From Noviherbaspirillum massiliense JC206 (GTDB taxonomy: Bacteria; Pseudomonadota; Gammaproteobacteria; Burkholderiales; Burkholderiaceae_D), in contig NZ_HE978634.1 in assembly GCF_000312045.1 (NCBI RefSeq), positions 1,348,842 through 1,412,841 of the forward strand: a DNA stretch of 64,000 nt, written 5' to 3'. Positions 1-64,000 of this stretch are shown here, piece after piece. The stretch's first letter is position 1. Every line of letters starts with the position of its first letter. Made by a program: the position numbers and the translations under genes. The notes under the pieces are model-generated. The model saw only the letters and a program-made list of their open reading frames with translations, was not told the origin of the DNA and did no database searches.

Positions 1-1172
<1,172 letters not shown>

Positions 1173-1383
1173 GGGCGTCTCCTTCTTGTTGGATTGAGTA
1201 TCGTCAAGGTCGGCTGGTGACGCTAAGTATTGCTAGGCAGTATGTTGTCGTTTTGATCAAACTCAAGGGAAGGAACTTTGACAAGGGCACTATTTCATGA
1301 CTCGCCAGCCACCCATGTTTTGCTCGATTCATGCCGCCAAGCAAGGGGAACAGGCGATCTGGGAAATCCAATGGAGGGAGGTC

Positions 1384-1638
1384 GTGGTGCAGTCGCTCGA
1401 GAAAATCAAACAACTTATTGCCGATACATTGGGACTGGGGAGCCGCAGTGCAGCAATGCATGCCGACACGCCATTGCTGGGCCATCTTCCCGAGCTGGAT
1501 TCCATGGCGGTGTTGAATCTGATTACCGCCATGGAAGACCGCTTCGGCATCATGCTGGAAGATGAAGACATCAGTGCGAGCGCGTTCCGTACGGTCGGCA
1601 GCCTCTCCGCGCTGGTCGATGCCAAGCTGGCGCAATGA
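1384..1638 (+). CDS. Acyl carrier protein of the exosortase A locus
   Basis: A small carrier that would hold an acyl or aminoacyl group as a phosphopantetheine thioester. The translation is 84 residues, the usual ACP size, and carries the attachment serine in ELDSMAVL at residue 40, followed by the acidic helix MEDRFGIMLED. The start is GTG at 1384 (or GTG 1387), since a GGAGGGAGG ribosome site lies directly upstream at 1373-1381; the longer upstream open frame has no such support. The stop overlaps the start of hydrolase 2 (ATGA at 1635-1638), so the genes are translationally coupled. The likely loading enzyme is the AMP-forming ligase at 44848-46455. Exosortase A loci usually contain such an ACP, but the cargo is not established. 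Confidence 0.85.
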   Translation: MVQSLEKIKQLIADTLGLGSRSAAMHADTPLLGHLPELDSMAVLNLITAMEDRFGIMLEDEDISASAFRTVGSLSALVDAKLAQ

Positions 1639-2474
1639 ATCGCGGACCACGTCCATCACCGGCGCAAGCCTTCTTCCTCGATGCAGCGCCCGGAAGGCGC
1701 TTCTGCCTTTATCATCCTCCGGCATCGAACCGGGAATGCGCCGGCGCATTCCTGTACGTTCACCCCTTCGGTGAAGAGATGAACCTGTCGCGAAGGATGG
1801 CTGCCATGCAGGCGCGCGCACTGGCCGACGCCGGCTTCGGCGTGCTGCAGATCGATCTTTACGGCTGCGGCGACAGCGACGGTGAACTGCGGGATGCCAG
1901 CTGGCAGATCTGGAAGCTGGATCTTGCTGCTGCGGCAGAGTGGCTTGCAAAGCATGTTGCGCCACCCATCTCCTTATGGGGCTTGCGCCTCGGCGCCACG
2001 CTTGCCCTGGATTTCGCCCGGGATGCGCAAGCAGGCCTTGATCGAATCCTGCTCTGGCAGCCAGTCGTCAACGGCAAGACCTTCATGACCCAGTTCCTGC
2101 GGCTTCGTCTCGCCGCCGACATGCTTGCTGCCGGCGACAGGCAGGAGCATCGGACTGCAGTCCCCGACTGCGAAGAGTTGATCGAAGTCGGCGGTTATGA
2201 ATTGTCGCAGACCCTCATTTCCGATATCTCCACCCGGGATTTTTCAAACCTCTCAGGAATAGGCTGCCCCGTACACTGGTTTGAGATCGTGCCTTCTGCA
2301 GACTTGAGAATACCTGCCGCACGCATGAGTATCATGCGCGCGTGGATGGATGCCGATGTCGAGCTTCATGTCCATAATGTGGCCGGCACACCGTTCTGGA
2401 CGGGCGCCGAGCCCGGCGGTTGCCCGCAGCTCATCGCCGCAACCACCGATGCCTTTGCCAGGGCGCTCGCATGA
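1635..2474 (+). CDS. Hydrolase 2, exosortase A system-associated (alpha/beta fold)
   Basis: A 279-residue alpha/beta-hydrolase-fold protein matching the exosortase-associated 'hydrolase 2' family (TIGR03101 type) by its order of motifs: YVHPFGEEMN near residues 41-50, LQIDLYGCGDSDGE near 71-84, and LWGLRLGA near 114-121. The last motif stands where a GxSxG nucleophile elbow belongs, but reads G-L-R-L-G with arginine at residue 118, so the classical serine is absent. It may be a non-catalytic partner, a chaperone-like subunit, or use another residue. It overlaps the ACP upstream and hydrolase 1 downstream, both by ATGA, which argues that the three products work together. Cytoplasmic: no signal peptide or membrane segment. 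Family assignment is firm; function is unknown. Confidence 0.88.
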   Translation: MNRGPRPSPAQAFFLDAAPGRRFCLYHPPASNRECAGAFLYVHPFGEEMNLSRRMAAMQARALADAGFGVLQIDLYGCGDSDGELRDASWQIWKLDLAAAAEWLAKHVAPPISLWGLRLGATLALDFARDAQAGLDRILLWQPVVNGKTFMTQFLRLRLAADMLAAGDRQEHRTAVPDCEELIEVGGYELSQTLISDISTRDFSNLSGIGCPVHWFEIVPSADLRIPAARMSIMRAWMDADVELHVHNVAGTPFWTGAEPGGCPQLIAATTDAFARALA

Positions 2475-3328
2475 GGTACGAGGATCGTGCCCTGTGTTTT
2501 TCCTGCGGTGACGAGCCCTTGTATGGCGTCCTCAGCATGCCGCAACATCCGCTGCCACGGGCGGTGGTGATTGTCGTCGGCGGACCGCAGTACCGAGCGG
2601 GAAGCCACAGGCAGTTCACCCTGATTGCACGCGGCCTCGCCATGCACGGCATTCCCGTCCTGCGCTTCGATTACCGCGGAATGGGGGACAGCGGGGGCGA
2701 TACCCGGACCTTCGAGAATGTGGGCGAGGACATTCACACCGCGGTGGACTGCCTGCTGCGTGAAGCGCCCTTCGTGCAGGAGGTGGTGCTCTGGGGCTTA
2801 TGCGACGGCGCGTCGGCCGCGCTGTTCTATGCTCACCGGGATGCGCGCATCTCCGGCCTAGTCCTTGTCAACCCATGGGTGAGGACGGACGCAGGAGCGG
2901 CGCAGACCTATCTGAAGCACTACTACCGCAATCGCTTTCTGGACGCGGCGCTGTGGAAGAAAATCGGGCGCGGCGAGTTTGACTACACGCTTGCTCTGCA
3001 ATCGTTTGGCCGGCTGGTCCGGAGTGCGCTGCAGGGAAGGGCCCGCGCAGCCACCGGCGATGTGCTTCCGCTGCCAGACAGGATGCTGGATGGCTTGCGC
3101 CGGTTTCAGGGAAGCGTGCTGGTTGTCCTGAGCGGAGACGATCTGACAGCACGCGAGTTTTCCGATCTCATGCGCGCCTCGGCCGGATGGCGAAGGCAGA
3201 TGCATTCTTCGCGCGTGCAGCGGTTCGAGTTGCGAGGCGCGAACCATACGTTTTCACGTCGGGAATGGCGTGAACAACTGCTCCAGCGGATGAGAGAGTG
3301 GCTCGGCATTGACGAAGCCATGTCCTGA
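2471..3328 (+). CDS. Hydrolase 1, exosortase A system-associated (alpha/beta fold)
   Basis: A 285-residue cytoplasmic alpha/beta hydrolase of the exosortase-associated 'hydrolase 1' family (TIGR03100 type). Visible landmarks are VVIVVGGPQYRAGSHRQF (oxyanion region, about 32-49), LRFDYRGMGDSGG (64-76), the elbow LWGLCDGAS (107-115) in which cysteine 111 replaces serine as presumed nucleophile, and a late GANHTFS histidine. ATG at 2471 was chosen because it overlaps the stop of hydrolase 2 (ATGA); the open frame extends further up but without a ribosome site. A thioesterase or acyltransferase role on the neighbouring ACP is plausible but is inference only. Confidence 0.88.
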   Translation: MRYEDRALCFSCGDEPLYGVLSMPQHPLPRAVVIVVGGPQYRAGSHRQFTLIARGLAMHGIPVLRFDYRGMGDSGGDTRTFENVGEDIHTAVDCLLREAPFVQEVVLWGLCDGASAALFYAHRDARISGLVLVNPWVRTDAGAAQTYLKHYYRNRFLDAALWKKIGRGEFDYTLALQSFGRLVRSALQGRARAATGDVLPLPDRMLDGLRRFQGSVLVVLSGDDLTAREFSDLMRASAGWRRQMHSSRVQRFELRGANHTFSRREWREQLLQRMREWLGIDEAMS

Positions 3329-3680
3329 CTCGAAAAGCAATTGCCAGTCATTTCCTCCTGAGCCCGTGTCCTGAATTTGGCACACCGCAGTCCTCCGATT
3401 CTCATCTTCTCCTTATCCCGTGGGATCGCCAGCGCGGTGTTTCCTGCGAAGCATCCCTCACGCCTCGATGCACTTCGGCCGACAGGCATGAACTTTCGCG
3501 CTTCATTTGCACCGCTAAAGTTTCGGCAATGTCTGCAACGGCATGGTGACCTGTCACTTTGATCGAGACCCTTGATGGAAGGGCTTGATAAGTGGAAATA
3601 AGTTAACAAATTTTTCGGGACTGAAATGAAAGGAAGCGATGTACGCGAATGAGAGATGACATTCTGCTTTCCATCGTCGC

Positions 3681-3698
3681 GTTGTAATTGGTTACAAC
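3681..3698. promoter_or_regulatory. Palindrome, 7-bp arms, possible operator
   Basis: GTTGTAA and TTACAAC are exact inverse complements separated by TTGG. It lies 118 bases before the TTG start of the lipoprotein gene, where a regulator could bind. No copy was found elsewhere in the window, so the regulator is unknown. Confidence 0.4.
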
Positions 3699-3770
3699 TT
3701 TCCACACGGATTGTCGGTCCTGAAAGGAACTTCCAGTTAGTCTGCATCTCGAAGAGTTGCTGAAAATTAT

Positions 3771-3794
3771 TGTTCTTGAGAAATATCAAGAACA
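3771..3794 (+). promoter_or_regulatory. Inverted repeat, 9-bp arms, just upstream of a ribosome site
   Basis: TGTTCTTGA and TCAAGAACA are perfect inverse complements around a six-base spacer. The element ends nine bases before the AGGGAG ribosome site of the lipoprotein gene at 3816, so it could be an operator or, if transcribed, a leader hairpin affecting translation. There is no following T-run, so it is not a typical terminator. Confidence 0.45.
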
Positions 3795-3815
3795 CCTTTT
3801 ACAGAGGGAGTTCAC

Positions 3816-6107
3816 TTGCCTAGTTCGCAATTCCATCGTCGCGCTCCCATGTCGATCTTCTCTACCTTGTGTGCCTCTGTATTGCTTGCAGCATGCGGCA
3901 CCAGTGCCGACAGCGGCACGAACGACACGACGGCCTACTCGTCACGAGGCGGGCAGGCGGGCGATGTGCAGCAGCCAGACAGTGGCTATCAGGATCAGGG
4001 TCCGGTGCCCGTTCCCGTCGGCGGCACAATCACGAACATCCGGGTAGCGAGCAGTGCCGCAGCCGACCGCACCAGCATTCCGATCACGTTTGGTCAGGTA
4101 TTTTCCAAAGGTGCGGTGGCACCAACGGATACGCTGGTCGGGAAACTGGATGACGGCAGCGTCCTTCCTCTCCAGCTCAATACCAAGGCAACGCATGCAG
4201 ACGGCTCGGTCCGCCATGCGGTGATCTCCGCGGTGCTCCCTGCGCTGTCTGCCGGACAGGCAAGGACGATCGTACTGACGAAAGGCGCAGGCAGTACGGG
4301 TCCGCAGGCCGGCGTGTCGCTCGACGCGCTGCTGAATGCTGGATTCACGGCAAGCGTCTCCGTCGATCTCGGCGGGCAAACCTATGCCGTGTCCGCCGAC
4401 GCGCTGCTGAAGTCCGGCGGCTACACGACCTGGATCTCCGGGCCGATTGCAGGTGAGTGGATGGTGTCCGCACCCATGAAGGATGCGCAGGGTAACGCCC
4501 ATCCGCACCTGTCGGCGCGTTTTGCCATCAGGGCCTATGCGGGACTGAGGAAGGCGAGGGTGGATGTCACGGTAGAAAACGACTGGGCCTATGAACCGAA
4601 CCCGCAGAATCTGACCTACGACGCACGCGTGCTTGTCGGTGGCCAGACCGCCTATTTCCGGAGCGGACTGAAGCATTTTCACCATGCCCGCTGGCGCAAG
4701 ACCCTCTGGTGGGGAGAAGCGCCGGAAGTGGAGTTGCAACACGACACGAGATATCTGATCGCATCGAGGGCAGTGCCGAACTACGATACGAGCGTGGTGG
4801 TATCAGCGGATGCGCTGGCCGACCTCGACAGGAACTGGAGCCAGTCGGACACCTCGCCCATGGGCGCCGGCATCGTCACGACCCACATGCCGACGACGGG
4901 CGGCCGCGGCGACATCGGCCCGCTGCCTCAGTGGGGTGCGATGTACCTGCTGAGCATGGACAGGCGGGCCAGGAAGGTCACGCTCGGTGTCGGCGATCTT
5001 GCGGGGAGTTGGCCGATCCACTACCGCGACAAGAATACCGGCCGGCCGGTCTCCCTGAACGATTATCCCTACATGACCTTGCTGGGGCGGGTTGGCGATA
5101 CCCGCAACCCGCAGACCGGCAAGTATGAATGGTTTCCCGACTGCAGCGGCGATTGCGACTCCATCCTGCATCCGGACAGCGCCCACCAGCCTTCGCTCGC
5201 CTACCTGCCGTATCTGGTGACCGGGGACTACTACTACCTGGAAGAACTGCACTTCTGGGCGAACTGGAACGTAGTGAGACAGAACCCCGAGTACCGTGGA
5301 TATGCGAAAGGACTGGTGAGGCCGGACGAGGTGCGTGCCCAGGCCTGGTCGCTGCGGACACTGGGCCATGCCGCGTACATCACGCCGGACGATCATCCGA
5401 TGAAGGAATACTTCAGCCGCCTGGTCGACAACAACCTCGACTGGTACAACGCAACCTTCAGCGAGGGCAATCCGAACAAGCTTGGCGTGATCGACGGTTC
5501 GGGTGATTTTTCGGGTCGGCCGGTGTATGAAACGACGCCCAATGGGGAGAATACCGGCATCTCTTCATGGATGGATGATTTCGTCACCTGGAGCGCAGGT
5601 CACCTTGCCGAGCTTGGCTTTACCAAGGCCCAGCCTTTCCTGGCATGGAAAGCCCGGTATCCGGTCTTGCGCATGACCGACCCCGGGTATTGCTGGATCG
5701 ACGGCGCACCTTATGTACTGGCGATCAGGCCGACGGCGAACTCGCCCGTGTACTCGACGATCGGCGAAGCCTATCGCGCCACCCTGCGCAAGCCGGACGG
5801 CTCGCCCCTCGTCAACAGCACCGGCGCGAAATACCTGGATCAGCCATGCGGCAGCCAGGCACAGGCGGACTGGCTGACGCAGGACGACCGGGACCATGGC
5901 CTGAATACACCGGCGTGGGTTGCGGGCCAGATGACCGGCTATGCGGACTCGCCCGCAGGTTTCCCATCCAACATGCAACCGGCCCTCGCCGTGGCGGCGA
6001 CATCGGGCATCCCGAACGCTGCCAATGCCTGGAACGTCTTCAGCAAACGATCGGTAAAACCGGATTACTCGGTGCAGCCGCAGTGGAACATCATCCCCAG
6101 GAATTAA
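3816..6107 (+). CDS. Large lipoprotein with RIFT-barrel-like N-terminus, possible polysaccharide lyase
   Basis: A 763-residue exported lipoprotein. The signal sequence ends in VLLAAC (lipidated cysteine 27). After a Gly/Ser/Pro-rich linker, residues of about 65-300 resemble the N-terminal RIFT barrel of PcRGLX/YetA-like proteins (IPITFGQVFSKGAV, then LKDGS-like and DGSVRHAV segments). The C-terminal part is rich in aromatic residues and resembles an (alpha/alpha) toroid as in several lyases (YLPYLVTGDYYYLEELHF, RAQAWSLRTLGHAAY). The start is TTG at 3816 with AGGGAG five bases upstream; an ATG at 3849 would also keep the lipobox but lacks a ribosome site. The location inside the polysaccharide locus suggests it trims or binds the exported glycan. 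The fold assignment is from recalled sequence patterns; enzymatic activity is inference. Confidence 0.7.
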   Translation: MPSSQFHRRAPMSIFSTLCASVLLAACGTSADSGTNDTTAYSSRGGQAGDVQQPDSGYQDQGPVPVPVGGTITNIRVASSAAADRTSIPITFGQVFSKGAVAPTDTLVGKLDDGSVLPLQLNTKATHADGSVRHAVISAVLPALSAGQARTIVLTKGAGSTGPQAGVSLDALLNAGFTASVSVDLGGQTYAVSADALLKSGGYTTWISGPIAGEWMVSAPMKDAQGNAHPHLSARFAIRAYAGLRKARVDVTVENDWAYEPNPQNLTYDARVLVGGQTAYFRSGLKHFHHARWRKTLWWGEAPEVELQHDTRYLIASRAVPNYDTSVVVSADALADLDRNWSQSDTSPMGAGIVTTHMPTTGGRGDIGPLPQWGAMYLLSMDRRARKVTLGVGDLAGSWPIHYRDKNTGRPVSLNDYPYMTLLGRVGDTRNPQTGKYEWFPDCSGDCDSILHPDSAHQPSLAYLPYLVTGDYYYLEELHFWANWNVVRQNPEYRGYAKGLVRPDEVRAQAWSLRTLGHAAYITPDDHPMKEYFSRLVDNNLDWYNATFSEGNPNKLGVIDGSGDFSGRPVYETTPNGENTGISSWMDDFVTWSAGHLAELGFTKAQPFLAWKARYPVLRMTDPGYCWIDGAPYVLAIRPTANSPVYSTIGEAYRATLRKPDGSPLVNSTGAKYLDQPCGSQAQADWLTQDDRDHGLNTPAWVAGQMTGYADSPAGFPSNMQPALAVAATSGIPNAANAWNVFSKRSVKPDYSVQPQWNIIPRN

Positions 6108-6175
6108 CCGCAAGCTTCGCACCGATTTCACCGAGCCCTGCAACAAACCCTTTCCCGCGCGTTTTCCCAGATGGT

Positions 6176-6191
6176 GCCGACTTCGGTCGGC
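6176..6191 (+). other. Short hairpin with TTCG loop
   Basis: GCCGAC-TTCG-GTCGGC forms a six-pair stem with a very stable tetraloop in the 155-base gap between the two lipoprotein genes. There is no T-run, so it may be an RNA-stability element between two cistrons rather than a terminator. Confidence 0.35.
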
Positions 6192-6262
6192 CCGTGGGGA
6201 GATCCGCAACATCTCCTGGCATCAGGACCAACCCACCTTCATTCACTTACGGAGAAACCGAA

Positions 6263-7807
6263 TTGGCTACACCAGTTAAATCAAGCTTCCATCGATCCGC
6301 AATTGCCGGCGCATGTTCTGCGCTGATTCTCGCCGCATGTGGTGGCGGGGGAGGGGGCGATGCAGGCTTGACCGATGCCACCGGCGCGACTGCGCTTGCA
6401 GCAAATGACAGCTACAGCGCTCCTGCATCGGAATCTGAGGCCACAGGTTCCCAGAACAATTCCACTCAGACCCAGGACTCGGCAGGCACTCCCGCCGCAT
6501 CCTCCGGAACGAATACCGGAACGACGTCAGGAAGCGCATCAGGGACGAAGCCGGGAACGACACCTGGCTCAACTTCAGGCACAACTTCGGGCACAACTTC
6601 AGGCACAACTTCGGGCACAACTTCGGGCACAACTTCGGGCACAACTTCGGGCACAACTTCGGGCACAACTTCGGGCACAACTTCGGGAACAAACTCCGGC
6701 ACGATTCTGAGCGTCGGGCCGGAGAAGAAATACGCCACGCCATGTCAGGCTTTTGCTTCTGCTCCCAACGGCGCCACCATCGAGATCGACGGGGCGGGAA
6801 GTTACTCGGGTGACGTGTGCGTGATTTCGGCAAGCAATCTGATCATCAGGGGCGTCAATGGTCGTCCGAAGATCGATGCTGCCGGACGCAACGCGGCGGG
6901 CAAGGGCACCTGGGTCGTGGGAGGCAAGGGCACCGTCATCGAGAATGTCGAGATGCTGGGCGCAAAGGTCCCGGACCGCAACGGCGCAGCGATACGGCTA
7001 GACGGTACCGACCTCACCGTGCGCAACAGCTTTCTCCACGACAACGAGAACGGAATCCTGACCAACAATGATGGCGTGAGCAACGTCCTCATCGAGAACA
7101 CCGAGTTCGGGCACAACGGTTCTGGCGACGGGTACACGCACAACCTGTACATCGGGAGCATCAACAGTCTCACCTTCCGCTACAACTATTCACATGACGC
7201 CAATGTCGGCCATAACCTGAAGTCGCGCGCCAAGGTCAACATGATTGCCTACAGCCGGTTCTCCAGCGGCGGGCCATCAAACTCCACCGCCAGCGGGCAG
7301 CCGAGCTATGAAATCGATCTGCCTTCCGGAGGCACCAGCTACGTGATCGGCAACGTCATCCAGCAGCCGGCGTCGAACCAGAACCCGACCATGCTCGCAT
7401 ATGGCGAAGAAGAGACTGCGAATCCCGGAAAGGACCTGTATGTCGTGAACAATACCTTCCTGAACGACGGCGCTTCCGGCACCTTCGTTCTCGTAGGTGG
7501 AACGGTCACGACCGCCGCCCTCATCCAGAACAATGTGTTCGCCGGGCCCGGCGCCGTGACCAACCAGTCGTCTGCGGTAAAGAAGACCAACTACCAGGCA
7601 GCGACGCCGGCATTCGTCAACCGGCAGAGCTACGACCTGAGGCCCGCTAGTGGAGCGCCCTTCGCGCATGCAGGCACCCAGCCCGGCACCTCCGTCGCCG
7701 GCGTCTCGCTCGTTCCGACCATGCAGTACGTACATGTGGCACGCGCCGAGGCAAGGCCCACAAGCAATCCGATCGACATCGGCGCCTACGCAGCGGCCCA
7801 GCCTTAA
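6263..7807 (+). CDS. Beta-helix lipoprotein with GTTS repeat linker
   Basis: A 514-residue lipoprotein, probably surface-exposed. The signal sequence ends in LILAAC followed by a glycine run. A disordered Ser/Thr/Gly linker contains about ten S-G-T-T units, then a right-handed parallel beta-helix of the pectate-lyase type occupies the rest (repeating short turns such as NLIIRGVNGRPKI, VIENVEMLGAKV, LTVRNSFLHDN, VLIENTEFGHNGSG). The C-terminus NPIDIGAY is typical of such helices. The start is TTG at 6263 with GGAG eight bases upstream; the much longer open frame overlapping the previous gene is not supported. It follows the other lipoprotein in the same direction, and both may bind or cleave the locus polysaccharide. 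Substrate and activity are unknown. Confidence 0.78.
   Translation: MATPVKSSFHRSAIAGACSALILAACGGGGGGDAGLTDATGATALAANDSYSAPASESEATGSQNNSTQTQDSAGTPAASSGTNTGTTSGSASGTKPGTTPGSTSGTTSGTTSGTTSGTTSGTTSGTTSGTTSGTTSGTTSGTNSGTILSVGPEKKYATPCQAFASAPNGATIEIDGAGSYSGDVCVISASNLIIRGVNGRPKIDAAGRNAAGKGTWVVGGKGTVIENVEMLGAKVPDRNGAAIRLDGTDLTVRNSFLHDNENGILTNNDGVSNVLIENTEFGHNGSGDGYTHNLYIGSINSLTFRYNYSHDANVGHNLKSRAKVNMIAYSRFSSGGPSNSTASGQPSYEIDLPSGGTSYVIGNVIQQPASNQNPTMLAYGEEETANPGKDLYVVNNTFLNDGASGTFVLVGGTVTTAALIQNNVFAGPGAVTNQSSAVKKTNYQAATPAFVNRQSYDLRPASGAPFAHAGTQPGTSVAGVSLVPTMQYVHVARAEARPTSNPIDIGAYAAAQP
6566..6697 (+). repeat. In-frame 12-bp tandem repeat (GGCACAACTTCR)
   Basis: Nine intact copies of the 12-mer run from 6578 to 6685, flanked by a degenerate copy on each side. 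Most end in G and one in A. Each copy adds four residues (G-T-T-S), so gain or loss by slippage changes only linker length and never the reading frame. Confidence 0.9.
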
Positions 7808-7830
7808 TCGCTTCTGCTGATGCTTTCATC

Positions 7831-7887
7831 GCGCCCATTCTCAGGGCGCGATGGATGTTGTTCCCGCCGCGCCCATTCTCGGGGCGC
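7831..7887 (+). terminator. Twin near-identical hairpins after the lipoprotein gene
   Basis: GCGCCC-ATTCTCA-GGGCGC at 7831-7849 and GCGCCC-ATTCTCG-GGGCGC at 7869-7887 are six-pair stems with seven-base loops that differ at one base. They sit 24 bases after the stop codon. There is no T-run, so they are either a factor-dependent terminator/3'-end stabiliser or a small repeat family. Confidence 0.45.
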
Positions 7888-7984
7888 ACCGCGATGCACA
7901 TCGCCTTCGAACAGCAGTATCCTGACCGGATTTGCGCCAATGTTCGCACCTGAACACGCGGTGATACATGAATCGGAATCCGAG

Positions 7985-8002
7985 TGTCGAGCTGTTTTAC
8001 AG
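7985..8002 (+). promoter_or_regulatory. Near-copy of the PEP-CTERM upstream element
   Basis: Reads TGTCGA-GCTGTT-TTACAG, one base off the TGTCGG-N6-TTACAG found before the three PEP-CTERM genes. It points toward the GMC oxidoreductase. The downstream GG (8058) and TTTGC (8069-8073) are 14 rather than 12 bases apart, so a sigma-54 promoter is not supported here. Confidence 0.45.
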
Positions 8003-8068
8003 TGCTCCCGGTTCTTCTCCCAACGATTCCCAATCGACGTGCTGTTGAAGTTGCGCCGGTTTCCCGGG

Positions 8069-8084
8069 TTTGCGATTTCGCAAA
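8069..8084. promoter_or_regulatory. Palindrome TTTGCGA-TT-TCGCAAA
   Basis: Seven-bp perfect arms around TT, 169 bases upstream of the GMC oxidoreductase start. It is a possible operator for an unidentified dimeric regulator; no second copy was noticed. Confidence 0.35.
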
Positions 8085-8252
8085 GATTTCGCTTTCGGCG
8101 GACATACACTCTTTGACGCGCAGATCCTGCGCAGATTCGATCCCCGCCCGCCAGACGGCTGGAACATTCCGCACCATGCAGTTCGTTGGGGCAACACCGC
8201 ATCTAACCACCAACAAGAACATGAAAAACAGAGACAGGGAAGGTATTCGGCC

Positions 8253-9863
8253 ATGCTGATAGAGGGGGAGGCACTGGCACCGGGAAGCTGCATCCAGGCC
8301 CGGGTATGCATTGTCGGCAGCGGCATGGGAGCAATCTCCGTCGCTCGCGTCCTGGTGGATGCAGGCATCGATATCCTTCTGCTGGAGGCAGGGCCCGTGA
8401 CGACATCCCGGCGCACGGCGCCTGCCATCGAGGTCGAATTTACGGGACAGCCATTCCGCCTGCCGGTCAGCCGCGGGCTCGAGGTGGGCGGCGGCACCGC
8501 GTTCTGGCACGGCATATGCGCCGAGCTCGACGATATCGATTTCCAGCAGCGGGACTGGATACCGCATAGCGGCTGGCCCATCAGCAAGGAAGACATGGCT
8601 CCCCATTATCGGGAGGCATGGGAGCAGCTTTGCGGAGGGGATCGTTCGGCTCATCCGGAAGTGGACGCGGGGCTGGCGCGGCTGCCTGTCGCAGCCGACA
8701 AGCTGCAGAGCAAGGTCTATCAGTTTCACTCGCCGCCATTTCGCGGCAAGGAGCTGCTCGTGAATTGGTGCGGGCAGGGCAAAGCGCGCTGCATCGCGAG
8801 CGCCACCGCCTTGCAACTGGTGGCTGACGAGGCGGGGACGGTACGTCATCTGATTGCGGGCAGCGGCGGCCGGACATTCACCGTGAAGGCAGACGTGTTC
8901 ATCGTAGCTGCCGGCGGGCTGGAAACACCTCGGCTGCTCCTCAATTCCGGCGCCGGGGAGATGGCCGGACTTTGCCGGGACAGCTGGTGGCTGGGACGCA
9001 ATCTGATGGATCACCCTGCCGCATATGTGTCGCAGGTGGTATTTCGCAAGCGTGTCGACGGGCACCTGTTCTCGGGGTTCGATATCGGCGGCGCCGTGAA
9101 AGCCTTGCCGGGCTTCGTCGTCCAGCCGGGACACCAGCGCACACACAGGCTGGCGAACCATACCGTATTCATCCGCCCCGGCATCAACGGCCGCAAGGTG
9201 CCGAACCTTTCCCTGATGTCCTTCCTGGGCGTGCGCGGCGTGCGGGACCTGCGAGCCTCCCATCTGAAGGACATGCTGACTGACAGTTATATTCGCTGGC
9301 GCGTCTTTCATCAGCGTTTTCATTTCAACTGGCGCACGCACTACGGCGATCTGTTTTTCATGACCGAGCAACTTCCCAACCCGGACAGCCGGGTCGACCT
9401 GTCCGAACACAAGCGTGACCGCTACGGTTATCCGGTGGCGCGCGTAAACTGGCAGCTCGGCAGGGAGGATGTGGACAGCTTCGAAAGAAGCCTGCACCTG
9501 ATCATGGACAGCCTGGACCGGCATCCCGACGTACGTTCGACCCGCAAGGACGGGATCGAAGACTGGGTGGAGTCGGCAAGTTCCGCTGCTCACCATCTCG
9601 GCACCGCACGCATGGCCTTATCCCCGGCCGATGGCGTGGTGGACAGGAATCTGAAAGTCTTCGGCGTGAATAACCTGTGGGTCTGCGACGGCTCGGTGTT
9701 TCCCACTGCCGGCAGCGCCAATCCCTCGCTGACGATCTGCGCCCTTGGCCATCGGCTCGGCGTTCACCTGCTCTCGGGAGGCACAAGATTGCAGGATGCG
9801 CCCGAGGCGGGCCGGCGTTTCACCACCAGTGTCAGGCCGGCACCTGCCGAGTGGTCACAGTAG
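8253..9863 (+). CDS. GMC-family FAD oxidoreductase
   Basis: A 536-residue flavoprotein of the glucose-methanol-choline family. The FAD-binding Rossmann motif VCIVGSGMGAISVA lies near residues 19-32, the second dinucleotide-contact segment LEVGGGTAFWHG near 78-89, and the C-terminal active-site region shows SSAAHHLGTARM and, further on, FPTAGSANPSLTICAL typical of this family. The substrate would be an alcohol or sugar hydroxyl, and no signal peptide is seen. The start is ATG 8253 with AGGGAAGG upstream. Its end overlaps the convergent deacetylase gene by nine bases. GMC enzymes of this kind occur in other exosortase A loci, so it may modify a building block of the polysaccharide; that role is inference. 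Confidence 0.85.
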   Translation: MLIEGEALAPGSCIQARVCIVGSGMGAISVARVLVDAGIDILLLEAGPVTTSRRTAPAIEVEFTGQPFRLPVSRGLEVGGGTAFWHGICAELDDIDFQQRDWIPHSGWPISKEDMAPHYREAWEQLCGGDRSAHPEVDAGLARLPVAADKLQSKVYQFHSPPFRGKELLVNWCGQGKARCIASATALQLVADEAGTVRHLIAGSGGRTFTVKADVFIVAAGGLETPRLLLNSGAGEMAGLCRDSWWLGRNLMDHPAAYVSQVVFRKRVDGHLFSGFDIGGAVKALPGFVVQPGHQRTHRLANHTVFIRPGINGRKVPNLSLMSFLGVRGVRDLRASHLKDMLTDSYIRWRVFHQRFHFNWRTHYGDLFFMTEQLPNPDSRVDLSEHKRDRYGYPVARVNWQLGREDVDSFERSLHLIMDSLDRHPDVRSTRKDGIEDWVESASSAAHHLGTARMALSPADGVVDRNLKVFGVNNLWVCDGSVFPTAGSANPSLTICALGHRLGVHLLSGGTRLQDAPEAGRRFTTSVRPAPAEWSQ

Positions 9864-11024
9864 AAAAGTCAGCCAGAGGCCGGTCTCTTCTGGAAGAATC
9901 ACCCGAGGCATTTCCTGTGCCAGCAGAAAGCAGGCAGTGTGGGTGGAGAAGCGCCGCGAAACACAGGCGAGACTTGCCTTCAGCCTGCCAGTGCACCGGC
10001 GGATGAAATCCGTAAAGCCGCTCATCTCTGCCTCGAACTCGAGCGCGCTGACGTTCCCGCCATCGAGAAAACGCGGCAGATAATAGCGATCATCCTTCCC
10101 ACCTGTTGCGACGAGACCCGGCAGGCAGGTGGTGGCGGAAGCGACGCCCATTCTCTGCAGTGCAGTTGCGGCGCAAGCATCGAAGTTGCCGCTCGGGTAG
10201 CAATAATGGCCAGGCTGCGGCAATCCCATTGCAAGAATGGTTTGCCTGCAGATCTGCAGATCGCGTTCGAGGGCGGCTGGATCGCCCGCGGGATAGCGAT
10301 GCACATGCCCATGCAGTTCGATGCTGCACCCGCCCGCCTGGGCCCGCAGCAACTCGTCGCGGGACAGGTATTCGAACCGCCGCGACTCCAGCGCCAGGGC
10401 AGCCTCGGGAACGCCGAGACAATCGGCGAAACGGTGGAGGCCCGCATGCACTTCCTCGCGCGTGTGGAAGGTTTTCGATACCCATGCCACGGCGCGTTCG
10501 GACAGCATCTGCCGGGAAGACGGATTGCCAAGGTCATAGCTGCCATCGAGATCCTGATGAAGCCCGGACAGTGTCAGCTTTGTGCGTGCCGATTTCCACA
10601 CGATGTAGCGTATCGTCACTGCGGGAACAGCCCACCCCTGAAGAAAGTGTTCCGTGCACACATACAAGGTCGACGGGAGGTCCCATTTCCTGAGGACTGG
10701 AAGAAGCGTATGTCCCGTCGAAAACCAGCCGTCGTCGAAGGTGATCACGGTCGGCAGCCGTGGCCGCGATGCCGAAGCGGCCAGCATGGAAACGGCTTTG
10801 TCCAGCGGGATGATATTGAAGCCCTTGTCCAGCAGCCACCGCACCCGGGATTCGAATACATCGGCAGGGCAGAACAGCAAAGGGTTGTATCCGTGCTCAT
10901 CCCCGATGCATCCGCCGTGATAGCAAAGAATGCGTATCCTGGACCGGGTCAGGATACGAAACAGGGCAAAGACACCGAACATGCGGGCGAGTAAGAAAAC
11001 GAGCAGCTTCAATTTCCTGTTCAT
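9855..11024 (-). CDS. Polysaccharide deacetylase family protein (third of the locus)
   Basis: A 389-residue protein with an N-terminal hydrophobic segment (LLVFLLARMFGVFALFRIL) and a NodB-type carbohydrate esterase 4 domain: IRILCYHGG opening strand, TVITFDDGW with the metal/base aspartates near residues 107-115, and a late SIELHGHVHRY motif with metal histidines. It would remove N-acetyl groups from the growing or lipid-linked glycan at the inner membrane. ATG 11024 was chosen because it starts just before the membrane segment; the longer frame begins in low-complexity sequence. It is the last gene of the main operon, 97 bases after the ligase gene, and ends inside the convergent GMC gene. 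Confidence 0.82.
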   Translation of the reverse strand: MNRKLKLLVFLLARMFGVFALFRILTRSRIRILCYHGGCIGDEHGYNPLLFCPADVFESRVRWLLDKGFNIIPLDKAVSMLAASASRPRLPTVITFDDGWFSTGHTLLPVLRKWDLPSTLYVCTEHFLQGWAVPAVTIRYIVWKSARTKLTLSGLHQDLDGSYDLGNPSSRQMLSERAVAWVSKTFHTREEVHAGLHRFADCLGVPEAALALESRRFEYLSRDELLRAQAGGCSIELHGHVHRYPAGDPAALERDLQICRQTILAMGLPQPGHYCYPSGNFDACAATALQRMGVASATTCLPGLVATGGKDDRYYLPRFLDGGNVSALEFEAEMSGFTDFIRRCTGRLKASLACVSRRFSTHTACFLLAQEMPRVILPEETGLWLTFLL

Positions 11025-11121
11025 TCCGGTACCTGCAAACTGTGGATGGTAGCCATGATTAAAGCCTGTCTCTTCTTCTTGCGCTTCACGGGGACGACCG
11101 CGCCGAAGAAAGGGCGACGAG

Positions 11122-12516
11122 CTAAGGGTTTGTATGCCATCGCCTGCCTGCTTTCGATTGTGCCGGGTTTTCAGCAACGACACTGGACGGCATCGCGAGA
11201 ACCTGCGGGCTCTCCGCCGAAGACACGGATTGCGTGGAGGAGAGTGCCTGCATGACGTGCCGCTCGAGCACCGCGACGATGCCTGAAAAAATATAGAACA
11301 GTTCGAAGTAGCCCATGCTTACCGCCGCGCCGCTGATCGCATACACCAACAGGGAAACACGCAGAATGTCCGAGAGATCGCTGGCCCAGACAAGATTGGG
11401 TTGGTTGCGCGCGAGCCGTTTCACTGACAAGGCCGTACGCCATGCATTTGCCCATATCAGGATGAAAAGACCCAGGCCGATGAATCCGGTATCACCCAGC
11501 ACCTCAAAATAAATGCTGTGTGCGGCCCGGACCTGTTCTGTCGGCGGCGGTGTCGGAATAAAGTCGAGAAAGCCTATGGTTTCCTTGAACGTGGACCAGA
11601 TCGCAGGTGCCTGCACGGCATGAAAGCCACCGCCGAACCATGGATTGCTCAGGGCAATCGCGGTGCTGACCTTCCACGCGATTACCCGCGTCATGAAGGA
11701 TTCATCCTCGCCTGCGTTATTGATCGTTTCAACCCGGTGAAACCAGGATTCGGGGGCGAATTGGAACAGGGTCAGGGCGACGATAGCCACTGCGAAGAAG
11801 GAAAGGAATTTCCGGCGGCTGGAAAACACCATCCACAATCCCAGCGCGCTCAATCCGATGAACCCGCCGCGCGAAAAGGTGCCCATGACTGAAAATGCGG
11901 CAAGAGCAAATGCAAGGAGAAAACCGAAGCGGACCAGCTTCTTCTTCGAGTACTGATACAGAAAGAACAGAACGGGAATGATCATGAGCTGGCCGACCGC
12001 AAAGTGATTGTTGTCGCTGATCATCGAGGTGGTAATTCCTGTCACCTTGTGTCCGCCACCCGAAGCGAGGAATTTCGCGCCTTCCAGCAAGCCATGAAAT
12101 CCCATGCCGATCGCAAGGGCGATGAGCAGGACATGCAGGCGCAGCCGGTTGTCCAGGAATGCCGGCATCACCAGGCAAAAGATCAAGGCCTTGGCGAGGT
12201 TCTCGTAGACGTCGAAGTTGAGCGGGTTGGTCGAGTAGCCGAGCAGCGCGCAAACGCTCGCGTGGACAAGGAAGACCAGCTGCAGTTTTTGGGTGGTGCT
12301 GAGCGGCAGAAAGGAGCGCTTGCTGTTGAGGAGAATGGAGCCGAGTGCTATGCCGGCAAAAAGGAGATTGATGCGTGCCGAGGCCATGAATCCGTACATG
12401 TAGAAGTTCGGGGAAAAAGCCGAAGACCAGGCCCAGAGCACGTAGGCAACGAAGCCGTCGGCCAGTACCGACGGCAGGAGGAACGACAAGGTGGCAAGCA
12501 TCATCAGGTCGCGCAT
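11122..12516 (-). CDS. Putative O-glycosylation ligase / Wzy-type polymerase, exosortase A system-associated
   Basis: A 464-residue polytopic inner-membrane protein with about ten to twelve hydrophobic segments and a large periplasmic loop (after LFQFAPESWFHRVETI) in the second half, the layout of Wzy/WaaL-type O-antigen ligases. It matches the exosortase-associated ligase family (TIGR03097 type). It would transfer lipid-linked glycan to an acceptor or polymerise repeats on the periplasmic face. Conserved-looking residues include the MISDNNHFAVGQLM and FSRGGFIGL stretches and the NPWFGGGFHAVQ region. GGAG lies about ten bases before ATG 12516, inside the small upstream gene whose TAA stop directly precedes this ATG, so translation is probably coupled. 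Whether it acts as polymerase or as protein O-glycan ligase is not decidable from sequence. Confidence 0.87.
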   Translation of the reverse strand: MRDLMMLATLSFLLPSVLADGFVAYVLWAWSSAFSPNFYMYGFMASARINLLFAGIALGSILLNSKRSFLPLSTTQKLQLVFLVHASVCALLGYSTNPLNFDVYENLAKALIFCLVMPAFLDNRLRLHVLLIALAIGMGFHGLLEGAKFLASGGGHKVTGITTSMISDNNHFAVGQLMIIPVLFFLYQYSKKKLVRFGFLLAFALAAFSVMGTFSRGGFIGLSALGLWMVFSSRRKFLSFFAVAIVALTLFQFAPESWFHRVETINNAGEDESFMTRVIAWKVSTAIALSNPWFGGGFHAVQAPAIWSTFKETIGFLDFIPTPPPTEQVRAAHSIYFEVLGDTGFIGLGLFILIWANAWRTALSVKRLARNQPNLVWASDLSDILRVSLLVYAISGAAVSMGYFELFYIFSGIVAVLERHVMQALSSTQSVSSAESPQVLAMPSSVVAENPAQSKAGRRWHTNP

Positions 12517-12681
12517 TTACATTTCTCCGCGCTTTGCATTTGCATGGCTCTGGTTCTTGTCTGTCCGGTAGGCGAACAGCCATGCATCCGGCTCAGCCTC
12601 GCGGCGCTTTGAAATCCGGCGGTAGCCATTGAGCAGAAGTGCAATGGCAAGCAGCTCGCAGGCGATCAGAATCGATTCCAT
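12517..12681 (-). CDS. 54-residue single-pass membrane protein, uncharacterised
   Basis: A short gene between flippase and ligase. The translation starts MESILIACELLAIALLLNGY, one membrane-spanning helix near residues 4-19, followed by a basic patch RRISKRR and a polar tail ending in KRGEM. Support for a real gene: AAGGA lies six bases upstream of the ATG at 12681, the stop TAA is immediately followed by the ATG of the ligase, and the 46-base gap to the flippase stop is otherwise unexplained. Positive charges after the helix predict a periplasmic N-terminus and cytoplasmic tail. Its position suggests a small partner of the flippase or the ligase. No family is recognised. Confidence 0.72.
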   Translation of the reverse strand: MESILIACELLAIALLLNGYRRISKRREAEPDAWLFAYRTDKNQSHANAKRGEM

Positions 12682-12727
12682 GGGCTTTCCTTATACGGAC
12701 AGTAAATGAACCGGCCGGAACATCGCT

Positions 12728-14212
12728 TTATGCCGCAAACCCAGTCGTGCGCTTTACCGGCAAGCGCGCAACTTTCGCAAGAAGATATGATTCGGCTCCT
12801 TCCGGCCTGCCTGCCATGTTCCACATCGCCAGCACCGCGGCTGGAAAAACCAGCATGCCGGTAGCGATCTTGGTGACGAGCATGGCAAGCGGGGGCAGGT
12901 GCAGCAACTCCGCCACAAAGGTCACCGCAGCAGCCATGATGCATACGCCAAGGAAAGGGCGCAGCGTCGTGCCGAGGATGTCGAGCAGGCTCACGTTCTG
13001 CAGCAGGCGCAGCAGCAGGCCCAGCGACAGCAGCATGCACGCCAGCGCAGTCGCCAGCCGCAGCCATGCCATCTCCAGTGCGGCCGGCTGGTGGAAAAAC
13101 AGGAAAGCCAAGGTTCCGAACATCAGGACTTGGTACCAGCTGAGCAGGGAGGCGTTGCGTACTGCATCCAGCGTGAGAAAGACATAATTGCCGCTCGCGG
13201 TGACTGCCTCGACCACGTTGGCCAGCGCCAGAACCTGAACGATCGGTACGACGAACAGCCATTGCTCCCCCAGGAGGATGAGGACCGTTTCATGGGCGAC
13301 GAGGGCAAGGCCGACCGCCATCGACATGCCGAGCAGGCATTGCACGCCTTGCGCGAGCAGGTACAGACGCTTCATTTCGGCAGGGTCATGCCTGGCAGCG
13401 ACAAACGCCGGAAACAGTACCCGGTTCAGCGGCGCGAGTATTTCCGTCGAAGGCATGCGCGCGGTTTCATCGGCCAAAGCGTAGCCGCCGATGATGTTTG
13501 CACCGGACCAGCGCCCGAGAAGGAACTTGTCGATGCCGCGATTCAGGTATGCGCCGATGTTATTGGCGAGCATCCATTGCGACACCGAAAAGATGTCCCT
13601 GAATTTTTCGAGGCTGAGCCGCGGGCGCATCGGGTGCATCTGGTAGCTGAGCAGCACGCCGATGCTGCGACCGGCCAGCGTGCCGATGACCAGTGCCCAG
13701 TAATTGCGGATGAACCATGCCGCCGTGACAGTGATGAAAAAGGCAGCCAGGCGCTTGATGAAGACGAACTTGAAATCCATGTCGAAGCGCATTTCCTTTT
13801 GAAAGGTAATGATTCCGATGTTTTCCAGGCCACCCAGCAGCATGTTCAGCGCCATCCAGTACAACACCGGCGTGATGCGAGGGTCGTTGAAATAACCTCC
13901 CGCATACGAGGCGGAAAGGAAGACGGCGGCTGCGACAAATGCCGACTGCAGCAGGCGCAGCGTCCACGCGGTGTCGAAGTGCGCCTGCGTGGCGGCGCGG
14001 TTCTGGATCAGCGGAACATTGACACCGAGCGCCAGCATGACTTCCACCAGGCCAGCGACCAGCGTAGCCATGGCGATGATGCCGAAATTGTCCGGCGCCA
14101 TGAGGCGTGCAAGGATCAGGGTGCTGGTGAATCCGACCAGGCGGTCAGCCCAGCGCATGGAGACCGTCAGGATGGCGCCCTTGAAGATGTTTCTGGAAGG
14201 GGTTTCAAACAT
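12728..14212 (-). CDS. Oligosaccharide flippase (Wzx-like, MOP superfamily)
   Basis: A 494-residue polytopic protein with about 12-14 predicted membrane helices and the start typical of polysaccharide-transport flippases (GAILTVSMRWADRLVGFTST, then LARLMAPDNFGIIAMA). It would move undecaprenyl-diphosphate-linked oligosaccharide from the cytoplasmic to the periplasmic face. ATG 14212 begins just before the first helix; the open frame extends 46 codons upstream through non-hydrophobic sequence, and neither start has a strong ribosome site, so the N-terminus is uncertain. Upstream is a glycosyltransferase at 14360; downstream are the small membrane protein and the ligase, the usual partners in Wzy-dependent assembly. 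Confidence 0.85.
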   Translation of the reverse strand: MFETPSRNIFKGAILTVSMRWADRLVGFTSTLILARLMAPDNFGIIAMATLVAGLVEVMLALGVNVPLIQNRAATQAHFDTAWTLRLLQSAFVAAAVFLSASYAGGYFNDPRITPVLYWMALNMLLGGLENIGIITFQKEMRFDMDFKFVFIKRLAAFFITVTAAWFIRNYWALVIGTLAGRSIGVLLSYQMHPMRPRLSLEKFRDIFSVSQWMLANNIGAYLNRGIDKFLLGRWSGANIIGGYALADETARMPSTEILAPLNRVLFPAFVAARHDPAEMKRLYLLAQGVQCLLGMSMAVGLALVAHETVLILLGEQWLFVVPIVQVLALANVVEAVTASGNYVFLTLDAVRNASLLSWYQVLMFGTLAFLFFHQPAALEMAWLRLATALACMLLSLGLLLRLLQNVSLLDILGTTLRPFLGVCIMAAAVTFVAELLHLPPLAMLVTKIATGMLVFPAAVLAMWNMAGRPEGAESYLLAKVARLPVKRTTGFAA

Positions 14213-14359
14213 CAGTACTGGCCCATTTGCGGGAGTGGTTGTGCGCGGGAATGCGGGAGCATGCGCAACGGCGCGGGCAGTGCTGGGGCTCTGCATTGCT
14301 TGCCGGCATATCGAACCGAGCCAGTCTATGGAAGTTCCGGGAGAAAACATTGATGGATC

Positions 14360-15649
14360 TCAATCTGTCTTTCCGGCATGCATCCATGCAGCTGCCGGTT
14401 GCAGGCAGGCCTGGCTGAACAGGGTTGCCAGCTGGCGGGCGCGGTGCGCGCGCGAGGAGGCGGCGATGAGCTCATCCGAGGCGCACAGGGCACGGCCTTG
14501 CCTGATGTCGCTGATGAATTCGGGAAGCGCATGAACAATCCGGTCCGCGGAATCGATCGGTACGATGTTCCGGAATCCTGCGGCTTCCAGGACCCGCGCC
14601 GTTTCCCCGCGGGGATCGACCAGGGCGAAAATCGGCCTGCGTGCACGGAAATATTCGTAGATCTTGGCAGGCACCTGCGTATTGAATGGCGTGCCCTGGA
14701 TGGCAAGCAGGCCGTCGGCTTCGAGCATTTCGCGCAGCGCTTCGCGGTAGGGAAGCGGCGGTTCTATGCGCACGATATCGTCGACTGCATGCTTCTTCGC
14801 CAGGCCGAGGAAATAGGGGGCGTCGCCCGTGGCGCGAAGGATGACCGACAGCGATGACGGGCTCGCGCGGCCATCCGCTTTCAGCCGGGAGATCGCTTCG
14901 AAGAAGGAAGAGGGATCGCGGCCATCCGGATAGAGAACGCCGCTATGGAGCAGGGTGATCCGCCGCTCGACGTTGTTCGCATTTCCGCTGGGGCTCGGTC
15001 CGGCAATGCCCTGGAATCCTTCTTCATCGTAGCCATTCTCGATGACCATGAACTTGTCCGGCGCGATTCCCGGGAATCGCTGCCGGTAGCTGTCCAGCGC
15101 ACTGTGCGTGGTGAACACGGCTTTGCAGCAATGCCGTATCGCCTGTCTCTCTATCCATGCGAAGCACCGGCGCTGCAGCCAGGTTTCGGGATGGCCGGGC
15201 TGCAGCATTGGATCCCGGAAGTCGGCAATCCATGGAATGCCGGTCAGGCGATGCAGGGTCAGGCCGATCAGATGCGAGGTGGCGATGGGGAAGGTCGACC
15301 AGATCACTTCGGGTTTGTACTTGCGGATCAGTGCCAGTCCGGCAGGGACAGCCGAGAACCACCATGAAATCCAGCGGTCGGGCAGCGCCAGAATGCCGGG
15401 ATAGCGACCGAACAGGCCGAGATGGCGCTTGGCGTCGAGCGCGTACGGCCGCCGCACCACTACGGATGAAGGAATGCTCGCCAGTTGCGAGGGATTCTTG
15501 GCGCTGTAGGCCATGGGATGCGCCGAAAGCACCAGCGGCTCCCAGCCGTATCTGCCCAGATGCCGGGAAAAGCTGAGCGTACGCTGGATGCCGCTGCTTG
15601 CCGCTTGCGGAGGGAAATGAAATGCAATGATGAGTGCGCGCTTATTCAT
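14360..15649 (-). CDS. Glycosyltransferase, GT4-like
   Basis: A 429-residue cytoplasmic glycosyltransferase with GT-B fold. The N-terminal domain opens with RALIIAFHFPPQAASSGIQRT, has the WIADFRDP segment in the middle, and the C-terminal donor-binding half includes PAKIYEYFRARRPIFAL, where the acidic residue of the E-x7-E region contacts the nucleotide sugar. ATG 15649 is preceded by GAGG and begins the first beta strand; the longer frame is unlikely. It is part of the main operon between a deacetylase and the flippase. Sugar donor and acceptor are unknown. Confidence 0.85.
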   Translation of the reverse strand: MNKRALIIAFHFPPQAASSGIQRTLSFSRHLGRYGWEPLVLSAHPMAYSAKNPSQLASIPSSVVVRRPYALDAKRHLGLFGRYPGILALPDRWISWWFSAVPAGLALIRKYKPEVIWSTFPIATSHLIGLTLHRLTGIPWIADFRDPMLQPGHPETWLQRRCFAWIERQAIRHCCKAVFTTHSALDSYRQRFPGIAPDKFMVIENGYDEEGFQGIAGPSPSGNANNVERRITLLHSGVLYPDGRDPSSFFEAISRLKADGRASPSSLSVILRATGDAPYFLGLAKKHAVDDIVRIEPPLPYREALREMLEADGLLAIQGTPFNTQVPAKIYEYFRARRPIFALVDPRGETARVLEAAGFRNIVPIDSADRIVHALPEFISDIRQGRALCASDELIAASSRAHRARQLATLFSQACLQPAAAWMHAGKTD

Positions 15650-15754
15650 GTTGGTAAATTGCCTCAAGCGACGTGCGATCCCGAGCGCCTTGCGGTTGCG
15701 GCCTGTCCGGCACTCCACGCCGGACCAGGGACTGTTTCCCGGTTGCGCATGACT

Positions 15755-16747
15755 TCATTGCCCTTGCCCCGCCAGCCAGCGCAGCAGGCGCAATCCGAAC
15801 AGGGAGGGCGTTCTATCCCATGGCCGGCAGCGCGGCAGCTGGAACCGGTCGTGCTCCCGGGTCGCCGCGCCCAGCGCCGTGGTGAAGGCGGCGACGAATC
15901 CGGCCTCCCTGGTCATGCGAATGTGGCGTTCATTGAAATCCTTGCCCGGCTTTCCGTTCGGGTAAGCGAACAGGCGCACCGGGCGTCCGGTGAGGGATTC
16001 GAGCTGCGTCTTGCAGGCGGCAATCTCGTAGCATGCGGTCTCATCCTCCAGGCTCGTCAGAATGGGATGCGAGACGGTATGGCCGCCGATTTCGATTCCC
16101 TGCCGCGCGAGTTCGCCCACCTGCCGCGGCGTCAGCATGAGTGGCGGAGAGCGCCGGCTCCCAAGGGAAGTCTCCAGTTCCCGGATCATCATGGCGCGCC
16201 CATCTGGAGGCAGATACTTTGCCCGTGCGGTCAGGCTGTCGATCAGCTTGCGCCGGTCCTCCATGGTTTTCAGTGGATGATTCCCGAGGCCGATATGGCG
16301 CAGGTCGACCGATCCGGCCTCATGGCGCTGTACCGCTTCGATGATGCGGTCGTTCCACATGCTGCCCTTGCCGAGATAGCCGGTCGTCACGAACACGGTC
16401 GCATGAACCCCGCAGTCCTTCAGAATCGGAACGGCCAGTTCGTAGACCGAGCGGTAGCCGTCATCGAAGGTAATGCATACCGCCCTTGGCGGCAGGTCCC
16501 CGGCCTGCTGCGCCGCCAGTGCCTCATGCAGAGGCATTACGTTGAAGCAGTCGGCAAGCAGTTCCACCTGCCAGCGAAACGCGTTCACGTCCGGCTCCGC
16601 CGCCAGCAAGGGATCGGGCATCGCCAGAATCCGGTGATAGTTGACGATGCACAGGCGGCGGTTTGGCTTGTCGCGCCGCGCGATGCGGTCGCCTGCCGCG
16701 CGCAGGAGGCGTGCGGTCATGGCGGCCGGCTTTTTATGGGCCGTCAT
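15755..16747 (-). CDS. Polysaccharide deacetylase family protein (second of the locus)
   Basis: A 330-residue CE4-type deacetylase without an obvious membrane anchor. CIVNYHRIL opens the domain, AVCITFDDGYRSVYE carries the two catalytic/metal aspartates (around residues 91-105), GGHTVSHPILTSL holds the metal histidines and RLFAYPNGKPGKDF the later active-site arginine region. It would N-deacetylate the lipid-linked oligosaccharide or a precursor. It lies 66 bases after the glycosyltransferase at 16814 and about 105 bases before the next one. Confidence 0.88.
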   Translation of the reverse strand: MTAHKKPAAMTARLLRAAGDRIARRDKPNRRLCIVNYHRILAMPDPLLAAEPDVNAFRWQVELLADCFNVMPLHEALAAQQAGDLPPRAVCITFDDGYRSVYELAVPILKDCGVHATVFVTTGYLGKGSMWNDRIIEAVQRHEAGSVDLRHIGLGNHPLKTMEDRRKLIDSLTARAKYLPPDGRAMMIRELETSLGSRRSPPLMLTPRQVGELARQGIEIGGHTVSHPILTSLEDETACYEIAACKTQLESLTGRPVRLFAYPNGKPGKDFNERHIRMTREAGFVAAFTTALGAATREHDRFQLPRCRPWDRTPSLFGLRLLRWLAGQGQ

Positions 16748-16813
16748 GGAATGTCCCTTGCCGGTGAACGGGCGTCTGGAAAAATCGGCGTGACGGCCGG
16801 TGACGCGCTGCGC

Positions 16814-18037
16814 TCATGCATGGCTGGATTCCTCCTTGCGCATGGCTGGCAGCGCTTCATTGCATCTCTGAAGCAGCGCGTCCCGGATGCGGGCCGCATT
16901 CGCATTCCAGTTTCTGTCCCGGAGGATAGTTTCCCTGCCCTGCGTTCCCAGGTGCTGCGCAAGACTCTCATCCTGCAGCAATTTCACCAGGGCCGCGCGC
17001 AGGCCCTCGACACTGCGCTGCTCGAAGATCAAGCCCTGTTCGCCGTCGTCCATGGCGTCGAGAATCGGGGAATAGTCCGGTGCGATCACCGGAACGCCAA
17101 GAGCCATGTATTCGAAAATCTTCATCGGCGATCCGTAGTCGTTCGAGTCCGGCATGACACCGACATAGAATGCCGACATGGCCGCAGGCAGTTCATGGTG
17201 CTTCTTGCGTCCGCCAAAGATCACGCGCTCCATGAGCCCGTGGCGGGAAACCAGGGCGCGTATCCGCTCCAGCTCCGGGCCGTCCCCGACCAGCAGCACC
17301 TGCGATTCCGGGAAGCGGTCGGCAATGCCGGCGTACGCTTCGATCAGAAGGTCGAGCCCATGCCAGGGATAGAAGCCGCCCACGAAGCCGATGATTTTCC
17401 TTGCCACGGATTTATGCCTGAGCGCTGTGGGGGCGAATTGCACGGGGTCCGCCGCGTTGGGCAGCATGAGGATTTTTTCTTCCGGGATGCCGAAGTCGTG
17501 CATGAGTTCCTTCTTCAATGCCGAGGACACCGGCACAAGCAGTGTGGCGCTGTTGAAGATCCAGCGGTCCATCCTGCGCGCCAGCGGCATCAGCAATTTG
17601 CTGCGCCGGCGCACTAGCGGGCTTTTCGAGGTGTAGTTGACCTCGACGATCAGAGGCAGCCGGGCGAATTTCGCAAGCAGCGATCCGACGATCCCGAATA
17701 CCGCGTAGCGCTCGAACACCCATTGGTACGAGCTCACGCCGATCCTGAGAAGACGCCAGCAGGCCAGCAGGTTGTAGGCGATCTCCAGCAATTCGAACAC
17801 CAGTTCAGGCGCATGTCTGCTGATCAGCGGCAGCAGCTTGCCAGGTTTGGGAGCAGCTTTCTCCGCGGAGGGCGCCTGCACGGCAGCCGGGCGCACCAGT
17901 CCGTGCGGGGACAGGATGTCGACGCGGACGCCGGCCTCCTCGAGCGCGCGTGCGATGCCGAGGATATGCACCTCTTCGGCGCCGCCGCCCTGTGTCCTGT
18001 GCAGATACAGGACGTTTTCCTTGTACTGCCCGCTCAC
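16814..18037 (-). CDS. Glycosyltransferase, exosortase A system-associated (GT4)
   Basis: A 407-residue GT-B enzyme matching the exosortase-linked GT4 family (TIGR04063 type). The N-terminus NVLYLHRTQGGGAEEVHILG is the acceptor-side loop; the donor side has IIGFVGGFYPWHGLDLLIEAY and PMKIFEYMALGVPVIAPDYSP with the nucleotide-sugar-binding acidic pair. The start is GTG 18037, supported by GAGGAG nine bases upstream and by overlap with the upstream gene (GTGA at 18034-18037). Cytoplasmic, acting on the undecaprenyl-linked chain. Donor sugar unknown. Confidence 0.9.
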   Translation of the reverse strand: MSGQYKENVLYLHRTQGGGAEEVHILGIARALEEAGVRVDILSPHGLVRPAAVQAPSAEKAAPKPGKLLPLISRHAPELVFELLEIAYNLLACWRLLRIGVSSYQWVFERYAVFGIVGSLLAKFARLPLIVEVNYTSKSPLVRRRSKLLMPLARRMDRWIFNSATLLVPVSSALKKELMHDFGIPEEKILMLPNAADPVQFAPTALRHKSVARKIIGFVGGFYPWHGLDLLIEAYAGIADRFPESQVLLVGDGPELERIRALVSRHGLMERVIFGGRKKHHELPAAMSAFYVGVMPDSNDYGSPMKIFEYMALGVPVIAPDYSPILDAMDDGEQGLIFEQRSVEGLRAALVKLLQDESLAQHLGTQGRETILRDRNWNANAARIRDALLQRCNEALPAMRKEESSHA

Positions 18038-19209
18038 GGTCTCTTTCTCCTCAGGCGCCTGAATACGTCGATCTGTCCGCGGGTGGTTGCATCCCAGCTG
18101 AATTGTTCGGCATAGCGTCTCGTCGCGGCGCGGTCCGGATAGCAGGCGCGCAGGGCGGCGACCGATTGCGCGACACCGCGTGCGCTGCGTTCTTCCATCA
18201 GGATGCCTGCCGCCGGCGAGGCGACGACTTCGGGCGTGCCCCAGACTTTGCTGGCGACCACCGGCGTACCGCACGCCATCGATTCCAGCAGGACATTGGC
18301 CCATCCTTCGCGGCTGGAGGCGAGCACCAGCGCATCCGCCGCGCCGTAGCAGGCCTTCAGGCGCTCCTGCGGCAGGGTGCCGAGGAAACGGACACGATCG
18401 CTCACGCCGAGGCGTTCGGCCAGCGCTTTCAGCGTAGCCTGTTCCGGGCCGGCGCCGGCAATGAGAAGCCGGACGTCCGGCAATTCGGTCAATGCGCCGA
18501 TGACCAGGTCATGGCCTTTGTGCGAAACCAGGTTCCCCACCGACAGCAGGGTGAAATGTTCGAGCTGGAGTTCCCGCCGCGCCTGGTCACGGTCGACCGG
18601 ACGGAACAGCTGCAGGTCGACGCCATTACGCAGGGTCACCACGCGTCCGGCATCCGCGCCGAGGGCGATCAGTTCCTGCCGAAGCGCGTCGCAGACTGCG
18701 ATGGCGCAGTCGGCGTGATCTACCGCCCAGCGGATCATCTTGCGCGGCAGGCGGTATTGCGGAATGAAACTGATGTCGGTTCCGCGCGCGGTGATCACCA
18801 CGGGTTTGTTGAAATACCTGCCGAGCATGGCGGCGGCAACGCCGTCCGGATAGAAGTAATGAGCATCGATGACGTCGAAGTCATAGCCTTCGTCGATGAT
18901 GCGCCCGATGACGGGCTTGACCGCATTCGCGAGGAGGAAGGGCGCTGCCGTCATGCCTAGCTTAGGCACCACCGGATAGCGGGGGTGGACGATGTCGTAT
19001 CCGAAGCGGCGGTCGGCGCGTGGCGCCTGCGCAAACTTCGCGTAGCGGCCGAAACGCGCATGCCGGAAGGGAAACCAGGGAACCGGTGCGACCACGCGGG
19101 AACGGACCTTGCCGCTCGCGACGAGATGCCGCAGCCGGGTCTCGACGAAGATGCCGTTGGTCGGGTGCGCCCGGTTCGGGAACAATGTGGTGAATGTCAG
19201 GATGTCCAT
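18034..19209 (-). CDS. Glycosyltransferase, GT4 (exosortase locus)
   Basis: A 391-residue GT-B glycosyltransferase. DILTFTTLFPNRAHPTNGIFVETRL is the glycine/asparagine-rich N-terminal loop, DVIDAHYFYPDGVAAA sits mid-domain, TLLSVGNLVSHKGHDLVI is the linker strand, and SSREGWANVLLESMACGTPVVAS contains the E-x7-E donor-binding pattern. The ATG at 19209 lies inside the end of the amidotransferase gene (13-base overlap), and its stop overlaps the start of the next glycosyltransferase, so the three genes form one tightly packed unit. Confidence 0.88.
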   Translation of the reverse strand: MDILTFTTLFPNRAHPTNGIFVETRLRHLVASGKVRSRVVAPVPWFPFRHARFGRYAKFAQAPRADRRFGYDIVHPRYPVVPKLGMTAAPFLLANAVKPVIGRIIDEGYDFDVIDAHYFYPDGVAAAMLGRYFNKPVVITARGTDISFIPQYRLPRKMIRWAVDHADCAIAVCDALRQELIALGADAGRVVTLRNGVDLQLFRPVDRDQARRELQLEHFTLLSVGNLVSHKGHDLVIGALTELPDVRLLIAGAGPEQATLKALAERLGVSDRVRFLGTLPQERLKACYGAADALVLASSREGWANVLLESMACGTPVVASKVWGTPEVVASPAAGILMEERSARGVAQSVAALRACYPDRAATRRYAEQFSWDATTRGQIDVFRRLRRKRP

Positions 19210-21116
19210 TGCGCCAGCTCGCTGGGTTGATGAACGGATTGCAGGAATGCCTCGAACATGAGCACAGACCACAGCGGGGCGCTGTGGTCCCGTGCGCCGG
19301 ACTGATGCTGGTCGACCATCTGCTGCAGATGGGAGCGGTTGAAGATGCCGGTGTCGAGCAGCAGGGGGCTGAGCGCGGCTGAGCGCATCTTTTCGCGCAA
19401 GGGGCCGCGCAGCCATTGTGCCAGCGGGATCGAAAAACCCATCTTGCGTCGGTACAGGATGTCGTCCGGGAGGTAGGGCTGGAGCGAGGATTTGAAAATG
19501 TGCTTGCCTTCGCCGCCCTTGAGTTTCAGCGCGGGCGGCAGGCCGGAAACCCATTCGACGAACTTGTGATCGAGCAGGGGCACGCGCACTTCAAGTGCAT
19601 GCGCCATGCTGGCGCGGTCCACCTTGGTGAGGATGTCGCCCGGCAGGTAGGTCTTCATGTCGAGGTATTGCACAATCGACAGGGGGGCGTCGCTCGGCGC
19701 GTGGGCGGCATGGCGGCGCATGACTTCGATCGCGCGGTAACCGTCGAGCCGCTTGCGGAAACCATCGCTGAAAAGCCGCTCCCGCATCCGGTCGGGCATG
19801 ATCGAGACGCCGTGGAAATAGCCTTCGACGAGATCGCGGGCGAGCGCCTCGAAAGTGGTCTTGGCGCGGAACACCCGCGGCGCCCAGTCGGCTTTCGGGT
19901 AGACCTGTCCCAGGAAACCAAACACCGGCTTGCGCACTGCAAGCGGCAGGCTCGAGCGCAATTGCTGCTCGACCATCGCATAACGGTAGCGCCGGTAGCC
20001 GGCGAAATTCTCGTCCCCGCCGTCTCCCGACAAGGCTACCGTCACGCGCTTTTTCGCCAGCTGGCAGACGCGGTAGGTCGGGATGGCGGAACTGTCGGCA
20101 TACGGTTCGTCATAGAGGCGCGCCAGCGTGCCGATCAGGCCGTAGTCGTTCTTGTCGACGGTCTCGGTGTGGTGCTCCGTGCGGTACTGCAAGGCGACCT
20201 TGCTGGCGTAGGCGGACTCGTCGAAGGCGGGATCGTCGAAGGCGATCGAGCAGGTGTTGACCGGGCCATTCGTCAGCTGCGCCATCATCGCGACCACCGC
20301 GCTGGAGTCGACGCCGCCCGACAGGAATCCGCCCAGCGGAACATCGGACACCAGGTGGCTTTTCACGGCTTCCTGCAGGCGGGCGATCAATTCCCGTTCG
20401 ATGTCTTCCTCCGATGCAACCGCATGGGGATGGAAGGGAACATCCCAGTATTTCCGCGGCTGGGCTGCGGCTGAACCGGGGCGCAGGGTCAAGGTGTGGC
20501 CGGGCGAAAGCTTGAACGCGCCTTCGAAGATGGTCCGCGGCTCCGGTATGTAGCCATAGGCGAAATACTCTTCGACGGCACAGGGGGACAGCTTGCGCTG
20601 CAGGCCGGGGATCGTCAGGAGGGACTTGAGCTCCGAGCCGAAGGCGAACATGCCGTCGGGAAGAATGGTCCAGAACAGCGGCTTGATGCCGAGGCGGTCG
20701 CGCGCCAGGAACAGAGTTTTTTTGTTGCGGTCCCAGACGGCAAAGGCGAACATGCCTTGCAGGCGCTGCACGCATTCTTCGCCCCATTGCTCCCAGGCGT
20801 GCACGATGACTTCGGTATCGCAGCGGGTGCGGAAGCGGTGCCCCAGCTGGAGCAGCTCCTCCATCAGTTGCCGGAAGTTGTATATCTCGCCGTTGAATAC
20901 CACCACCACGCTGCCATCTTCATTGAACAGCGGCTGCTTGCCGGAAGACAGATCGATGATGGACAAGCGGCGATGTCCGAATCCGATGCCGGGTTCGAGA
21001 TGCAAGCCGCCCTCCACCGGACCGCGATGCCGCTGGGACTCGTTCATCGTCGCCAGCAGTCCGCGGTCGATGGACCGGGTGCCGCGCATGTCGAACAGGC
21101 CTACGATTCCACACAT
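19197..21116 (-). CDS. Amidotransferase 1, exosortase A system-associated (AsnB-like)
   Basis: A 639-residue glutamine-dependent amidotransferase of the asparagine-synthase type (TIGR03108 family). Cys2 (MCGIVG) is the N-terminal nucleophile of the glutaminase domain, with RHRGP and FNGEIYNF completing its site. The synthase domain begins near residue 200 and has the ATP loop LSGGVDSSAV near 265 and the LSGDGGDENFAGY motif. It would transfer ammonia from glutamine to an adenylated carboxylate, perhaps amidating a uronic acid of the glycan (substrate is inference; an acidic sugar is expected from the dehydrogenase at 1-1172). It overlaps the preceding glycosyltransferase gene by 16 bases. Confidence 0.92.
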   Translation of the reverse strand: MCGIVGLFDMRGTRSIDRGLLATMNESQRHRGPVEGGLHLEPGIGFGHRRLSIIDLSSGKQPLFNEDGSVVVVFNGEIYNFRQLMEELLQLGHRFRTRCDTEVIVHAWEQWGEECVQRLQGMFAFAVWDRNKKTLFLARDRLGIKPLFWTILPDGMFAFGSELKSLLTIPGLQRKLSPCAVEEYFAYGYIPEPRTIFEGAFKLSPGHTLTLRPGSAAAQPRKYWDVPFHPHAVASEEDIERELIARLQEAVKSHLVSDVPLGGFLSGGVDSSAVVAMMAQLTNGPVNTCSIAFDDPAFDESAYASKVALQYRTEHHTETVDKNDYGLIGTLARLYDEPYADSSAIPTYRVCQLAKKRVTVALSGDGGDENFAGYRRYRYAMVEQQLRSSLPLAVRKPVFGFLGQVYPKADWAPRVFRAKTTFEALARDLVEGYFHGVSIMPDRMRERLFSDGFRKRLDGYRAIEVMRRHAAHAPSDAPLSIVQYLDMKTYLPGDILTKVDRASMAHALEVRVPLLDHKFVEWVSGLPPALKLKGGEGKHIFKSSLQPYLPDDILYRRKMGFSIPLAQWLRGPLREKMRSAALSPLLLDTGIFNRSHLQQMVDQHQSGARDHSAPLWSVLMFEAFLQSVHQPSELAQWTS

Positions 21117-22270
21117 GGCTCAACGGCTCCTCTGGGTTTGATCTTTCTTGCACATAATTCGTCGTACAGATTCAGGTACGCGCCCAGCATTGCCGCGATG
21201 CTGAAATGCTCTTCCACGTATGAGCGGCCGGCGCTGCCGTGGCGTGCGATCCGCTCCGGGCGATCGAGATAGGTCGAGATGGCCACTGCCAGCGCTTCGG
21301 GATCGGATGGTGCAACCAGCATTCCGGAGACACCGTCGATCACCACCTCGGGAATGCCTCCCACCTGCGTGGCCACGACCGGCAAGCCGCTTGCCATGGC
21401 CTCCAGCAGCGTGACCGGCGTGCCTTCGGCGACGGAAGACAGCACGAACAGCGAAAACCCGCGCATCACATCCGGGATGTCGGTGCGCGCGCCGGGCAGC
21501 CATACGGCATCCGCAATGCCGGCTTCGGCCGCCTGCAGCCGGATCGCAGGCAGCAAAGGGCCGTCACCGACAATGGCGAGGCGAAGCTGGTCCGCCCGGG
21601 CCGGCATGGATTTACGGAGGTGGATGAAGGCGTCGAGCAGCGTGCGGTGATCCTTCACGTCCTGCACACGCCCGACGGTGCCGATGACGAAGCAGCCATC
21701 CTGCGTCTTCCTTGCCCTGGTTCCGGCGTCGAACGGGCTGAATCTGGCCGTGTCGACACCGTTCGGCACCAGCCGGTTTTTCGCGTCCGGTATGCCGACC
21801 GTGTCGCGCAGCCAGCGCTGCAGGTCGCGCGACACGGGCACGTAGCAGTCGATAACGGGCAGCAGCAGGCGCCGCAGCAGATTGTGGCTGCGGTTCCGTC
21901 CTTCCGGATCGTCCGCGCTCCGGCCGTGCTCGGCGTGGATGCGGACCGGCACGCCGGCCAGCGTGGCGGTGAAGGCATATTCGGCCGCCGCGATGTTGTA
22001 GGTATGAAGGATGGCCGGCTGCAGGCGGCGCAGGAGTTTCCAGAGCTTGAAGTGGATGTGCAGCCCGAGGCCCGGCGGCTTGTCCAGGGAATGGATTTCG
22101 ACATCGGCCCGCGCGATCTTGCGGGCGAAGCCAGTGAAGCCGGTCAGGCATACGACGGCATGCCGGTACTTTTCGGGCGGCATGCGATTGATGCACTCCA
22201 CCAGCAGCGTCTCGAGGCCGCCGAAATCCAGCCGGTAAATCAGATGCACGACAAGAGGAGGTGGTGTCAT
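21101..22270 (-). CDS. Glycosyltransferase, PEP-CTERM/XrtA system (TIGR03088 type)
   Basis: A 389-residue GT4-type transferase. VVHLIYRLDFGGLETLLVECIN is the diagnostic N-terminal segment, HAEHGRSADDPEGRN the mid-domain loop, VIGTVGRVQDVKDHRTLLDAF the start of the donor domain, and SSVAEGTPVTLLEAMASGLPVVAT the E-x7-E donor site. ATG 22270 has GAGGGG nine bases upstream; ATG 22279 in the same frame is the alternative. It lies 13 bases downstream of the exosortase stop codon. This family appears only with exosortase A in the genomes I know of. Confidence 0.92.
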   Translation of the reverse strand: MTPPPLVVHLIYRLDFGGLETLLVECINRMPPEKYRHAVVCLTGFTGFARKIARADVEIHSLDKPPGLGLHIHFKLWKLLRRLQPAILHTYNIAAAEYAFTATLAGVPVRIHAEHGRSADDPEGRNRSHNLLRRLLLPVIDCYVPVSRDLQRWLRDTVGIPDAKNRLVPNGVDTARFSPFDAGTRARKTQDGCFVIGTVGRVQDVKDHRTLLDAFIHLRKSMPARADQLRLAIVGDGPLLPAIRLQAAEAGIADAVWLPGARTDIPDVMRGFSLFVLSSVAEGTPVTLLEAMASGLPVVATQVGGIPEVVIDGVSGMLVAPSDPEALAVAISTYLDRPERIARHGSAGRSYVEEHFSIAAMLGAYLNLYDELCARKIKPRGAVEPCVES

Positions 22271-22283
22271 CGCTCTCATCCCC

Positions 22284-23798
22284 TCATTGCCTGTTGAATC
22301 CGAGTGCCGCCTCGAGAGGCTGCAGGTGCCCGGCCAGGAAGCTGCGCATCGCGGCGCGCGCTTCTTCCGGACTGTAAGTGTAGGGCGCGAAAAGGAAAAG
22401 CGCCGCGCCGTCATCACCGCGCAGCAACAGCTTTTCCTTGGCCTGCAGGAGCTTGCCGACATAGTCGCTGGCGGTGAACCGCCCATCTATCCAGTACCAC
22501 GACCAGACCAGCAGCTGGCTGGATCCGGCGCTGATGCGAGCCTCGCGCAGGGCCAGCTCGTGTCCGGCTACCGATTCGATCCGGCCCACGGTGGCCGCAT
22601 GCAGCCAGCGCTGCTCCCCTTCGGGAACGAAGCGGTTCGACGAACTGATCAGCTGTGCGTCCGGACGCTGGTTGCGATAAAACATGACGGAGACACCGAC
22701 GTGCTCCTGCCCGCGCTCGAAGAAGCGCCGCAGTTCCATGTTCGAAGGCATGAACCCGGGCTTCCAGTCGGTGAACGGCTTGGCTTCCTTCCACTCCGGT
22801 GCGAAGCTGCTCAGGGAAGGCGTCGCCGGATTGAAGGAAGCGCGGTCCACCATACCTGCGTACCAGGGCCAGAATGCCAGAAAGGCGATGCTGGCAATGG
22901 CCGCCCCTGCAATCGATGGCATTCGCACCGAAGCGGATGCTGCATGGGTACGAGGCGCAGGCGGGACAGCTTCATCTTCCCGCCAGAAGCTGCCGAGCCA
23001 GAACATCAGGAACATCACGATGCCGAAGAACACCCAGCCGTAGATCAGATGGTCCACACCCGCTGCAAGGCGGTTGCCGCTGAGATGGCCGATCATCACG
23101 ATCAGGTAGGCGCGCACGCCGTTGGCGATGATGGGAACGACGATCGACAGCAGCACGAACGCGGCGCGGCGCAGGCGCGAACGGTAATTCAGGTAGGCGT
23201 ACAGGCAGCCGAGGGTAAAGGAAGAAATCAGGTAACGCACGCCGCTGCAGGCCTCGACCACCGACCAGCTGCCGGTAGGGATTTCGAAATGGCTGCCGTT
23301 GCGCAGCACCGGAATCCCGGTCCACTGCAGTGCCGCCACGGTGAAGTCGGCGGTGAAGCGGATCAGGGGATCGATGAAGATTTCGCCGAAGGGCACTGCC
23401 AGCAGCAGGAAGAACAAGGGAAATGCGAGCGTCCTCGCCACTTTCATGCCGGCCACGGCCAGTACGATGAGCGGCAGCATCGCCACAAGCATGTATTGCC
23501 GCACTACCTGCACATTGGCGAGTTCGGCCATCAGCCAGCCGAAGCCGGCCGCGGCCAGGAACACGAGTGCAGGCCAGCACGGCTTCAGGGGAAGCTGCAT
23601 CAGTTCTTCGCGCCGGCGCCAGACGAGCCACAGGCTGATCGGCGCGATGACATAGCCATGCACGAAGGTTTCCGAGCTGTTCCAGATCGAAACGATGGAG
23701 CGGGCGGTATCGAGATAAATGGTCAGAGGCGCCAGCAGCGCAACTGCCAGGACGATGCCGGGCAGGACATGGGCCGGATATGGGCGCGGAGCGTTCAC
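22284..23798 (-). CDS. xrtA: Exosortase A fused to an EpsI domain
   Basis: A 504-residue inner-membrane transpeptidase-like enzyme that would cleave PEP-CTERM proteins at the PEP motif and pass them on to a surface acceptor. The N-terminal 280 residues hold about eight membrane helices with the proposed active site: Cys184 in VVEACSGVR, Arg229 in IIANGVRAYL and His250 in VDHLIYGW. From about residue 300 a periplasmic EpsI-type domain follows, as in betaproteobacterial XrtA proteins. GTG 23798 was chosen because AAGGA lies six bases upstream and the codon overlaps the stop of the preceding gene (GTGA). Its substrates are probably the three PEP-CTERM proteins of this window and others outside it. 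Confidence 0.96.
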   Translation of the reverse strand: MNAPRPYPAHVLPGIVLAVALLAPLTIYLDTARSIVSIWNSSETFVHGYVIAPISLWLVWRRREELMQLPLKPCWPALVFLAAAGFGWLMAELANVQVVRQYMLVAMLPLIVLAVAGMKVARTLAFPLFFLLLAVPFGEIFIDPLIRFTADFTVAALQWTGIPVLRNGSHFEIPTGSWSVVEACSGVRYLISSFTLGCLYAYLNYRSRLRRAAFVLLSIVVPIIANGVRAYLIVMIGHLSGNRLAAGVDHLIYGWVFFGIVMFLMFWLGSFWREDEAVPPAPRTHAASASVRMPSIAGAAIASIAFLAFWPWYAGMVDRASFNPATPSLSSFAPEWKEAKPFTDWKPGFMPSNMELRRFFERGQEHVGVSVMFYRNQRPDAQLISSSNRFVPEGEQRWLHAATVGRIESVAGHELALREARISAGSSQLLVWSWYWIDGRFTASDYVGKLLQAKEKLLLRGDDGAALFLFAPYTYSPEEARAAMRSFLAGHLQPLEAALGFNRQ

Positions 23799-25078
23799 GG
23801 CGCTTCCTTTACCGGCAGCTTTGGTTCTTGCAGCGCCGCTGGCACGCTGCTCTGGGCTGCTTCCGGCAATGGGCTCGTCGACACTGAAGACGGCTCGAGC
23901 AGGGCATCGACTTTGGCGAGCTGGCTGCCCCATCCGTATGCCGCTTCGACGCGCGCCCGCGCGCGCAGGCCTATGGCGTCGTCAGGCCGGGCCAGCAGCG
24001 TCGCCACCTCCTCGGCGAATTGCCGCGCATCCCCGGCCAGCAGCAAGTCGCGACCGGGCTGCGCTTCTATGCCTTCGAGGGCCGCAGGCGAGACGACCAC
24101 CGGCTTTGCCATGGCCATGGCTTCGAGCACCTTGTTCTGGATGCCGCGCGCGATGCGCAGCGGTGCCACTGCCATCCTTGCATGCGCGAGATAGGGGCGC
24201 ACGTCCGGCACGGTGCCGGTCACGCGCACGCCCGGCAGATCCGCCAGCGCCTTGACCTCTGGCGTCGGGCGCGAGCCCACGACATAGAAACAGGCATTGG
24301 GATGCCTTGCGCGCACGGCGGGCAGGACGTCGTGCGCAAACCATGTCACCGCGTCGACGTTCGGCCAGTAATCCATTGCGCCGGTAAACACGATGGCGGA
24401 TTCGTGAGCCGGATAGGGATTCGGATATTCCCGCTCCGACGCGAAATATCCGGTATCCACGCCGTTGCCGAAGAAGCCGATCCTGTTAACACTTTCCGGC
24501 GCAAGCCGGCGGAACAGCGCCGCCTCTGCTTCGGACACGAACAGGGAAGCGTCGAAGGCCCGTGCTACCTGGCGCTCGTAGCGAAGCAGCCGGCGCGCTT
24601 CGCGCCTGTAGATGGCACGCATCGGCCATCTGGCGCGGCGCGCATATTGCGCCCACTTGTCGGAATCGACATCGACGAAATCGATGACGCGGCGCGCCTG
24701 CGTCATCCCCTCCACATACTGGGCCATGGCAGACGAGAACACGAGCACATGGGACACCGGATGCCTTTGCATCAGCTCATCCACCCACGACTGCAAGCCG
24801 GCGTCGCGATAGTAATCCAGCGTGAGCGGACGGCCGGCGGGCAGGGCGGCCAGGCTCTGCAGCCTTGCCCAGCGCGGGTCCAGGCGCGGGAAGCAGGTGT
24901 CCCCGCACAGCTGGCGCACCGTTCCGGCATGACGCCGGTCATCCGGGTCGTCGATGAAGGCGCCGAGATGCACATGGAAGCGCTGCGCAAGATGTTCCAG
25001 CAGATGCCAGGAACGGATCTTGTCCCCCTTGTTGGGCGGATAGGGCAGGCGATGGGCCAGGAAGAGAAGATGCTTCAT
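23795..25078 (-). CDS. Glycosyltransferase, PEP-CTERM/XrtA system (TIGR03087 type)
   Basis: A 427-residue GT-B transferase with the family start KHLLFLAHRLPYPPNKGDKIRSW, the DFVDVDSDKWAQYA segment, donor-domain strand AIVFTGAMDYWPNVDAV and APLRIARGIQNKVLEAMAMAKPVVVS with the E-x7-like donor contact. A Pro/Ser-rich tail follows residue 400. ATG 25078 starts the first strand and lies four bases after the FemAB stop. It is immediately upstream of and overlaps exosortase A, the standard order in these loci. Confidence 0.93.
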   Translation of the reverse strand: MKHLLFLAHRLPYPPNKGDKIRSWHLLEHLAQRFHVHLGAFIDDPDDRRHAGTVRQLCGDTCFPRLDPRWARLQSLAALPAGRPLTLDYYRDAGLQSWVDELMQRHPVSHVLVFSSAMAQYVEGMTQARRVIDFVDVDSDKWAQYARRARWPMRAIYRREARRLLRYERQVARAFDASLFVSEAEAALFRRLAPESVNRIGFFGNGVDTGYFASEREYPNPYPAHESAIVFTGAMDYWPNVDAVTWFAHDVLPAVRARHPNACFYVVGSRPTPEVKALADLPGVRVTGTVPDVRPYLAHARMAVAPLRIARGIQNKVLEAMAMAKPVVVSPAALEGIEAQPGRDLLLAGDARQFAEEVATLLARPDDAIGLRARARVEAAYGWGSQLAKVDALLEPSSVSTSPLPEAAQSSVPAALQEPKLPVKEAP

Positions 25079-25082
25079 CCCG

Positions 25083-26165
25083 CTATCCAAGGTTCCTGAC
25101 GATGCGAGGCCCGATTGCATTGGCGACCGGCAGCGGCAGGCGCTGCCACAGCTTGATGAACAGGCGGTATTTCGGATTCAGGGGATTGTTTTCAGGCACG
25201 GCCTGTGCGCGGTGCAACTGATAGGAATAATGCAAGGGTTCCGGCTCGAATCCCCAGTTCTTCTTGAAATCGTAGGGGCCGGTGCCCCGCTTGCTGCGGC
25301 CGAAATCAAAGACGGTGCACCCGCGCGCGGCAGCGCGGCGCATCAGTTCCCAGTACATGAAATCGTTGCCTGCCACTTCGCGCGCTTCTTCCGTACCACC
25401 GCCGTAATAGGGCAGGACTTCATTGCGGAAGTAGAAACTCAGCACGCTGCTGACGGCCCTGCCATCCTTGGTGATGGTGAGGATTTCGCAATCTTCGCCA
25501 AACACTTCCTTCAGGGTGCGGAAGTATTTTTTCGAAAACACCGGCGTGCCGAGACGGTGCACGCTGGACGCATAGGCATGGAAGAAACGTCCGATGTCGG
25601 CATCGGTCGCGCTTTGCAATCCGGCGCGCATGCCCTTGCGCACCATGGCGCGCTGCTTGCGCGGGATCGCCTGCATGTTCCTTTCCTCGTCGGCATGGAT
25701 CTGCTTGCGGAAGGTGACGTAGAGGTCCCTGGTGATCCATCCGGGCTGCGCCTGGCTGCGGTTGCGGTATTCCAGGTGCCCGACTTCCAGTTCGGCGGCC
25801 AGCTTTTCCGCCGCCTTGTGCAGTGCCTCGCGCGCGGCATCGGTGGCGGCCGCGATGCCGCCATAGACGCAGAACGGCAGCGAGCTGAGCGAGTGGCCGA
25901 ACAGCCGGCTCCTGATTTCCGCCAGCGGCAGCACACCCACGATTTGCCCGCCGGCCTCGGCATAGAAGAACCAGGTCTTGTGGCCGAAGGCGCGCTCGAT
26001 CACCGACTTCCAGCCGGCACGGTGGAAGAAGCTCGCCTCCGCGCAGTCGAGGACGAAGGCGTCCCATCTCGCCTCATCCCCCGGAAGCAGCAGTCGAACG
26101 ATGGTCTGTGGCGCATCGGCGTGGGCCTGGGGACGACCCTGCCGGAGTTCTGTCAGTGTGCTCAA
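25083..26165 (-). CDS. FemAB-family protein, PEP-CTERM system-associated
   Basis: A 360-residue protein with two GNAT-like domains as in FemA/B/X peptidyltransferases (TIGR03019 type). Key segments are SFFHRAGWKSVIERAFGHKTWFF, RKQRAMVRKGMRAGL in the middle, YYGGGTEEAREVAGNDFMYWELMRRAAARG and FDFGRSKRGTGPYDFKKNWGFEP. It would add an aminoacyl or acyl group to a glycan or lipid-linked intermediate. The start is a TTG at 26165 that overlaps the stop of the deacetylase (TTGA); no ATG fits the expected N-terminus, so translational coupling is likely. The start is less certain than the gene. Confidence 0.9.
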   Translation of the reverse strand: MSTLTELRQGRPQAHADAPQTIVRLLLPGDEARWDAFVLDCAEASFFHRAGWKSVIERAFGHKTWFFYAEAGGQIVGVLPLAEIRSRLFGHSLSSLPFCVYGGIAAATDAAREALHKAAEKLAAELEVGHLEYRNRSQAQPGWITRDLYVTFRKQIHADEERNMQAIPRKQRAMVRKGMRAGLQSATDADIGRFFHAYASSVHRLGTPVFSKKYFRTLKEVFGEDCEILTITKDGRAVSSVLSFYFRNEVLPYYGGGTEEAREVAGNDFMYWELMRRAAARGCTVFDFGRSKRGTGPYDFKKNWGFEPEPLHYSYQLHRAQAVPENNPLNPKYRLFIKLWQRLPLPVANAIGPRIVRNLG

Positions 26166-27010
26166 TTTTTCACCAGGAAGATATTGTCCATGCGGTCCCA
26201 TCGGAAGTCGCGCGTCAATGCCTTGATGCGCGCCTCTGTGCGGTGGAGATTGACGTAGTGGCGGAAACGGGTCTTGATGCACAGGCCCGGCACGCGCGGC
26301 TGGCCGGGATCGATTTCCCACGGGTGGAAATAAAAGATGCCGGGCTGCCGGTCTTCGGTATTGACCCGCTGCAGCAGCCAGCGCGATACCGCGTAAGGCA
26401 AAAGACGGAAGTAGCCGCCGCCGCCGGAGGGCAGGTTTCGCTGCATCAGGCGCACGGTCGTGATCGGCAGTTCCAGGAGCCCGTTTCTGCCGTTCGGATA
26501 AAAGGCGAAGCGCGGGGCATCCGGCATGCCATAGTGATCGTGCTGGATCGGGTAAATGCTCGAGCTGTAGCGGTAGCCCGCGTCGTACAGCATGTCCAGC
26601 GCCCACAGGTTCTTCTTCCCGATGGAAAAGCTCGGCGCACGGTAGCCCAGCACCTTCTGGCCGCTGATATCCTCCAGCAGCGCCTTGCTGCGGCGGATGT
26701 CCTGGAGGAATTCGCCGGCGCTGAGTTCGGTGGCGCGATGATGCGCATAGCCGTGGCTTGCCAGTTCATGGCCGTTCGCGGCGATGCGTTTGACCATGCC
26801 CGGGTAGCGCTCGGCGATCCAGCCGAGCGTGAAGAACGTGCCCTTGATGCCGGCTTCCTCCATCAGGCGAAGGATGCGGTCCACATTCGCTTCCACCCGG
26901 CAGTCCATCTGCGACCAGCGGCTGCGGGCGATATGGGCGTCGAAGGCCGATACCTGGAAATAGTCTTCCACGTCGATCGTCATCGCATTGCGGATCTGGG
27001 TTGCCGGCAT
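26162..27010 (-). CDS. Polysaccharide deacetylase, PEP-CTERM locus subfamily
   Basis: A 282-residue CE4 deacetylase (TIGR03006 type). AMTIDVEDYFQVSAF near residues 9-23 holds the catalytic aspartate pair, GIKGTFFTLGWIAERYP the following strand, HELASHGYAHHRAT the metal histidines, and GYRAPSFSIG the arginine loop; the end has FYFHPWEIDPGQPR. ATG 27010 has AGAGGAG about seven bases upstream and gives the normal family N-terminus; an ATG at 27058 that overlaps the epimerase stop would add 16 residues. It would deacetylate an N-acetylated sugar of the glycan. Confidence 0.92.
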   Translation of the reverse strand: MPATQIRNAMTIDVEDYFQVSAFDAHIARSRWSQMDCRVEANVDRILRLMEEAGIKGTFFTLGWIAERYPGMVKRIAANGHELASHGYAHHRATELSAGEFLQDIRRSKALLEDISGQKVLGYRAPSFSIGKKNLWALDMLYDAGYRYSSSIYPIQHDHYGMPDAPRFAFYPNGRNGLLELPITTVRLMQRNLPSGGGGYFRLLPYAVSRWLLQRVNTEDRQPGIFYFHPWEIDPGQPRVPGLCIKTRFRHYVNLHRTEARIKALTRDFRWDRMDNIFLVKN

Positions 27011-27054
27011 CGCATGTCTCCTCTTGATGGCCTGGGCCAGGCACGGTCGCGTAT

Positions 27055-28251
27055 TCATCTCGGGAAGCCCTTGCCGGCCCAGGACCGTATGGTCTGCGCG
27101 ATTCGCACCGATGTCTTGCCATCCCAGAATTCCGGTATCCGGCCCACCTTGCCGCCGGTGCGCAGGGTCTCGTCGAGCAGCGCGAGGATGCGTTCCGGGT
27201 CCTGGCCGGCGAGGATATTGGTTCCCTCGTCGACCGTGACCGGCCTTTCGGTATTGTTCCGGAGAGTGATGCACGGCACGCCGAGCGCAGTGGTCTCTTC
27301 CTGAATGCCGCCGGAATCGGACAGCACGACGCGTGCATCCTTCATGAGCCCGAGCATTTCGAGATAGCCCATCGGAGGTAACGCCAGCAGGCGCGGTACA
27401 TCCAGTTTCCTGCGCAGCCCGAACTTGTCGATCATCGAGCGCGTACGGGGGTGGATCGTGAAAATGACGGGCAGCCTATGCGCAGCCTGCGCGATGGTAT
27501 CCAGCAGCCTGCCGAGGATGTGCGGGTCATCCACATTGGATGGACGGTGCATGGTGACGACCGCGAATCCGCCACGGTCTGCGGGGAAGTCCTTTCTGCC
27601 GGCGTGACGCAGGATGTCCGCCACCGGGACGGCCCGCTGCAGATTGCGGTGCAGGGTATCGATCATTACGTTGCCTGCGAAGTGGATGCGCGTCTCGGCT
27701 ATGCCTTCGCGCAGCAGGTTGTCGCGGCAATGCCTTTCGGTGGTAAACAGCAGGTCGGAAAGCTGGTCGGTGAGGATGCGGTTGATTTCTTCCGGCATGC
27801 TGCGATCGAAGCTGCGCAGGCCGGCTTCGACATGGATGACGGGAATGCTTTTCTTGGCAGCGACGAGGGCGCAGGCAAGGGTGGAGTTGATGTCGCCGAC
27901 GACCAGCACGGCGGAGGGGCGGATCTCGTCGAGCGCCGGCTCGAAGCGGCGCATGACATCGGCCGTCTGCGCCGCGTGGCTGCCGGAGCCGACTTCCAGG
28001 TTGATATCCGGCGCGGGAATGCCTAGCGCGTCGAAATACTGATGATTCATGGACTTGTCGTAATGCTGGCCGGTGTGAACCAGCCGTGCATCAAGCTCGG
28101 GAGCATACTCGCTCAGTGCGGCCATGATCGGCGCCATCTTCATGAAATTGGGACGCGCTCCGACCACGCAGAGAATGCGCGGGCGCGGACGGTGGTCGGG
28201 TGTGGGCATCTGCATAGGCGAGGTATCTCTCAACGTGTCATCGGACAGCAT
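27055..28251 (-). CDS. wecB: UDP-N-acetylglucosamine 2-epimerase, non-hydrolysing
   Basis: A 398-residue cytoplasmic enzyme interconverting UDP-GlcNAc and UDP-ManNAc. CVVGARPNFMKMAPI near residues 28-42 is the N-terminal UDP-sugar loop, HTGQHYDKSMNHQYF and VHVEAGLRSFDRSMPEEINR are family signatures, and LSDSGGIQEETTALGVPCITLRNNTERP binds the nucleotide. It is the first gene of the main operon; it may feed UDP-ManNAc to the dehydrogenase at the window start. The start at 28251 has no strong ribosome site; internal ATGs at 28215 or 28209 are alternatives that keep the domain intact. Confidence 0.93.
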   Translation of the reverse strand: MLSDDTLRDTSPMQMPTPDHRPRPRILCVVGARPNFMKMAPIMAALSEYAPELDARLVHTGQHYDKSMNHQYFDALGIPAPDINLEVGSGSHAAQTADVMRRFEPALDEIRPSAVLVVGDINSTLACALVAAKKSIPVIHVEAGLRSFDRSMPEEINRILTDQLSDLLFTTERHCRDNLLREGIAETRIHFAGNVMIDTLHRNLQRAVPVADILRHAGRKDFPADRGGFAVVTMHRPSNVDDPHILGRLLDTIAQAAHRLPVIFTIHPRTRSMIDKFGLRRKLDVPRLLALPPMGYLEMLGLMKDARVVLSDSGGIQEETTALGVPCITLRNNTERPVTVDEGTNILAGQDPERILALLDETLRTGGKVGRIPEFWDGKTSVRIAQTIRSWAGKGFPR

Positions 28252-28335
28252 CGAAATGCGTCAATGGTGATCAAGCGCAAGGAGGAAGCGGCGGAATACG
28301 GCGACAATCGGCAGGTAATGAGCGGGCGCGGCGCT

Positions 28336-28379
28336 GGCAGGCCCTGGACAGCGACGGACAGGGCCTGCCTTTTTCCTTT
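28336..28379 (+). terminator. Intrinsic-terminator-like hairpin without an obvious upstream gene
   Basis: GGCAGGCCCTG (28336-28346) and CAGGGCCTGCC (28359-28369) are exact 11-bp inverse arms around a 12-base loop, followed directly by TTTTTCCTTT. It points plus, away from the epimerase, so it would end a transcript starting within the epimerase leader, for example a small RNA, or act as a leader structure when the operon is read from the other strand. Confidence 0.55.
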
Positions 28380-28810
28380 GCCGGCGCCCGGCAGGAGCGC
28401 GGCTTTGCGCTCATCCCGCGGACTGGCCGTAGTTCCGGGCCTATGTCGAACAACACACGCTGCAGCCGGAACGCGCTGCAGCATGCAAGGCTTGCCGAAG
28501 GCTGTCGATCTCTCCCCTTATCTCCACTCGCTGAAAGGCATGCATAGGTTCACTCCCTGATTGCTTTTCTCTTCGGTCGTGGCCGCTTCTGATGTGCTGG
28601 CTCTTGTCTGGACCGCCGCGATTGTTTTTCTATGTGCGGCATGACAGGGGCTATTGTGCAAGTCGCTCCCGTGCCAGACATTGACAAAAAACAAATGATT
28701 AAGGAGTCGCAATCTTTCCAACGAGCGAGAACTTGTGCTTGCAATGGCTTGCTGCGCCATACGCATTTCTCTTCACATGGAAGGATGGATGCGAGTGCGA
28801 TCAGGAAGGA

Positions 28811-28828
28811 TGTCGGTGCTTCTTACAG
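28811..28828 (+). promoter_or_regulatory. PEP-CTERM upstream element, copy A (probable PrsR site)
   Basis: TGTCGG-TGCTTC-TTACAG. The first T of TTACAG is 57 bases before the -24 GG at 28880. The same element with other spacer bases lies before both other PEP-CTERM genes. It is a natural candidate for the binding site of the sigma-54 activator PrsR (inference). Confidence 0.7.
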
Positions 28829-28878
28829 CGCGAACGAGGCCGAAGAAAAATCCCGTTAATTATCAGGCATGTAAATCT

Positions 28879-28894
28879 GGGCATTAATCCTGCT
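28879..28894 (+). promoter_or_regulatory. Sigma-54 (-24/-12) promoter of the first PEP-CTERM gene
   Basis: GGGCATTAATCCTGCT: GG at 28880-28881 and GC at 28892-28893 are exactly 12 bases apart, matching the TGGCAC-N5-TTGCA class. The expected start is near 28905, 44 bases before the ATG. Confidence 0.7.
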
Positions 28895-28948
28895 TCATGC
28901 GTTCCGGAAATTCATGCTTGAACCATAACGAACAACAAGGGATGGAGA

Positions 28949-29542
28949 ATGACTCGGCAACTCTTACGCGCCTGTACGGCGCTTGCACTGGCCGGGAGCT
29001 TTGCCAGTGCGCAGGCAGCACTGATCAATGCGCCTCTACCGGATAACGCTTACATCACGCAGAATGGCCTCGACTGGGCATGGGGATCTCCCTTGCCGGC
29101 GAGCGCGGGCATCGATCTTTCCGTCCAGGGGGCATATGGCTGGCGTCTTCCCACGCTGGAAGAACTTGCCATGGCACCGCTTGCGACGGACTTCATCTTT
29201 GACGGGGCGAACGTGCCGCTCGGCGGAACCGATGCCGTGAGCGGAGCCCGATTCACCTTCGGCAATTCGGCCCTGACCGGAGCGGCCGCATGCGCCGCCG
29301 CCTATTTCAGCAACACATACCGGCATTGCGACTGGCAGGATGGCAAGGGCCAGCTCTATGGCTTGTGGGCAGGCGACAGCGGAGCATGGTCGTTTGCCGA
29401 CCAGCTTCTCGTGCGGATCGCTGCATCCAGTCCGGATCAGGATGACACGCATGCAGCGATTCCTGAACCGGCTACGGCTGCGCTGCTTGGCGTCGGACTG
29501 CTTGGATTGTGCGGTGCCCGCCGCAGAAGGGTCAGGGGCTAG
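28949..29542 (+). CDS. PEP-CTERM sorting-domain protein, DUF1566-like body
   Basis: A 197-residue secreted protein and likely exosortase A substrate. A signal peptide ends near ASAQA (residue 23). The body shows GLDWAWGSPL and YGWRLPTLEEL, reminiscent of the DUF1566/Lcl C-terminal domain. The C-terminus is a canonical sorting signal: PEP at 172-174, a hydrophobic stretch ATAALLGVGLLGLCG, then an arginine cluster ARRRRVR. Upstream are a -24/-12 promoter (28879) and the upstream element (28811). A GGAG sequence lies close to the ATG at 28949. Confidence 0.92.
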   Translation: MTRQLLRACTALALAGSFASAQAALINAPLPDNAYITQNGLDWAWGSPLPASAGIDLSVQGAYGWRLPTLEELAMAPLATDFIFDGANVPLGGTDAVSGARFTFGNSALTGAAACAAAYFSNTYRHCDWQDGKGQLYGLWAGDSGAWSFADQLLVRIAASSPDQDDTHAAIPEPATAALLGVGLLGLCGARRRRVRG

Positions 29543-29675
29543 CCTGAAGGATCGGCATCGGCGGTATTCCGGACCTTCTGCGGGAGGTTTGCCGCTTGCG
29601 GCTGCGTTTGCATGCGGGCGGCGCAGCAAGGCCGTGCCGCTCGCACCGGAACCGGACGCGGTGTCGAACGCGCTT

Positions 29676-30518
29676 TCAGTTCTGCGGGACCAGCGGCGGC
29701 GGCAGGGTGAATTCCTGCCGGATATCCGCGATCACTTCATCGACCTCGGCCTTGCCAAAGGCGTGGAGCTCTTCCAGGCAACCCATGAGGAACAACCGGT
29801 CGCAGAGCGTGTTGATCCGGCGCGGAATGCCGCCCGAGAATTCATGGATGGCACCGTACGCTTCGGCATGCAGCGACGGATCGCCGCGCCAGCCGGCCGT
29901 GTGCAGGCGGTGTTCGATGTAGGAACGGGTTTCGGCGCAATCCATCGGCCCGAGATGGCAGCTGGCGATTACCCTTTGCCGCAGCTGTTCCATGTCCGGA
30001 CTCAGCAGGGTCTTGCGGAATTCCGGCTGGCCGAGCAGGAAGGTCTGCAGCAGGCATTTGTCGGATGTCTGGAAATTTGACAGCATCCGCAATTCCTCGA
30101 CCGCACGCGGACTGAGGTTCTGCGCCTCGTCGACCACCAGCAGGGCGCGCTTTCCATGCTGGCCGCACTGGCGCAGGAAGATTTCGAGCCGGTTCAGCAT
30201 CGTCGCCTTGCCTGCATTTTCGAAAGGAAGACCGAAGGCAGCGGCAACCGCGCGCAGGATGTCGTCCTCATCGAGATGCGTGTTCACGATCTGGGCGGCA
30301 CGCACCGTGCCGGATTCGAGCTTGCGGAACAGGTTGCGTACCAGGGTCGTCTTGCCGGCACCGACTTCGCCCGTGATGACGATGAAGCCTTCCTCCCGCG
30401 ACAGGCCGTATTCGAGGTAGGCCATGGCGCGCTTGTGCCCCTTGCTGCCGAAGAAGAAATGCGGATCGGGCTTGAGCTGGAAGGGATTGGCATCGAGGCC
30501 GTAGTATGACTCGTACAT
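29676..30518 (-). CDS. XrtA-associated ATPase, ExeA-like
   Basis: A 280-residue AAA-type ATPase (TIGR03015 type), related to ExeA/GspA. It starts MYESYYGLDANPFQLKPDP, has Walker A GEVGAGKTT at 50-58, Walker B LLVVDEAQN with Asp130-Glu131, and a SGGIPRRINTLCDR sensor-2 region. It is presumed cytoplasmic, energising or regulating export or assembly at the inner membrane. It is last in the export operon, 15 bases after the outer-membrane protein gene. Confidence 0.93.
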   Translation of the reverse strand: MYESYYGLDANPFQLKPDPHFFFGSKGHKRAMAYLEYGLSREEGFIVITGEVGAGKTTLVRNLFRKLESGTVRAAQIVNTHLDEDDILRAVAAAFGLPFENAGKATMLNRLEIFLRQCGQHGKRALLVVDEAQNLSPRAVEELRMLSNFQTSDKCLLQTFLLGQPEFRKTLLSPDMEQLRQRVIASCHLGPMDCAETRSYIEHRLHTAGWRGDPSLHAEAYGAIHEFSGGIPRRINTLCDRLFLMGCLEELHAFGKAEVDEVIADIRQEFTLPPPLVPQN

Positions 30519-30533
30519 GGCTGGACAGGCTCC

Positions 30534-32096
30534 CTAGAATCCGATCGAAACGAAAGCGGCAAGCGCATTCTCGCGAATGTCGTTGCCGGGCTGGCTGGAG
30601 TGCTGCTGGAAGTGCCGCAGCTCGACCCCGCCTTTGACTTTCGGCGCGTACTGGTGGATCAGGCCGATCCTGGCAGTCCATTGCCTGTCCGTCCGGTCGG
30701 TGATATCCGACGTGGCGCGGGTGAAGTTGGCACCGATGTTCCCGCTGGTGCGCGTGCTGAGGCGCAGGTTCCACAGGACGTCCGCTCCTACCTGATGAAG
30801 GCTGTCGGCCAGCACCAGGCTGTTCGCGGCGGCGGCGAGCTGGTCCGAATCCGGCGTCGATTCCGGCGAGCGCACGGTGCGGAAGGCGCTGAAGACGACG
30901 GTGTTTCGGACACCGCTGACGGCGACCGAGCCATTCAGGCTTTTCTGCAGGAAGACCTGGTTGGTAAAGGCGTTCACCGGATAGGAAAGCGTCGTGGGCA
31001 GGCCCGCATCCCGGATGAAATTATCGACCGTCTGCTTGCGCACGGCGGGATCGGGAATGGCCGTCGTCCAGAGCTGGTTGAGAAATCCGGCGGTGTCGAT
31101 GGCAACCGGCAGCAGGAACTGGGAACGCGCGGTCGTGATGTCTTCCCGGTAGCCGAGGCTCCAGGCGGTGCTGCGCGTGCGATGGCTGCCCGCGAAGGAG
31201 TAGGTATTGCCGAAGTAGCGCTTGCCGGCGCTGGCTTCGATGCTGGTACGGATAGTCGGCGCCCATGCTGCGCCGGCCGACCAGAATCGCCCTTCCGGCT
31301 TTTCGCCGAGCGTCGCGTAGGTGTTCCTTTCATAGCCTGCACCGGCGAACAGGCTGAACATCGGAGAAACAAGGTAGCGCAGGTTTCCCGACAAAACCTT
31401 CAGCTCGACATTGGGCCCATCGGAATAATCGATCTGCTGCTGGTCGTATTGCAGGTCCCAGCGAAGCTTTCTGAAGTCGGTGCCATTCCTCAACACCAGG
31501 AGGACGCGGTCCGACTGGCTGTCCAGCAGGTCGCCGGTATCGCTCGTGACCGAGTCGCGGCTGTAGCGCAGTTCGGAAGAAACGGTGTGGCCGAAGTCGT
31601 GACGCAGGTAGGGGCTGATGCTGTAGGTCCTTACCTCGGCACGGTTGCTGTTGCGGTTGCCGGATTCCTCGAGCCGCGGGCCGAAAGGGGAAACGCTCTG
31701 CGGGCTGATCGACGCGCCGCCATCCAGGAAGAACAGGTCCTTCAGCAGCTCGGCATTGGCGGAGGCCGACAGTTCGTGCAGAGTCATCGTGTCGCCTTCG
31801 CGCGCATAGTAGAAGTTCCGCATGGCGTACATGCCCTGCAGCTTCAGTCGGGATCCGATTGCTGCCAGCGCGATCCTCGGCGTGAGTTCGGTGATGAAAT
31901 CGCTGCGTTCCTGGCCGCGCGGCGCGAGCGTGACGTTATCGGTATAGGTTTCCCGGAGATCGATGCCGGGCAGCAGCTTCCACTCCGCGGCACCGGCCCG
32001 GCAGGGCAGAACGAGCGCTGCCGTAGCCAGGGTGCAGGCGAGCGGAATGAAAGCCCGCGGCGTGGTCCGCGACCCCATTTCAGCTGTAATACCCAT
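30534..32096 (-). CDS. PEP-CTERM system-associated outer-membrane beta-barrel protein
   Basis: About 520 residues (TIGR03016 type). A signal peptide ends near CRAGAAEW; the mature part is rich in alternating polar/aromatic strands (for example LRETYTDNVTLAP, YDQQQIDYSDGPNVELK, RFWSAGAAWAPTIR) and ends in FVSIGF with the C-terminal phenylalanine expected for BAM-dependent outer-membrane proteins. Probably the outer-membrane porin-like component for the polysaccharide. ATG 32096 is preceded by GGACGG at five bases; ATG 32078, just after the kinase stop, is equally possible and would shorten it by six residues. Confidence 0.88.
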   Translation of the reverse strand: MGITAEMGSRTTPRAFIPLACTLATAALVLPCRAGAAEWKLLPGIDLRETYTDNVTLAPRGQERSDFITELTPRIALAAIGSRLKLQGMYAMRNFYYAREGDTMTLHELSASANAELLKDLFFLDGGASISPQSVSPFGPRLEESGNRNSNRAEVRTYSISPYLRHDFGHTVSSELRYSRDSVTSDTGDLLDSQSDRVLLVLRNGTDFRKLRWDLQYDQQQIDYSDGPNVELKVLSGNLRYLVSPMFSLFAGAGYERNTYATLGEKPEGRFWSAGAAWAPTIRTSIEASAGKRYFGNTYSFAGSHRTRSTAWSLGYREDITTARSQFLLPVAIDTAGFLNQLWTTAIPDPAVRKQTVDNFIRDAGLPTTLSYPVNAFTNQVFLQKSLNGSVAVSGVRNTVVFSAFRTVRSPESTPDSDQLAAAANSLVLADSLHQVGADVLWNLRLSTRTSGNIGANFTRATSDITDRTDRQWTARIGLIHQYAPKVKGGVELRHFQQHSSQPGNDIRENALAAFVSIGF

Positions 32097-32958
32097 AACC
32101 GTCCGCGTCGGCAAAGCCGCGGCTCTTGTTGTAGATGAGGCTGACATTGGTGCAGGCCTCGATCTTGCGCAGCGCATCCCTGAGCGCGTTCTGCGTGGTT
32201 TTTTCCGCCTCCACCACGACCGCGATCTGTCCCATCTGGCTCGCCAGTACGCGGGCCTCGCTGGTCAGGAGCAGCGGCGGCGAATCGAAGATCACGATGC
32301 GGTCGGAATAGCGGCTGCCGATCTCGGCCAGCAGGCGGCTCATTCCCTGGCTCGCCAGCAGCTCGGTGGCATTCTTGTCGCTTTTGCCGGCGGGAAGAAT
32401 GGAAAGCCGTTCGACATTGGTCCTGAGCAGGACATCGGCCACGTCAAGCTGTTCATCGAGCAGCAGGTCCATCAGGCCCGGTCCGGATTCCAGCCCGAGC
32501 GTGCGCAGCACCGACGGCCGTGCCACGTCGGCATCGACCAGCAGGACGCGGTGGTCCACTTCCATCGCGATGCTCATCGCCAGGTTGATTGCGCAGAAGG
32601 TCTTCCCCTCGCCCGGCAGGGCGCTGGTCACCATGATCAGGTTGCTGCGATTGCCTGCGTCCTCGCCGGTACGCGCCGCGTTCTTCAGGAGCGGACGCTT
32701 GATGAAGCGGAATTCTTCCGCCACCTGGGATTTCTCGACGTTCGGCACGACCATGCCGTGCTGCCGCAGGCGCGCAAGATCCATGTCCTGCCGTGGTGAG
32801 ACTTTCCGCGGCTGGCGGACTTCTTCCTTGTGCACGGGCTTGATCTCGCGCTCGATCGTGCGCTCCAGGATTGCCGGAGGCGGCACTGCCTCCAGGCGAG
32901 GCGCTGCATCTCTCGTGTTTTGCTGAAGCCGGCTCGCAGCTTTTTCGATAATGCTCAC
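32080..32958 (-). CDS. XrtA-associated tyrosine autokinase (CpsD/CapB-like)
   Basis: A 292-residue BY-kinase (TIGR03018 type). A basic, disordered N-terminal 80 residues is followed by Walker A SALPGEGKT (112-120), Walker A' LLVDADVARPS (139-149) and Walker B VIFDSPPLLL. The C-terminal tyrosine cluster is short, GYGYY at 287-291. It would cycle between phosphorylated and free forms with the chain-length protein encoded directly upstream to control polymer length. The overlap of its stop with the outer-membrane protein gene indicates one operon. Confidence 0.94.
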   Translation of the reverse strand: MSIIEKAASRLQQNTRDAAPRLEAVPPPAILERTIEREIKPVHKEEVRQPRKVSPRQDMDLARLRQHGMVVPNVEKSQVAEEFRFIKRPLLKNAARTGEDAGNRSNLIMVTSALPGEGKTFCAINLAMSIAMEVDHRVLLVDADVARPSVLRTLGLESGPGLMDLLLDEQLDVADVLLRTNVERLSILPAGKSDKNATELLASQGMSRLLAEIGSRYSDRIVIFDSPPLLLTSEARVLASQMGQIAVVVEAEKTTQNALRDALRKIEACTNVSLIYNKSRGFADADGYGYYS

Positions 32959-33063
32959 AGGTTCTCCCGGTGAATTTGGTGTCTTGTCGGTGCACTTCCC
33001 ATTGCGCTGCCCCGAATGGGGCGGCGGATGGAGGCTCGATCCCGTGGGAAGGAAGCGAACCGT

Positions 33064-34590
33064 TTATGCCTTCAGCATGATGGTCGATATCAGCCCGCTG
33101 TAGAGGACGACCAGCAGCATGCAGGCGAGGCTGAAGGCATGCAGGCCTTTCCTGCGCCGCGCCTTTTCCTGCTCCGTCCAATGCATGGCCACGGCGCCGA
33201 GTATCGGCAGGCCGGTTGCCTCGCGCAGGCTGTACTGGGTAACGAAAGTCGGCCGGACACGGCTCATGAGGAAGGCGGCGCCGACGCCCGCGAGCAAGGA
33301 GCCCAGCAGGACGCCTGCGAGCAGGAGCGGGCGGTTCGGGGCGGAAGGCTTGAGCGGCACCATGGGGGGATCCACCACCCGGAAAGTCATCATTTCGGTC
33401 GTAGCGGTCAACTCGCCCGACAGCTTCGCGGCTTCACGGCGGCCGAGGAGTTTTTCGTAATTGTCCTTGTTGATCTGGTAGTCGCGGTTCAGCTGGGCGA
33501 GCTGCGCTTCCACTTCCGGCATGGCGACATTGAGTGCCTTCAGGTGATTGACGCGTGCCGCATATTCTTCCACGCGGGCGCGCATGGAAGCGACCTTCGC
33601 TTCCGCTGCCGCCAGCGAGACATTGAGCTGCTGCAGCATCGGGCTGTAATTGATCCCGGGGTCGGCCGGCTTCTTCGTCTTTGCTTCCTCCAGCTTGCGC
33701 GCTTCAAGCTGCGCGATCAGGCGCTTGGTGGAAACGATGTCCGGATGCTCATCCGTGTACTGCATTTGCAGGGAATCGAGGTTCTTGTTCAATGCCTGGA
33801 TGCGGGAATCGATTTCCGCATTGGCGATTGCGGGGGTGACGGTCGAGTCAGCGCCTTGTGCGTCGTCGCCGCTGATCTGCCGCTTGATGGCATTGCGCGC
33901 CTGCTCGGCTTCACGCAGTTCCAGCTTCGCCTGGTTCAGGTTTTCCGTGGCCTCGAACAGCTTGGCGCCATAATCGCCGCCCTGGCGGGAAACCAGCCCG
34001 GAATTCTTCAGCTTGAAATCCTTGAGGGCGTTCTCCGCCGCAATCAGCTTGTCTTCATACATCTTGATCTGCTCTTCGATGAAGTTGACCGCCTTTTCCG
34101 ATTCCTTCTTCTTGTCGCCGATGCCGCCCTCGACAAAGATGGTCAGCAGGGAGCGCACGACTTCCTTGGCCAGCCTGGGATCGCGATTGCTGTAGGCGAG
34201 CGTGTAGATGTTGTCGCGGGCATTGCCGCCGAGCGTGATGTCGTTGCTCAGCTTGTCGATGATGGCTTCCTGCTCCTTGGGCGTCTTGGCCTTGACGTCG
34301 AGGTCGACCATGCGGACGAGCCTTTCCAGGTTCGGCCGGCTGAGCAGGGTGCGGCTCATGATGGCGACCTGCTGTTCCACATTGGGAACGCTTGTCATGC
34401 CCGACAGCAGCGGCTTCAGTATGCTCTGGGTGTCCACATAGACGCGCGCGCTTGCCTGGTATTTGTCCGGCATCAGGAAGACCGCGATGCCTCCGGCAAC
34501 CGCCACGATCCATGCCGTGGCGACGGCATGCCAGCGGTATTTCCAGATTCCCTTGAGATGCGAGACCAGCTGGGCGATTTGTTCTTCCAT
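33064..34590 (-). CDS. XrtA system polysaccharide chain-length determinant (Wzz/PCP type)
   Basis: A 508-residue inner-membrane protein (TIGR03007 type). Helix one lies near residues 24-43 (WHAVATAWIVAVAGGIAVFL), followed by a large periplasmic region with long coiled coils (about 160-390), then PSAPNRPLLLAGVLLGSLLAGVGAAF as the Pro-rich second helix. A third hydrophobic segment closes the protein, FSLACMLLVVLYSGLI. It would set chain length together with the autokinase. ATG 34590 was preferred over TTG 34599 because the AGGGAG site fits it better. First gene of the export operon. Confidence 0.93.
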   Translation of the reverse strand: MEEQIAQLVSHLKGIWKYRWHAVATAWIVAVAGGIAVFLMPDKYQASARVYVDTQSILKPLLSGMTSVPNVEQQVAIMSRTLLSRPNLERLVRMVDLDVKAKTPKEQEAIIDKLSNDITLGGNARDNIYTLAYSNRDPRLAKEVVRSLLTIFVEGGIGDKKKESEKAVNFIEEQIKMYEDKLIAAENALKDFKLKNSGLVSRQGGDYGAKLFEATENLNQAKLELREAEQARNAIKRQISGDDAQGADSTVTPAIANAEIDSRIQALNKNLDSLQMQYTDEHPDIVSTKRLIAQLEARKLEEAKTKKPADPGINYSPMLQQLNVSLAAAEAKVASMRARVEEYAARVNHLKALNVAMPEVEAQLAQLNRDYQINKDNYEKLLGRREAAKLSGELTATTEMMTFRVVDPPMVPLKPSAPNRPLLLAGVLLGSLLAGVGAAFLMSRVRPTFVTQYSLREATGLPILGAVAMHWTEQEKARRRKGLHAFSLACMLLVVLYSGLISTIMLKA

Positions 34591-34826
34591 CTTCTCCAAG
34601 GCTCCCTGATATATTTTGGCGGCGTGCTTTTCGATTGTTAATTCTTGGTTGCACGCTGATTAGGCAATAGAAGGTTACCTGTATCCCCCCGGTAAGATTT
34701 GATATCGGTCAATGGTAAGAATGACAATCAAACCGGGCGAGCGAAGCAGGAAGATGCACAAATGAAATACTTATGGCGCTCACCCTGAGCGGGTGATGCA
34801 GTTGGAAGAGACAAAAGCACTGCACC

Positions 34827-34848
34827 GCTTCCGGCGTTTGCCGGAAGC
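34827..34848 (-). terminator. Perfect hairpin downstream of PEP-CTERM gene
   Basis: GCTTCCGGC-GTTT-GCCGGAAGC: nine pairs, four-base loop. It is the second of two hairpins after the stop at 34886 and is followed (minus strand) by a T-rich stretch about eight bases on. The two together probably end the PEP-CTERM transcript before the export operon. Confidence 0.55.
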
Positions 34849-34855
34849 AGATTCA

Positions 34856-34878
34856 CGGGAGCGGCGCAGCCGCTCCCG
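34856..34878 (-). terminator. Perfect hairpin immediately after PEP-CTERM stop codon
   Basis: CGGGAGCGGC-GCA-GCCGCTCCCG: ten perfect pairs around three bases, seven bases after the stop codon. No direct T-run, so it may stabilise the 3' end while the next hairpin terminates. Confidence 0.5.
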
Positions 34879-34885
34879 CTAACCA

Positions 34886-35635
34886 TCAGCGGCGGCGCCG
34901 GACAACACCAAGGCCGGCCAGCCCGATGCCGAGCAGGGCCAGCATGCCGGGTTCCGGCACATTGCCGGTCGGCGGTGGCGGAGTGTCTGCCTTGACGTTG
35001 GGTTCGCTCAGCGAGGTGCCGTACTGGAAGCTCACGTTAGTGATGGCGCCGGGAGCGGAGGGGTCGAATGCCGCATCGATGCCGGTGAGACGAAACACTA
35101 CCGAGCTTTTGACAAGGGGCACGTTACCCGTTAACTGATTGTTGCCGGTAGCGGGATTGTCGGCAGCCGGCAGCAGCGCGTAATTGAATCCGGCGACGGC
35201 GGACGGCGGATCGAGATCAGGACCCGGGAAGGTCGCGCCGCCGAACAGTCCGAAGCCGGATGAACTGATTCCCTTATTCGCACCATTCGGTCCGCTGATG
35301 CCGTTGAGATAAGCCCATTCGCCGCCGACCACGCCGCCGGCCGGCTGCCCTTGGGGATCAAAGAGCACCGTGCTTCCGGTATTGAGTATCGCCGAGCCTG
35401 ACCCGAGAGTCGGGTTGCCGGCCAAAGTGAAGAACACCGCGGTCAGCAGGTCGGCCGGCACCAGCGCATCGCCGCCGATATTGCTCAGGGTGACGACGAG
35501 GTCGCTGCCGACGACATCGAAACTCGCTGATGCGGCGAGATTGCCGGAGGTGCCGGTAAAGGTGATAGGTGCAGCATTGGCGCTGCCCAAAGCGAGAAGT
35601 GCAGATGCGAGGGCGATTGAGAATAGTTTTTTCAT
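34886..35635 (-). CDS. PEP-CTERM sorting-domain protein
   Basis: A 249-residue secreted protein. The signal peptide is KKLFSIALASALLALGSANA; the body is Gly/Ser/Ala-rich beta-type sequence without catalytic motifs (ITFTGTSGNLAASASFDVVG, ITNVSFQYGTSLSEP), resembling recurring exosortase-dependent surface families. The sorting signal is VPEPGMLALLGIGLAGLGVV followed by RRRR at the very end (PEP at 227-229). ATG 35635 begins the signal peptide. The gene has its own -24/-12 promoter (35696-35711) and upstream element (35783-35800), so it is a separate unit from the gene at 35910. Confidence 0.93.
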   Translation of the reverse strand: MKKLFSIALASALLALGSANAAPITFTGTSGNLAASASFDVVGSDLVVTLSNIGGDALVPADLLTAVFFTLAGNPTLGSGSAILNTGSTVLFDPQGQPAGGVVGGEWAYLNGISGPNGANKGISSSGFGLFGGATFPGPDLDPPSAVAGFNYALLPAADNPATGNNQLTGNVPLVKSSVVFRLTGIDAAFDPSAPGAITNVSFQYGTSLSEPNVKADTPPPPTGNVPEPGMLALLGIGLAGLGVVRRRR

Positions 35636-35695
35636 TTTTGATCTTTCAGTATGCGAACGCGAATCAGATACCCGGTTGTTGCTGGCGGCTGATAA

Positions 35696-35711
35696 AGCAA
35701 GCGCCATGCCG
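35696..35711 (-). promoter_or_regulatory. Sigma-54 promoter of the second PEP-CTERM gene
   Basis: Minus strand CGGCATGGCGCTTGCT: GG at 35710-35709 and GC at 35698-35697, 12 bases apart, with GGCA and TTGCT matching the consensus. The start would fall near 35685, 50 bases before the ATG. Confidence 0.8.
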
Positions 35712-35782
35712 AAACGACAAGTCATTCATTGCAAAGGGATTTTTCCGGCTGCCCCTTCAGTTGCCGCTGTTCGACGGCTTCG

Positions 35783-35800
35783 CTGTAAAAAAATCCGACA
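35783..35800 (-). promoter_or_regulatory. PEP-CTERM upstream element, copy B
   Basis: Minus strand TGTCGG-ATTTTT-TTACAG. TTACAG begins 78 bases before the -24 GG, 21 bases (two helical turns) farther than in copies A and C, so it faces the same side of the DNA. Confidence 0.7.
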
Positions 35801-35865
35801 TAGATATGTGCATTGCCGGTGTGGCGGCGTTTGTCTGCTTTCGCCGTTTCATGCTGAAGCAAACA

Positions 35866-35881
35866 GCGGCCCGAAGGCCGC
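35866..35881 (-). terminator. Terminator-like hairpin with TTCG loop
   Basis: On the minus strand GCGGCC-TTCG-GGCCGC is followed by TGTTTGCTTC. It lies 28 bases after the stop of the third PEP-CTERM gene and probably ends that transcript. Confidence 0.6.
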
Positions 35882-35909
35882 CGGATGTTCGCTGGATTAC
35901 CGGCTCTTA

Positions 35910-36563
35910 TCAAAGACTGGAGCGGCGGCGACGTGCGACGCCGATCAAGCCCAGCAAGCCTGCGCCGAGAAGCATCGAGGTTGCAGGCTCGGGAACCGGC
36001 GCTGCGGTCAGCGTGACGTTGGCGCCGTTGGTGATGGAGCCGGTGCGGTTGAAATACAGGTCGCCGATATCGACGACGAATGCGCCGCCATCGCCAAAGC
36101 TGACGGTGACCGGGCTGAAGTCGATGAAGTAGTCGGTGGCGTTGTCGCCGTTCACTGTGCCGGCAAAAGCGCCGGTGATGGCAACGTTTTGCACGAGTGC
36201 GGAGAGCGGATTCGTAAAGACGAGATTCGCAGTGACGCCGAGGTTGTTGCGCTCGTCGCCGCCGACACCGCAACCGGTCAGCAAGTCGACCAGGATATTG
36301 CCGGAGTTGATGCAGCTTTCATTGAGCTGCACGCGGCCGAACAGGAAAGACTGGGTTTCGCCGACACCGAGGTCGAAGGACTGCGGCGTCACCAGGTTGG
36401 TGAAGGTGGCATCGAGCTGGCCGCTTCCGGTGCCGTAGCCGGATCCGACTGTGAAGTAGCCGCTTGTGATGCTGAAGGGGACAGCGCTGGCTGACATCGA
36501 CAGCGTCAGGGCGACGGCACCCAGGCCGGCGGACAGCCATTTTGATAAACGCGGGAATTTCAT
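35910..36563 (-). CDS. PEP-CTERM sorting-domain protein
   Basis: A 217-residue secreted protein. The signal peptide is in KWLSAGLGAVALTLSMSASA; the mature region has two cysteines (NESCINSGN, LLTGCGVGG) that may form a disulfide. The sorting signal VPEPATSMLLGAGLLGLIGVA ends in RRRR (PEP at 191-193). No enzyme motif is seen; a structural or matrix role is likely. Upstream are a -24/-12 promoter and an element of the TGTCGG type; a CTCATGG-AGAA ribosome region precedes ATG 36563. Confidence 0.93.
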   Translation of the reverse strand: MKFPRLSKWLSAGLGAVALTLSMSASAVPFSITSGYFTVGSGYGTGSGQLDATFTNLVTPQSFDLGVGETQSFLFGRVQLNESCINSGNILVDLLTGCGVGGDERNNLGVTANLVFTNPLSALVQNVAITGAFAGTVNGDNATDYFIDFSPVTVSFGDGGAFVVDIGDLYFNRTGSITNGANVTLTAAPVPEPATSMLLGAGLLGLIGVARRRRSSL

Positions 36564-36633
36564 TTTTTCTCCATGAGATTGATTGTTGATTGTCAGGCCT
36601 CCCTTGCCTTGAGGAGCAAGGTCTTACCTCATG

Positions 36634-36649
36634 AGCAAACCTTGTTCCA
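36634..36649 (-). promoter_or_regulatory. Sigma-54 promoter of the third PEP-CTERM gene
   Basis: Minus strand TGGAACAAGGTTTGCT, one of the best matches to TGGCAC-N5-TTGCA in the window, with GG at 36648-36647 and GC at 36636-36635 (12 bases). Expected leader of about 60 bases. Confidence 0.8.
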
Positions 36650-36699
36650 TGTCATACGGTGATTGATTCATAAGGACTTTTTTTGGCAGGGGCCGGCGA

Positions 36700-36717
36700 C
36701 TGTAAGGATCTCCGACA
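36700..36717 (-). promoter_or_regulatory. PEP-CTERM upstream element, copy C
   Basis: Minus strand TGTCGG-AGATCC-TTACAG, 57 bases before the -24 GG, the same spacing as copy A. Here the outer bases extend it to a dyad, CGACTGT on the left and ACAGTCG on the right, which suggests that the true site is an inverted repeat with TGT and ACA as core. Confidence 0.72.
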
Positions 36718-36966
36718 GTCGAAGACAGGGACGATCCGCCGACCTGCCAACACACTCCCTGGATGAGGATGGCCGGACGCGTCGCAGGCCGCAGCGCCGC
36801 CTGTCGGCGGCACTGACTCCGGTGCATCGCTCGATGCCGCTGGCAGTGGCAATGCGAAGATACGAACTATGCCGATGCGCGGCGTGCAGGGGCAGGGCCG
36901 CCACTTTCGGTGCGGGCAATAACGCGCCACGTTCAGGAGCGCGCAAGCCTGATCGGGGAGGCGGGC

Positions 36967-39750
36967 TCAGAGTTGCGCCAGCATGGCACGCGCTTCGGTG
37001 ATGGCGGAAAAATCCTTGCCCGAGCCCAGCAGTCGCTCCAGTTCCTGCCGCGCCCGGAACTTGTCGCCCGATTTCATCAGGCCGCGTGCCAGGTGATAGC
37101 GGAGCTCCGGCGCGTCGGGCGCGAGGGATACGGCCTTCTCGAGTAGCGGCAGTCCGCGCGCGATGTCGTTCCGCTCCACCAGTATCCACCCGAGTGTGTC
37201 CAGCACGGCGGCATTGGCCGCATCGATGCGGTACGCCTTTTCGGCATATTCCAGCGCCTGCGCATCCTTCTCCTGGTGATAGGCCCAAGCGATGTTGTTC
37301 AGCGCTGCCAGGTTGTTCGGTTGCTGGTCCAGCACGGCGCGCAACTGCCGGATGGCCGCCTTGTTCTGCCCATCGGCCATCTGCGTTTCCGCAAAGTACA
37401 GGCGGGTCGTCACATCAGTCGGATGATCGCTGAGCCACTTCGTGATGCGTGCATCCGCTTCCTTGTTCTTTCCGGCGGCGCGCAGCGCCTCATGGAGCTT
37501 GACGATCAGCGGACCTTGTCCACCGAGGGCGAGCGCCTGCTCGTAGGCATGCGCGGCGTTTGCCGGTTTCTTTTGCGCCGTCAGGATCTCCGCTTCCAGC
37601 ACGTGGCCGGCCGGGGATTTCGCACGCTGCTTCTGGACGGTGCGCGCGATGGCGAGCGCCTGTTCGTATCTTCCCTTCGTGATTTCCAGCTTTGCCAGCG
37701 CTGCCTGTGCCTCGAGGTAATCCGGTTTCAGGGCCAAGGCCTTTTTGAGGCTGTCGGTCGCCGCAGCCGGGTCCTGGCCGGATGCCTGCAACAGGGCGAT
37801 GCGGTAATGCACGGGCGCGGAGGCCGGCAGCAGGGTGGCAAGCTTCTGCAGGCTTTCCAGTGCTTCGGCCTTGTCGCCGGCGGCTTGCTGGACGTTGGCC
37901 AGCAGTTCGAGCGCTTCCGGCCTGGACGGATTGGTGAGATGCATCTTCCGGGCGAGGGTGAGCGCCTTCAGTTTTTGACCCGCGCGCAGATATTGGTCCG
38001 CAAGCAGGGCAGCGGGCTCGATCGCGTCCGGATGCTCGGTGCTGGCGCGCTCAAACCAGGACAGGGCCTGTTCCGGCTGGCCCTGTGCCGCGGCGAGCCG
38101 GCCGAGTGCGAGCATGGCCTGGACATTTTTCTTGTCCTTGTCGAGCAAGGCTTCGAAGCGCTTTCTCGCATCCTCCGGCTTCTTGTCCTGCAGATCGAGT
38201 TGCGCCAGTCCGGCGGCAGCGGGGAAATACACGGGATTCAGTTCCAGCGCCTTTTCGAGGCTGGTGCGCGCGCTGCCGCGATCCTTCTTTGCCAGATAGA
38301 TGGCAGCCTTCAGGTTCTGTATCAGAGGACTGTCGGGTTGCCGGCTCTCGAGCGTGCGCGCGGCGGCAAGGGCCTTGTCATGTTTCCCGGCGCGCAGGTA
38401 GGTCATGGCGAGCATCAGTCCGGCCTGCGGCGATTTGGGATCGAGGCTGGTCGCCGCCTCGAGGTCGAGCAGCGCGCTGGTCTCGTCGCCCTGTGCCAAC
38501 CGGCTCTTTCCGAGGGAAGTGCGGATGATTGCATCGTTGGGCGCAAGCGCGCTCGCTTTTTCGAGGTAGGCGCTGGCCCTGGCGAAGTCACGCGTCGCCA
38601 TGTGCGACTCGCCGGCGAGAGAAAGCAATTGCGCGTCCTGCTGCGACTTCGCGAGCACCGCGTCCAGCAGTTCGGCGGCACGTTGCGGCTCGCCGCTCTT
38701 CAGCAGACTGGCCGCAAGCAGCTTGCGTGCATACAGGTCGCCCGGATTGCGGTCCAGGTAGGTTTTCAGGTGTACTTCGGCCTGCCTGAGCGAGCCCAGT
38801 GCATACTCGGTTGCGCCGGCCAGGAGCAGGCTGGGCATGTGGTCGGGCGCTACCTTCAGTACGCGCTGCAGCGATTCCAGCGCCGCAGCATGCCGGCCCT
38901 GCCTGTAGTCGAGCAGAGCCTGGGTGTACAGGCCCATGAGGCTGTTCGGCTGCGTCTTGCGCACGGCCTCGAGATCGGCCCGCGCCGCTTCGAGCTGTCC
39001 CCTGGCGATTGCCATGTTGGCCCTGGAAATGCGCGCATTGAAATGATCGGGCTTGAGCCTGATCGCCTCGTCGAGGGCGGCGAGCGAGGCATCGGCCTCG
39101 CCCTGCATGCGCAGGAGTTCCGCCTTGAGCTGCCAGGCATCGGCATTCGACGGATTCTTGTCCACCGCCTGCCCGGCAAGGCGCAGCGCTGCTTCGGCAT
39201 CCTTGTCATTCCATGCAAGCTTTGCCAGGCCGATCAGCGCGCCGGGAAAATCGGCATGGTCCTTTCTTGCCGCTTCGAATGCTTCGCGTGCTTCCCGGGT
39301 CTTGCCAAGCGCCAGCAATGCATCGCCGCGCAATGTCAGCAGGGTCGGCTCGCTTCCCGCCGCAAGGGCTGGCCGGGTTTCATCCAGTACCTTCTGGAAC
39401 TGGCCTTGCATCAGCAGGGCTTTCGCCAGCCCGCCCAAGGCTTCCGGGCGGCTCATGCCGAGTTCGATCGCCTTGCGAAATTCTTTTTCTGCCGACTGGG
39501 CATCGCCCGTCTCCAGATACAGGCTGCCCAGCAGGTAGCGCGGTTCATGATCGTCCGGCTTCTTCTCGATCGCGTTTTTCAGCTGGATGATGGCGGCTTT
39601 CGTGTCGCCCTTCTGCTGGTACTGACGTGCATCGGCCAGCAGCGCATCCACGCTCTGCGGGCTGCCGCATCCTGTGACGGTGCCGGCGAGCAGGAGCGCA
39701 CCGGAAATCATGACCACGCTTGCGCTGCGCTTGTGATGGATGAAACGCAT
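36967..39750 (-). CDS. prsT: PEP-CTERM system TPR-repeat lipoprotein PrsT
   Basis: A 927-residue lipoprotein (TIGR02917 type) made almost entirely of tetratricopeptide repeats of 34 residues, about two dozen of them. The lipobox is TVTGC (Cys28). It probably acts as a periplasmic or outer-membrane scaffold for assembly of the polysaccharide export complex, like AlgK/PgaA-type TPR proteins. ATG 39750 has GGGAG eight bases upstream. A -24/-12 promoter lies at 39902-39917. It is divergent from the export lipoprotein. The long plus-strand open frame across the same DNA is a shadow of high-GC codon bias. Confidence 0.94.
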   Translation of the reverse strand: MRFIHHKRSASVVMISGALLLAGTVTGCGSPQSVDALLADARQYQQKGDTKAAIIQLKNAIEKKPDDHEPRYLLGSLYLETGDAQSAEKEFRKAIELGMSRPEALGGLAKALLMQGQFQKVLDETRPALAAGSEPTLLTLRGDALLALGKTREAREAFEAARKDHADFPGALIGLAKLAWNDKDAEAALRLAGQAVDKNPSNADAWQLKAELLRMQGEADASLAALDEAIRLKPDHFNARISRANMAIARGQLEAARADLEAVRKTQPNSLMGLYTQALLDYRQGRHAAALESLQRVLKVAPDHMPSLLLAGATEYALGSLRQAEVHLKTYLDRNPGDLYARKLLAASLLKSGEPQRAAELLDAVLAKSQQDAQLLSLAGESHMATRDFARASAYLEKASALAPNDAIIRTSLGKSRLAQGDETSALLDLEAATSLDPKSPQAGLMLAMTYLRAGKHDKALAAARTLESRQPDSPLIQNLKAAIYLAKKDRGSARTSLEKALELNPVYFPAAAGLAQLDLQDKKPEDARKRFEALLDKDKKNVQAMLALGRLAAAQGQPEQALSWFERASTEHPDAIEPAALLADQYLRAGQKLKALTLARKMHLTNPSRPEALELLANVQQAAGDKAEALESLQKLATLLPASAPVHYRIALLQASGQDPAAATDSLKKALALKPDYLEAQAALAKLEITKGRYEQALAIARTVQKQRAKSPAGHVLEAEILTAQKKPANAAHAYEQALALGGQGPLIVKLHEALRAAGKNKEADARITKWLSDHPTDVTTRLYFAETQMADGQNKAAIRQLRAVLDQQPNNLAALNNIAWAYHQEKDAQALEYAEKAYRIDAANAAVLDTLGWILVERNDIARGLPLLEKAVSLAPDAPELRYHLARGLMKSGDKFRARQELERLLGSGKDFSAITEARAMLAQL

Positions 39751-39901
39751 CCCTTGTCTCCCTGTGGATTCTTGTCGTTGGTGGCGGATGCGAAAGGCCA
39801 CGCATCCTTGTTGAGTGAAAAGAGTTTATGCGAGGCATCCGGCGCGGCTCATTGTGGCAACGCATACCGTTGAGATTTATCAAAGCAGCAACATACCGGA
39901 C

Positions 39902-39917
39902 AGCAATACTTAGGCCC
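39902..39917 (-). promoter_or_regulatory. Candidate sigma-54 promoter of prsT
   Basis: Minus strand GGGCCTAAGTATTGCT: GG at 39916-39915 and GC at 39904-39903 are 12 apart and the -12 part is perfect; the -24 part is GGC only. The leader would be about 140 bases. The upstream element seen at the PEP-CTERM genes is not found here. Confidence 0.5.
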
Positions 39918-39968
39918 TGAAAAACACAGGCTCCGGAACGGGGTCGCCATGGCAAGGGAGAACTCGAC

Positions 39969-40604
39969 ATGAATCAGGCGCTTGTCCGTAAGACTTCATG
40001 GATCAGATGGCCGGCTTTGATGTTTCTGCTCTGCTGGCTCGCGGGATGCGCAAGCATGGGGGCACAGCAGCATGCACAGGCGCAGGAACAGTCGTACCAG
40101 CATGAATACCGGATCGGTCCTGGCGACACCATCGTCATCTCGGTCTGGCGCCAGCCGGATGTGTCGATCACTGTGCCGGTGCGCCCGGACGGCAAGATCA
40201 CCACGCCTCTGGTCGAGGATCTCCAAGCCAGCGGCAAGACCTCGACCGAGCTGGCGCGCGACATCGAGCAGGCATTGAAGAAATACATCCAGGAGCCCGT
40301 CGTCACCGTGACGGTCAAGGAATTCGTGGGCCCATATGGCGAACAGATACGGGTCATCGGCCAGGCAGCCAAGCCGCAGGCGCTGCCTTATCGCCAGGGC
40401 ATGTCGCTGATGGATGTCGTGATCGCGGTGGGGGGACTGACGGAATTCGCCTCGGGCAACCGGGCCAGCGTCGTGCGCAATGTCAGCGGCCGCCAGCAGA
40501 AGCTTCCGGTGCGCCTGAACGACCTCATTCGTGACGGCGACCTTACGGCCAACATGCCCATGCGTCCGGGCGATATCCTCGTGATACCGGAAAGCTTCTT
40601 CTGA
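39969..40604 (+). CDS. XrtA system polysaccharide export lipoprotein (Wza-like)
   Basis: A 211-residue outer-membrane lipoprotein (TIGR03027 type). The lipobox is LAGC (Cys27). The polysaccharide-export domain begins YRIGPGDTIVISVWRQPD near residue 47 and a SLBB domain follows (IRVIGQAAKPQALPYRQGMSLMDVVIAVGG). It would form the channel by which glycan crosses the outer membrane, together with the chain-length protein. It is divergent from prsT; a plausible ribosome site AAGGGAG lies about eight bases upstream of ATG 39969. Confidence 0.93.
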   Translation: MNQALVRKTSWIRWPALMFLLCWLAGCASMGAQQHAQAQEQSYQHEYRIGPGDTIVISVWRQPDVSITVPVRPDGKITTPLVEDLQASGKTSTELARDIEQALKKYIQEPVVTVTVKEFVGPYGEQIRVIGQAAKPQALPYRQGMSLMDVVIAVGGLTEFASGNRASVVRNVSGRQQKLPVRLNDLIRDGDLTANMPMRPGDILVIPESFF

Positions 40605-40958
40605 ATTGACCGTGCCTGATGGGTGTGGCGACATGCAATTATTGGCGAACCAGTCTTTGCTATAGCGCGCCATTCCCGGAATTGATAAATCACCAGGCGG
40701 CAGAGATTTATGCATTACCTGTCAAGTGATGGCCAAAGCATTGCTTGATAGCCGCTTTCGCTTTCGCAACGGTCGCATTTCGGCAGACGGCCGGCGGCAG
40801 CGGTGACCTGTCCGGGAAGCATAGCTTGAGCTTGATTAAACGGGCCGGCTGGCGGCAGCCTATGTTGAATGAAGGGGCCGAAGGCGAAATGCTTGCGGAT
40901 GTTGGCAGGAGATATCGACCGCTTTTGACCCGCTTGCTCCATTTCAATGGAGGTTGAC
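40605..40958 (+). other. Intergenic region
   Basis: 354 bases between the export lipoprotein and the GYD gene. No hairpin, promoter with correct sigma-54 spacing, or gene was found. A GGAGG ribosome site for the GYD gene ends it. Confidence 0.5.
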
Positions 40959-41249
40959 ATGGCAACCTACGTCTCGCTCATCAATTTCACGGATCAGGGC
41001 ATGCGGAACGTCAAGGACACGACGGATCGACTCAGCGCATTCAAGGCAATGGCAGAGGGACTCGGGGTCACTGTGCAGAGCGCCTTTTATACGATGGGGA
41101 AGTACGACATCATCCTCACCCTGAATGGGTCTGATGAGGCAGTCGCAACCGCGCAGTTGAAGGTCGGATCACTGGGCAACGTACATGCCCAGACCTTGCG
41201 CGCCTTCTCACCTCAGGAAATGAAGGCGATGCTGGATAAACTGCCGTAG
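40959..41249 (+). CDS. GYD-domain protein
   Basis: A 96-residue cytoplasmic protein of the GYD family (PF08734): ATYVSLINFTDQGMRNVKDTTDR, GVTVQSAFYTMGKYDIILTLNGSDEAV, and a C-terminal helix. The diagnostic Gly-Tyr-Asp reads GKYD here. It has a ferredoxin-like fold; no reaction is established. GGAGG lies five bases before ATG 40959; the ATG 12 bases upstream overlaps the ribosome site and is not used. Stands alone. Confidence 0.88.
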   Translation: MATYVSLINFTDQGMRNVKDTTDRLSAFKAMAEGLGVTVQSAFYTMGKYDIILTLNGSDEAVATAQLKVGSLGNVHAQTLRAFSPQEMKAMLDKLP

Positions 41250-41550
41250 ATACGGGCTATGCTGGCCGCGCGGATGCCGGACTGGTTGGACACGGACGCG
41301 CGAATCCTCCTGTTCTGCACCACAGGCCTTGCGTGCGATGCGCCGGCAGGCCCATCGCTGAGCGACCGGCTTTGGGCGCCGCGGGTGGAAATTGGACAAA
41401 GTGCTGGGGCGGGAAGTAATCAGGATGCAGCCGCACAATTGCAGGCTTGCAGGGTATGAGCTGCCATTCATTGCATCTCGCGACAATCGGTTTCGCATCA
41501 CTGATGGAAAGCGCTACGCGTCCGTGAGAGCCGCCGGCGCGCAAGGCAAT
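41250..41550 (+). other. Gap between convergent genes
   Basis: 301 bases. I see no convincing gene, hairpin or repeat; short open frames have no ribosome sites. Confidence 0.5.
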
Positions 41551-42645
41551 TCAGGAAGCCAGGCGCGACGGAATCAGTCGGCGCATCTGCCGGCCCACGA
41601 CGTCCCGGAAGCGCGGGCTGTGCAGGCAGATACCTCCGGCGAGGCCTACGACGCAGCCCAGCACGGTATCGAAGAATCTTGCCTCGATCATTGTGCCGGC
41701 CGGCCCGTGTCCGAGCGTGGCCGCTTCTGCCAGCAGGATCGTGAGTGGCGTGATGAAGGTGGCGGCGAAGGCATAGTGACGGACCACGGTGCTCTCGACC
41801 ACGAAAGTCAGCGCCATCATCGTCAGCGATATGCTCCATTTGTCCAGCGGCAGCAGCAACAATCCCCAGGTAACGACCAGACCAAGGCTGGTGCCGAGTA
41901 TGCGTTGCAACTGCTTGTTCCAAATTGCGCGCAATGATGCGCCCTGGATCACCGCCATGCAGCTGACCGGAACCCAGTAGGCTTTCTCCATTTGCAGCAG
42001 CTGCGCCAGCGCGAGGGAAATGCCGACGAATGCGCCGATCATGACCGAGTCGAACACGACGAAATTGAAGGTCGGCTGCGGCAAGGGCACGACTGGCTTG
42101 GGCGCGCGCCGCCGCAGGATGTAGAGACTGTAGAAAAAAGCGACCAGGCAGGCGAGCAGGGAACCGAGTGCGATCAGCCCGACCTTGAGCGGCAGGTCCA
42201 CCACGCCCGTCGCCGAATAGGCGCCGATCGCCGCTGCCATGATGAAGAACAGGCTGCCCGGCGGCCCCAGCGCGTAAAAGCGGCACACCATCGTCACCAG
42301 GATGGCGGTGAAGACAAGTGCCGGCGTCATCAGCGCCGGAAAGAACTGGCTCATCACGCCCAGGGCATAGCAGCCGGTCATGCCGAAGGAACTGGCCATG
42401 ATGACGACCATGCGGTGATACATCGGCGTGGCGGGCAGATAGAGAAACACCATCCCGCCGAGCGACGAGATCAGACCGTATCCCAGGCGATCGAAATACG
42501 CGCCGATAATGAGCGGCAGGCCTGAGGCAAGCGCTGCGGCGAACGGCATTTCCCATACCCGGTCGCTGGACTGGACCGTAGTCTGGTGCCGCCATTCTTC
42601 CCGTAGCAGCACCCGCACTTTGCCCCGCGTGCTGGAATCCTTCAT
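41551..42645 (-). CDS. FUSC-family membrane protein
   Basis: A 364-residue inner-membrane protein with about ten helices in two bundles, related to the aromatic-acid exporter / fusaric-acid-resistance (FUSC) family. The membrane part begins WEMPFAAALASGLPLIIGAYF; the second bundle, VFDSVMIGAFVGISLALAQ to WVPVSCMAVIQGASLRAIWNKQLQRILGT, carries the family motif with basic residues in the loop. Possible substrate: small organic acids. ATG 42645 with AAAGGAAG upstream. No neighbour suggests a specific role. Confidence 0.82.
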   Translation of the reverse strand: MKDSSTRGKVRVLLREEWRHQTTVQSSDRVWEMPFAAALASGLPLIIGAYFDRLGYGLISSLGGMVFLYLPATPMYHRMVVIMASSFGMTGCYALGVMSQFFPALMTPALVFTAILVTMVCRFYALGPPGSLFFIMAAAIGAYSATGVVDLPLKVGLIALGSLLACLVAFFYSLYILRRRAPKPVVPLPQPTFNFVVFDSVMIGAFVGISLALAQLLQMEKAYWVPVSCMAVIQGASLRAIWNKQLQRILGTSLGLVVTWGLLLLPLDKWSISLTMMALTFVVESTVVRHYAFAATFITPLTILLAEAATLGHGPAGTMIEARFFDTVLGCVVGLAGGICLHSPRFRDVVGRQMRRLIPSRLAS

Positions 42646-43021
42646 TGACTTCCTTTCTGTCGAACGAGCCGGAAAGGCCGGGCCGGTAATCGCGGCGAGC
42701 ATGCCGCTGCAGGCTGTGCGTGATCCCGGGCAAGGGATTGGAGTGGAGCCGCCGACGCCTGGTTCATCGCTTGCAAGTTATCCGGCAGGGTGCGAAGGCA
42801 GCGCGCTGATGCGGGAAAGCATGGGAAACAGGGCATCCGCATCGGTTTTCCCTGGTGGAACCGGTCTCGCATTCACGCCATGCTGCTGACGCTCGGCAAA
42901 GTGGAACATGCCGCAGACAACCGAACCCGGAGTGCGCGGAACAGTCTATCGGACAACGGCTGGTTCAGCCGCGAGCCAGCCTGACCGAGGTCGAGCGCCC
43001 GGCAGGCCCAACGGAGGATGC
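42646..43021 (+). other. Divergent intergenic region
   Basis: 376 bases between the FUSC gene and the acetyltransferase. No supported gene, no strong hairpin; the GGAGG ribosome site of the acetyltransferase is at 43013-43017. Confidence 0.5.
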
Positions 43022-43585
43022 ATGAAATCGGAAAAAGTGAAAATGCTGGCCAGCGAACTTTACAACCCCCACGACCCGGAACTTGCAGCCGAGCGGCGGC
43101 GTGCAAGGCTCCTGCTCAAGGCCCTGAATGACACGCGCGACGACCAGGTCGAGGAGCGCGGTCGCCTCGTCCGGGAACTCGTTCCTTCCTCAGGAGCCGG
43201 CATCTGGATCGAGCCGCCGTTCTATTGCGACTACGGCAGCAACATCACGCTCGGCGACAAGGTGTTCTTCAATTTCAATTGCGTGATCCTCGATGTCGCT
43301 CCGGTGCGCATCGGGTCGGGCGTGCTGTTCGGACCCGCAGTGCAGATATACGCGGCAACGCATCCTCTGCGCGCGGAAGAGCGCAGGACCGAGCTTGAGC
43401 TCGGCAAGCCGGTCGAGATCGGCGATGAGGTGTGGGTGGGCGGCAGTGCCATCATCTGCCCGGGTGTTCGCATCGGGAGCCGGTGCGTCATCGGCGCCGG
43501 CAGCGTGGTGACGAGGGATATTCCGGATGATGTGTTCGCCGCCGGGAATCCGTGCCGCGTACTCAGGAAGATTGAGCAAGGATGA
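43022..43585 (+). CDS. Sugar O-acetyltransferase (maltose acetyltransferase-like)
   Basis: A 187-residue left-handed beta-helix acetyltransferase. After an N-terminal Mac domain (MLASELYNPHDPELAAERRRA) come hexapeptide repeats: ITLGDKVFFNFNCVILDVAPVRIG, VLFGPAVQIYAATHP with the catalytic histidine, then VWVGGSAIICPGVRIGSRCVIGAGSVVTRDIP. It uses acetyl-CoA, in the cytoplasm. It lies next to the polysaccharide locus and might decorate its sugars, but the family also includes general detoxification enzymes. Confidence 0.88.
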   Translation: MKSEKVKMLASELYNPHDPELAAERRRARLLLKALNDTRDDQVEERGRLVRELVPSSGAGIWIEPPFYCDYGSNITLGDKVFFNFNCVILDVAPVRIGSGVLFGPAVQIYAATHPLRAEERRTELELGKPVEIGDEVWVGGSAIICPGVRIGSRCVIGAGSVVTRDIPDDVFAAGNPCRVLRKIEQG

Positions 43586-43612
43586 GTGTTGGCGGCCTGG
43601 CGACCGACTGCC

Positions 43613-44851
43613 TCACACGAGCACCTCGCCCGGCGGTTCATGGCCCAGAAAAGCGGTCGGACTTGCGGTCAGGCCATAAGCGCCGGACTGGAATACCACG
43701 ACCAGGTCGCCGACTTCGGCATGCGGCAGCATGATGCGCTCGGCCAAAGTATCGAGTGGCGTGCACAGGGGGCCGGTCACTGTCACAGGTTCACGCTCTG
43801 TCACGCCCATCCTGTTGCCGATGGCAAGCGGATAGTTTCTGCGGATGACCTGGCCGAGGTTGCCGGAAGCGGCGAGATGATGATGCATGCCGCCGTCGGT
43901 GATGAGGTAAGTCTGGCCGCGCGACACCTTGCGGTCGATGATGCGCGCGACATAGACACCGGCTTCGCCGACGAGGTAGCGCCCCAGTTCGAGGACAACT
44001 CGCGTCGCGGGAAGCGCCCGCCGGACGCGGGCCATCCACCACTCCAGGCGGTCGGTGACCGGGTGCAGGTCGAGCGGCCTGTCCCCCGGGAAGTAGGGAA
44101 TGCCGAAGCCGCCGCCGATGTTGAGATGACGTATCGGATTGTGCGCATCCTGCGCCAGCCGCAGCCCGAGCTCGAAGGTGCGCGCCTGCGCTTCGACGAT
44201 TGCTTCCGCCCGGAGATTCTGCGAGCCACCGTAGATGTGGAAGCCTTCCACCGCAAGGCCCAGGGCGTGAATGCGCCGCAGTACCTGCGGCACGTCCTCG
44301 GCATCGATGCCGAATTGCTTCGGTCCGCCGCCCATCTTCATTCCCGAGGATTTGAGTTCGAAGTCCGGGTTCACCCGCACGGCAAGCCTTGGGCTGATGC
44401 CGAGCTGCTCGGCCACGTGCGTCACCCGCGTCAGTTCGCCTTCGGATTCCAGGTTGAGCAGCACGCCGGCGGCGATCGCCTGTGCGAGTTCGGCATCCGT
44501 TTTTCCAGGGCCGGAAAAGCTGATGGCTTCGGTGCGCGCGGTGGTGTCGAGTGCCGCCTTCAATTCGCCTGCGGAAGAAACGTCGAAGCCGTCGACCAGT
44601 GCCGCCATGTGCTGCACCAGCGCAGGCATGGGATTGGCCTTGAGGGAATAATGCAGGCGCATTCCGGCGGGCAGGCACGCGCGCAGGGACTGGACGCGGG
44701 CACTGATCAGCCCGCGGTCATAGGCATAGAAAGGGGTCTTTCCTACTCGCAGCGCGAGCCGGTCGAGGGGGATGCCGCCGACGACCAGCCGGTTGCCGGC
44801 TACCGGAAAACCGGATGGTTGTGCGTGGAGCGCAATGGCCGGCATGTTCAT
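43613..44851 (-). CDS. PLP-dependent decarboxylase, exosortase A system-associated
   Basis: A 412-residue fold-III (diaminopimelate/ornithine decarboxylase-like) enzyme (TIGR03099 type). Lys71 in YSLKANPM binds PLP; IHALGLAVEGFHIYGGSQ is the barrel histidine region, HLNIGGGFGIPYFPGD the phosphate-binding glycines, and GPLCTPLDTLAE the second active-site cysteine motif. It would decarboxylate an amino-acid-derived substrate, possibly on the dedicated ACP. It overlaps the acyl ligase gene (ATGA at 44848-44851) with GGAG about nine bases upstream, so the two act in sequence. Confidence 0.93.
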   Translation of the reverse strand: MNMPAIALHAQPSGFPVAGNRLVVGGIPLDRLALRVGKTPFYAYDRGLISARVQSLRACLPAGMRLHYSLKANPMPALVQHMAALVDGFDVSSAGELKAALDTTARTEAISFSGPGKTDAELAQAIAAGVLLNLESEGELTRVTHVAEQLGISPRLAVRVNPDFELKSSGMKMGGGPKQFGIDAEDVPQVLRRIHALGLAVEGFHIYGGSQNLRAEAIVEAQARTFELGLRLAQDAHNPIRHLNIGGGFGIPYFPGDRPLDLHPVTDRLEWWMARVRRALPATRVVLELGRYLVGEAGVYVARIIDRKVSRGQTYLITDGGMHHHLAASGNLGQVIRRNYPLAIGNRMGVTEREPVTVTGPLCTPLDTLAERIMLPHAEVGDLVVVFQSGAYGLTASPTAFLGHEPPGEVLV

Positions 44852-46455
44852 CGGTTCCGCTCCTCGCCGGTGAACAGCGTGTCGAATTCGGCGCGCAGCA
44901 ATGTACGGTCCGGCTTGCCGTTGGGATTGCGCGGAAGGGGATCGCTGCGTACCGCGACGTGCGCCGGCACCATGTAAAGCGGCAGGCGCTCGCGGCATGC
45001 TTCGACCAGTGCGGATGATGACAACTCCGTGTTCGGCTTTGCGACCGCCACCACCACGACGGCCTGTCCGAGGGCGGGATGCGGAATGCCGAAGGCGGCA
45101 ACCTCGGATACCAGTCCGGTCGCATGGATCACTTCTTCGATTTCGGTAGGACTGACGCGGTAACCGGAAACCTTGATCATGTCGTCGTGGCGTCCGATGA
45201 AGTACAGGAAGCCCTCTTCGTCCGCATACACGATGTCGCCCGACCATACTGCGATTTCCGTCAGGGGCAGGCCGGCATTGCGGGCAGGCAGGGGCCGGAA
45301 GCGCTCAGCGGTCTTGTCAGGGGCATTCCAGTATCCCTGCGCCACCAGTGCACCGCGGTGAACCAGCTCGCCGGGCTCGCCGGGTTCGCAGGGCGTACCA
45401 TCCTCGCGCAGCACCAGGACTTCCGCATTCGGAATGGCGCGGCCGATCGAACCGGGACGGCGCTCGAGTTCTTGCGGCGGCAGGTAGGTGGAGCGGAAGG
45501 CTTCGGTCAGTCCGTACATGAGAAAGACCTTTGTCTGGGGCAGCACGTGCCGCAGCGCTGCGAGCGACGGCCGGGGCAGGGCGCCGCCAGAGTTCGTGAG
45601 GTAGCGCAGGCTGGTCTCCTGCGGCCAGCGCTGCTGCGCAAGCTGGATCCAGAGAGACGGAACGCCGGCCAGTCCGGTGATTCTCTCGTTTTCGACGGTC
45701 CGGACCAGGTCGCTCGGCAGCAGGTAATTGAACAGCACTGCGCAGGCGCCGCTGTGAAAGGCCGTCGTCAGCTGGCTCAGGCCGTAGTCGAAGCTGAGCG
45801 GCAGCACCGACAGGATGCGATCCTCCGCCGTGTTGCCGAGATATTGGGCGACACTCTGCGCGCCGGCGACGAGATTGCCGTGGGACAGAATGACACCTTT
45901 GGGATGGCCGGTACTGCCGGATGTGTAAAGAATGGCCGCCATGTCGCGGTCAATGACGCGATGCCCGCGCAGGCTGCCATGGCTGCCGATGAAATCTTCC
46001 CATTGCAGCACACGCACGCCGAGGGGCGCCTCCTCCTCCCGCATGGGGCCGGCGACCACGATCGTGTGCAGTTCGGGACAACGGGGAAGCAGGGCTTGCA
46101 AGGCCTGCAGCCGTTCCGCCGATGTGAACAGCACGCGCACATTGCAGTCACGCAGGATGTAAGCGACCTGTTCCGGCTTGAGCAAGGGATTGACCGGGAC
46201 GAACACGCCGCCGGCGGCGGCCGTGCCGAACAGGGCGGCCACTGCTTCCATCCGCTTGTCGAGATAGACCGCCGCGCGCTCGCCTTTTTCCAGCCCGGCG
46301 GCGAGCAGCGCGCCCGCGAACCTTTGCACTTGCATAGACAGCGCTTCGTAGCTGAGGCGGCGGCCGTCATGGGCGAGCGCTTCCGCCTCGGGACGGCGAT
46401 GAGCGGCTTCGAGGATCAGTTCATGGACAAGGACCGTCATGGCAGGGTGCGTCAT
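44848..46455 (-). CDS. AMP-forming acyl ligase, exosortase A system-associated
   Basis: A 535-residue ANL-superfamily adenylating enzyme (TIGR03098 type). The P-loop-like motif AILYTSGSTGHPKGV lies near residues 175-189, the A5 segment YGLTEAFRSTYLPP near 310, the hinge region YFIGRHDDMIKVSGYRVSPTEIEE near 425, and the catalytic A10 lysine in PRNPNGKPDR near 516. It activates a carboxylate with ATP and loads CoA or the ACP. It lies three bases after the PrsR stop and is coupled to the decarboxylase. The start could be 46455 or 46440; neither has a strong ribosome site. Confidence 0.94.
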   Translation of the reverse strand: MTHPAMTVLVHELILEAAHRRPEAEALAHDGRRLSYEALSMQVQRFAGALLAAGLEKGERAAVYLDKRMEAVAALFGTAAAGGVFVPVNPLLKPEQVAYILRDCNVRVLFTSAERLQALQALLPRCPELHTIVVAGPMREEEAPLGVRVLQWEDFIGSHGSLRGHRVIDRDMAAILYTSGSTGHPKGVILSHGNLVAGAQSVAQYLGNTAEDRILSVLPLSFDYGLSQLTTAFHSGACAVLFNYLLPSDLVRTVENERITGLAGVPSLWIQLAQQRWPQETSLRYLTNSGGALPRPSLAALRHVLPQTKVFLMYGLTEAFRSTYLPPQELERRPGSIGRAIPNAEVLVLREDGTPCEPGEPGELVHRGALVAQGYWNAPDKTAERFRPLPARNAGLPLTEIAVWSGDIVYADEEGFLYFIGRHDDMIKVSGYRVSPTEIEEVIHATGLVSEVAAFGIPHPALGQAVVVVAVAKPNTELSSSALVEACRERLPLYMVPAHVAVRSDPLPRNPNGKPDRTLLRAEFDTLFTGEERNR

Positions 46456-46458
46456 CGC

Positions 46459-47811
46459 TTATCGGATGCCATGCCGGCTCATGAGGTCGTACAAGGTCGG
46501 GCGGCTCACCCCAAGCAGCTCGGCTGCCTTGACGATATTGCCGTCGACCCGGGCGAGCGACTTCACCACGGCAAGATACTCCGCCTTTTCCCGTACCTGC
46601 CGCAGGTTGATGTGTTCGTCGTTCGCCGGTATGGCCGGCAGGCCCAGGTCATCCGCGCTGATCCTCGCGCCATCGGCCATGATGACCGCGCGCTTGATGC
46701 AGTTTTCCAGCTCGCGCACATTGCCGGGCCAGTGATAGGCTTCGATGGCGGCCAGGGCATCCTGTGCGAAGCTGAGCGCGGTGCGGCCCTGCTGCGCGCA
46801 GAACCGGTTCCTGAAGTGGTGCGCGAGCAGAGCGGCGTCGCCGGCGCGCTTGCGCAGGGGGGGAATCGGCAGCACGATCTCGCTCAGACGGTAATACAGG
46901 TCTTCCCGGAACCTTCCCTGCCTGACCAGTTCCTGCAGGTTCTGATGCGTGGCGCAGACGATGCGCACATCCACCTGGATTTCCCTCCTGCCGCCGATCC
47001 GCTCGATGACGCGTTCCTGCAGGAAGCGCAGCAGCTTGGCCTGCAGGGAGAAGGGAAGGTCGCCCACTTCATCGAGGAAGAAGGTGCCGCCGTCGGCGAG
47101 TTCGATCTTGCCCGGCGTTTGCTTCACGGCACCGGTGAAGGCGCCTTTCTCGTAGCCGAACAATTCGCTTTCGAGCAGGGTTTCCGGAATGGCTGCGCAG
47201 TTGATCGCCACGAAGCGCCGGGCCCGGCGCGGGCTCAGGTCATGCACTGCTCGCGCCAGCAACTCCTTGCCGGTACCGCTCTCGCCGAGCAGCATGACGG
47301 TCGCCGCCGAACCTGCCACCTTTTCCACGCTGCGGCAGAGCTTGGCCATGCCCGGGTCGCGGCTGATGATGCCGCCCAGCGGGGAGTCGGCTGCGGAAAC
47401 CATCAGGCGCCGGTTCTCCTGCTGCAGTGCATGCAGGTGGAAGGCGCGATCGACAGTGAGCTTCAGTACGGTGGCATCAAACGGCTTCTGATGGAAATCA
47501 TAGGCGCCCATCGCCACCGCCTTGACGGCATTGGCGCGATCCTGGTTGCCGGTCAGGACGATCAACCGAGTATCCGGCGCCAGCGACAGGATCTCTTCCA
47601 GCGTGGCCAGTCCTTCGCTCGCGCCATCGGGATCAGGCGGCAGGCCGAGATCCATCGTGACCACCGCCGGCTCGTGGCGCCGCAGCTGGGCAAGGGCGCT
47701 GGCGCGGTCGCCTGCCACCAGCACTTCGTAGGAGTCGAAGCTCCAGCGCAACTGCTTCTGCAATCCCGGGTCATCCTCGACGATCATGAGTTTTCTTTTT
47801 TCCTGGGTCAC
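46459..47811 (-). CDS. prsR: PEP-CTERM response regulator PrsR, sigma-54 activator
   Basis: A 450-residue NtrC-type regulator (TIGR02915 type). The receiver has Asp13-Asp14 and the phosphoacceptor Asp54 (VTMDLGLPP); the AAA+ domain has Walker A GESGTGKE at 176-183, the sigma-54 contact GAFTGA at 223-228 and Walker B GGTFFLDEVGDL; a Fis-type helix-turn-helix closes the protein (VKAAELLGVSRPTLYDLMSRHGI). GTG 47811 was chosen because GGGAG lies eight bases upstream. It would bind upstream elements such as those at 28811, 35783 and 36700 and drive the -24/-12 promoters. It follows prsK. Confidence 0.95.
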   Translation of the reverse strand: MTQEKRKLMIVEDDPGLQKQLRWSFDSYEVLVAGDRASALAQLRRHEPAVVTMDLGLPPDPDGASEGLATLEEILSLAPDTRLIVLTGNQDRANAVKAVAMGAYDFHQKPFDATVLKLTVDRAFHLHALQQENRRLMVSAADSPLGGIISRDPGMAKLCRSVEKVAGSAATVMLLGESGTGKELLARAVHDLSPRRARRFVAINCAAIPETLLESELFGYEKGAFTGAVKQTPGKIELADGGTFFLDEVGDLPFSLQAKLLRFLQERVIERIGGRREIQVDVRIVCATHQNLQELVRQGRFREDLYYRLSEIVLPIPPLRKRAGDAALLAHHFRNRFCAQQGRTALSFAQDALAAIEAYHWPGNVRELENCIKRAVIMADGARISADDLGLPAIPANDEHINLRQVREKAEYLAVVKSLARVDGNIVKAAELLGVSRPTLYDLMSRHGIR

Positions 47812-47855
47812 GCTGCATCTCCCTGAGATCGGTTTCTGCGATTTCTTTGCTGTTT

Positions 47856-49955
47856 TCAATGTTCCGCTGTCAGCGCGGCCCGCTTTTTCGCAGGCGCATC
47901 TTCCGTGCAGAGCGGAAGGCTCACCCGGAAGGTGGTGCCGGCCGAGGGCCGGCTCTGCACTTCGATCTGCCCGCCGAGCTCGCGGATATAGGCCTGGCTT
48001 TCGAAGACGCCAATGCCCATGCCCGCCGGCTTGGTGGACTCGAAAGGCTTGAACAGGCGCTCGCGGATGAATTCCTCGGTCATGCCGTGACCGCTATCCT
48101 GCACTTCGATCACGGCGTAGTCGGCGTGCTGCGTCAGACGAACCACTACCCGCCCGTCCTTCGGCGTGGCCTCGACGGCATTCTGGATCAGGTGGCCGAT
48201 TACCCGCTCGAGTCGCGCGTGATCGGCAATCACGGTAAGGGAATGGCGCTCGGTTGCGAGGACGGGGCAGGGACGGCATGCGGACTTGGCCGCAACCGCT
48301 TCCTGCAGAAGTTCGTCGAGCCGGACCGGCTCGCGCTGTTCACGGGACGATTCACGTCCCAGTTTCTGCAGAAGCCGCTTCATCCTTTGCACCGAGGAGT
48401 CGATGGTGTGCAGCATGTCTTCCTGGAATTCCGGATTGTCGCGATGCCGCTTTGCATTGTCGAGCAGGAGCGTGAGCTGCGACACCAGGTTCTTCAGGTC
48501 GTGCACGATGAAGGTCGACATGCGCGTATAAGACTCGAACTGGCGCGCGACCATCAGCGCGCTGGCGGCTTCATGCTGCGCAAGGCAGGTGGCTGCCTGG
48601 GCTCCGGCAAGCTTGAGCAAATCCGTGGCTTCCCAGTCAAGTGGGACCGGACTGCGCGCTTCGGCAAGCACGATGAAGCCGAACAGGCGCCGCCCGAGCA
48701 GGAGCGGCACCACCAGCCATGCCTGCGGCGTCGCGAGCAGCCAGGGCGGAAGGATAAGCCGGCCGTATTTCTCGGGCGACGCCTTGTACTCATTGACGTC
48801 AATCACCCATTGACGCTCTTCCAGGAAGCGGCACAAGGATCCCTGCAGCGATTCCGTAGCGCCGTCGCAGCGCATGTTCCAGCGGGCGGCAGGTTCGCAG
48901 CTGCCAGTGTCGTCCCTGCACACGAAAAGCAGCCCGGCCGGGCTCTCCATCAGGTTCGCGACAGCCTGTATCGAGCGCTCGGCGAGCCCCGGTCCTTCAT
49001 CGGAGAGGGCCCGCGTGAACTGCTGCCACTCCTTGCGGTAATCGTAGTCGTAGCTGTAGAAATGCTTGTTGATGAAAACCTTGGCCCGCGCCCGCACCGA
49101 CCCGGAGAAGAGCAGGGCAAGCAGCAGGGCAGCGGCGCCGAACAGGAACGCCAGCTCCATCGCCGAGCCCCACGCGCCGCCGGACAGGCGGATGGCGTAA
49201 CCGGCCGCAGCCATGGCAAGCAGGTAGGCGGCAGCGCCGAACAGGGTGACGGATCGCAGCAGCATGGTGCGCGATACGGCGATACCGGGGGACCAGCGCG
49301 GGTTGCGTGCCGCCGACACGGCAATCAAGGGCACCGTGAGCGCGTCCACCAGCCCGCGCGCCGACCAGATTTCGGTACTGGCTCTGCGAAACAGGATGGC
49401 ATCGCTGTACAGGTAAAAATCGTAGGCGTACAGGCAACCCATGCCGAGACACGCGTATTTGATCGCCCAGCGCGCTTCCGGCGTACTGCCGCGATAGAGC
49501 TGTTCGACCAGCACGAGGCCGAACAGCGCGATGGCCAGGCGCGTCATGACAGTGGCCATGAAGGCCGCTGAACCGGGGAGATGCCCCGGGAGAAAATGGA
49601 GGTACAGCGTCATTGCCAGCAGTGCCAGATGCACCGCAATGACGGCGAGTAGAGGCAGCCGGCTTTCCCTGCGTCTATCCTGTGGCGGCGTGCGCAGTTG
49701 CTCCGGCATCTTCAGCAGGAATGCCAGCCAGCCTGCGCTGCGCAGGATTTCCAGTGCTTCGGGCAGCACTGCCGCAGCACGGCCGAATACCGCATAGGCA
49801 ACCACGCTTGCCGCCCAGGTAGCGGTCAGCAGGCATGCGAGCGCAAGAGCCATCCCGTTCGGATGGCCGCGCCAACTCCTCAGCAGCAGTGCTGACAGGA
49901 ACAGGAAAGCGAGGGCGGCGATCGCATGGCTTGCCGCGGCAATGCTCGTCAGCAT
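47856..49955 (-). CDS. prsK: PEP-CTERM system histidine kinase PrsK
   Basis: A 699-residue membrane sensor kinase (TIGR02916 type). About eight N-terminal helices (1-285) are followed by a GAF-like domain (about 320-460), the H-box FIVHDLKNLVSQL with His485, and an HATPase domain with LIQNAVEATP and DSGHGM then GMGIGVF. It would phosphorylate PrsR. The ligand is unknown; the membrane part resembles 7TM-type sensors rather than a periplasmic-loop receptor. The gene lies 16 bases after the sugar transferase gene and 44 bases before prsR, so the priming enzyme and its regulator pair are co-transcribed. Confidence 0.94.
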   Translation of the reverse strand: MLTSIAAASHAIAALAFLFLSALLLRSWRGHPNGMALALACLLTATWAASVVAYAVFGRAAAVLPEALEILRSAGWLAFLLKMPEQLRTPPQDRRRESRLPLLAVIAVHLALLAMTLYLHFLPGHLPGSAAFMATVMTRLAIALFGLVLVEQLYRGSTPEARWAIKYACLGMGCLYAYDFYLYSDAILFRRASTEIWSARGLVDALTVPLIAVSAARNPRWSPGIAVSRTMLLRSVTLFGAAAYLLAMAAAGYAIRLSGGAWGSAMELAFLFGAAALLLALLFSGSVRARAKVFINKHFYSYDYDYRKEWQQFTRALSDEGPGLAERSIQAVANLMESPAGLLFVCRDDTGSCEPAARWNMRCDGATESLQGSLCRFLEERQWVIDVNEYKASPEKYGRLILPPWLLATPQAWLVVPLLLGRRLFGFIVLAEARSPVPLDWEATDLLKLAGAQAATCLAQHEAASALMVARQFESYTRMSTFIVHDLKNLVSQLTLLLDNAKRHRDNPEFQEDMLHTIDSSVQRMKRLLQKLGRESSREQREPVRLDELLQEAVAAKSACRPCPVLATERHSLTVIADHARLERVIGHLIQNAVEATPKDGRVVVRLTQHADYAVIEVQDSGHGMTEEFIRERLFKPFESTKPAGMGIGVFESQAYIRELGGQIEVQSRPSAGTTFRVSLPLCTEDAPAKKRAALTAEH

Positions 49956-49971
49956 GGATGAAATCTCATTG

Positions 49972-51366
49972 CTAGCGGCTGCCCTTTGCGAAGAGCACCA
50001 CCTGCAGGGTTTCGACGAGGATCAGGAGATCGAGAAACAGGCTGTGGTTCTTGACATAGTAGAGGTCGTACTGCAGCTTCTGCACCGTATCCTCGACCGA
50101 AGCGCCATACTGGTAGCGCACCTGCGCGAAGCCGGTGATGCCCGGCTTGATACTGTGGCGCATGTCGTAGTAGGGAATCTTTTCGCAAAGTTGCTTGACG
50201 AAGAAGGGACGCTCCGGGCGCGGCCCGACGAAGCTCATCTCACCCCTGAGCACATTGATGACCTGAGGCAGTTCGTCGATGCGCAGCTTGCGGATGATGC
50301 GCCCGACCCGGGTGACACGATCGTCGTTCGCGGCCGCCCATTGCGGTGCGCCAGCCCGTTCGGCATCGATGCACATGCTGCGGAACTTGAGCACGTGGAA
50401 AGTGTGGCCATCCTTGCCGACCCGTTCCTGCCGGTAGATGATCGGGCCGCGGTCCTCGAAGAAGATGCAGAGAGAGGTCGCCAGCATGACCGGCAGCGCC
50501 ATCGCGAAGATCAGCAGGCTGACGACAAGGTCGAAGGCGCGCTTGCAGATCGTGCGCCAGCTGCTCTGGTTGAAGCCGTCGCCGAAGATCAGCCAGCTCG
50601 GATAGAGCGAATCGACCCGGATCTGCCGTGCTTCCCTTTCGAAGAAGGCTGCCGCACCGGTCACCTTGATGCCGTGAAGCTTGCATTCGAGCAGCTGGTG
50701 CAGCGGGAAGGAACTGCCGCGCTGATTCTGAGTGGAGACGATGATTTCCCTGACGTTGTACTTCCTGGCGATCGAAACGAGGGACTCGTTGGCGGGCAGG
50801 AGCGACGAGGAGGCCACCTGGCATTCTTCGGTGCGCAGCTGCACGAACCCGACGATATGGTATTTCTTGGGAAAGGCCGCACTGGCGGCGAGCCGGCTGC
50901 ATTCCCTGGCAAGTGCGCCTTCGCCAAGGAAGATCACGCGCGACTCGAGGATGGGCAGGGAAAAGGTCCGGAAAACGAGAAGGCGTATGCCCAGGATTGC
51001 TCCGGCTGAAGCCAGTGCGGCCAGGCCGACGACCTGCGGCGCCACGTACAGCTGCGGCGAGATGCTCAGCAATAGGGCCGAGATGCCGAAGCCGAGAACG
51101 CTCGCCGGCAGGAGCTTGGCTGCAATGGCGGATGGAGCAGGACTGCCTTCGATATGATACAGGCCCAAGGCGGCCATGCTGAGCGCCATGGCAAGGGCGA
51201 ATCCGCTCGCCGAGGAAAAGAATGCATCCGGTTTCGGGAAAGGCGTCCAGCCCTGGGAGAACATGAAGGCTTGCGCCCCGTACATCGATGCAATCAGTAC
51301 GAACAGCTCGAGCAGAAGAAGCGCCGAAACCAGCTTCGATACATAGTGGCTGAAAATCTTTACCAT
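49972..51366 (-). CDS. Priming sugar transferase, PEP-CTERM/XrtA type (polyprenyl-phosphate hexose-1-P transferase)
   Basis: A 464-residue inner-membrane enzyme (TIGR03013 type) that starts glycan assembly by moving a sugar-1-phosphate onto undecaprenyl phosphate. There are four or five N-terminal helices, then a CoA-binding-like Rossmann region (SRVIFLGEGALARECSRLA near 142-160), and from about residue 275 the bacterial sugar transferase domain: KRAFDLVVSLLIFAMALPVML, FEDRGPIIYRQERVGKDG, and the motif DELPQVINVLRGEMSFVGPRPERP, ending KPGITGFAQVRYQYG. First gene of the prsK-prsR-ligase-decarboxylase operon. Confidence 0.94.
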   Translation of the reverse strand: MVKIFSHYVSKLVSALLLLELFVLIASMYGAQAFMFSQGWTPFPKPDAFFSSASGFALAMALSMAALGLYHIEGSPAPSAIAAKLLPASVLGFGISALLLSISPQLYVAPQVVGLAALASAGAILGIRLLVFRTFSLPILESRVIFLGEGALARECSRLAASAAFPKKYHIVGFVQLRTEECQVASSSLLPANESLVSIARKYNVREIIVSTQNQRGSSFPLHQLLECKLHGIKVTGAAAFFEREARQIRVDSLYPSWLIFGDGFNQSSWRTICKRAFDLVVSLLIFAMALPVMLATSLCIFFEDRGPIIYRQERVGKDGHTFHVLKFRSMCIDAERAGAPQWAAANDDRVTRVGRIIRKLRIDELPQVINVLRGEMSFVGPRPERPFFVKQLCEKIPYYDMRHSIKPGITGFAQVRYQYGASVEDTVQKLQYDLYYVKNHSLFLDLLILVETLQVVLFAKGSR

Positions 51367-51794
51367 GCCTTACCCCGATATATGGAGGACTGCGCAGGCA
51401 GGTTTCACTCGCAATCCGTTACACGTTCTTGATCAACTTCATTTTCATTGCGGCCGATTAAGTTGCATGATGTAAGTTAAACTTTGGAACTTTCTCGTTG
51501 CTTGATACAACGCAAGAAAGTTACTGTCTGTAACAGCGGAAACTTGTCCTTGAAGTGCCAGTTCATGCGAAGCCAGTCATTTGTTTCTGGCAGTCGACGC
51601 ACCTCCACTTCGCCTTTCCCGTCGCCCAAAGAATCCTTTCCATCTATCAAAAATAAAGCGCGCAGCGAGTAACGCTGCGGGCCAAAAGTTCCTGAAATTG
51701 AGTTGGCTCAATAAGAAAAAGGCGCTGCGGCGTTGTGCATGCTCAGGAGTCGGATAGACTCCTTGATCAATACCAACTTGGTCAGGGGAGTGGA
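51367..51794. other. Intergenic region upstream of the priming transferase
   Basis: 428 AT-rich bases. It holds a long interrupted hairpin (51488-51522), the palindrome AAGTT-A-AACTT (51475-51485) and a GTTCTTGATCAA stretch at 51425. No -24/-12 pair of good quality was found. Both the minus operon and the plus small genes probably have promoters here. Confidence 0.5.
51488..51522. other. Long bulged inverted repeat
   Basis: AACTTTCTCGTTG (51488-51500) pairs with CAACGCAAGAAAGTT (51508-51522) with a two-base bulge, giving 13 pairs around a seven-base loop. It lies 122 bases upstream of the priming transferase gene and has no T-run, so it is an operator or RNA leader candidate rather than a terminator. 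Confidence 0.45.
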
Positions 51795-51947
51795 ATGAAG
51801 CCGATGGATCTTGCGGAAGACATCGGATTGATGACAGGTTCCGGGCCGCGTCGAAATAAGCTGCACGCCATGCTGTGCATATTGCTCTCGGCGTCGACCA
51901 GTATCGTGCTCATCGCCGGGGCCCTGCATCTGGCAGGTGTGATGTAA
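51795..51947 (+). CDS. Small membrane protein, 50 residues
   Basis: MKPMDLAEDIGLMTGSG begins a short polar part, followed by RRNK and a single helix LHAMLCILLSASTSIVLIAG. Support is a strong AGGGGAG ribosome site four bases before ATG 51795 and a coding frame that ends cleanly at 51947. A tail-anchored inner-membrane peptide. No family recognised. Longer start at 51735 is not supported by a ribosome site. Confidence 0.5.
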   Translation: MKPMDLAEDIGLMTGSGPRRNKLHAMLCILLSASTSIVLIAGALHLAGVM

Positions 51948-51992
51948 CGCCGTTGCTGCATGAGTGCAGCAAGTCCATGTATCGGGGGAATG

Positions 51993-52241
51993 ATGAAAGT
52001 ACTTGAAAATACAAAGAAGACGCTAGGCAAACCGCTCCGGTTTGCATCACGCCGGAACGTCGCGGTTGCCGACATCGTCAATCAGGGGGTGGCGATGCAG
52101 GAAAGATGCGGCACGCGGCAGGCTGCCGAATTTCTGCGGCTATGGAAAGTGAACGTGGACGTGGCCAAGCGCGTGCTGTTATGCAAGGATGCGCGCCGCC
52201 AGCATCATGCAGGCACTCCCTCGCTGCCGGACCCGGAATAA
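51993..52241 (+). CDS. Small basic protein, uncharacterised
   Basis: About 82 residues. Lysine/arginine-rich N-terminus (KVLENTKKTLGKPLRFASRRN), then a helical part VADIVNQGVAMQERCGTRQAAEFLRLWKVNVDVAKRVL that recalls short conserved hypothetical proteins of Burkholderiales (repeated pattern of a GTR-A-AEFL helix and a VA-RVL helix). The start could be ATG 51990 or 51993, behind GGGGGA. Same direction as the small membrane protein 45 bases upstream. Function unknown. Confidence 0.5.
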   Translation: MKVLENTKKTLGKPLRFASRRNVAVADIVNQGVAMQERCGTRQAAEFLRLWKVNVDVAKRVLLCKDARRQHHAGTPSLPDPE

Positions 52242-52260
52242 GTCAGGCTGGGCCTGTTTC

Positions 52261-52704
52261 CTATTCTTCTCCCATGATGGGCAGGTCGCGGCGCCGGAAC
52301 CCGAAGGCCAGCTGCGCTGCTTTCGGATAGGCAAAGCACAGGAGGAGGCCGGCCAGCAGGCTGGAAGTTACATCCACTAACCAATCCCCCAATGCAGCGC
52401 CTCTGTACGGCAGGAAGCTCTGAACGCCCTCGTCAATCGCGCCCATGACGGCAATGATCAGCAGGGAAAGAATTGCGCGACGAAAGACACCGCCATTCAT
52501 GCCGCTGAAAAGCAGATAGGTGAGGGTTGCATAGGCGGCAGAGTGCAGCGCCAGCCCGGACGCCACTTCACCGATTTCGGCGCGGGCACCCGGAATCGAG
52601 CCGACTGCCACGATCAGGAAGAAAAGAATGAAGGCCAGGGAAAAGCGGGCTCGCCCGTATTCCTGCCCGATAAGAAGGGATGCTGTCTTGTCGAATAAAC
52701 TCAT
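52261..52704 (-). CDS. VanZ-family membrane protein
   Basis: A 147-residue protein with four helices of the VanZ type: FSLAFILFFLIVAVGSIPG, LALHSAAYATLTYLLFSG with the family histidine, ILSLLIIAVMGAIDEGVQSFLPYRGAALGDWLVDVTSSL with the acidic ID-E-QSF-P-R motif, then a last helix. The biochemical role of the family is not established. Such genes are frequent beside exosortase loci. Confidence 0.85.
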   Translation of the reverse strand: MSLFDKTASLLIGQEYGRARFSLAFILFFLIVAVGSIPGARAEIGEVASGLALHSAAYATLTYLLFSGMNGGVFRRAILSLLIIAVMGAIDEGVQSFLPYRGAALGDWLVDVTSSLLAGLLLCFAYPKAAQLAFGFRRRDLPIMGEE

Positions 52705-52924
52705 GCCCGCATTCTAACCCGCGAAGACGTGCCGCTACGCGGGCAGTAGTTGATGCCAATTAAGCTTTTTCCTCCGGCGCCTGGAGCAGCCTGCGAGGGA
52801 GGTTGAAATCACGCTTGATCCTGGCTCAGGCTGGACCTTGACCTTCTCACTCGGCAACGCCGCCCATCCTCTGGCGCTGCCATCCCGCGATGTCTCGACA
52901 GGATGAAACGGTGCCGCACGCCGG

Positions 52925-53140
52925 TCAGATGTTGTGGAGTACGCGTTGGGCCAGCACCTGTGCTTCCTCCAGGGCCTCATCGGCGGTATCGGAAACATCG
53001 AGCGCCCGGTGCATGATTTGTTCCTTGGAAGAATGCTCTTCATTGAACAGCAGGACAACGCCCTGGAATTTTCCACTTGCCAGTTCCTCCGCATGGGCTT
53101 CCGCCTTCCATGTTCCCTTGTGAAATGTAGGGACCTCCAT
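52925..53140 (-). CDS. Small conserved-type protein, 71 residues
   Basis: MEVPTFHKGTWKAEAHAEE begins a compact alpha/beta sequence, ending in a helix with DTADEALEEAQVLAQRVLHNI. GGAGG lies five bases before ATG 53140, a near-ideal ribosome site, which decides the start against the longer frame at 53182. Acidic, cytoplasmic, no membrane segment. Its type recurs at 57721-57966 (similar end: YPEAIEKAREVANTLIE), so both may be members of one small family. No function assigned. Confidence 0.7.
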   Translation of the reverse strand: MEVPTFHKGTWKAEAHAEELASGKFQGVVLLFNEEHSSKEQIMHRALDVSDTADEALEEAQVLAQRVLHNI

Positions 53141-53347
53141 ATTCACCTCCGGAAATGACGATCTAGATGGACGATGATGCACCTGTCATGGTTTGCTGAC
53201 CACAGTGTGTAAAAGCCAGTATTGTCCAAGGCCTTCCCGGCATCAAGGAAAGCCGATGGCATCAGCGGGAAGACGAGACTTGCCGGAGCGGACGATCACC
53301 GGCGTAGGCAAGGTGGGAAGAAAAATTCCGCGTGGCCCAGGCGGCAG

Positions 53348-54640
53348 TCATGAAACGAAGGTGTAAAACATGAAGAGCACCGACATGGCCATCAGTCCTG
53401 TCGCGAGCCAGCCGAGAAACCTGAGCCTGCGTGGAATGACGAATTTCCCCATGACTTTCGCATTCGAGGCCATCAGCATGGTGATGGCCATGATGGGGGT
53501 GGAGATGACGCCGTTGATTACGGCACTCCAGTACAGGGCCTTGACGGGATCCACCGTGGTCAGGCCAAGTGCCACCCCGCCGAGTGTCGCGAACGCAATG
53601 ATGGCGTAGAACTCTTTTGCCAGCCCCGGTTTCAGTTCCAGGCTGTTGCGCCACTTGAAGGTGCCGGCCATTGCATAGGCGGCCGACCCGGCGAGCACCG
53701 GCAGGCTCAGCAGGCCGGTGCCGATGATGCCGATGCTGAACAGGGCAAAGGCGAAGTTGCCGGCGATCGGACGCAGCGCCTCGGCTGCCTGGGCGGAAGT
53801 TTCAATTGAATGTGCGCCATGCGCATGCAGGGTTACCGCGGTGGTCAGCATGATGAAGCAGGCGACCAGGCTGGCAAAGCCCATGCCGATGTAGGTATCG
53901 ATCTGGATCCGGCTCAGTTGCGGCCTTGCCTGTTCCGGCGCCTTCTTGACCGGCCGTGCATGGGGATCGGCAATGAGGTGCTCCACTTCTTCCGAGGCTT
54001 GCCAGAAGAAGAGATAGGGGCTGATCGTGGTGCCGAGCACGGCGACCACAGTCGTGATGTACTCCGGCTTCCATGACAGTTGCGGCATGAAAAAGCCCTT
54101 CAGCACCTGCCCCCAGGGAATCGGGATGAACAGTGCGGTTGCGACATAAGCCAGGAGCGCCAGCGTCAGCCACTTGAGCACGCGCACGTAGCGCCGGTAG
54201 GGAATGAAGATCTGCAGGAGCAGGGAGAGCAGGCCGAAGCCCGCGGCATACCAGTGGCCGGGTCCGCCGATCAGGAGCTTGAGTGCATCGCCCATGGCCG
54301 ACAGGTCGGCGGCGATGTTGATGGTATTGGCGACGACCAGCATGAGCACTGCCGAATACAGCAGCCAGGCGGGATAGTGACGCCGCATGTTGGACGCCAG
54401 ACCGTGCCCGCTTACGCGGCCGATGCGTGCGCAGATGATCTGGATCGATACCATCAGCGGATAGGTGAGCAGCATGACCCAGAGGATGTTGAAGCCGAAC
54501 CGGGCGCCCGCCTGGCTGTAGGTGGCAATGCCGCTCGGGTCATCGTCGGCAGCACCCGTCACCAGTCCCGGTCCGAGCTTGGCCAGCCATGATTCCTGCT
54601 CGTAATCCAGTTTTTCTTCCGTGGATTGCAGTTGCTGCAT
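53348..54640 (-). CDS. Nramp-related metal transporter
   Basis: A 430-residue inner-membrane protein with eleven helices of the Nramp fold. The first helix carries TGAADDDPSGIATYSQAGA where Mn/Fe transporters have DPGN, so the metal-binding asparagine is replaced. The sixth-helix region FALFSIGIIGTGLLSLPVLAGSAAYA also lacks the usual methionine of the MPH motif. This pattern belongs to the divergent bacterial Nramp-related proteins, some of which move Mg2+, but specificity cannot be set from sequence. ATG 54640 is preceded by AAGG. It is 117 bases downstream of the HAD gene. Confidence 0.85.
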   Translation of the reverse strand: MQQLQSTEEKLDYEQESWLAKLGPGLVTGAADDDPSGIATYSQAGARFGFNILWVMLLTYPLMVSIQIICARIGRVSGHGLASNMRRHYPAWLLYSAVLMLVVANTINIAADLSAMGDALKLLIGGPGHWYAAGFGLLSLLLQIFIPYRRYVRVLKWLTLALLAYVATALFIPIPWGQVLKGFFMPQLSWKPEYITTVVAVLGTTISPYLFFWQASEEVEHLIADPHARPVKKAPEQARPQLSRIQIDTYIGMGFASLVACFIMLTTAVTLHAHGAHSIETSAQAAEALRPIAGNFAFALFSIGIIGTGLLSLPVLAGSAAYAMAGTFKWRNSLELKPGLAKEFYAIIAFATLGGVALGLTTVDPVKALYWSAVINGVISTPIMAITMLMASNAKVMGKFVIPRRLRFLGWLATGLMAMSVLFMFYTFVS

Positions 54641-54757
54641 GCGATCAAGCCTTCTGTTCTGATGTATGGATTGACAGGTCCAGTTGTAACACCGGCACTT
54701 CATGTGCCAATTGTGTGGCATCAATATTGCAGACTGGATGCGCTGCGCGAATCGGCC

Positions 54758-55186
54758 TCAGGCTTCGTTCTCGAAGCGCATGCGGAGCGCCTCTTCGCTC
54801 GCTGCGCCGAACCCTTGTTCTCCGTCGACCAGGACCAGATTCGGGCAATCCGGCGCGAAAAACCAGGAAGTGTCGTCGATGGCGGCCCATTCTTCATGTC
54901 GCCTGCCGTTCGCTTCGAGCCAGGCAAGAATTTCCTTTTCCCTGACATGTTCATGCAATGCGGAATCCAGGATAGGGGTGGCATCGATGATGCGTTCGGC
55001 GATGTCCGCAGAGAAAAAAGACTGCAGCTCCTCCAGTTCGTAGACTTCGCGCCAGGCGCTGGAGACAACGATCTTTACTTCCGGATGCTGCCGCATGAAG
55101 CGTTCGAAGCGCGGCACCAGCGTCAGCGGGCCGTCGGGACGGCTGAAAGGGTGGAGGACGCCATCGAAATCGAGGAAGAGGATCAT
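54758..55186 (-). CDS. Small HAD-type phosphatase-like protein
   Basis: A 142-residue single-domain protein. Motif I is FLDFDGVLHPF with Asp6 and Asp8, motif II is VVSSAWRE (serine), and the end has WAAIDDTSWFF as the acidic motif IV. The basic residue of motif III is not obvious. It belongs to the HAD-domain proteins related to bacterial RNA-repair domains (approximate recall). The reaction is unknown. It is upstream of the Nramp gene on the same strand. Confidence 0.78.
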   Translation of the reverse strand: MILFLDFDGVLHPFSRPDGPLTLVPRFERFMRQHPEVKIVVSSAWREVYELEELQSFFSADIAERIIDATPILDSALHEHVREKEILAWLEANGRRHEEWAAIDDTSWFFAPDCPNLVLVDGEQGFGAASEEALRMRFENEA

Positions 55187-55414
55187 GCTTCAGTGCCGTG
55201 GCAGCGAGGGATGAGCGGATTGCGGACGGGAAAAGCGATATCGGGGATAGTGCTCATCGCATTCTACTGCCTCCGGGATGCGGCGCACAAAAGCGCGGCA
55301 CGGGTCTGCATTATCTGCGTGCGGGCGCCAGTGCAAAATTTGAGAAGGCGCAAGATGCAAGCGCTGCAAAAGGAAAAACATGGCAGAAAATCCTGACTGC
55401 CCGAGGACATGACC

Positions 55415-55690
55415 ATGGGGATATTCATTGCGCGCGACATGCCGCCCGAGCATACATCGAATGGCACCGTGGCCTTCCATGCCTCCGTTGATGATCATAT
55501 GGTGACCTGTGAAGTCACCGACGAAGCCTTGCAGGATCACTTTGGCGCGCGTATGGATGACCCGGAGAGCCTGATCGAAGCTTTCCGGAAAGGCCGGCCG
55601 GACATTGAGCTTCTCGCCCTGATGAAACTGAATATCGACCCTTCCAGCCCCTGCCTGATCGCCACCGGCGATTTCAAGCCGGAGCACTGA
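55415..55690 (+). CDS. DUF1488-like small protein
   Basis: 91 residues: GIFIARDMPPEHTSNGTVAFHASVDDHMVTCEVTDEALQDHFGARMDD with a VTDEALQDHFGA segment typical of DUF1488, then an alpha-helical end. Cytoplasmic. ATG 55415 gives eight bases to GAGG; ATG 55409 is in frame with only three. Divergent from the HAD gene. Function unknown. Confidence 0.65.
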   Translation: MGIFIARDMPPEHTSNGTVAFHASVDDHMVTCEVTDEALQDHFGARMDDPESLIEAFRKGRPDIELLALMKLNIDPSSPCLIATGDFKPEH

Positions 55691-55863
55691 TGCTGACTGA
55701 CATCCTCCTTCCTCCATTTCCGCGCAGATGAATTCTGCGCTTCATCAATGCAATCTTTCCGGTTTGACTCCTTAATTGAAAGTAGCTGATCCAGACGTCG
55801 CAGAACGTCGTAAGGGAGCCTCGTTCACTTCGAATGTCGCAACTATTTACGATGGAGGAGACA

Positions 55864-57651
55864 ATGGAAAGTCAGGCAGGTAAGCCGGTGCTGCGTCCCG
55901 CGGTACCGGGTATGGTCATGCTGGCCGCAGGCGTTCTGCTGGCAGGATGCAGCGGTGGCGACGGCGACCGATCCTTTTCGTCATCGGCAACGTCGAATAC
56001 GGCGACCCAGGCCGCAACGCAGTGCGCGCAACTTTCGGGAAGGACGGTTCCGGCCTCGGCAATCGGCCTGCCGACCACCGGTGCAGTGGTGACCGGCGCG
56101 CAACTGGTGGCAGCTTCCGGTTCGGGCGCTTCCGCGATCGGGGAGCACTGCAAGCTGACGGGCGAGATCAAACCTGTCGATCAGACCGCGCCACCCATCC
56201 GCTTCGAACTCAATCTTCCGTCCAGCTGGAATGGCAAGGTGGTCATGTTCGGCGGCGGCGGCTACGACGGTTCCATCCCGTCGACCACCACGACCACGGC
56301 CAACAATGTCACGACTTCCATCCCCGCCAATGTGCCGGCCGGCCCGACGGACCAGCTGAAGCCGCTTGGCCGTGGATATGCGACGTTTTCCAGCGATTCG
56401 GGACACCGCGCCGGCACTCTCGGCAGCCGCGACGGTTCCTTCGGCGTGAATGAAGAGGCCCTGCGGAATTTCGCCGGCGACGCCCTGAAGAAGACCCGCG
56501 ATACCGCAATCTTCCTGCTGAATGCACGCTATGGCGTGAGCAAGCCGCAGAAGGCCTACTTCGCCGGCGGCTCCACGGGCGGGCGCGAGGCGCTGGCGGT
56601 GGTGCAGAGATGGCCGGAGGACTGGGACGGCGCGATCGTGCTCTATCCGGCATGGAATGCTGCCAGCCTGGACCTGCAGTTCGGCCGCATTACGCGGGCG
56701 TTCGCCCAGCCCGACGCGTATCCGAACCAGGCCAAGCGCAAGATCCTATTCGATGCCGCTCTCGAAGCCTGCGACGGGCTCGACGGCGCAAGGGATGGCG
56801 TGGTCAGCAATATCGCAGGCTGCAATGCCACGTTCGATCCGGCTACCGCGACCCTGCGCGGCGCGCCGCTGCGCTGTCCGGATGGCGGCGAAGGCGGCGA
56901 TACCTGCCTGTCCGATGCGCAGATCAATGCGCTCAAGGTGTTCAATACGCCGATCAACTTCAACTATCCCTTGGCCAGCGGCGAAACCCAGTATCCGGGC
57001 TTCAATGTCTGGGGCAGCGACCTGGGCATGGCCGGCACCAATCCGCTGCAGGCAACCGTGACCACCCTCGCGCTCGGCACCTCCCAGCCGGCCAATCCGA
57101 TGCCAGCCACCGCGCCCTATGGCAGCACCTTCTGGGACCAGTGGGTGAAATATTTCGTGACCCGCGACCCGAACTTCAACTCCCTCACGCTGGACCCGGA
57201 GAACCCTGGAACGTGGCAAAGCCGGATCAGCGAGCTCACCGGCATCCAGGATGTGAACAAGACCGATCTGTCTGCGTTCCGGACCAAGGGCGGCAAGATC
57301 CTGATGGCGCATGGCACGGCCGATGTGCTGGTCAGCACCCGCGCAACCGAGCAATACTATGAGCGGCTGAAGAGCACGATGGGAGCGGATGCGGTGAACA
57401 GTTTTGTTCGCTATTACGAAATCCCGGGCTATGGCCATTCGACGAGCACGGTATTCAATGCGGCATGGGATTCGCTGACCGCGCTGGAAAACTGGGTAGA
57501 GAAGGGCGTCCCCCCGACCAACCAGGTGGTGGCCGACATCACCGGCGTTCCCGGCCGTACCCGGCCCCTGTGCGAGTATCCGGGCTGGCCGCAATACAAG
57601 GGCAGCGGCGACATCAATCTGGCAGCCAATTATTCCTGCATAACGCAATGA
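55864..57651 (+). CDS. Tannase / feruloyl esterase family lipoprotein
   Basis: A 595-residue lipoprotein (lipobox LLAGC, Cys29) with the tannase/feruloyl esterase alpha/beta-hydrolase domain. The nucleophile is Ser237 in YFAGGSTGGREAL, the acid Asp lies in MAHGTADVLVS, and the base His in IPGYGHSTS. Four cysteines around EACDGLDGARDGVVSNIAGC follow the usual disulfide pattern near the metal-binding loop (DGLDGARDG). It would hydrolyse aromatic esters outside the cytoplasm. ATG 55864 has GGAGGAG four bases upstream and is preferred over ATG 55834 or 55852. Located outside the locus proper. Confidence 0.9.
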   Translation: MESQAGKPVLRPAVPGMVMLAAGVLLAGCSGGDGDRSFSSSATSNTATQAATQCAQLSGRTVPASAIGLPTTGAVVTGAQLVAASGSGASAIGEHCKLTGEIKPVDQTAPPIRFELNLPSSWNGKVVMFGGGGYDGSIPSTTTTTANNVTTSIPANVPAGPTDQLKPLGRGYATFSSDSGHRAGTLGSRDGSFGVNEEALRNFAGDALKKTRDTAIFLLNARYGVSKPQKAYFAGGSTGGREALAVVQRWPEDWDGAIVLYPAWNAASLDLQFGRITRAFAQPDAYPNQAKRKILFDAALEACDGLDGARDGVVSNIAGCNATFDPATATLRGAPLRCPDGGEGGDTCLSDAQINALKVFNTPINFNYPLASGETQYPGFNVWGSDLGMAGTNPLQATVTTLALGTSQPANPMPATAPYGSTFWDQWVKYFVTRDPNFNSLTLDPENPGTWQSRISELTGIQDVNKTDLSAFRTKGGKILMAHGTADVLVSTRATEQYYERLKSTMGADAVNSFVRYYEIPGYGHSTSTVFNAAWDSLTALENWVEKGVPPTNQVVADITGVPGRTRPLCEYPGWPQYKGSGDINLAANYSCITQ

Positions 57652-57671
57652 GGCAGTAAGGCGGCAGCATC

Positions 57672-57709
57672 ACCTGCAGGGCGCACTATGAACGGCGCGC
57701 CCTGCAGGT
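57672..57709. terminator. Perfect 13-bp inverted repeat between convergent genes
   Basis: ACCTGCAGGGCGC (57672-57684) and GCGCCCTGCAGGT (57697-57709) with a 12-base loop, centred in the 69-base gap between the esterase and the small minus-strand gene. It would serve both directions; no T-run on either side. Confidence 0.6.
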
Positions 57710-57720
57710 TCGAAGGGGAG

Positions 57721-57966
57721 TCAGGACAGGTGCTCGATGCGGCCTGATTCAATCAGGGTATTGGCCACTTCCCGCGCTTTTTCGATGGCTTCGGGATAGG
57801 TGGAAAACGTTTCTTCGCACGCGCGGTAGCCATGGAGCACGCACTTGAAGGCCTTGCTCTCCTCGTCGAAGCGCAGCGCCGTCAGGTAAGGCCGCCATCC
57901 GCCGCCGCCCGATATCTCCTCCGCGGTCAGGTCCAGCTGGTAGTTTCCGATGGTTTCCGTAGCCAT
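57721..57966 (-). CDS. Small protein, uncharacterised, 81 residues
   Basis: Starts MATETIGNYQLDLTAEEISGGGGWRP; C-terminal helix with STYPEAIEKAREVANTLIESGRIEHL. GGAGG lies seven bases before ATG 57966, which decides the start. Cytoplasmic. It shares style and terminal helix with the gene at 52925-53140. No family known to me. Confidence 0.68.
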   Translation of the reverse strand: MATETIGNYQLDLTAEEISGGGGWRPYLTALRFDEESKAFKCVLHGYRACEETFSTYPEAIEKAREVANTLIESGRIEHLS

Positions 57967-58114
57967 TGTGATTCCTCCATGTCATTCTTCAGCGAAGCGG
58001 TGCACAGGCCTGCCGCGCTGCGGCCGGTCGTGAGTTGTGGGTTCGGGGGAAGCTTGTCGACTGGGCGGCGAAAGCGCCGATTTCAAGCGGGCACGAATTG
58101 CTGGCGAAAAATGC

Positions 58115-58393
58115 TCATTCCTTGAGAAATTTTTTCACGCCATTTTTTTTCAGTACCTCACCCCAGGTTTCGATATGGTAGACCTCGCCGACCTTGTGAA
58201 TGTTGACGCCGTACTGTTCGCGCAGCTTGAAAATATCGTTTTCGATGGTGTCCTTGTCCTGGCCAGTCAGGTCCGCGATGGCGGAGAGGGTGGGGCGCTC
58301 CAGCAGATCCACTGCGGACAGCAGCACGAACAGATGCCGCGCGTCTCCGTCGGGATACTGGGGCACGCCAAACTGGTTTCTCTGGACAGTCAT
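58115..58393 (-). CDS. Small winged-helix-like protein, 92 residues
   Basis: MTVQRNQFGVPQYPDGDARHLF, then LLSAVDLLERPTLSAIADLTGQDKDTIENDIFKLREQYGVNIHKVGEVYHIETW, which reads as helix-turn-helix plus wing. GGAG lies seven bases before ATG 58393. It may be a regulator for neighbouring small genes or bind a partner protein. No firm family. Confidence 0.68.
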   Translation of the reverse strand: MTVQRNQFGVPQYPDGDARHLFVLLSAVDLLERPTLSAIADLTGQDKDTIENDIFKLREQYGVNIHKVGEVYHIETWGEVLKKNGVKKFLKE

Positions 58394-58507
58394 GCGATGG
58401 CTCCTTTCCAATGTGATGCATGAATTGGGAGGAAATGCGCTTCAGTTAGCAACCTTCACGCCAAAGCGGGAAGCTTGCAGCCATCGCGGCTGGGGCTGGT
58501 GGGGATA

Positions 58508-59149
58508 TCAGTCGTCTTCGCCCGCTCCGCCGAAGACCTTGCCGACCCAGCTCGGCTTGCCCGAGTTGCGTATCTGCATCTTGAATGCCTGGATCTTTTC
58601 CTTTGCCACCGCGCGCTCGATGACGTTCATGCTGACCAGGATGGCGATCGCACCTTCCGCCCGGCCGAGCGCCCGATCCGCATCCAGGTGGTCCAGCGAT
58701 TTCGTCGTGCGTTCCGCCAGTTCGCGGTAGGCTTCATGCAGGGCGCCGTAGGCACGGTTGGTCACGACCACTTGCGACAGGTCGGCGATCTCCTTCGGAT
58801 TGCGCAGGTAATAGGCAAAGAGTTCCTGCAGGCGCCTGGCCTGGTGCTGCGACAGCTTCAGGTCTGCAGCAAGCGACTCCGCGAGCATGGCAGCCGATTC
58901 GGGCGCGCCCTGTTTTGCGAGATGCGCGAGTGCAAAGCCGTTGGGTTGCAAACCGATGACCAGCTTCTCGATTGCATTGATGGCCCTTACATCCTCATGC
59001 GGCGTTTCCCGCTCGGCGATACCGGATGTGAGCCGGCTTGTCAGCCATTGCTCGAAAGCAGGCTGAGGGGAGGCCGACGAAGCCTGTTTGTATTCTTCCT
59101 GCAGATACTGATAGTCACGATCGTTTAACGTGATTTGAATTACTGGCAT
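58508..59149 (-). CDS. Hypothetical protein, 213 residues
   Basis: MPVIQITLNDRDYQYLQEEYKQAS begins a fully helical acidic protein without membrane segments (long helices around 60-190, e.g. ADLKLSQHQARRLQELFAYYLRN, DADRALGRAEGAIAILVSMNVIERAVAKEKIQAF). No catalytic motif. ATG 59149 is preceded by GGAAAA. I do not recognise it. The reading frame is long and clean and the start is sensible, so it is probably real. Confidence 0.65.
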   Translation of the reverse strand: MPVIQITLNDRDYQYLQEEYKQASSASPQPAFEQWLTSRLTSGIAERETPHEDVRAINAIEKLVIGLQPNGFALAHLAKQGAPESAAMLAESLAADLKLSQHQARRLQELFAYYLRNPKEIADLSQVVVTNRAYGALHEAYRELAERTTKSLDHLDADRALGRAEGAIAILVSMNVIERAVAKEKIQAFKMQIRNSGKPSWVGKVFGGAGEDD

Positions 59150-59554
59150 GTTCGGTTTTCCTGTCCGGAACGCTGGCATCTACTCGCTACGTGGCAATGC
59201 AGGGGAATGGTGGCGCCGCATTCTCCTTGAGCGGGCAGCGCCTTCGTCGCGACCGCGCGATGTTCAAGCACCCGCCGGGATCGCTCGCTCCGGTATTGAA
59301 GAAATTGCATTTTCCTGCGCTTTTTTCGGCGCAATTTTCGATCCCGTATTTTAAAACGTATTTCCCCGGTCCATTCCTCGCCGAAACACAATAAATGCAA
59401 GAAATGAGGCTGCCAGTGGATGAGCAAAAATGCGCAGGCGAACGGTAAAAATTTCAGCAGCGAAGCGTTCCATCGCAATGCTGCACTTTTGGCAATCCTG
59501 TTCTGGCGTGCGGGCACGTTTTTCGCTGGCAGTAGGGAAGAAAGGAGCGGCAGG
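59150..59554 (+). other. Divergent intergenic region
   Basis: 405 bases between the hypothetical protein and the SDR gene. It has an AT-rich stretch (about 59325-59400) fit for promoters in both directions. Open frames here lack ribosome sites; no repeats were seen. Confidence 0.5.
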
Positions 59555-60565
59555 ATGAAAATTCGATTAAAGAAAATTCCGGAACAGGTGATCGTGATCA
59601 CCGGCGCCACCAGCGGGGTGGGCCTGACCACGGCGCGCCTGGCCGCGCGCCGCGGCGCAAAGCTGGTGCTGGCGGCACGCAACGAGGATGCGCTGAAACA
59701 GGTTACGCAGGAATTGACGAAGAAGGGGAACGAAGTCGCCTATGTCGTTGCCGATGTCGGCAAGGAGGAAGATGTGCGCAGGATCGCGCAAACCGCCGTG
59801 GAACGTTTCGGCGGCTTCGATACGTGGGTAAACAATGCCGGCATTTCGATTTTCGGACGCAACGAGGATGTATCCCTGGAAGACCAGCGGCGGCTGTTCC
59901 AGACCAATTTCTGGGGCGTGGTGCATGGCTCGCTGGTCGCGGTCGAACACCTGAAGCAGCGCGGCGGCGCCTTGATCAACCTGGGAAGCGAAGTATCCGA
60001 TTGCGGGCTGCCGCTGCAGGGCATCTATTCCGCATCCAAGCATGCGGTCAAGGGCTTCACCGATGCGCTGCGGATGGAATTGGAGGAGGAGAATGCGCCG
60101 GTGGCGGTGACACTGGTCAAGCCCGCGGCGATGGATACCATGTTTCTCCAGCATGCAAAGAACTACATGGCAGTCGAACCGAAGCTGCCGCCGCCGATTT
60201 ATGCGCCTGAGGTTGCAGCCGATGCCATTCTGCACGCGGCGGAACATCCCACACGCGACGTGTTCGCTGGCGCTGCTGCGAAGCTGGTAGCTTCCGGCGC
60301 GCATTACATGCCGAAGGTATTGGATGGCTACATGAAGCGCTTTGTTTTCGGGCAGCAGCAATCCGACACGCCGGCGCGCGATCGCGGCGAGCACAGCCTG
60401 TACGAGCCGCGGTCCGGTCTGCTGGAGCGGCAGGGCTACCCCGGACATGTATTCGAGTCCAGCATCTATACCCGGGCAGCGCTGCATCCCAGGACTACTC
60501 TTGCTCTGGCACTGGGCGCGGGCTTCGCGCTCGCCGCCCTGTGGCGCCGGCGGCAGAGCGCATAA
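59555..60565 (+). CDS. Short-chain dehydrogenase/reductase with C-terminal membrane anchor
   Basis: A 336-residue SDR. TGATSGVG at 16-23 binds NAD(P), NNAG near 93-96, catalytic Ser145, Tyr158 and Lys162 (YSASK). A C-terminal segment of about 20 hydrophobic residues (LALALGAGFALAALW) ending in RRR is predicted to tether it to the inner membrane. ATG 59555 has AGGAG about eight bases upstream; the longer start at 59420 is not supported. Substrate unknown. Confidence 0.88.
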   Translation: MKIRLKKIPEQVIVITGATSGVGLTTARLAARRGAKLVLAARNEDALKQVTQELTKKGNEVAYVVADVGKEEDVRRIAQTAVERFGGFDTWVNNAGISIFGRNEDVSLEDQRRLFQTNFWGVVHGSLVAVEHLKQRGGALINLGSEVSDCGLPLQGIYSASKHAVKGFTDALRMELEEENAPVAVTLVKPAAMDTMFLQHAKNYMAVEPKLPPPIYAPEVAADAILHAAEHPTRDVFAGAAAKLVASGAHYMPKVLDGYMKRFVFGQQQSDTPARDRGEHSLYEPRSGLLERQGYPGHVFESSIYTRAALHPRTTLALALGAGFALAALWRRRQSA

Positions 60566-60645
60566 GCCAGGGGCGGAAGGATTTTCATGCCGGACCGCCC
60601 GGTGCGGCAGCAACCATCCCTATTCAACATTCAGAAAGACATATC

Positions 60646-61038
60646 ATGGCAAATCTGACCCAAGAGCAGCTCAATCATCTCGAACAATTACTGACCGAGC
60701 GTGAACAGGCATTGCGCACCGACCTCAACCGCGAATCGGACGTGAAGGACAGTTTCGTCGAAGTCGCGACCGAAATCCCCGACCCTGGCGATGCCTCGTT
60801 CGCGAACCTGTCGATCGATCTCGGCAATGCGGCCATCACCCGGGACGTGGCGGAACTGCGCGCCATTGACGGAGCACGTGCACGCATGGCCAACGGCACC
60901 TACGGCAACTGCGTCAATTGCGAAGCCGAAATCCCCTACGAGCGCCTTGAAGCCCAGCCGACCGCCGAGCGGTGCGCGCCCTGCCAGGAAGCCTATGAAA
61001 AAACCCATACCGACGGACACAGGGGAGCCAGCATCTAG
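60646..61038 (+). CDS. DksA/TraR-family zinc-finger protein
   Basis: A 130-residue protein. N-terminal coiled coil (TQEQLNHLEQLLTEREQALRTDLNRES) and a four-cysteine zinc finger, Cys89, Cys92, Cys110 and Cys113, with the helix PYERLEAQPTAERC between. It lacks the classical DxxDxA tip of DksA, so it is rather a DksA-like regulator of RNA polymerase or a stress protein. ATG 60646 has only a weak AGAAAG upstream. Confidence 0.85.
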   Translation: MANLTQEQLNHLEQLLTEREQALRTDLNRESDVKDSFVEVATEIPDPGDASFANLSIDLGNAAITRDVAELRAIDGARARMANGTYGNCVNCEAEIPYERLEAQPTAERCAPCQEAYEKTHTDGHRGASI

Positions 61039-61202
61039 CCGGCTGGGGCAGTCCATGCTCGGAGCGGCTCGATGGGGATGGCGCGGCAGTATAGAATCAC
61101 GGGTGCCGCGACCGCGGGGCCTGGCTACAGATCCATGAGCCCCTAAATGGAACGGCGCAGCACCTGCACTCTGCAGGCAAGCAATCATTCCGAATCAGCT
61201 GA

Positions 61203-62240
<1,038 letters not shown>

Positions 62241-62291
62241 TCGCCGGCCGCCGGCGGCCGGTGCTGCGCTCTCCGCAGGGCGGAATGGAGC

Positions 62292-62666
62292 ATGGACGCG
62301 ATGAAGGACGCGACGACACCGATCCTGCTGATTGCCCTCGGCACCGTCTGGCTGCTGGACAGCCTCGACTGGCTGCCGGATGTGCGCTGGCTGTGGATCA
62401 TCGGGCTGGCCGGCTCCGGCATCGCGATCCTCTTGATCGACCGGATCACCAAGTCCTCGGTGGTGGCCGGTCCCATGCTGATCCTGGCCGGCATGCTGTC
62501 CTACGGCCGCCAGTTTCACGCTCTCGGCTGGCGGTTCATCATCCCCGTCATGCTGATCGCCTACGGCGTGCTGATGCTGGTGGCGCGCTCGCCGTCGATT
62601 CCCGAATCCCGCAATTTGCGCCGCGGCATCCAGCGCCGCGAACACGATGGGAATGGCCATGGTTGA
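62292..62666 (+). CDS. Small membrane protein with LiaI/LiaF-like helices
   Basis: 124 residues with four hydrophobic segments: TPILLIALGTVWLLDSL, LWIIGLAGSGIAILLID, VVAGPMLILAGMLSYG and FIIPVMLIAYGVLMLVA, then a basic tail. It resembles the transmembrane part of LiaF/DUF5668-type proteins. ATG 62301 is an alternative start. Upstream of and overlapping the DUF4126 gene. Confidence 0.75.
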   Translation: MDAMKDATTPILLIALGTVWLLDSLDWLPDVRWLWIIGLAGSGIAILLIDRITKSSVVAGPMLILAGMLSYGRQFHALGWRFIIPVMLIAYGVLMLVARSPSIPESRNLRRGIQRREHDGNGHG

Positions 62667-63243
62667 ATCCCTGTCCTCTGCCGCGCTTGCCGGAGGCCTG
62701 TCCTGGGCCAGCGGCATCCGCCTCTACCTCACCCTGTTCATTGCCGGCTGGTTCGGCCGGGCCGGCTGGATCGAGCTGCCATCCTCGCTCCAGGTGCTGG
62801 AATCGCCCTGGGTGATCGGCCTGGCCGGCGCGCTTGTCGTGGTGGAATTTTTGGCGGACAAGATTCCGGGCTTCGATTCGGTGTGGGATGCGATCCATAC
62901 CTTCATCCGCATCCCGGCCGGCGCGGTGCTCGGGGCGGCGGCCATGGGCAACATGGACCCGGCGTGGACGACCATGGCTGCCATCCTCGGCGGCAGCTTC
63001 GCGGCAGGCGCGCATTTCACCAAGGCCGGCAGCCGCGCGCTGATCAACACCTCGCCCGAGCCCTTCAGCAACTGGACCGCTTCCCTGTCCGAGGACATCG
63101 CCGTCATGGGCGGCCTGTGGGCGGCGTTTTTCCATCCATGGGTGCTGTTCACCTTCCTCGTGGTTTTCTTTCTCTTCGCACTGTGGCTGCTGCCGAAACT
63201 GTGGCGCGGGCTGCGGTGGCTTTTTCAAAGGCTCTCGACTTGA
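62647..63243 (+). CDS. DUF4126 membrane protein
   Basis: 198 residues, four to five helices, SWASGIRLYLTLFIAGWFGR near the start and GALVVVEFLADKIPGFDSVWDAIHTFIRIPAGAVL with acidic and histidine residues in the middle, as in DUF4126 proteins. It overlaps the previous gene and its stop TGA overlaps the start of the ABC permease. The first of three in-frame ATGs (62647, 62653, 62659) was taken. Function unknown. Confidence 0.82.
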   Translation: MGMAMVESLSSAALAGGLSWASGIRLYLTLFIAGWFGRAGWIELPSSLQVLESPWVIGLAGALVVVEFLADKIPGFDSVWDAIHTFIRIPAGAVLGAAAMGNMDPAWTTMAAILGGSFAAGAHFTKAGSRALINTSPEPFSNWTASLSEDIAVMGGLWAAFFHPWVLFTFLVVFFLFALWLLPKLWRGLRWLFQRLST

Positions 63244-64000
63244 TGCTCCAGGCTCTTCGTATGACACGCCGCGATTGGCGCGCGGGTGAATTGCGTTTCC
63301 TTCTCGTGGCGCTGATCGTGGCGGTTGCCGCACTGTCCTCGGTCGGGTTCTTCGTTGACCGCATGCGTGCCGCGCTGAACCGCGATGCCAATCAGTTGCT
63401 CGGCGGCGATCTGGTCATCAATGCCGATCAGCCGGTCAAGCCGGACTGGCGCGCGGAAGCGGCGCAGCGCGGCCTCGCGCTGGCCGAGACCGTGACCTTC
63501 CCCAGCATGGCAATCGCGGGAGAGGGCGACAGCTCGGCATCCCAGCTTGTATCGGTCAAGGCGGTATCGTCCGGCTATCCGCTGCGCGGCCACCTGAAGC
63601 TTGCAATGGCGCCCGGCGCGGAAGAGCAGGAGGCGACCGGCATTCCCGCCGCAGGCAGCGTCTGGATCGACCCGAACATCGCCACCGCTCTCCATGTGGG
63701 CGTGGGCGACCGCCTGAAGCTCGGGGACAGGAGCTTTGCGATTGCCCGGATTCTTACCGTCGAGCCGGACCGCGGCGCCACCTTCGTCAACTTCGCTCCC
63801 AGGGTGATGCTGGGCTTGTCGGACCTGGCCTCGACCAACCTGATCCAGAACGGCTCGCGCGTGATTTACCGCCTGCTGGTTGCGGGCGAGCCGCCGAAGG
63901 TGGAAATCTTCCGGAAATGGGTGCTGGAAAGAATGGAGAAGGAGCATACCCGCGGCGTGCGTCTCGATACGCTGGAATCGGGGCGGCCGGAAATGCGTTC
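63243..64000 (+). CDS. FtsX-like ABC transporter permease, N-terminal part (cut by window)
   Basis: 252 codons are seen. MLQALRMTRRDWRAGELRFLLVALIVAVAALSSVGFFVDRM gives the first helix, followed by a large periplasmic MacB-like domain (NQLLGGDLVINADQPVKPDW, LHVGVGDRLKLGDRSF). This matches the YbbP-type permease of the MacB/LolC superfamily, which extracts or releases lipophilic molecules. ATG overlaps the DUF4126 stop. The rest lies beyond 64000. Confidence 0.87.
   Translation, partial: MLQALRMTRRDWRAGELRFLLVALIVAVAALSSVGFFVDRMRAALNRDANQLLGGDLVINADQPVKPDWRAEAAQRGLALAETVTFPSMAIAGEGDSSASQLVSVKAVSSGYPLRGHLKLAMAPGAEEQEATGIPAAGSVWIDPNIATALHVGVGDRLKLGDRSFAIARILTVEPDRGATFVNFAPRVMLGLSDLASTNLIQNGSRVIYRLLVAGEPPKVEIFRKWVLERMEKEHTRGVRLDTLESGRPEMR

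Follow-up and report, generated by a model that had tools for sequence, protein, structure and literature searches.

Do three PEP-CTERM genes of Noviherbaspirillum massiliense JC206, which encode exported proteins of the cell surface, share one type of promoter, and does the distance between their regulatory sites follow a rule? The genes lie within a 64-kb stretch of the genome, analyzed here as a whole and called the window. A preliminary description of this DNA had proposed that each gene combines an upstream TGTCGG-N6-TTACAG element with a sigma-54 promoter of the form GG-N10-GC, and had guessed at phased spacing from a 21-base difference in distance, which is two helical turns.

Three PEP-CTERM genes carry the same box and promoter

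We located both elements upstream of all three genes (Table 1), measuring the box–promoter distance from the first T of TTACAG to the –24 GG. The exact box occurs three times in the whole window, each time at a PEP-CTERM gene, and allowing up to one mismatch gave four matches versus 0.15 expected from 100 dinucleotide shuffles. GG-N10-GC by itself is very common in the window (642 matches on the forward strand and 577 on the reverse) and is thus informative only in combination with the box. All three proteins passed the cut-off of the PEP-CTERM model TIGR02595. The distances took the proposed values of 57, 57, and 78, but these had been assigned in the wrong order, the correct values being 57 for gene 28949, 78 for gene 35635, and 57 for gene 36563. 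The third copy of the box does lie in the full dyad that had been pointed out, but the dyad is no general feature, and we dropped it from the code: base frequencies on either side of the box are near even, and CGACTGT...ACAGTCG is present in 1 of 108 substrate-linked promoters, a set that contains the third copy itself. The NifA site is TGT-N10-ACA; the PrsR box, TGT-N11-ACA, is unlike it.

Table 1 Regulatory sites and genes of the PEP-CTERM system in the window
Feature	Position	Strand	Evidence
PrsR box (PEP-CTERM box) of gene 28949	28811..28828	+	exact TGTCGG-N6-TTACAG
–24/–12 sigma-54 promoter of gene 28949	28880..28893	+	GG-N10-GC, context GGGCATTAATCCTGCT; box–promoter distance 57
PEP-CTERM protein gene, 197 aa	28949..29542	+	TIGR02595 24.1 bits, cut-off 16
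PrsR box of gene 35635	35783..35800	-	exact TGTCGG-N6-TTACAG
Candidate IHF-like site of gene 35635, reverse orientation, start 20 bp before GG	35718..35730	-	WATCAAN4TTR, 8/9 positions
–24/–12 sigma-54 promoter of gene 35635	35697..35710	-	GG-N10-GC, context CGGCATGGCGCTTGCT; box–promoter distance 78
PEP-CTERM protein gene, XDD4 family, 249 aa	34886..35635	-	NF045504 214.4 bits, TIGR02595 24.4 bits
PrsR box of gene 36563, inside extended dyad	36700..36717	-	exact TGTCGG-N6-TTACAG within CGACTGT...ACAGTCG
–24/–12 sigma-54 promoter of gene 36563	36635..36648	-	GG-N10-GC, context TGGAACAAGGTTTGCT; box–promoter distance 57
PEP-CTERM protein gene, 217 aa	35910..36563	-	TIGR02595 22.6 bits
prsT, TPR-repeat protein of PEP-CTERM system	36967..39801	-	TIGR02917 933.5 bits
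prsR, PEP-CTERM-box response regulator, predicted activator	46459..47859	-	TIGR02915 745.7 bits, cut-off 502.6
prsK, histidine kinase, partner of PrsR	47856..49955	-	TIGR02916 826.6 bits
xrtA exosortase, predicted processing of PEP-CTERM proteins	22284..23933	-	TIGR03109 353.7 bits

PrsR matched Response_reg (PF00072, 60.5 bits), Sigma54_activat (PF00158, 238.6 bits), and HTH_8 (PF02954, 28.7 bits), and GAFTGA is present in its translation, in agreement with the loop and Fis helix-turn-helix ascribed to it earlier. It fits an NtrC-type enhancer-binding protein, with a receiver, a sigma-54 interaction domain containing GAFTGA, and a Fis-type helix-turn-helix. The matches of prsK, prsR, and prsT were all over their model cut-offs (TIGR02916, TIGR02915, and TIGR02917), and the JC206 genome also contains rpoN and ihfA (154 bits, cut-off 120.25).

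The suspicion that part of this was already known proved correct, as the box, the promoter, and the assignment to PrsR were published in 2006 (Haft et al., PMC1569441). That article describes a 17-nt motif 1 ending in TTTACA and a sigma-54 motif 2 before PEP-CTERM genes, counts 99 proteobacterial genes out of 167 with the motif in front, describes PrsK, PrsR, and PrsT, and predicts that PrsR binds motif 1. In the window, TGTCGG-N6-TTACA is likewise 17 nt, with the last six bases TTTACA in one copy and CTTACA in two; the promoters stand before PEP-CTERM genes in three of three cases, with TIGR02595 over cut-off; and all three Prs proteins are also encoded in JC206. The published spacer has a mean of 62.8 (SD 10.6, range 32–92), and the window values from box end to GG are 52, 73, and 52, although the published count runs to the start of the 17-nt motif 2, a difference of a few bases. 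The main text of the article never uses the terms IHF, integration host factor, period, or phas, and helical occurs once, in a reference title.

Box–promoter pairs track PrsR

When we scanned the whole JC206 genome with a composite pattern of box plus promoter, a looser form gave four places versus no control matches. These were the three window promoters and one site before an amidase-like ORF. Two other patterns were set aside: a first one allowing two mismatches was too loose (243 matches versus 294 in the reversed control), and a stricter composite missed two of the three window promoters by limiting the spacer to at most about 60 bases and demanding YGG. Four PEP-CTERM genes in the genome exceed the TIGR02595 cut-off, three of them being the window genes; the fourth (L031) has a box with two mismatches at a distance of 69.

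Across 195 genomes of the family (79 PrsR-positive and 116 PrsR-negative), 449 of 478 composite matches fell in PrsR-positive genomes, which supports the proposed link of element and promoter to PrsR. At least two matches were found in 59 of the 79 PrsR-positive genomes versus 4 of the 116 PrsR-negative ones (Fisher p 1.6e-27). The analyses below use 150 of the 478 family matches, one further list of 124 rows, and promoter sequences for 60 loci from the scans and, among rows with a distance of at least 50, for 60 of the 137 from the family and 100 of the 137 from the class; the sequences were picked by blocks of genomes and are non-random. Substrate linkage was called by regular expression (96 promoters under the strict form and 108 with variants, of 198 records), which misses some substrates.

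Distances suggest steps of about one DNA turn

Among the matches listed for PrsR-positive family genomes, box–promoter distances formed five bands near 57.6, 68.4, 79.3, 90.8, and 101.5 bp, with limits drawn by eye after the first histograms; 193 of the 210 listed distances lay on ridges and 12 in valleys. The five-band period was 11.04 (95% range 10.85–11.25, genome bootstrap), and the phase resultant was 0.681 versus at most 0.231 in 3000 smoothed resamples. Three family bands alone gave a period of 10.83 (10.5–11.23). A period of 10.5 bp was rejected as outside the five-band range, yet it is compatible with the three-band range, which starts at that value. Three bands hold 125 of 134 PrsR-positive versus 5 of 16 PrsR-negative rows among the 150 matches listed, and 101 of 102 substrate-linked promoters with a distance of at least 50 fell in bands (set with less than 60% spacer identity). 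Sequences for the outer two bands cover 40 of 79 rows. Beyond 107 bp we saw no bands among the matches listed, the interval 107–147 holding 27 PrsR-positive and 15 PrsR-negative rows. The two-turn difference first seen between three promoters is one case of a wider pattern of five bands about 11 bp apart, and the comparison suggests that the distances differ from one another mostly by multiples of about one DNA turn. Comparison of genomes supports all three parts of the earlier proposal: a shared activator element with a sigma-54 promoter, PrsR as likely activator, and spacing in rotational phase.

An IHF-like motif occupies preferred places between box and promoter

A de novo search between box and promoter returned YAASYNNTTGATW, with a log-likelihood of 333 (30 starts) versus 48–58 for shuffled spacers (four starts each). 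This motif is present in 77 of 106 promoters, and 71 of the 77 copies start 31–34 bp before GG. Its conserved positions are the reverse complement of the IHF consensus, 5'-WATCARXXXXTTR-3' (PMC7962754), except for the fourth, which prefers G/C where the consensus is left open. In 239 promoters, 114 forward matches of at least 8/9 were found, 70 at –34 to –31 and 32 at –45 to –42, and the distance from box to forward match peaked at 24–26, 34–37, 46–51, and 56–58. Most starts thus lie some 32.5 or 44 bp ahead of the –24 GG, and the box–IHF and IHF–promoter intervals both step by about one turn. Reverse-orientation matches were partly slotted, 15 of 47 being at –20/–21 and the others scattered.

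In the window itself the matches are weak. The best is the 8/9 reverse site of gene 35635, which sits in the –20/–21 slot; gene 28949 has 6/9 forward (–31) or 7/9 reverse (–19), and gene 36563 has 7/9 reverse at –16, –24, and –35. The promoter of the fourth PEP-CTERM gene carries a perfect 9/9 consensus. The preliminary description did not include an IHF-like element.

Nine substrate-linked promoters have no match above 6/9 on either strand, and eight of these nine are still in bands, so IHF may be dispensable for phasing. These promoters, together with the G/C preference at the fourth position and the scatter of reverse matches outside –20/–21, would fit a reading that accepts the phasing but takes the middle element for a binding site of PrsR or of a different architectural protein, such as HU or a specialized bending protein. 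We consider this unlikely: the other strongly conserved positions match the IHF consensus in reverse complement, and IHF binding between the enhancer region and an RpoN promoter is described as common (PMC7962754).

The bands might instead reflect common descent or a mutation process acting by repeat units rather than selection for helical phase. Family genomes are related, similar promoters recur inside genomes, and four genomes supply near-identical copies as four rows with distance 75. But the bands remained when we required less than 60% identity over the 50 bp before GG, a filter that kept 190 of 198 records, and a scan of 370 genomes from 273 genera showed three similar bands among the matches listed outside the family (at least 146 matches, 146 rows being used after removal of four JC206 rows). 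There the phase resultant was 0.648 versus at most 0.320 in resamples, and the period was 11.69 (11.24–12.13), which barely touches the family range. We therefore regard descent or repeat-unit mutation as very improbable.

The motif also contains TTGAT, close to TTGACA, the –35 consensus of sigma-70 promoters. That a sigma-70 type promoter in the spacer (TTGATT as –35 element) drives these genes, with sigma-54 incidental, is the least credible reading, since –24/–12 is conserved at positions left free by the search pattern (of the 69 promoters in the 68 band, 91% have C following GG) and the pepA start in Aquincola was mapped to –24/–12 and needs RpoN1 (PMC9850573).

A phased, IHF-bent loop as the proposed mechanism

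We think it likely that the three window genes have PrsR-regulon promoters of the published PEP-CTERM-box type, phased via an IHF-bent loop. PrsK probably phosphorylates PrsR, which would bind the 17-nt box and touch sigma-54 RNA polymerase waiting at –24/–12, with the intervening DNA looped out; IHF probably bends the looped DNA at a site whose distance to the promoter likewise comes in helical steps. Because such a loop would be short and bent, PrsR would have to occupy one face of the helix, and the only distances allowed would be those near 57, 68, 79, 91, and 101 bp, each about one in vivo turn of the helix from the next, with activity lost out of phase. Bending of the DNA into a fixed loop is probably the cause of the one-turn steps.

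Among related systems, pepA of Aquincola tertiaricarbonis RN12 is likewise a PEP-CTERM gene with a mapped –24/–12 start, RpoN1 dependence, and a predicted upstream enhancer, but it is a single gene, PrsR is called only probable, and a spacing analysis is absent from the available text of that report (PMC9850573). IHF-assisted sigma-54 promoters of the NtrC/NifA type have the same order of activator site, IHF site, and –24/–12 (PMC7962754); the present case differs in that both intervals fall in preferred turns across a large number of natural promoters of a single predicted activator. Phasing of the Lac repressor loop in E. coli has a similar in vivo period of loop efficiency of about 11 bp, although it was obtained with a laboratory spacing series and a repressor, whereas our spacings are natural and the protein is an activator. 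Two fits gave 11.60 and 11.08 as the helical repeat of loops in vivo (PMC1762422), and a period of about 11 bp is given elsewhere (PMC8501960). Our searches of an open-access library brought up no report of phased spacing or of IHF at PEP-CTERM promoters. The regulatory element itself is a rediscovery, and the geometric spacing rule for the whole regulon is the addition.

More broadly, and with the chances about evenly balanced, the PrsR regulon may be a natural helical ruler. In this reading a single activator would work through a rigid IHF-bent loop, and evolution would keep almost exclusively promoters with both the activator–IHF and the IHF–promoter distance on whole turns, in at least five slots for total length. 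The spacings would then be a readout of the helical repeat in vivo (about 11.0 bp for the family), and the strength of promoters for the various surface proteins may depend on the slot and on the orientation of the IHF site. The geometric rule could predict new promoters, flag false, out-of-phase matches, and extend the regulon past PEP-CTERM genes. So large a body of naturally occurring spacings that place an activator and IHF in helical phase would be relevant to the fields of DNA looping and sigma-54 activation.

Results

Three exact copies of TGTCGG-N6-TTACAG (the box, a predicted PrsR site) lie in the 64-kb window, one upstream of each of its three PEP-CTERM genes, which are named here by start coordinate. 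The positions of these boxes and of their sigma-54 promoters agree with the preliminary description, for which a lack of enrichment at PEP-CTERM genes would have been a refuting result. The JC206 genome (4.19 Mb, 3 contigs) does not refute it on this count: the composite pattern TGTCG-N7-TTACA followed by GG-N9-TGCW occurs at four places versus zero control matches, and three of the four are the window promoters. Besides the three window genes, one other PEP-CTERM gene scores above the cut-off; it lies on contig 2 (L031) and brings the genome total to four. The window locus also encodes xrtA, prsT, prsR, and prsK, and the domains of PrsR are a receiver, a sigma-54 interaction domain, and a helix-turn-helix of the Fis type. 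A box with one mismatch, TGTCGAGCTGTTTTACAG, was additionally observed at 7985-8002 (+), upstream of an ORF at 8070-9863 (+); GG-N10-GC is absent within 196 bases counted from the start of this box.

Promoters in JC206. Distance, first T of TTACAG to the -24 GG; IHF-like sites, start in bp before that GG, orientation, and consensus positions matched.
Promoter	Coordinates	Strand	Distance	IHF-like sites	Remark
Gene 28949	window, 28949	+	57	-31 forward 6/9; -19 reverse 7/9	PEP-CTERM
Gene 35635	window, 35635	-	78	-20 reverse 8/9	PEP-CTERM
Gene 36563	window, 36563	-	57	-16, -24, -35 reverse, 7/9 each	PEP-CTERM
L074	C1:699986-700081	-	69		fourth composite match, in phase; the ORF downstream looks amidase-like by eye and is not PEP-CTERM
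L031	C2:927669-930740		69	-33, 9/9 (perfect)	fourth PEP-CTERM gene, apart from the main locus; two-mismatch box

Box-to-promoter distances are quantised across the family Burkholderiaceae_D (195 genomes). Among the matches listed (150 of 478), they cluster at 57-59, 67-70, and 78-80 with few between, the exception being four near-identical promoters at 75; the limits of these bands were drawn by eye after the first histograms. Among the matches listed for genomes of the class outside the family (146 rows), clusters fall at 57-58, 67-71, and 79-82. A second family scan, covering 87-147 bp, gave two further bands in PrsR-positive genomes, at 90.8 (45 rows) and 101.5 (34 rows), while PrsR-negative genomes contributed 2 and 1 rows over almost identical ranges; past 107 bp no band was seen. 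Band heights are not comparable between the two scans, because the first lists only part of its matches. For the 210 PrsR-positive rows at distances of 50-108 among the matches listed, 193 occupy 30 ridge positions and 12 occupy 20 valley positions. The fitted period is 11.04 (10.85-11.25) for five family bands, 10.83 (10.5-11.23) for three, and 11.69 (11.24-12.13) outside the family, and because these estimates differ the period is approximate. Reported in vivo looping periods are 11.60 and 11.08 in two fits (PMC1762422) and about 11 (PMC8501960).

The window and 220 loci together yielded 198 distinct promoter records, in which the phasing was checked; a redundancy filter of <60% identity kept 190 of them. 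A PEP-CTERM gene lies downstream in 96 of the 198 by a strict expression and in 108 once variant endings are allowed. After filtering, 101 of 102 substrate-linked promoters at distances of at least 50 fall in the bands (means 57.4, 68.6, and 79.7), as do 165 of 180 records at such distances with or without a substrate link. Some in-phase promoters outside the family (for example L163, L182, and L204) lie upstream of proteins ending VPVPAAVWLFGSGLxGLxGxxRRK, a variant sorting signal that the strict expression missed.

The composite pattern tracks PrsR, which scores above the cut-off in 79 of the 195 family genomes: 449 of 478 matches are in PrsR-positive genomes and 29 in PrsR-negative ones, and at least two matches occur in 59/79 versus 4/116 genomes. 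The reversed-pattern control gave 28 matches over all 195 genomes, summed by eye from the table.

A de novo search of 106 spacers, made without a prior, returned YAASYNNTTGATW. Read on the opposite strand, this motif is the IHF consensus given in PMC7962754, 5'-WATCARXXXXTTR-3', with one further preference. It is present in 77 of the 106 promoters and starts 31-34 bp before the GG in 71 of these. The search score was 333 versus 48-58 for shuffled spacers, a large gap, although the comparison is not fully even (30 starts for the real run, 4 for each shuffled run). In 101 non-redundant promoters, 46 matches of at least 8/9 lie at -35 to -30; in 500 letter shuffles this interval held 1.0 on average and never more than 6. 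When the outer bands are included (239 promoters), 70 such matches lie at -34 to -31 and 30 at -45 to -43, and box-to-site distances peak at 24-26, 34-37, 46-51, and 56-58; thus, both intervals step by about one turn. In the reverse orientation, matches are less numerous and their positions more irregular (15/47 at -20/-21, the others scattered), and the element is weak in the three window promoters. Eight of the nine substrate-linked promoters lacking any match above 6/9 are still in the bands, and the phasing is therefore independent of a recognisable IHF site.

Discussion

The window promoters are of a known kind, and the original observation is correct. Haft et al. 2006 (PMC1569441) describe a 17-nt motif 1 ending TTTACA, then a spacer (mean 62.8 nt, SD 10.6, range 32-92) and a -24/-12 motif, preceding 99 of 167 proteobacterial PEP-CTERM genes, and, on the basis of its phylogenetic profile, consider PrsR the likely activator. 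We take TGTCGG-N6-TTACA to be motif 1 because its length is likewise 17 nt. In Aquincola, one PEP-CTERM gene starts from a -24/-12 promoter and requires RpoN1 (PMC9850573). Box, sigma-54 promoter, PrsR, and the need for RpoN1 having thus been reported, the first part of the original observation is a rediscovery. For the phasing rule at PEP-CTERM promoters, we found no printed report in the open-access literature searched.

The arrangement can be read most simply as a short bent loop, across which PrsR on the box would have to face the sigma-54 polymerase. Whole-turn shifts of the box would keep it on the same helix face, and half-turn spacings are rare; the bend may be supplied by IHF in many promoters. 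Sequence patterns and co-occurrence underlie this reading, and its protein steps are drawn from knowledge of NtrC-type activators.

PrsR-type promoters at distances of 93-102 were also observed before a non-PEP-CTERM gene (alignment A1: L275, L282, L284, L285, L288, L290, and L294). The encoded proteins (194-280 aa) start with a twin-arginine-like sequence, RRRFxxAG, and most of them also carry a motif resembling SPGYWKN; the five scanned gave no NCBIfam/Pfam match at E 0.1. At E 1e-6 there is no match in JC206 and one each in 48 of the 195 family genomes, all 48 PrsR-positive. These proteins may represent a new class of export regulated by PrsR.
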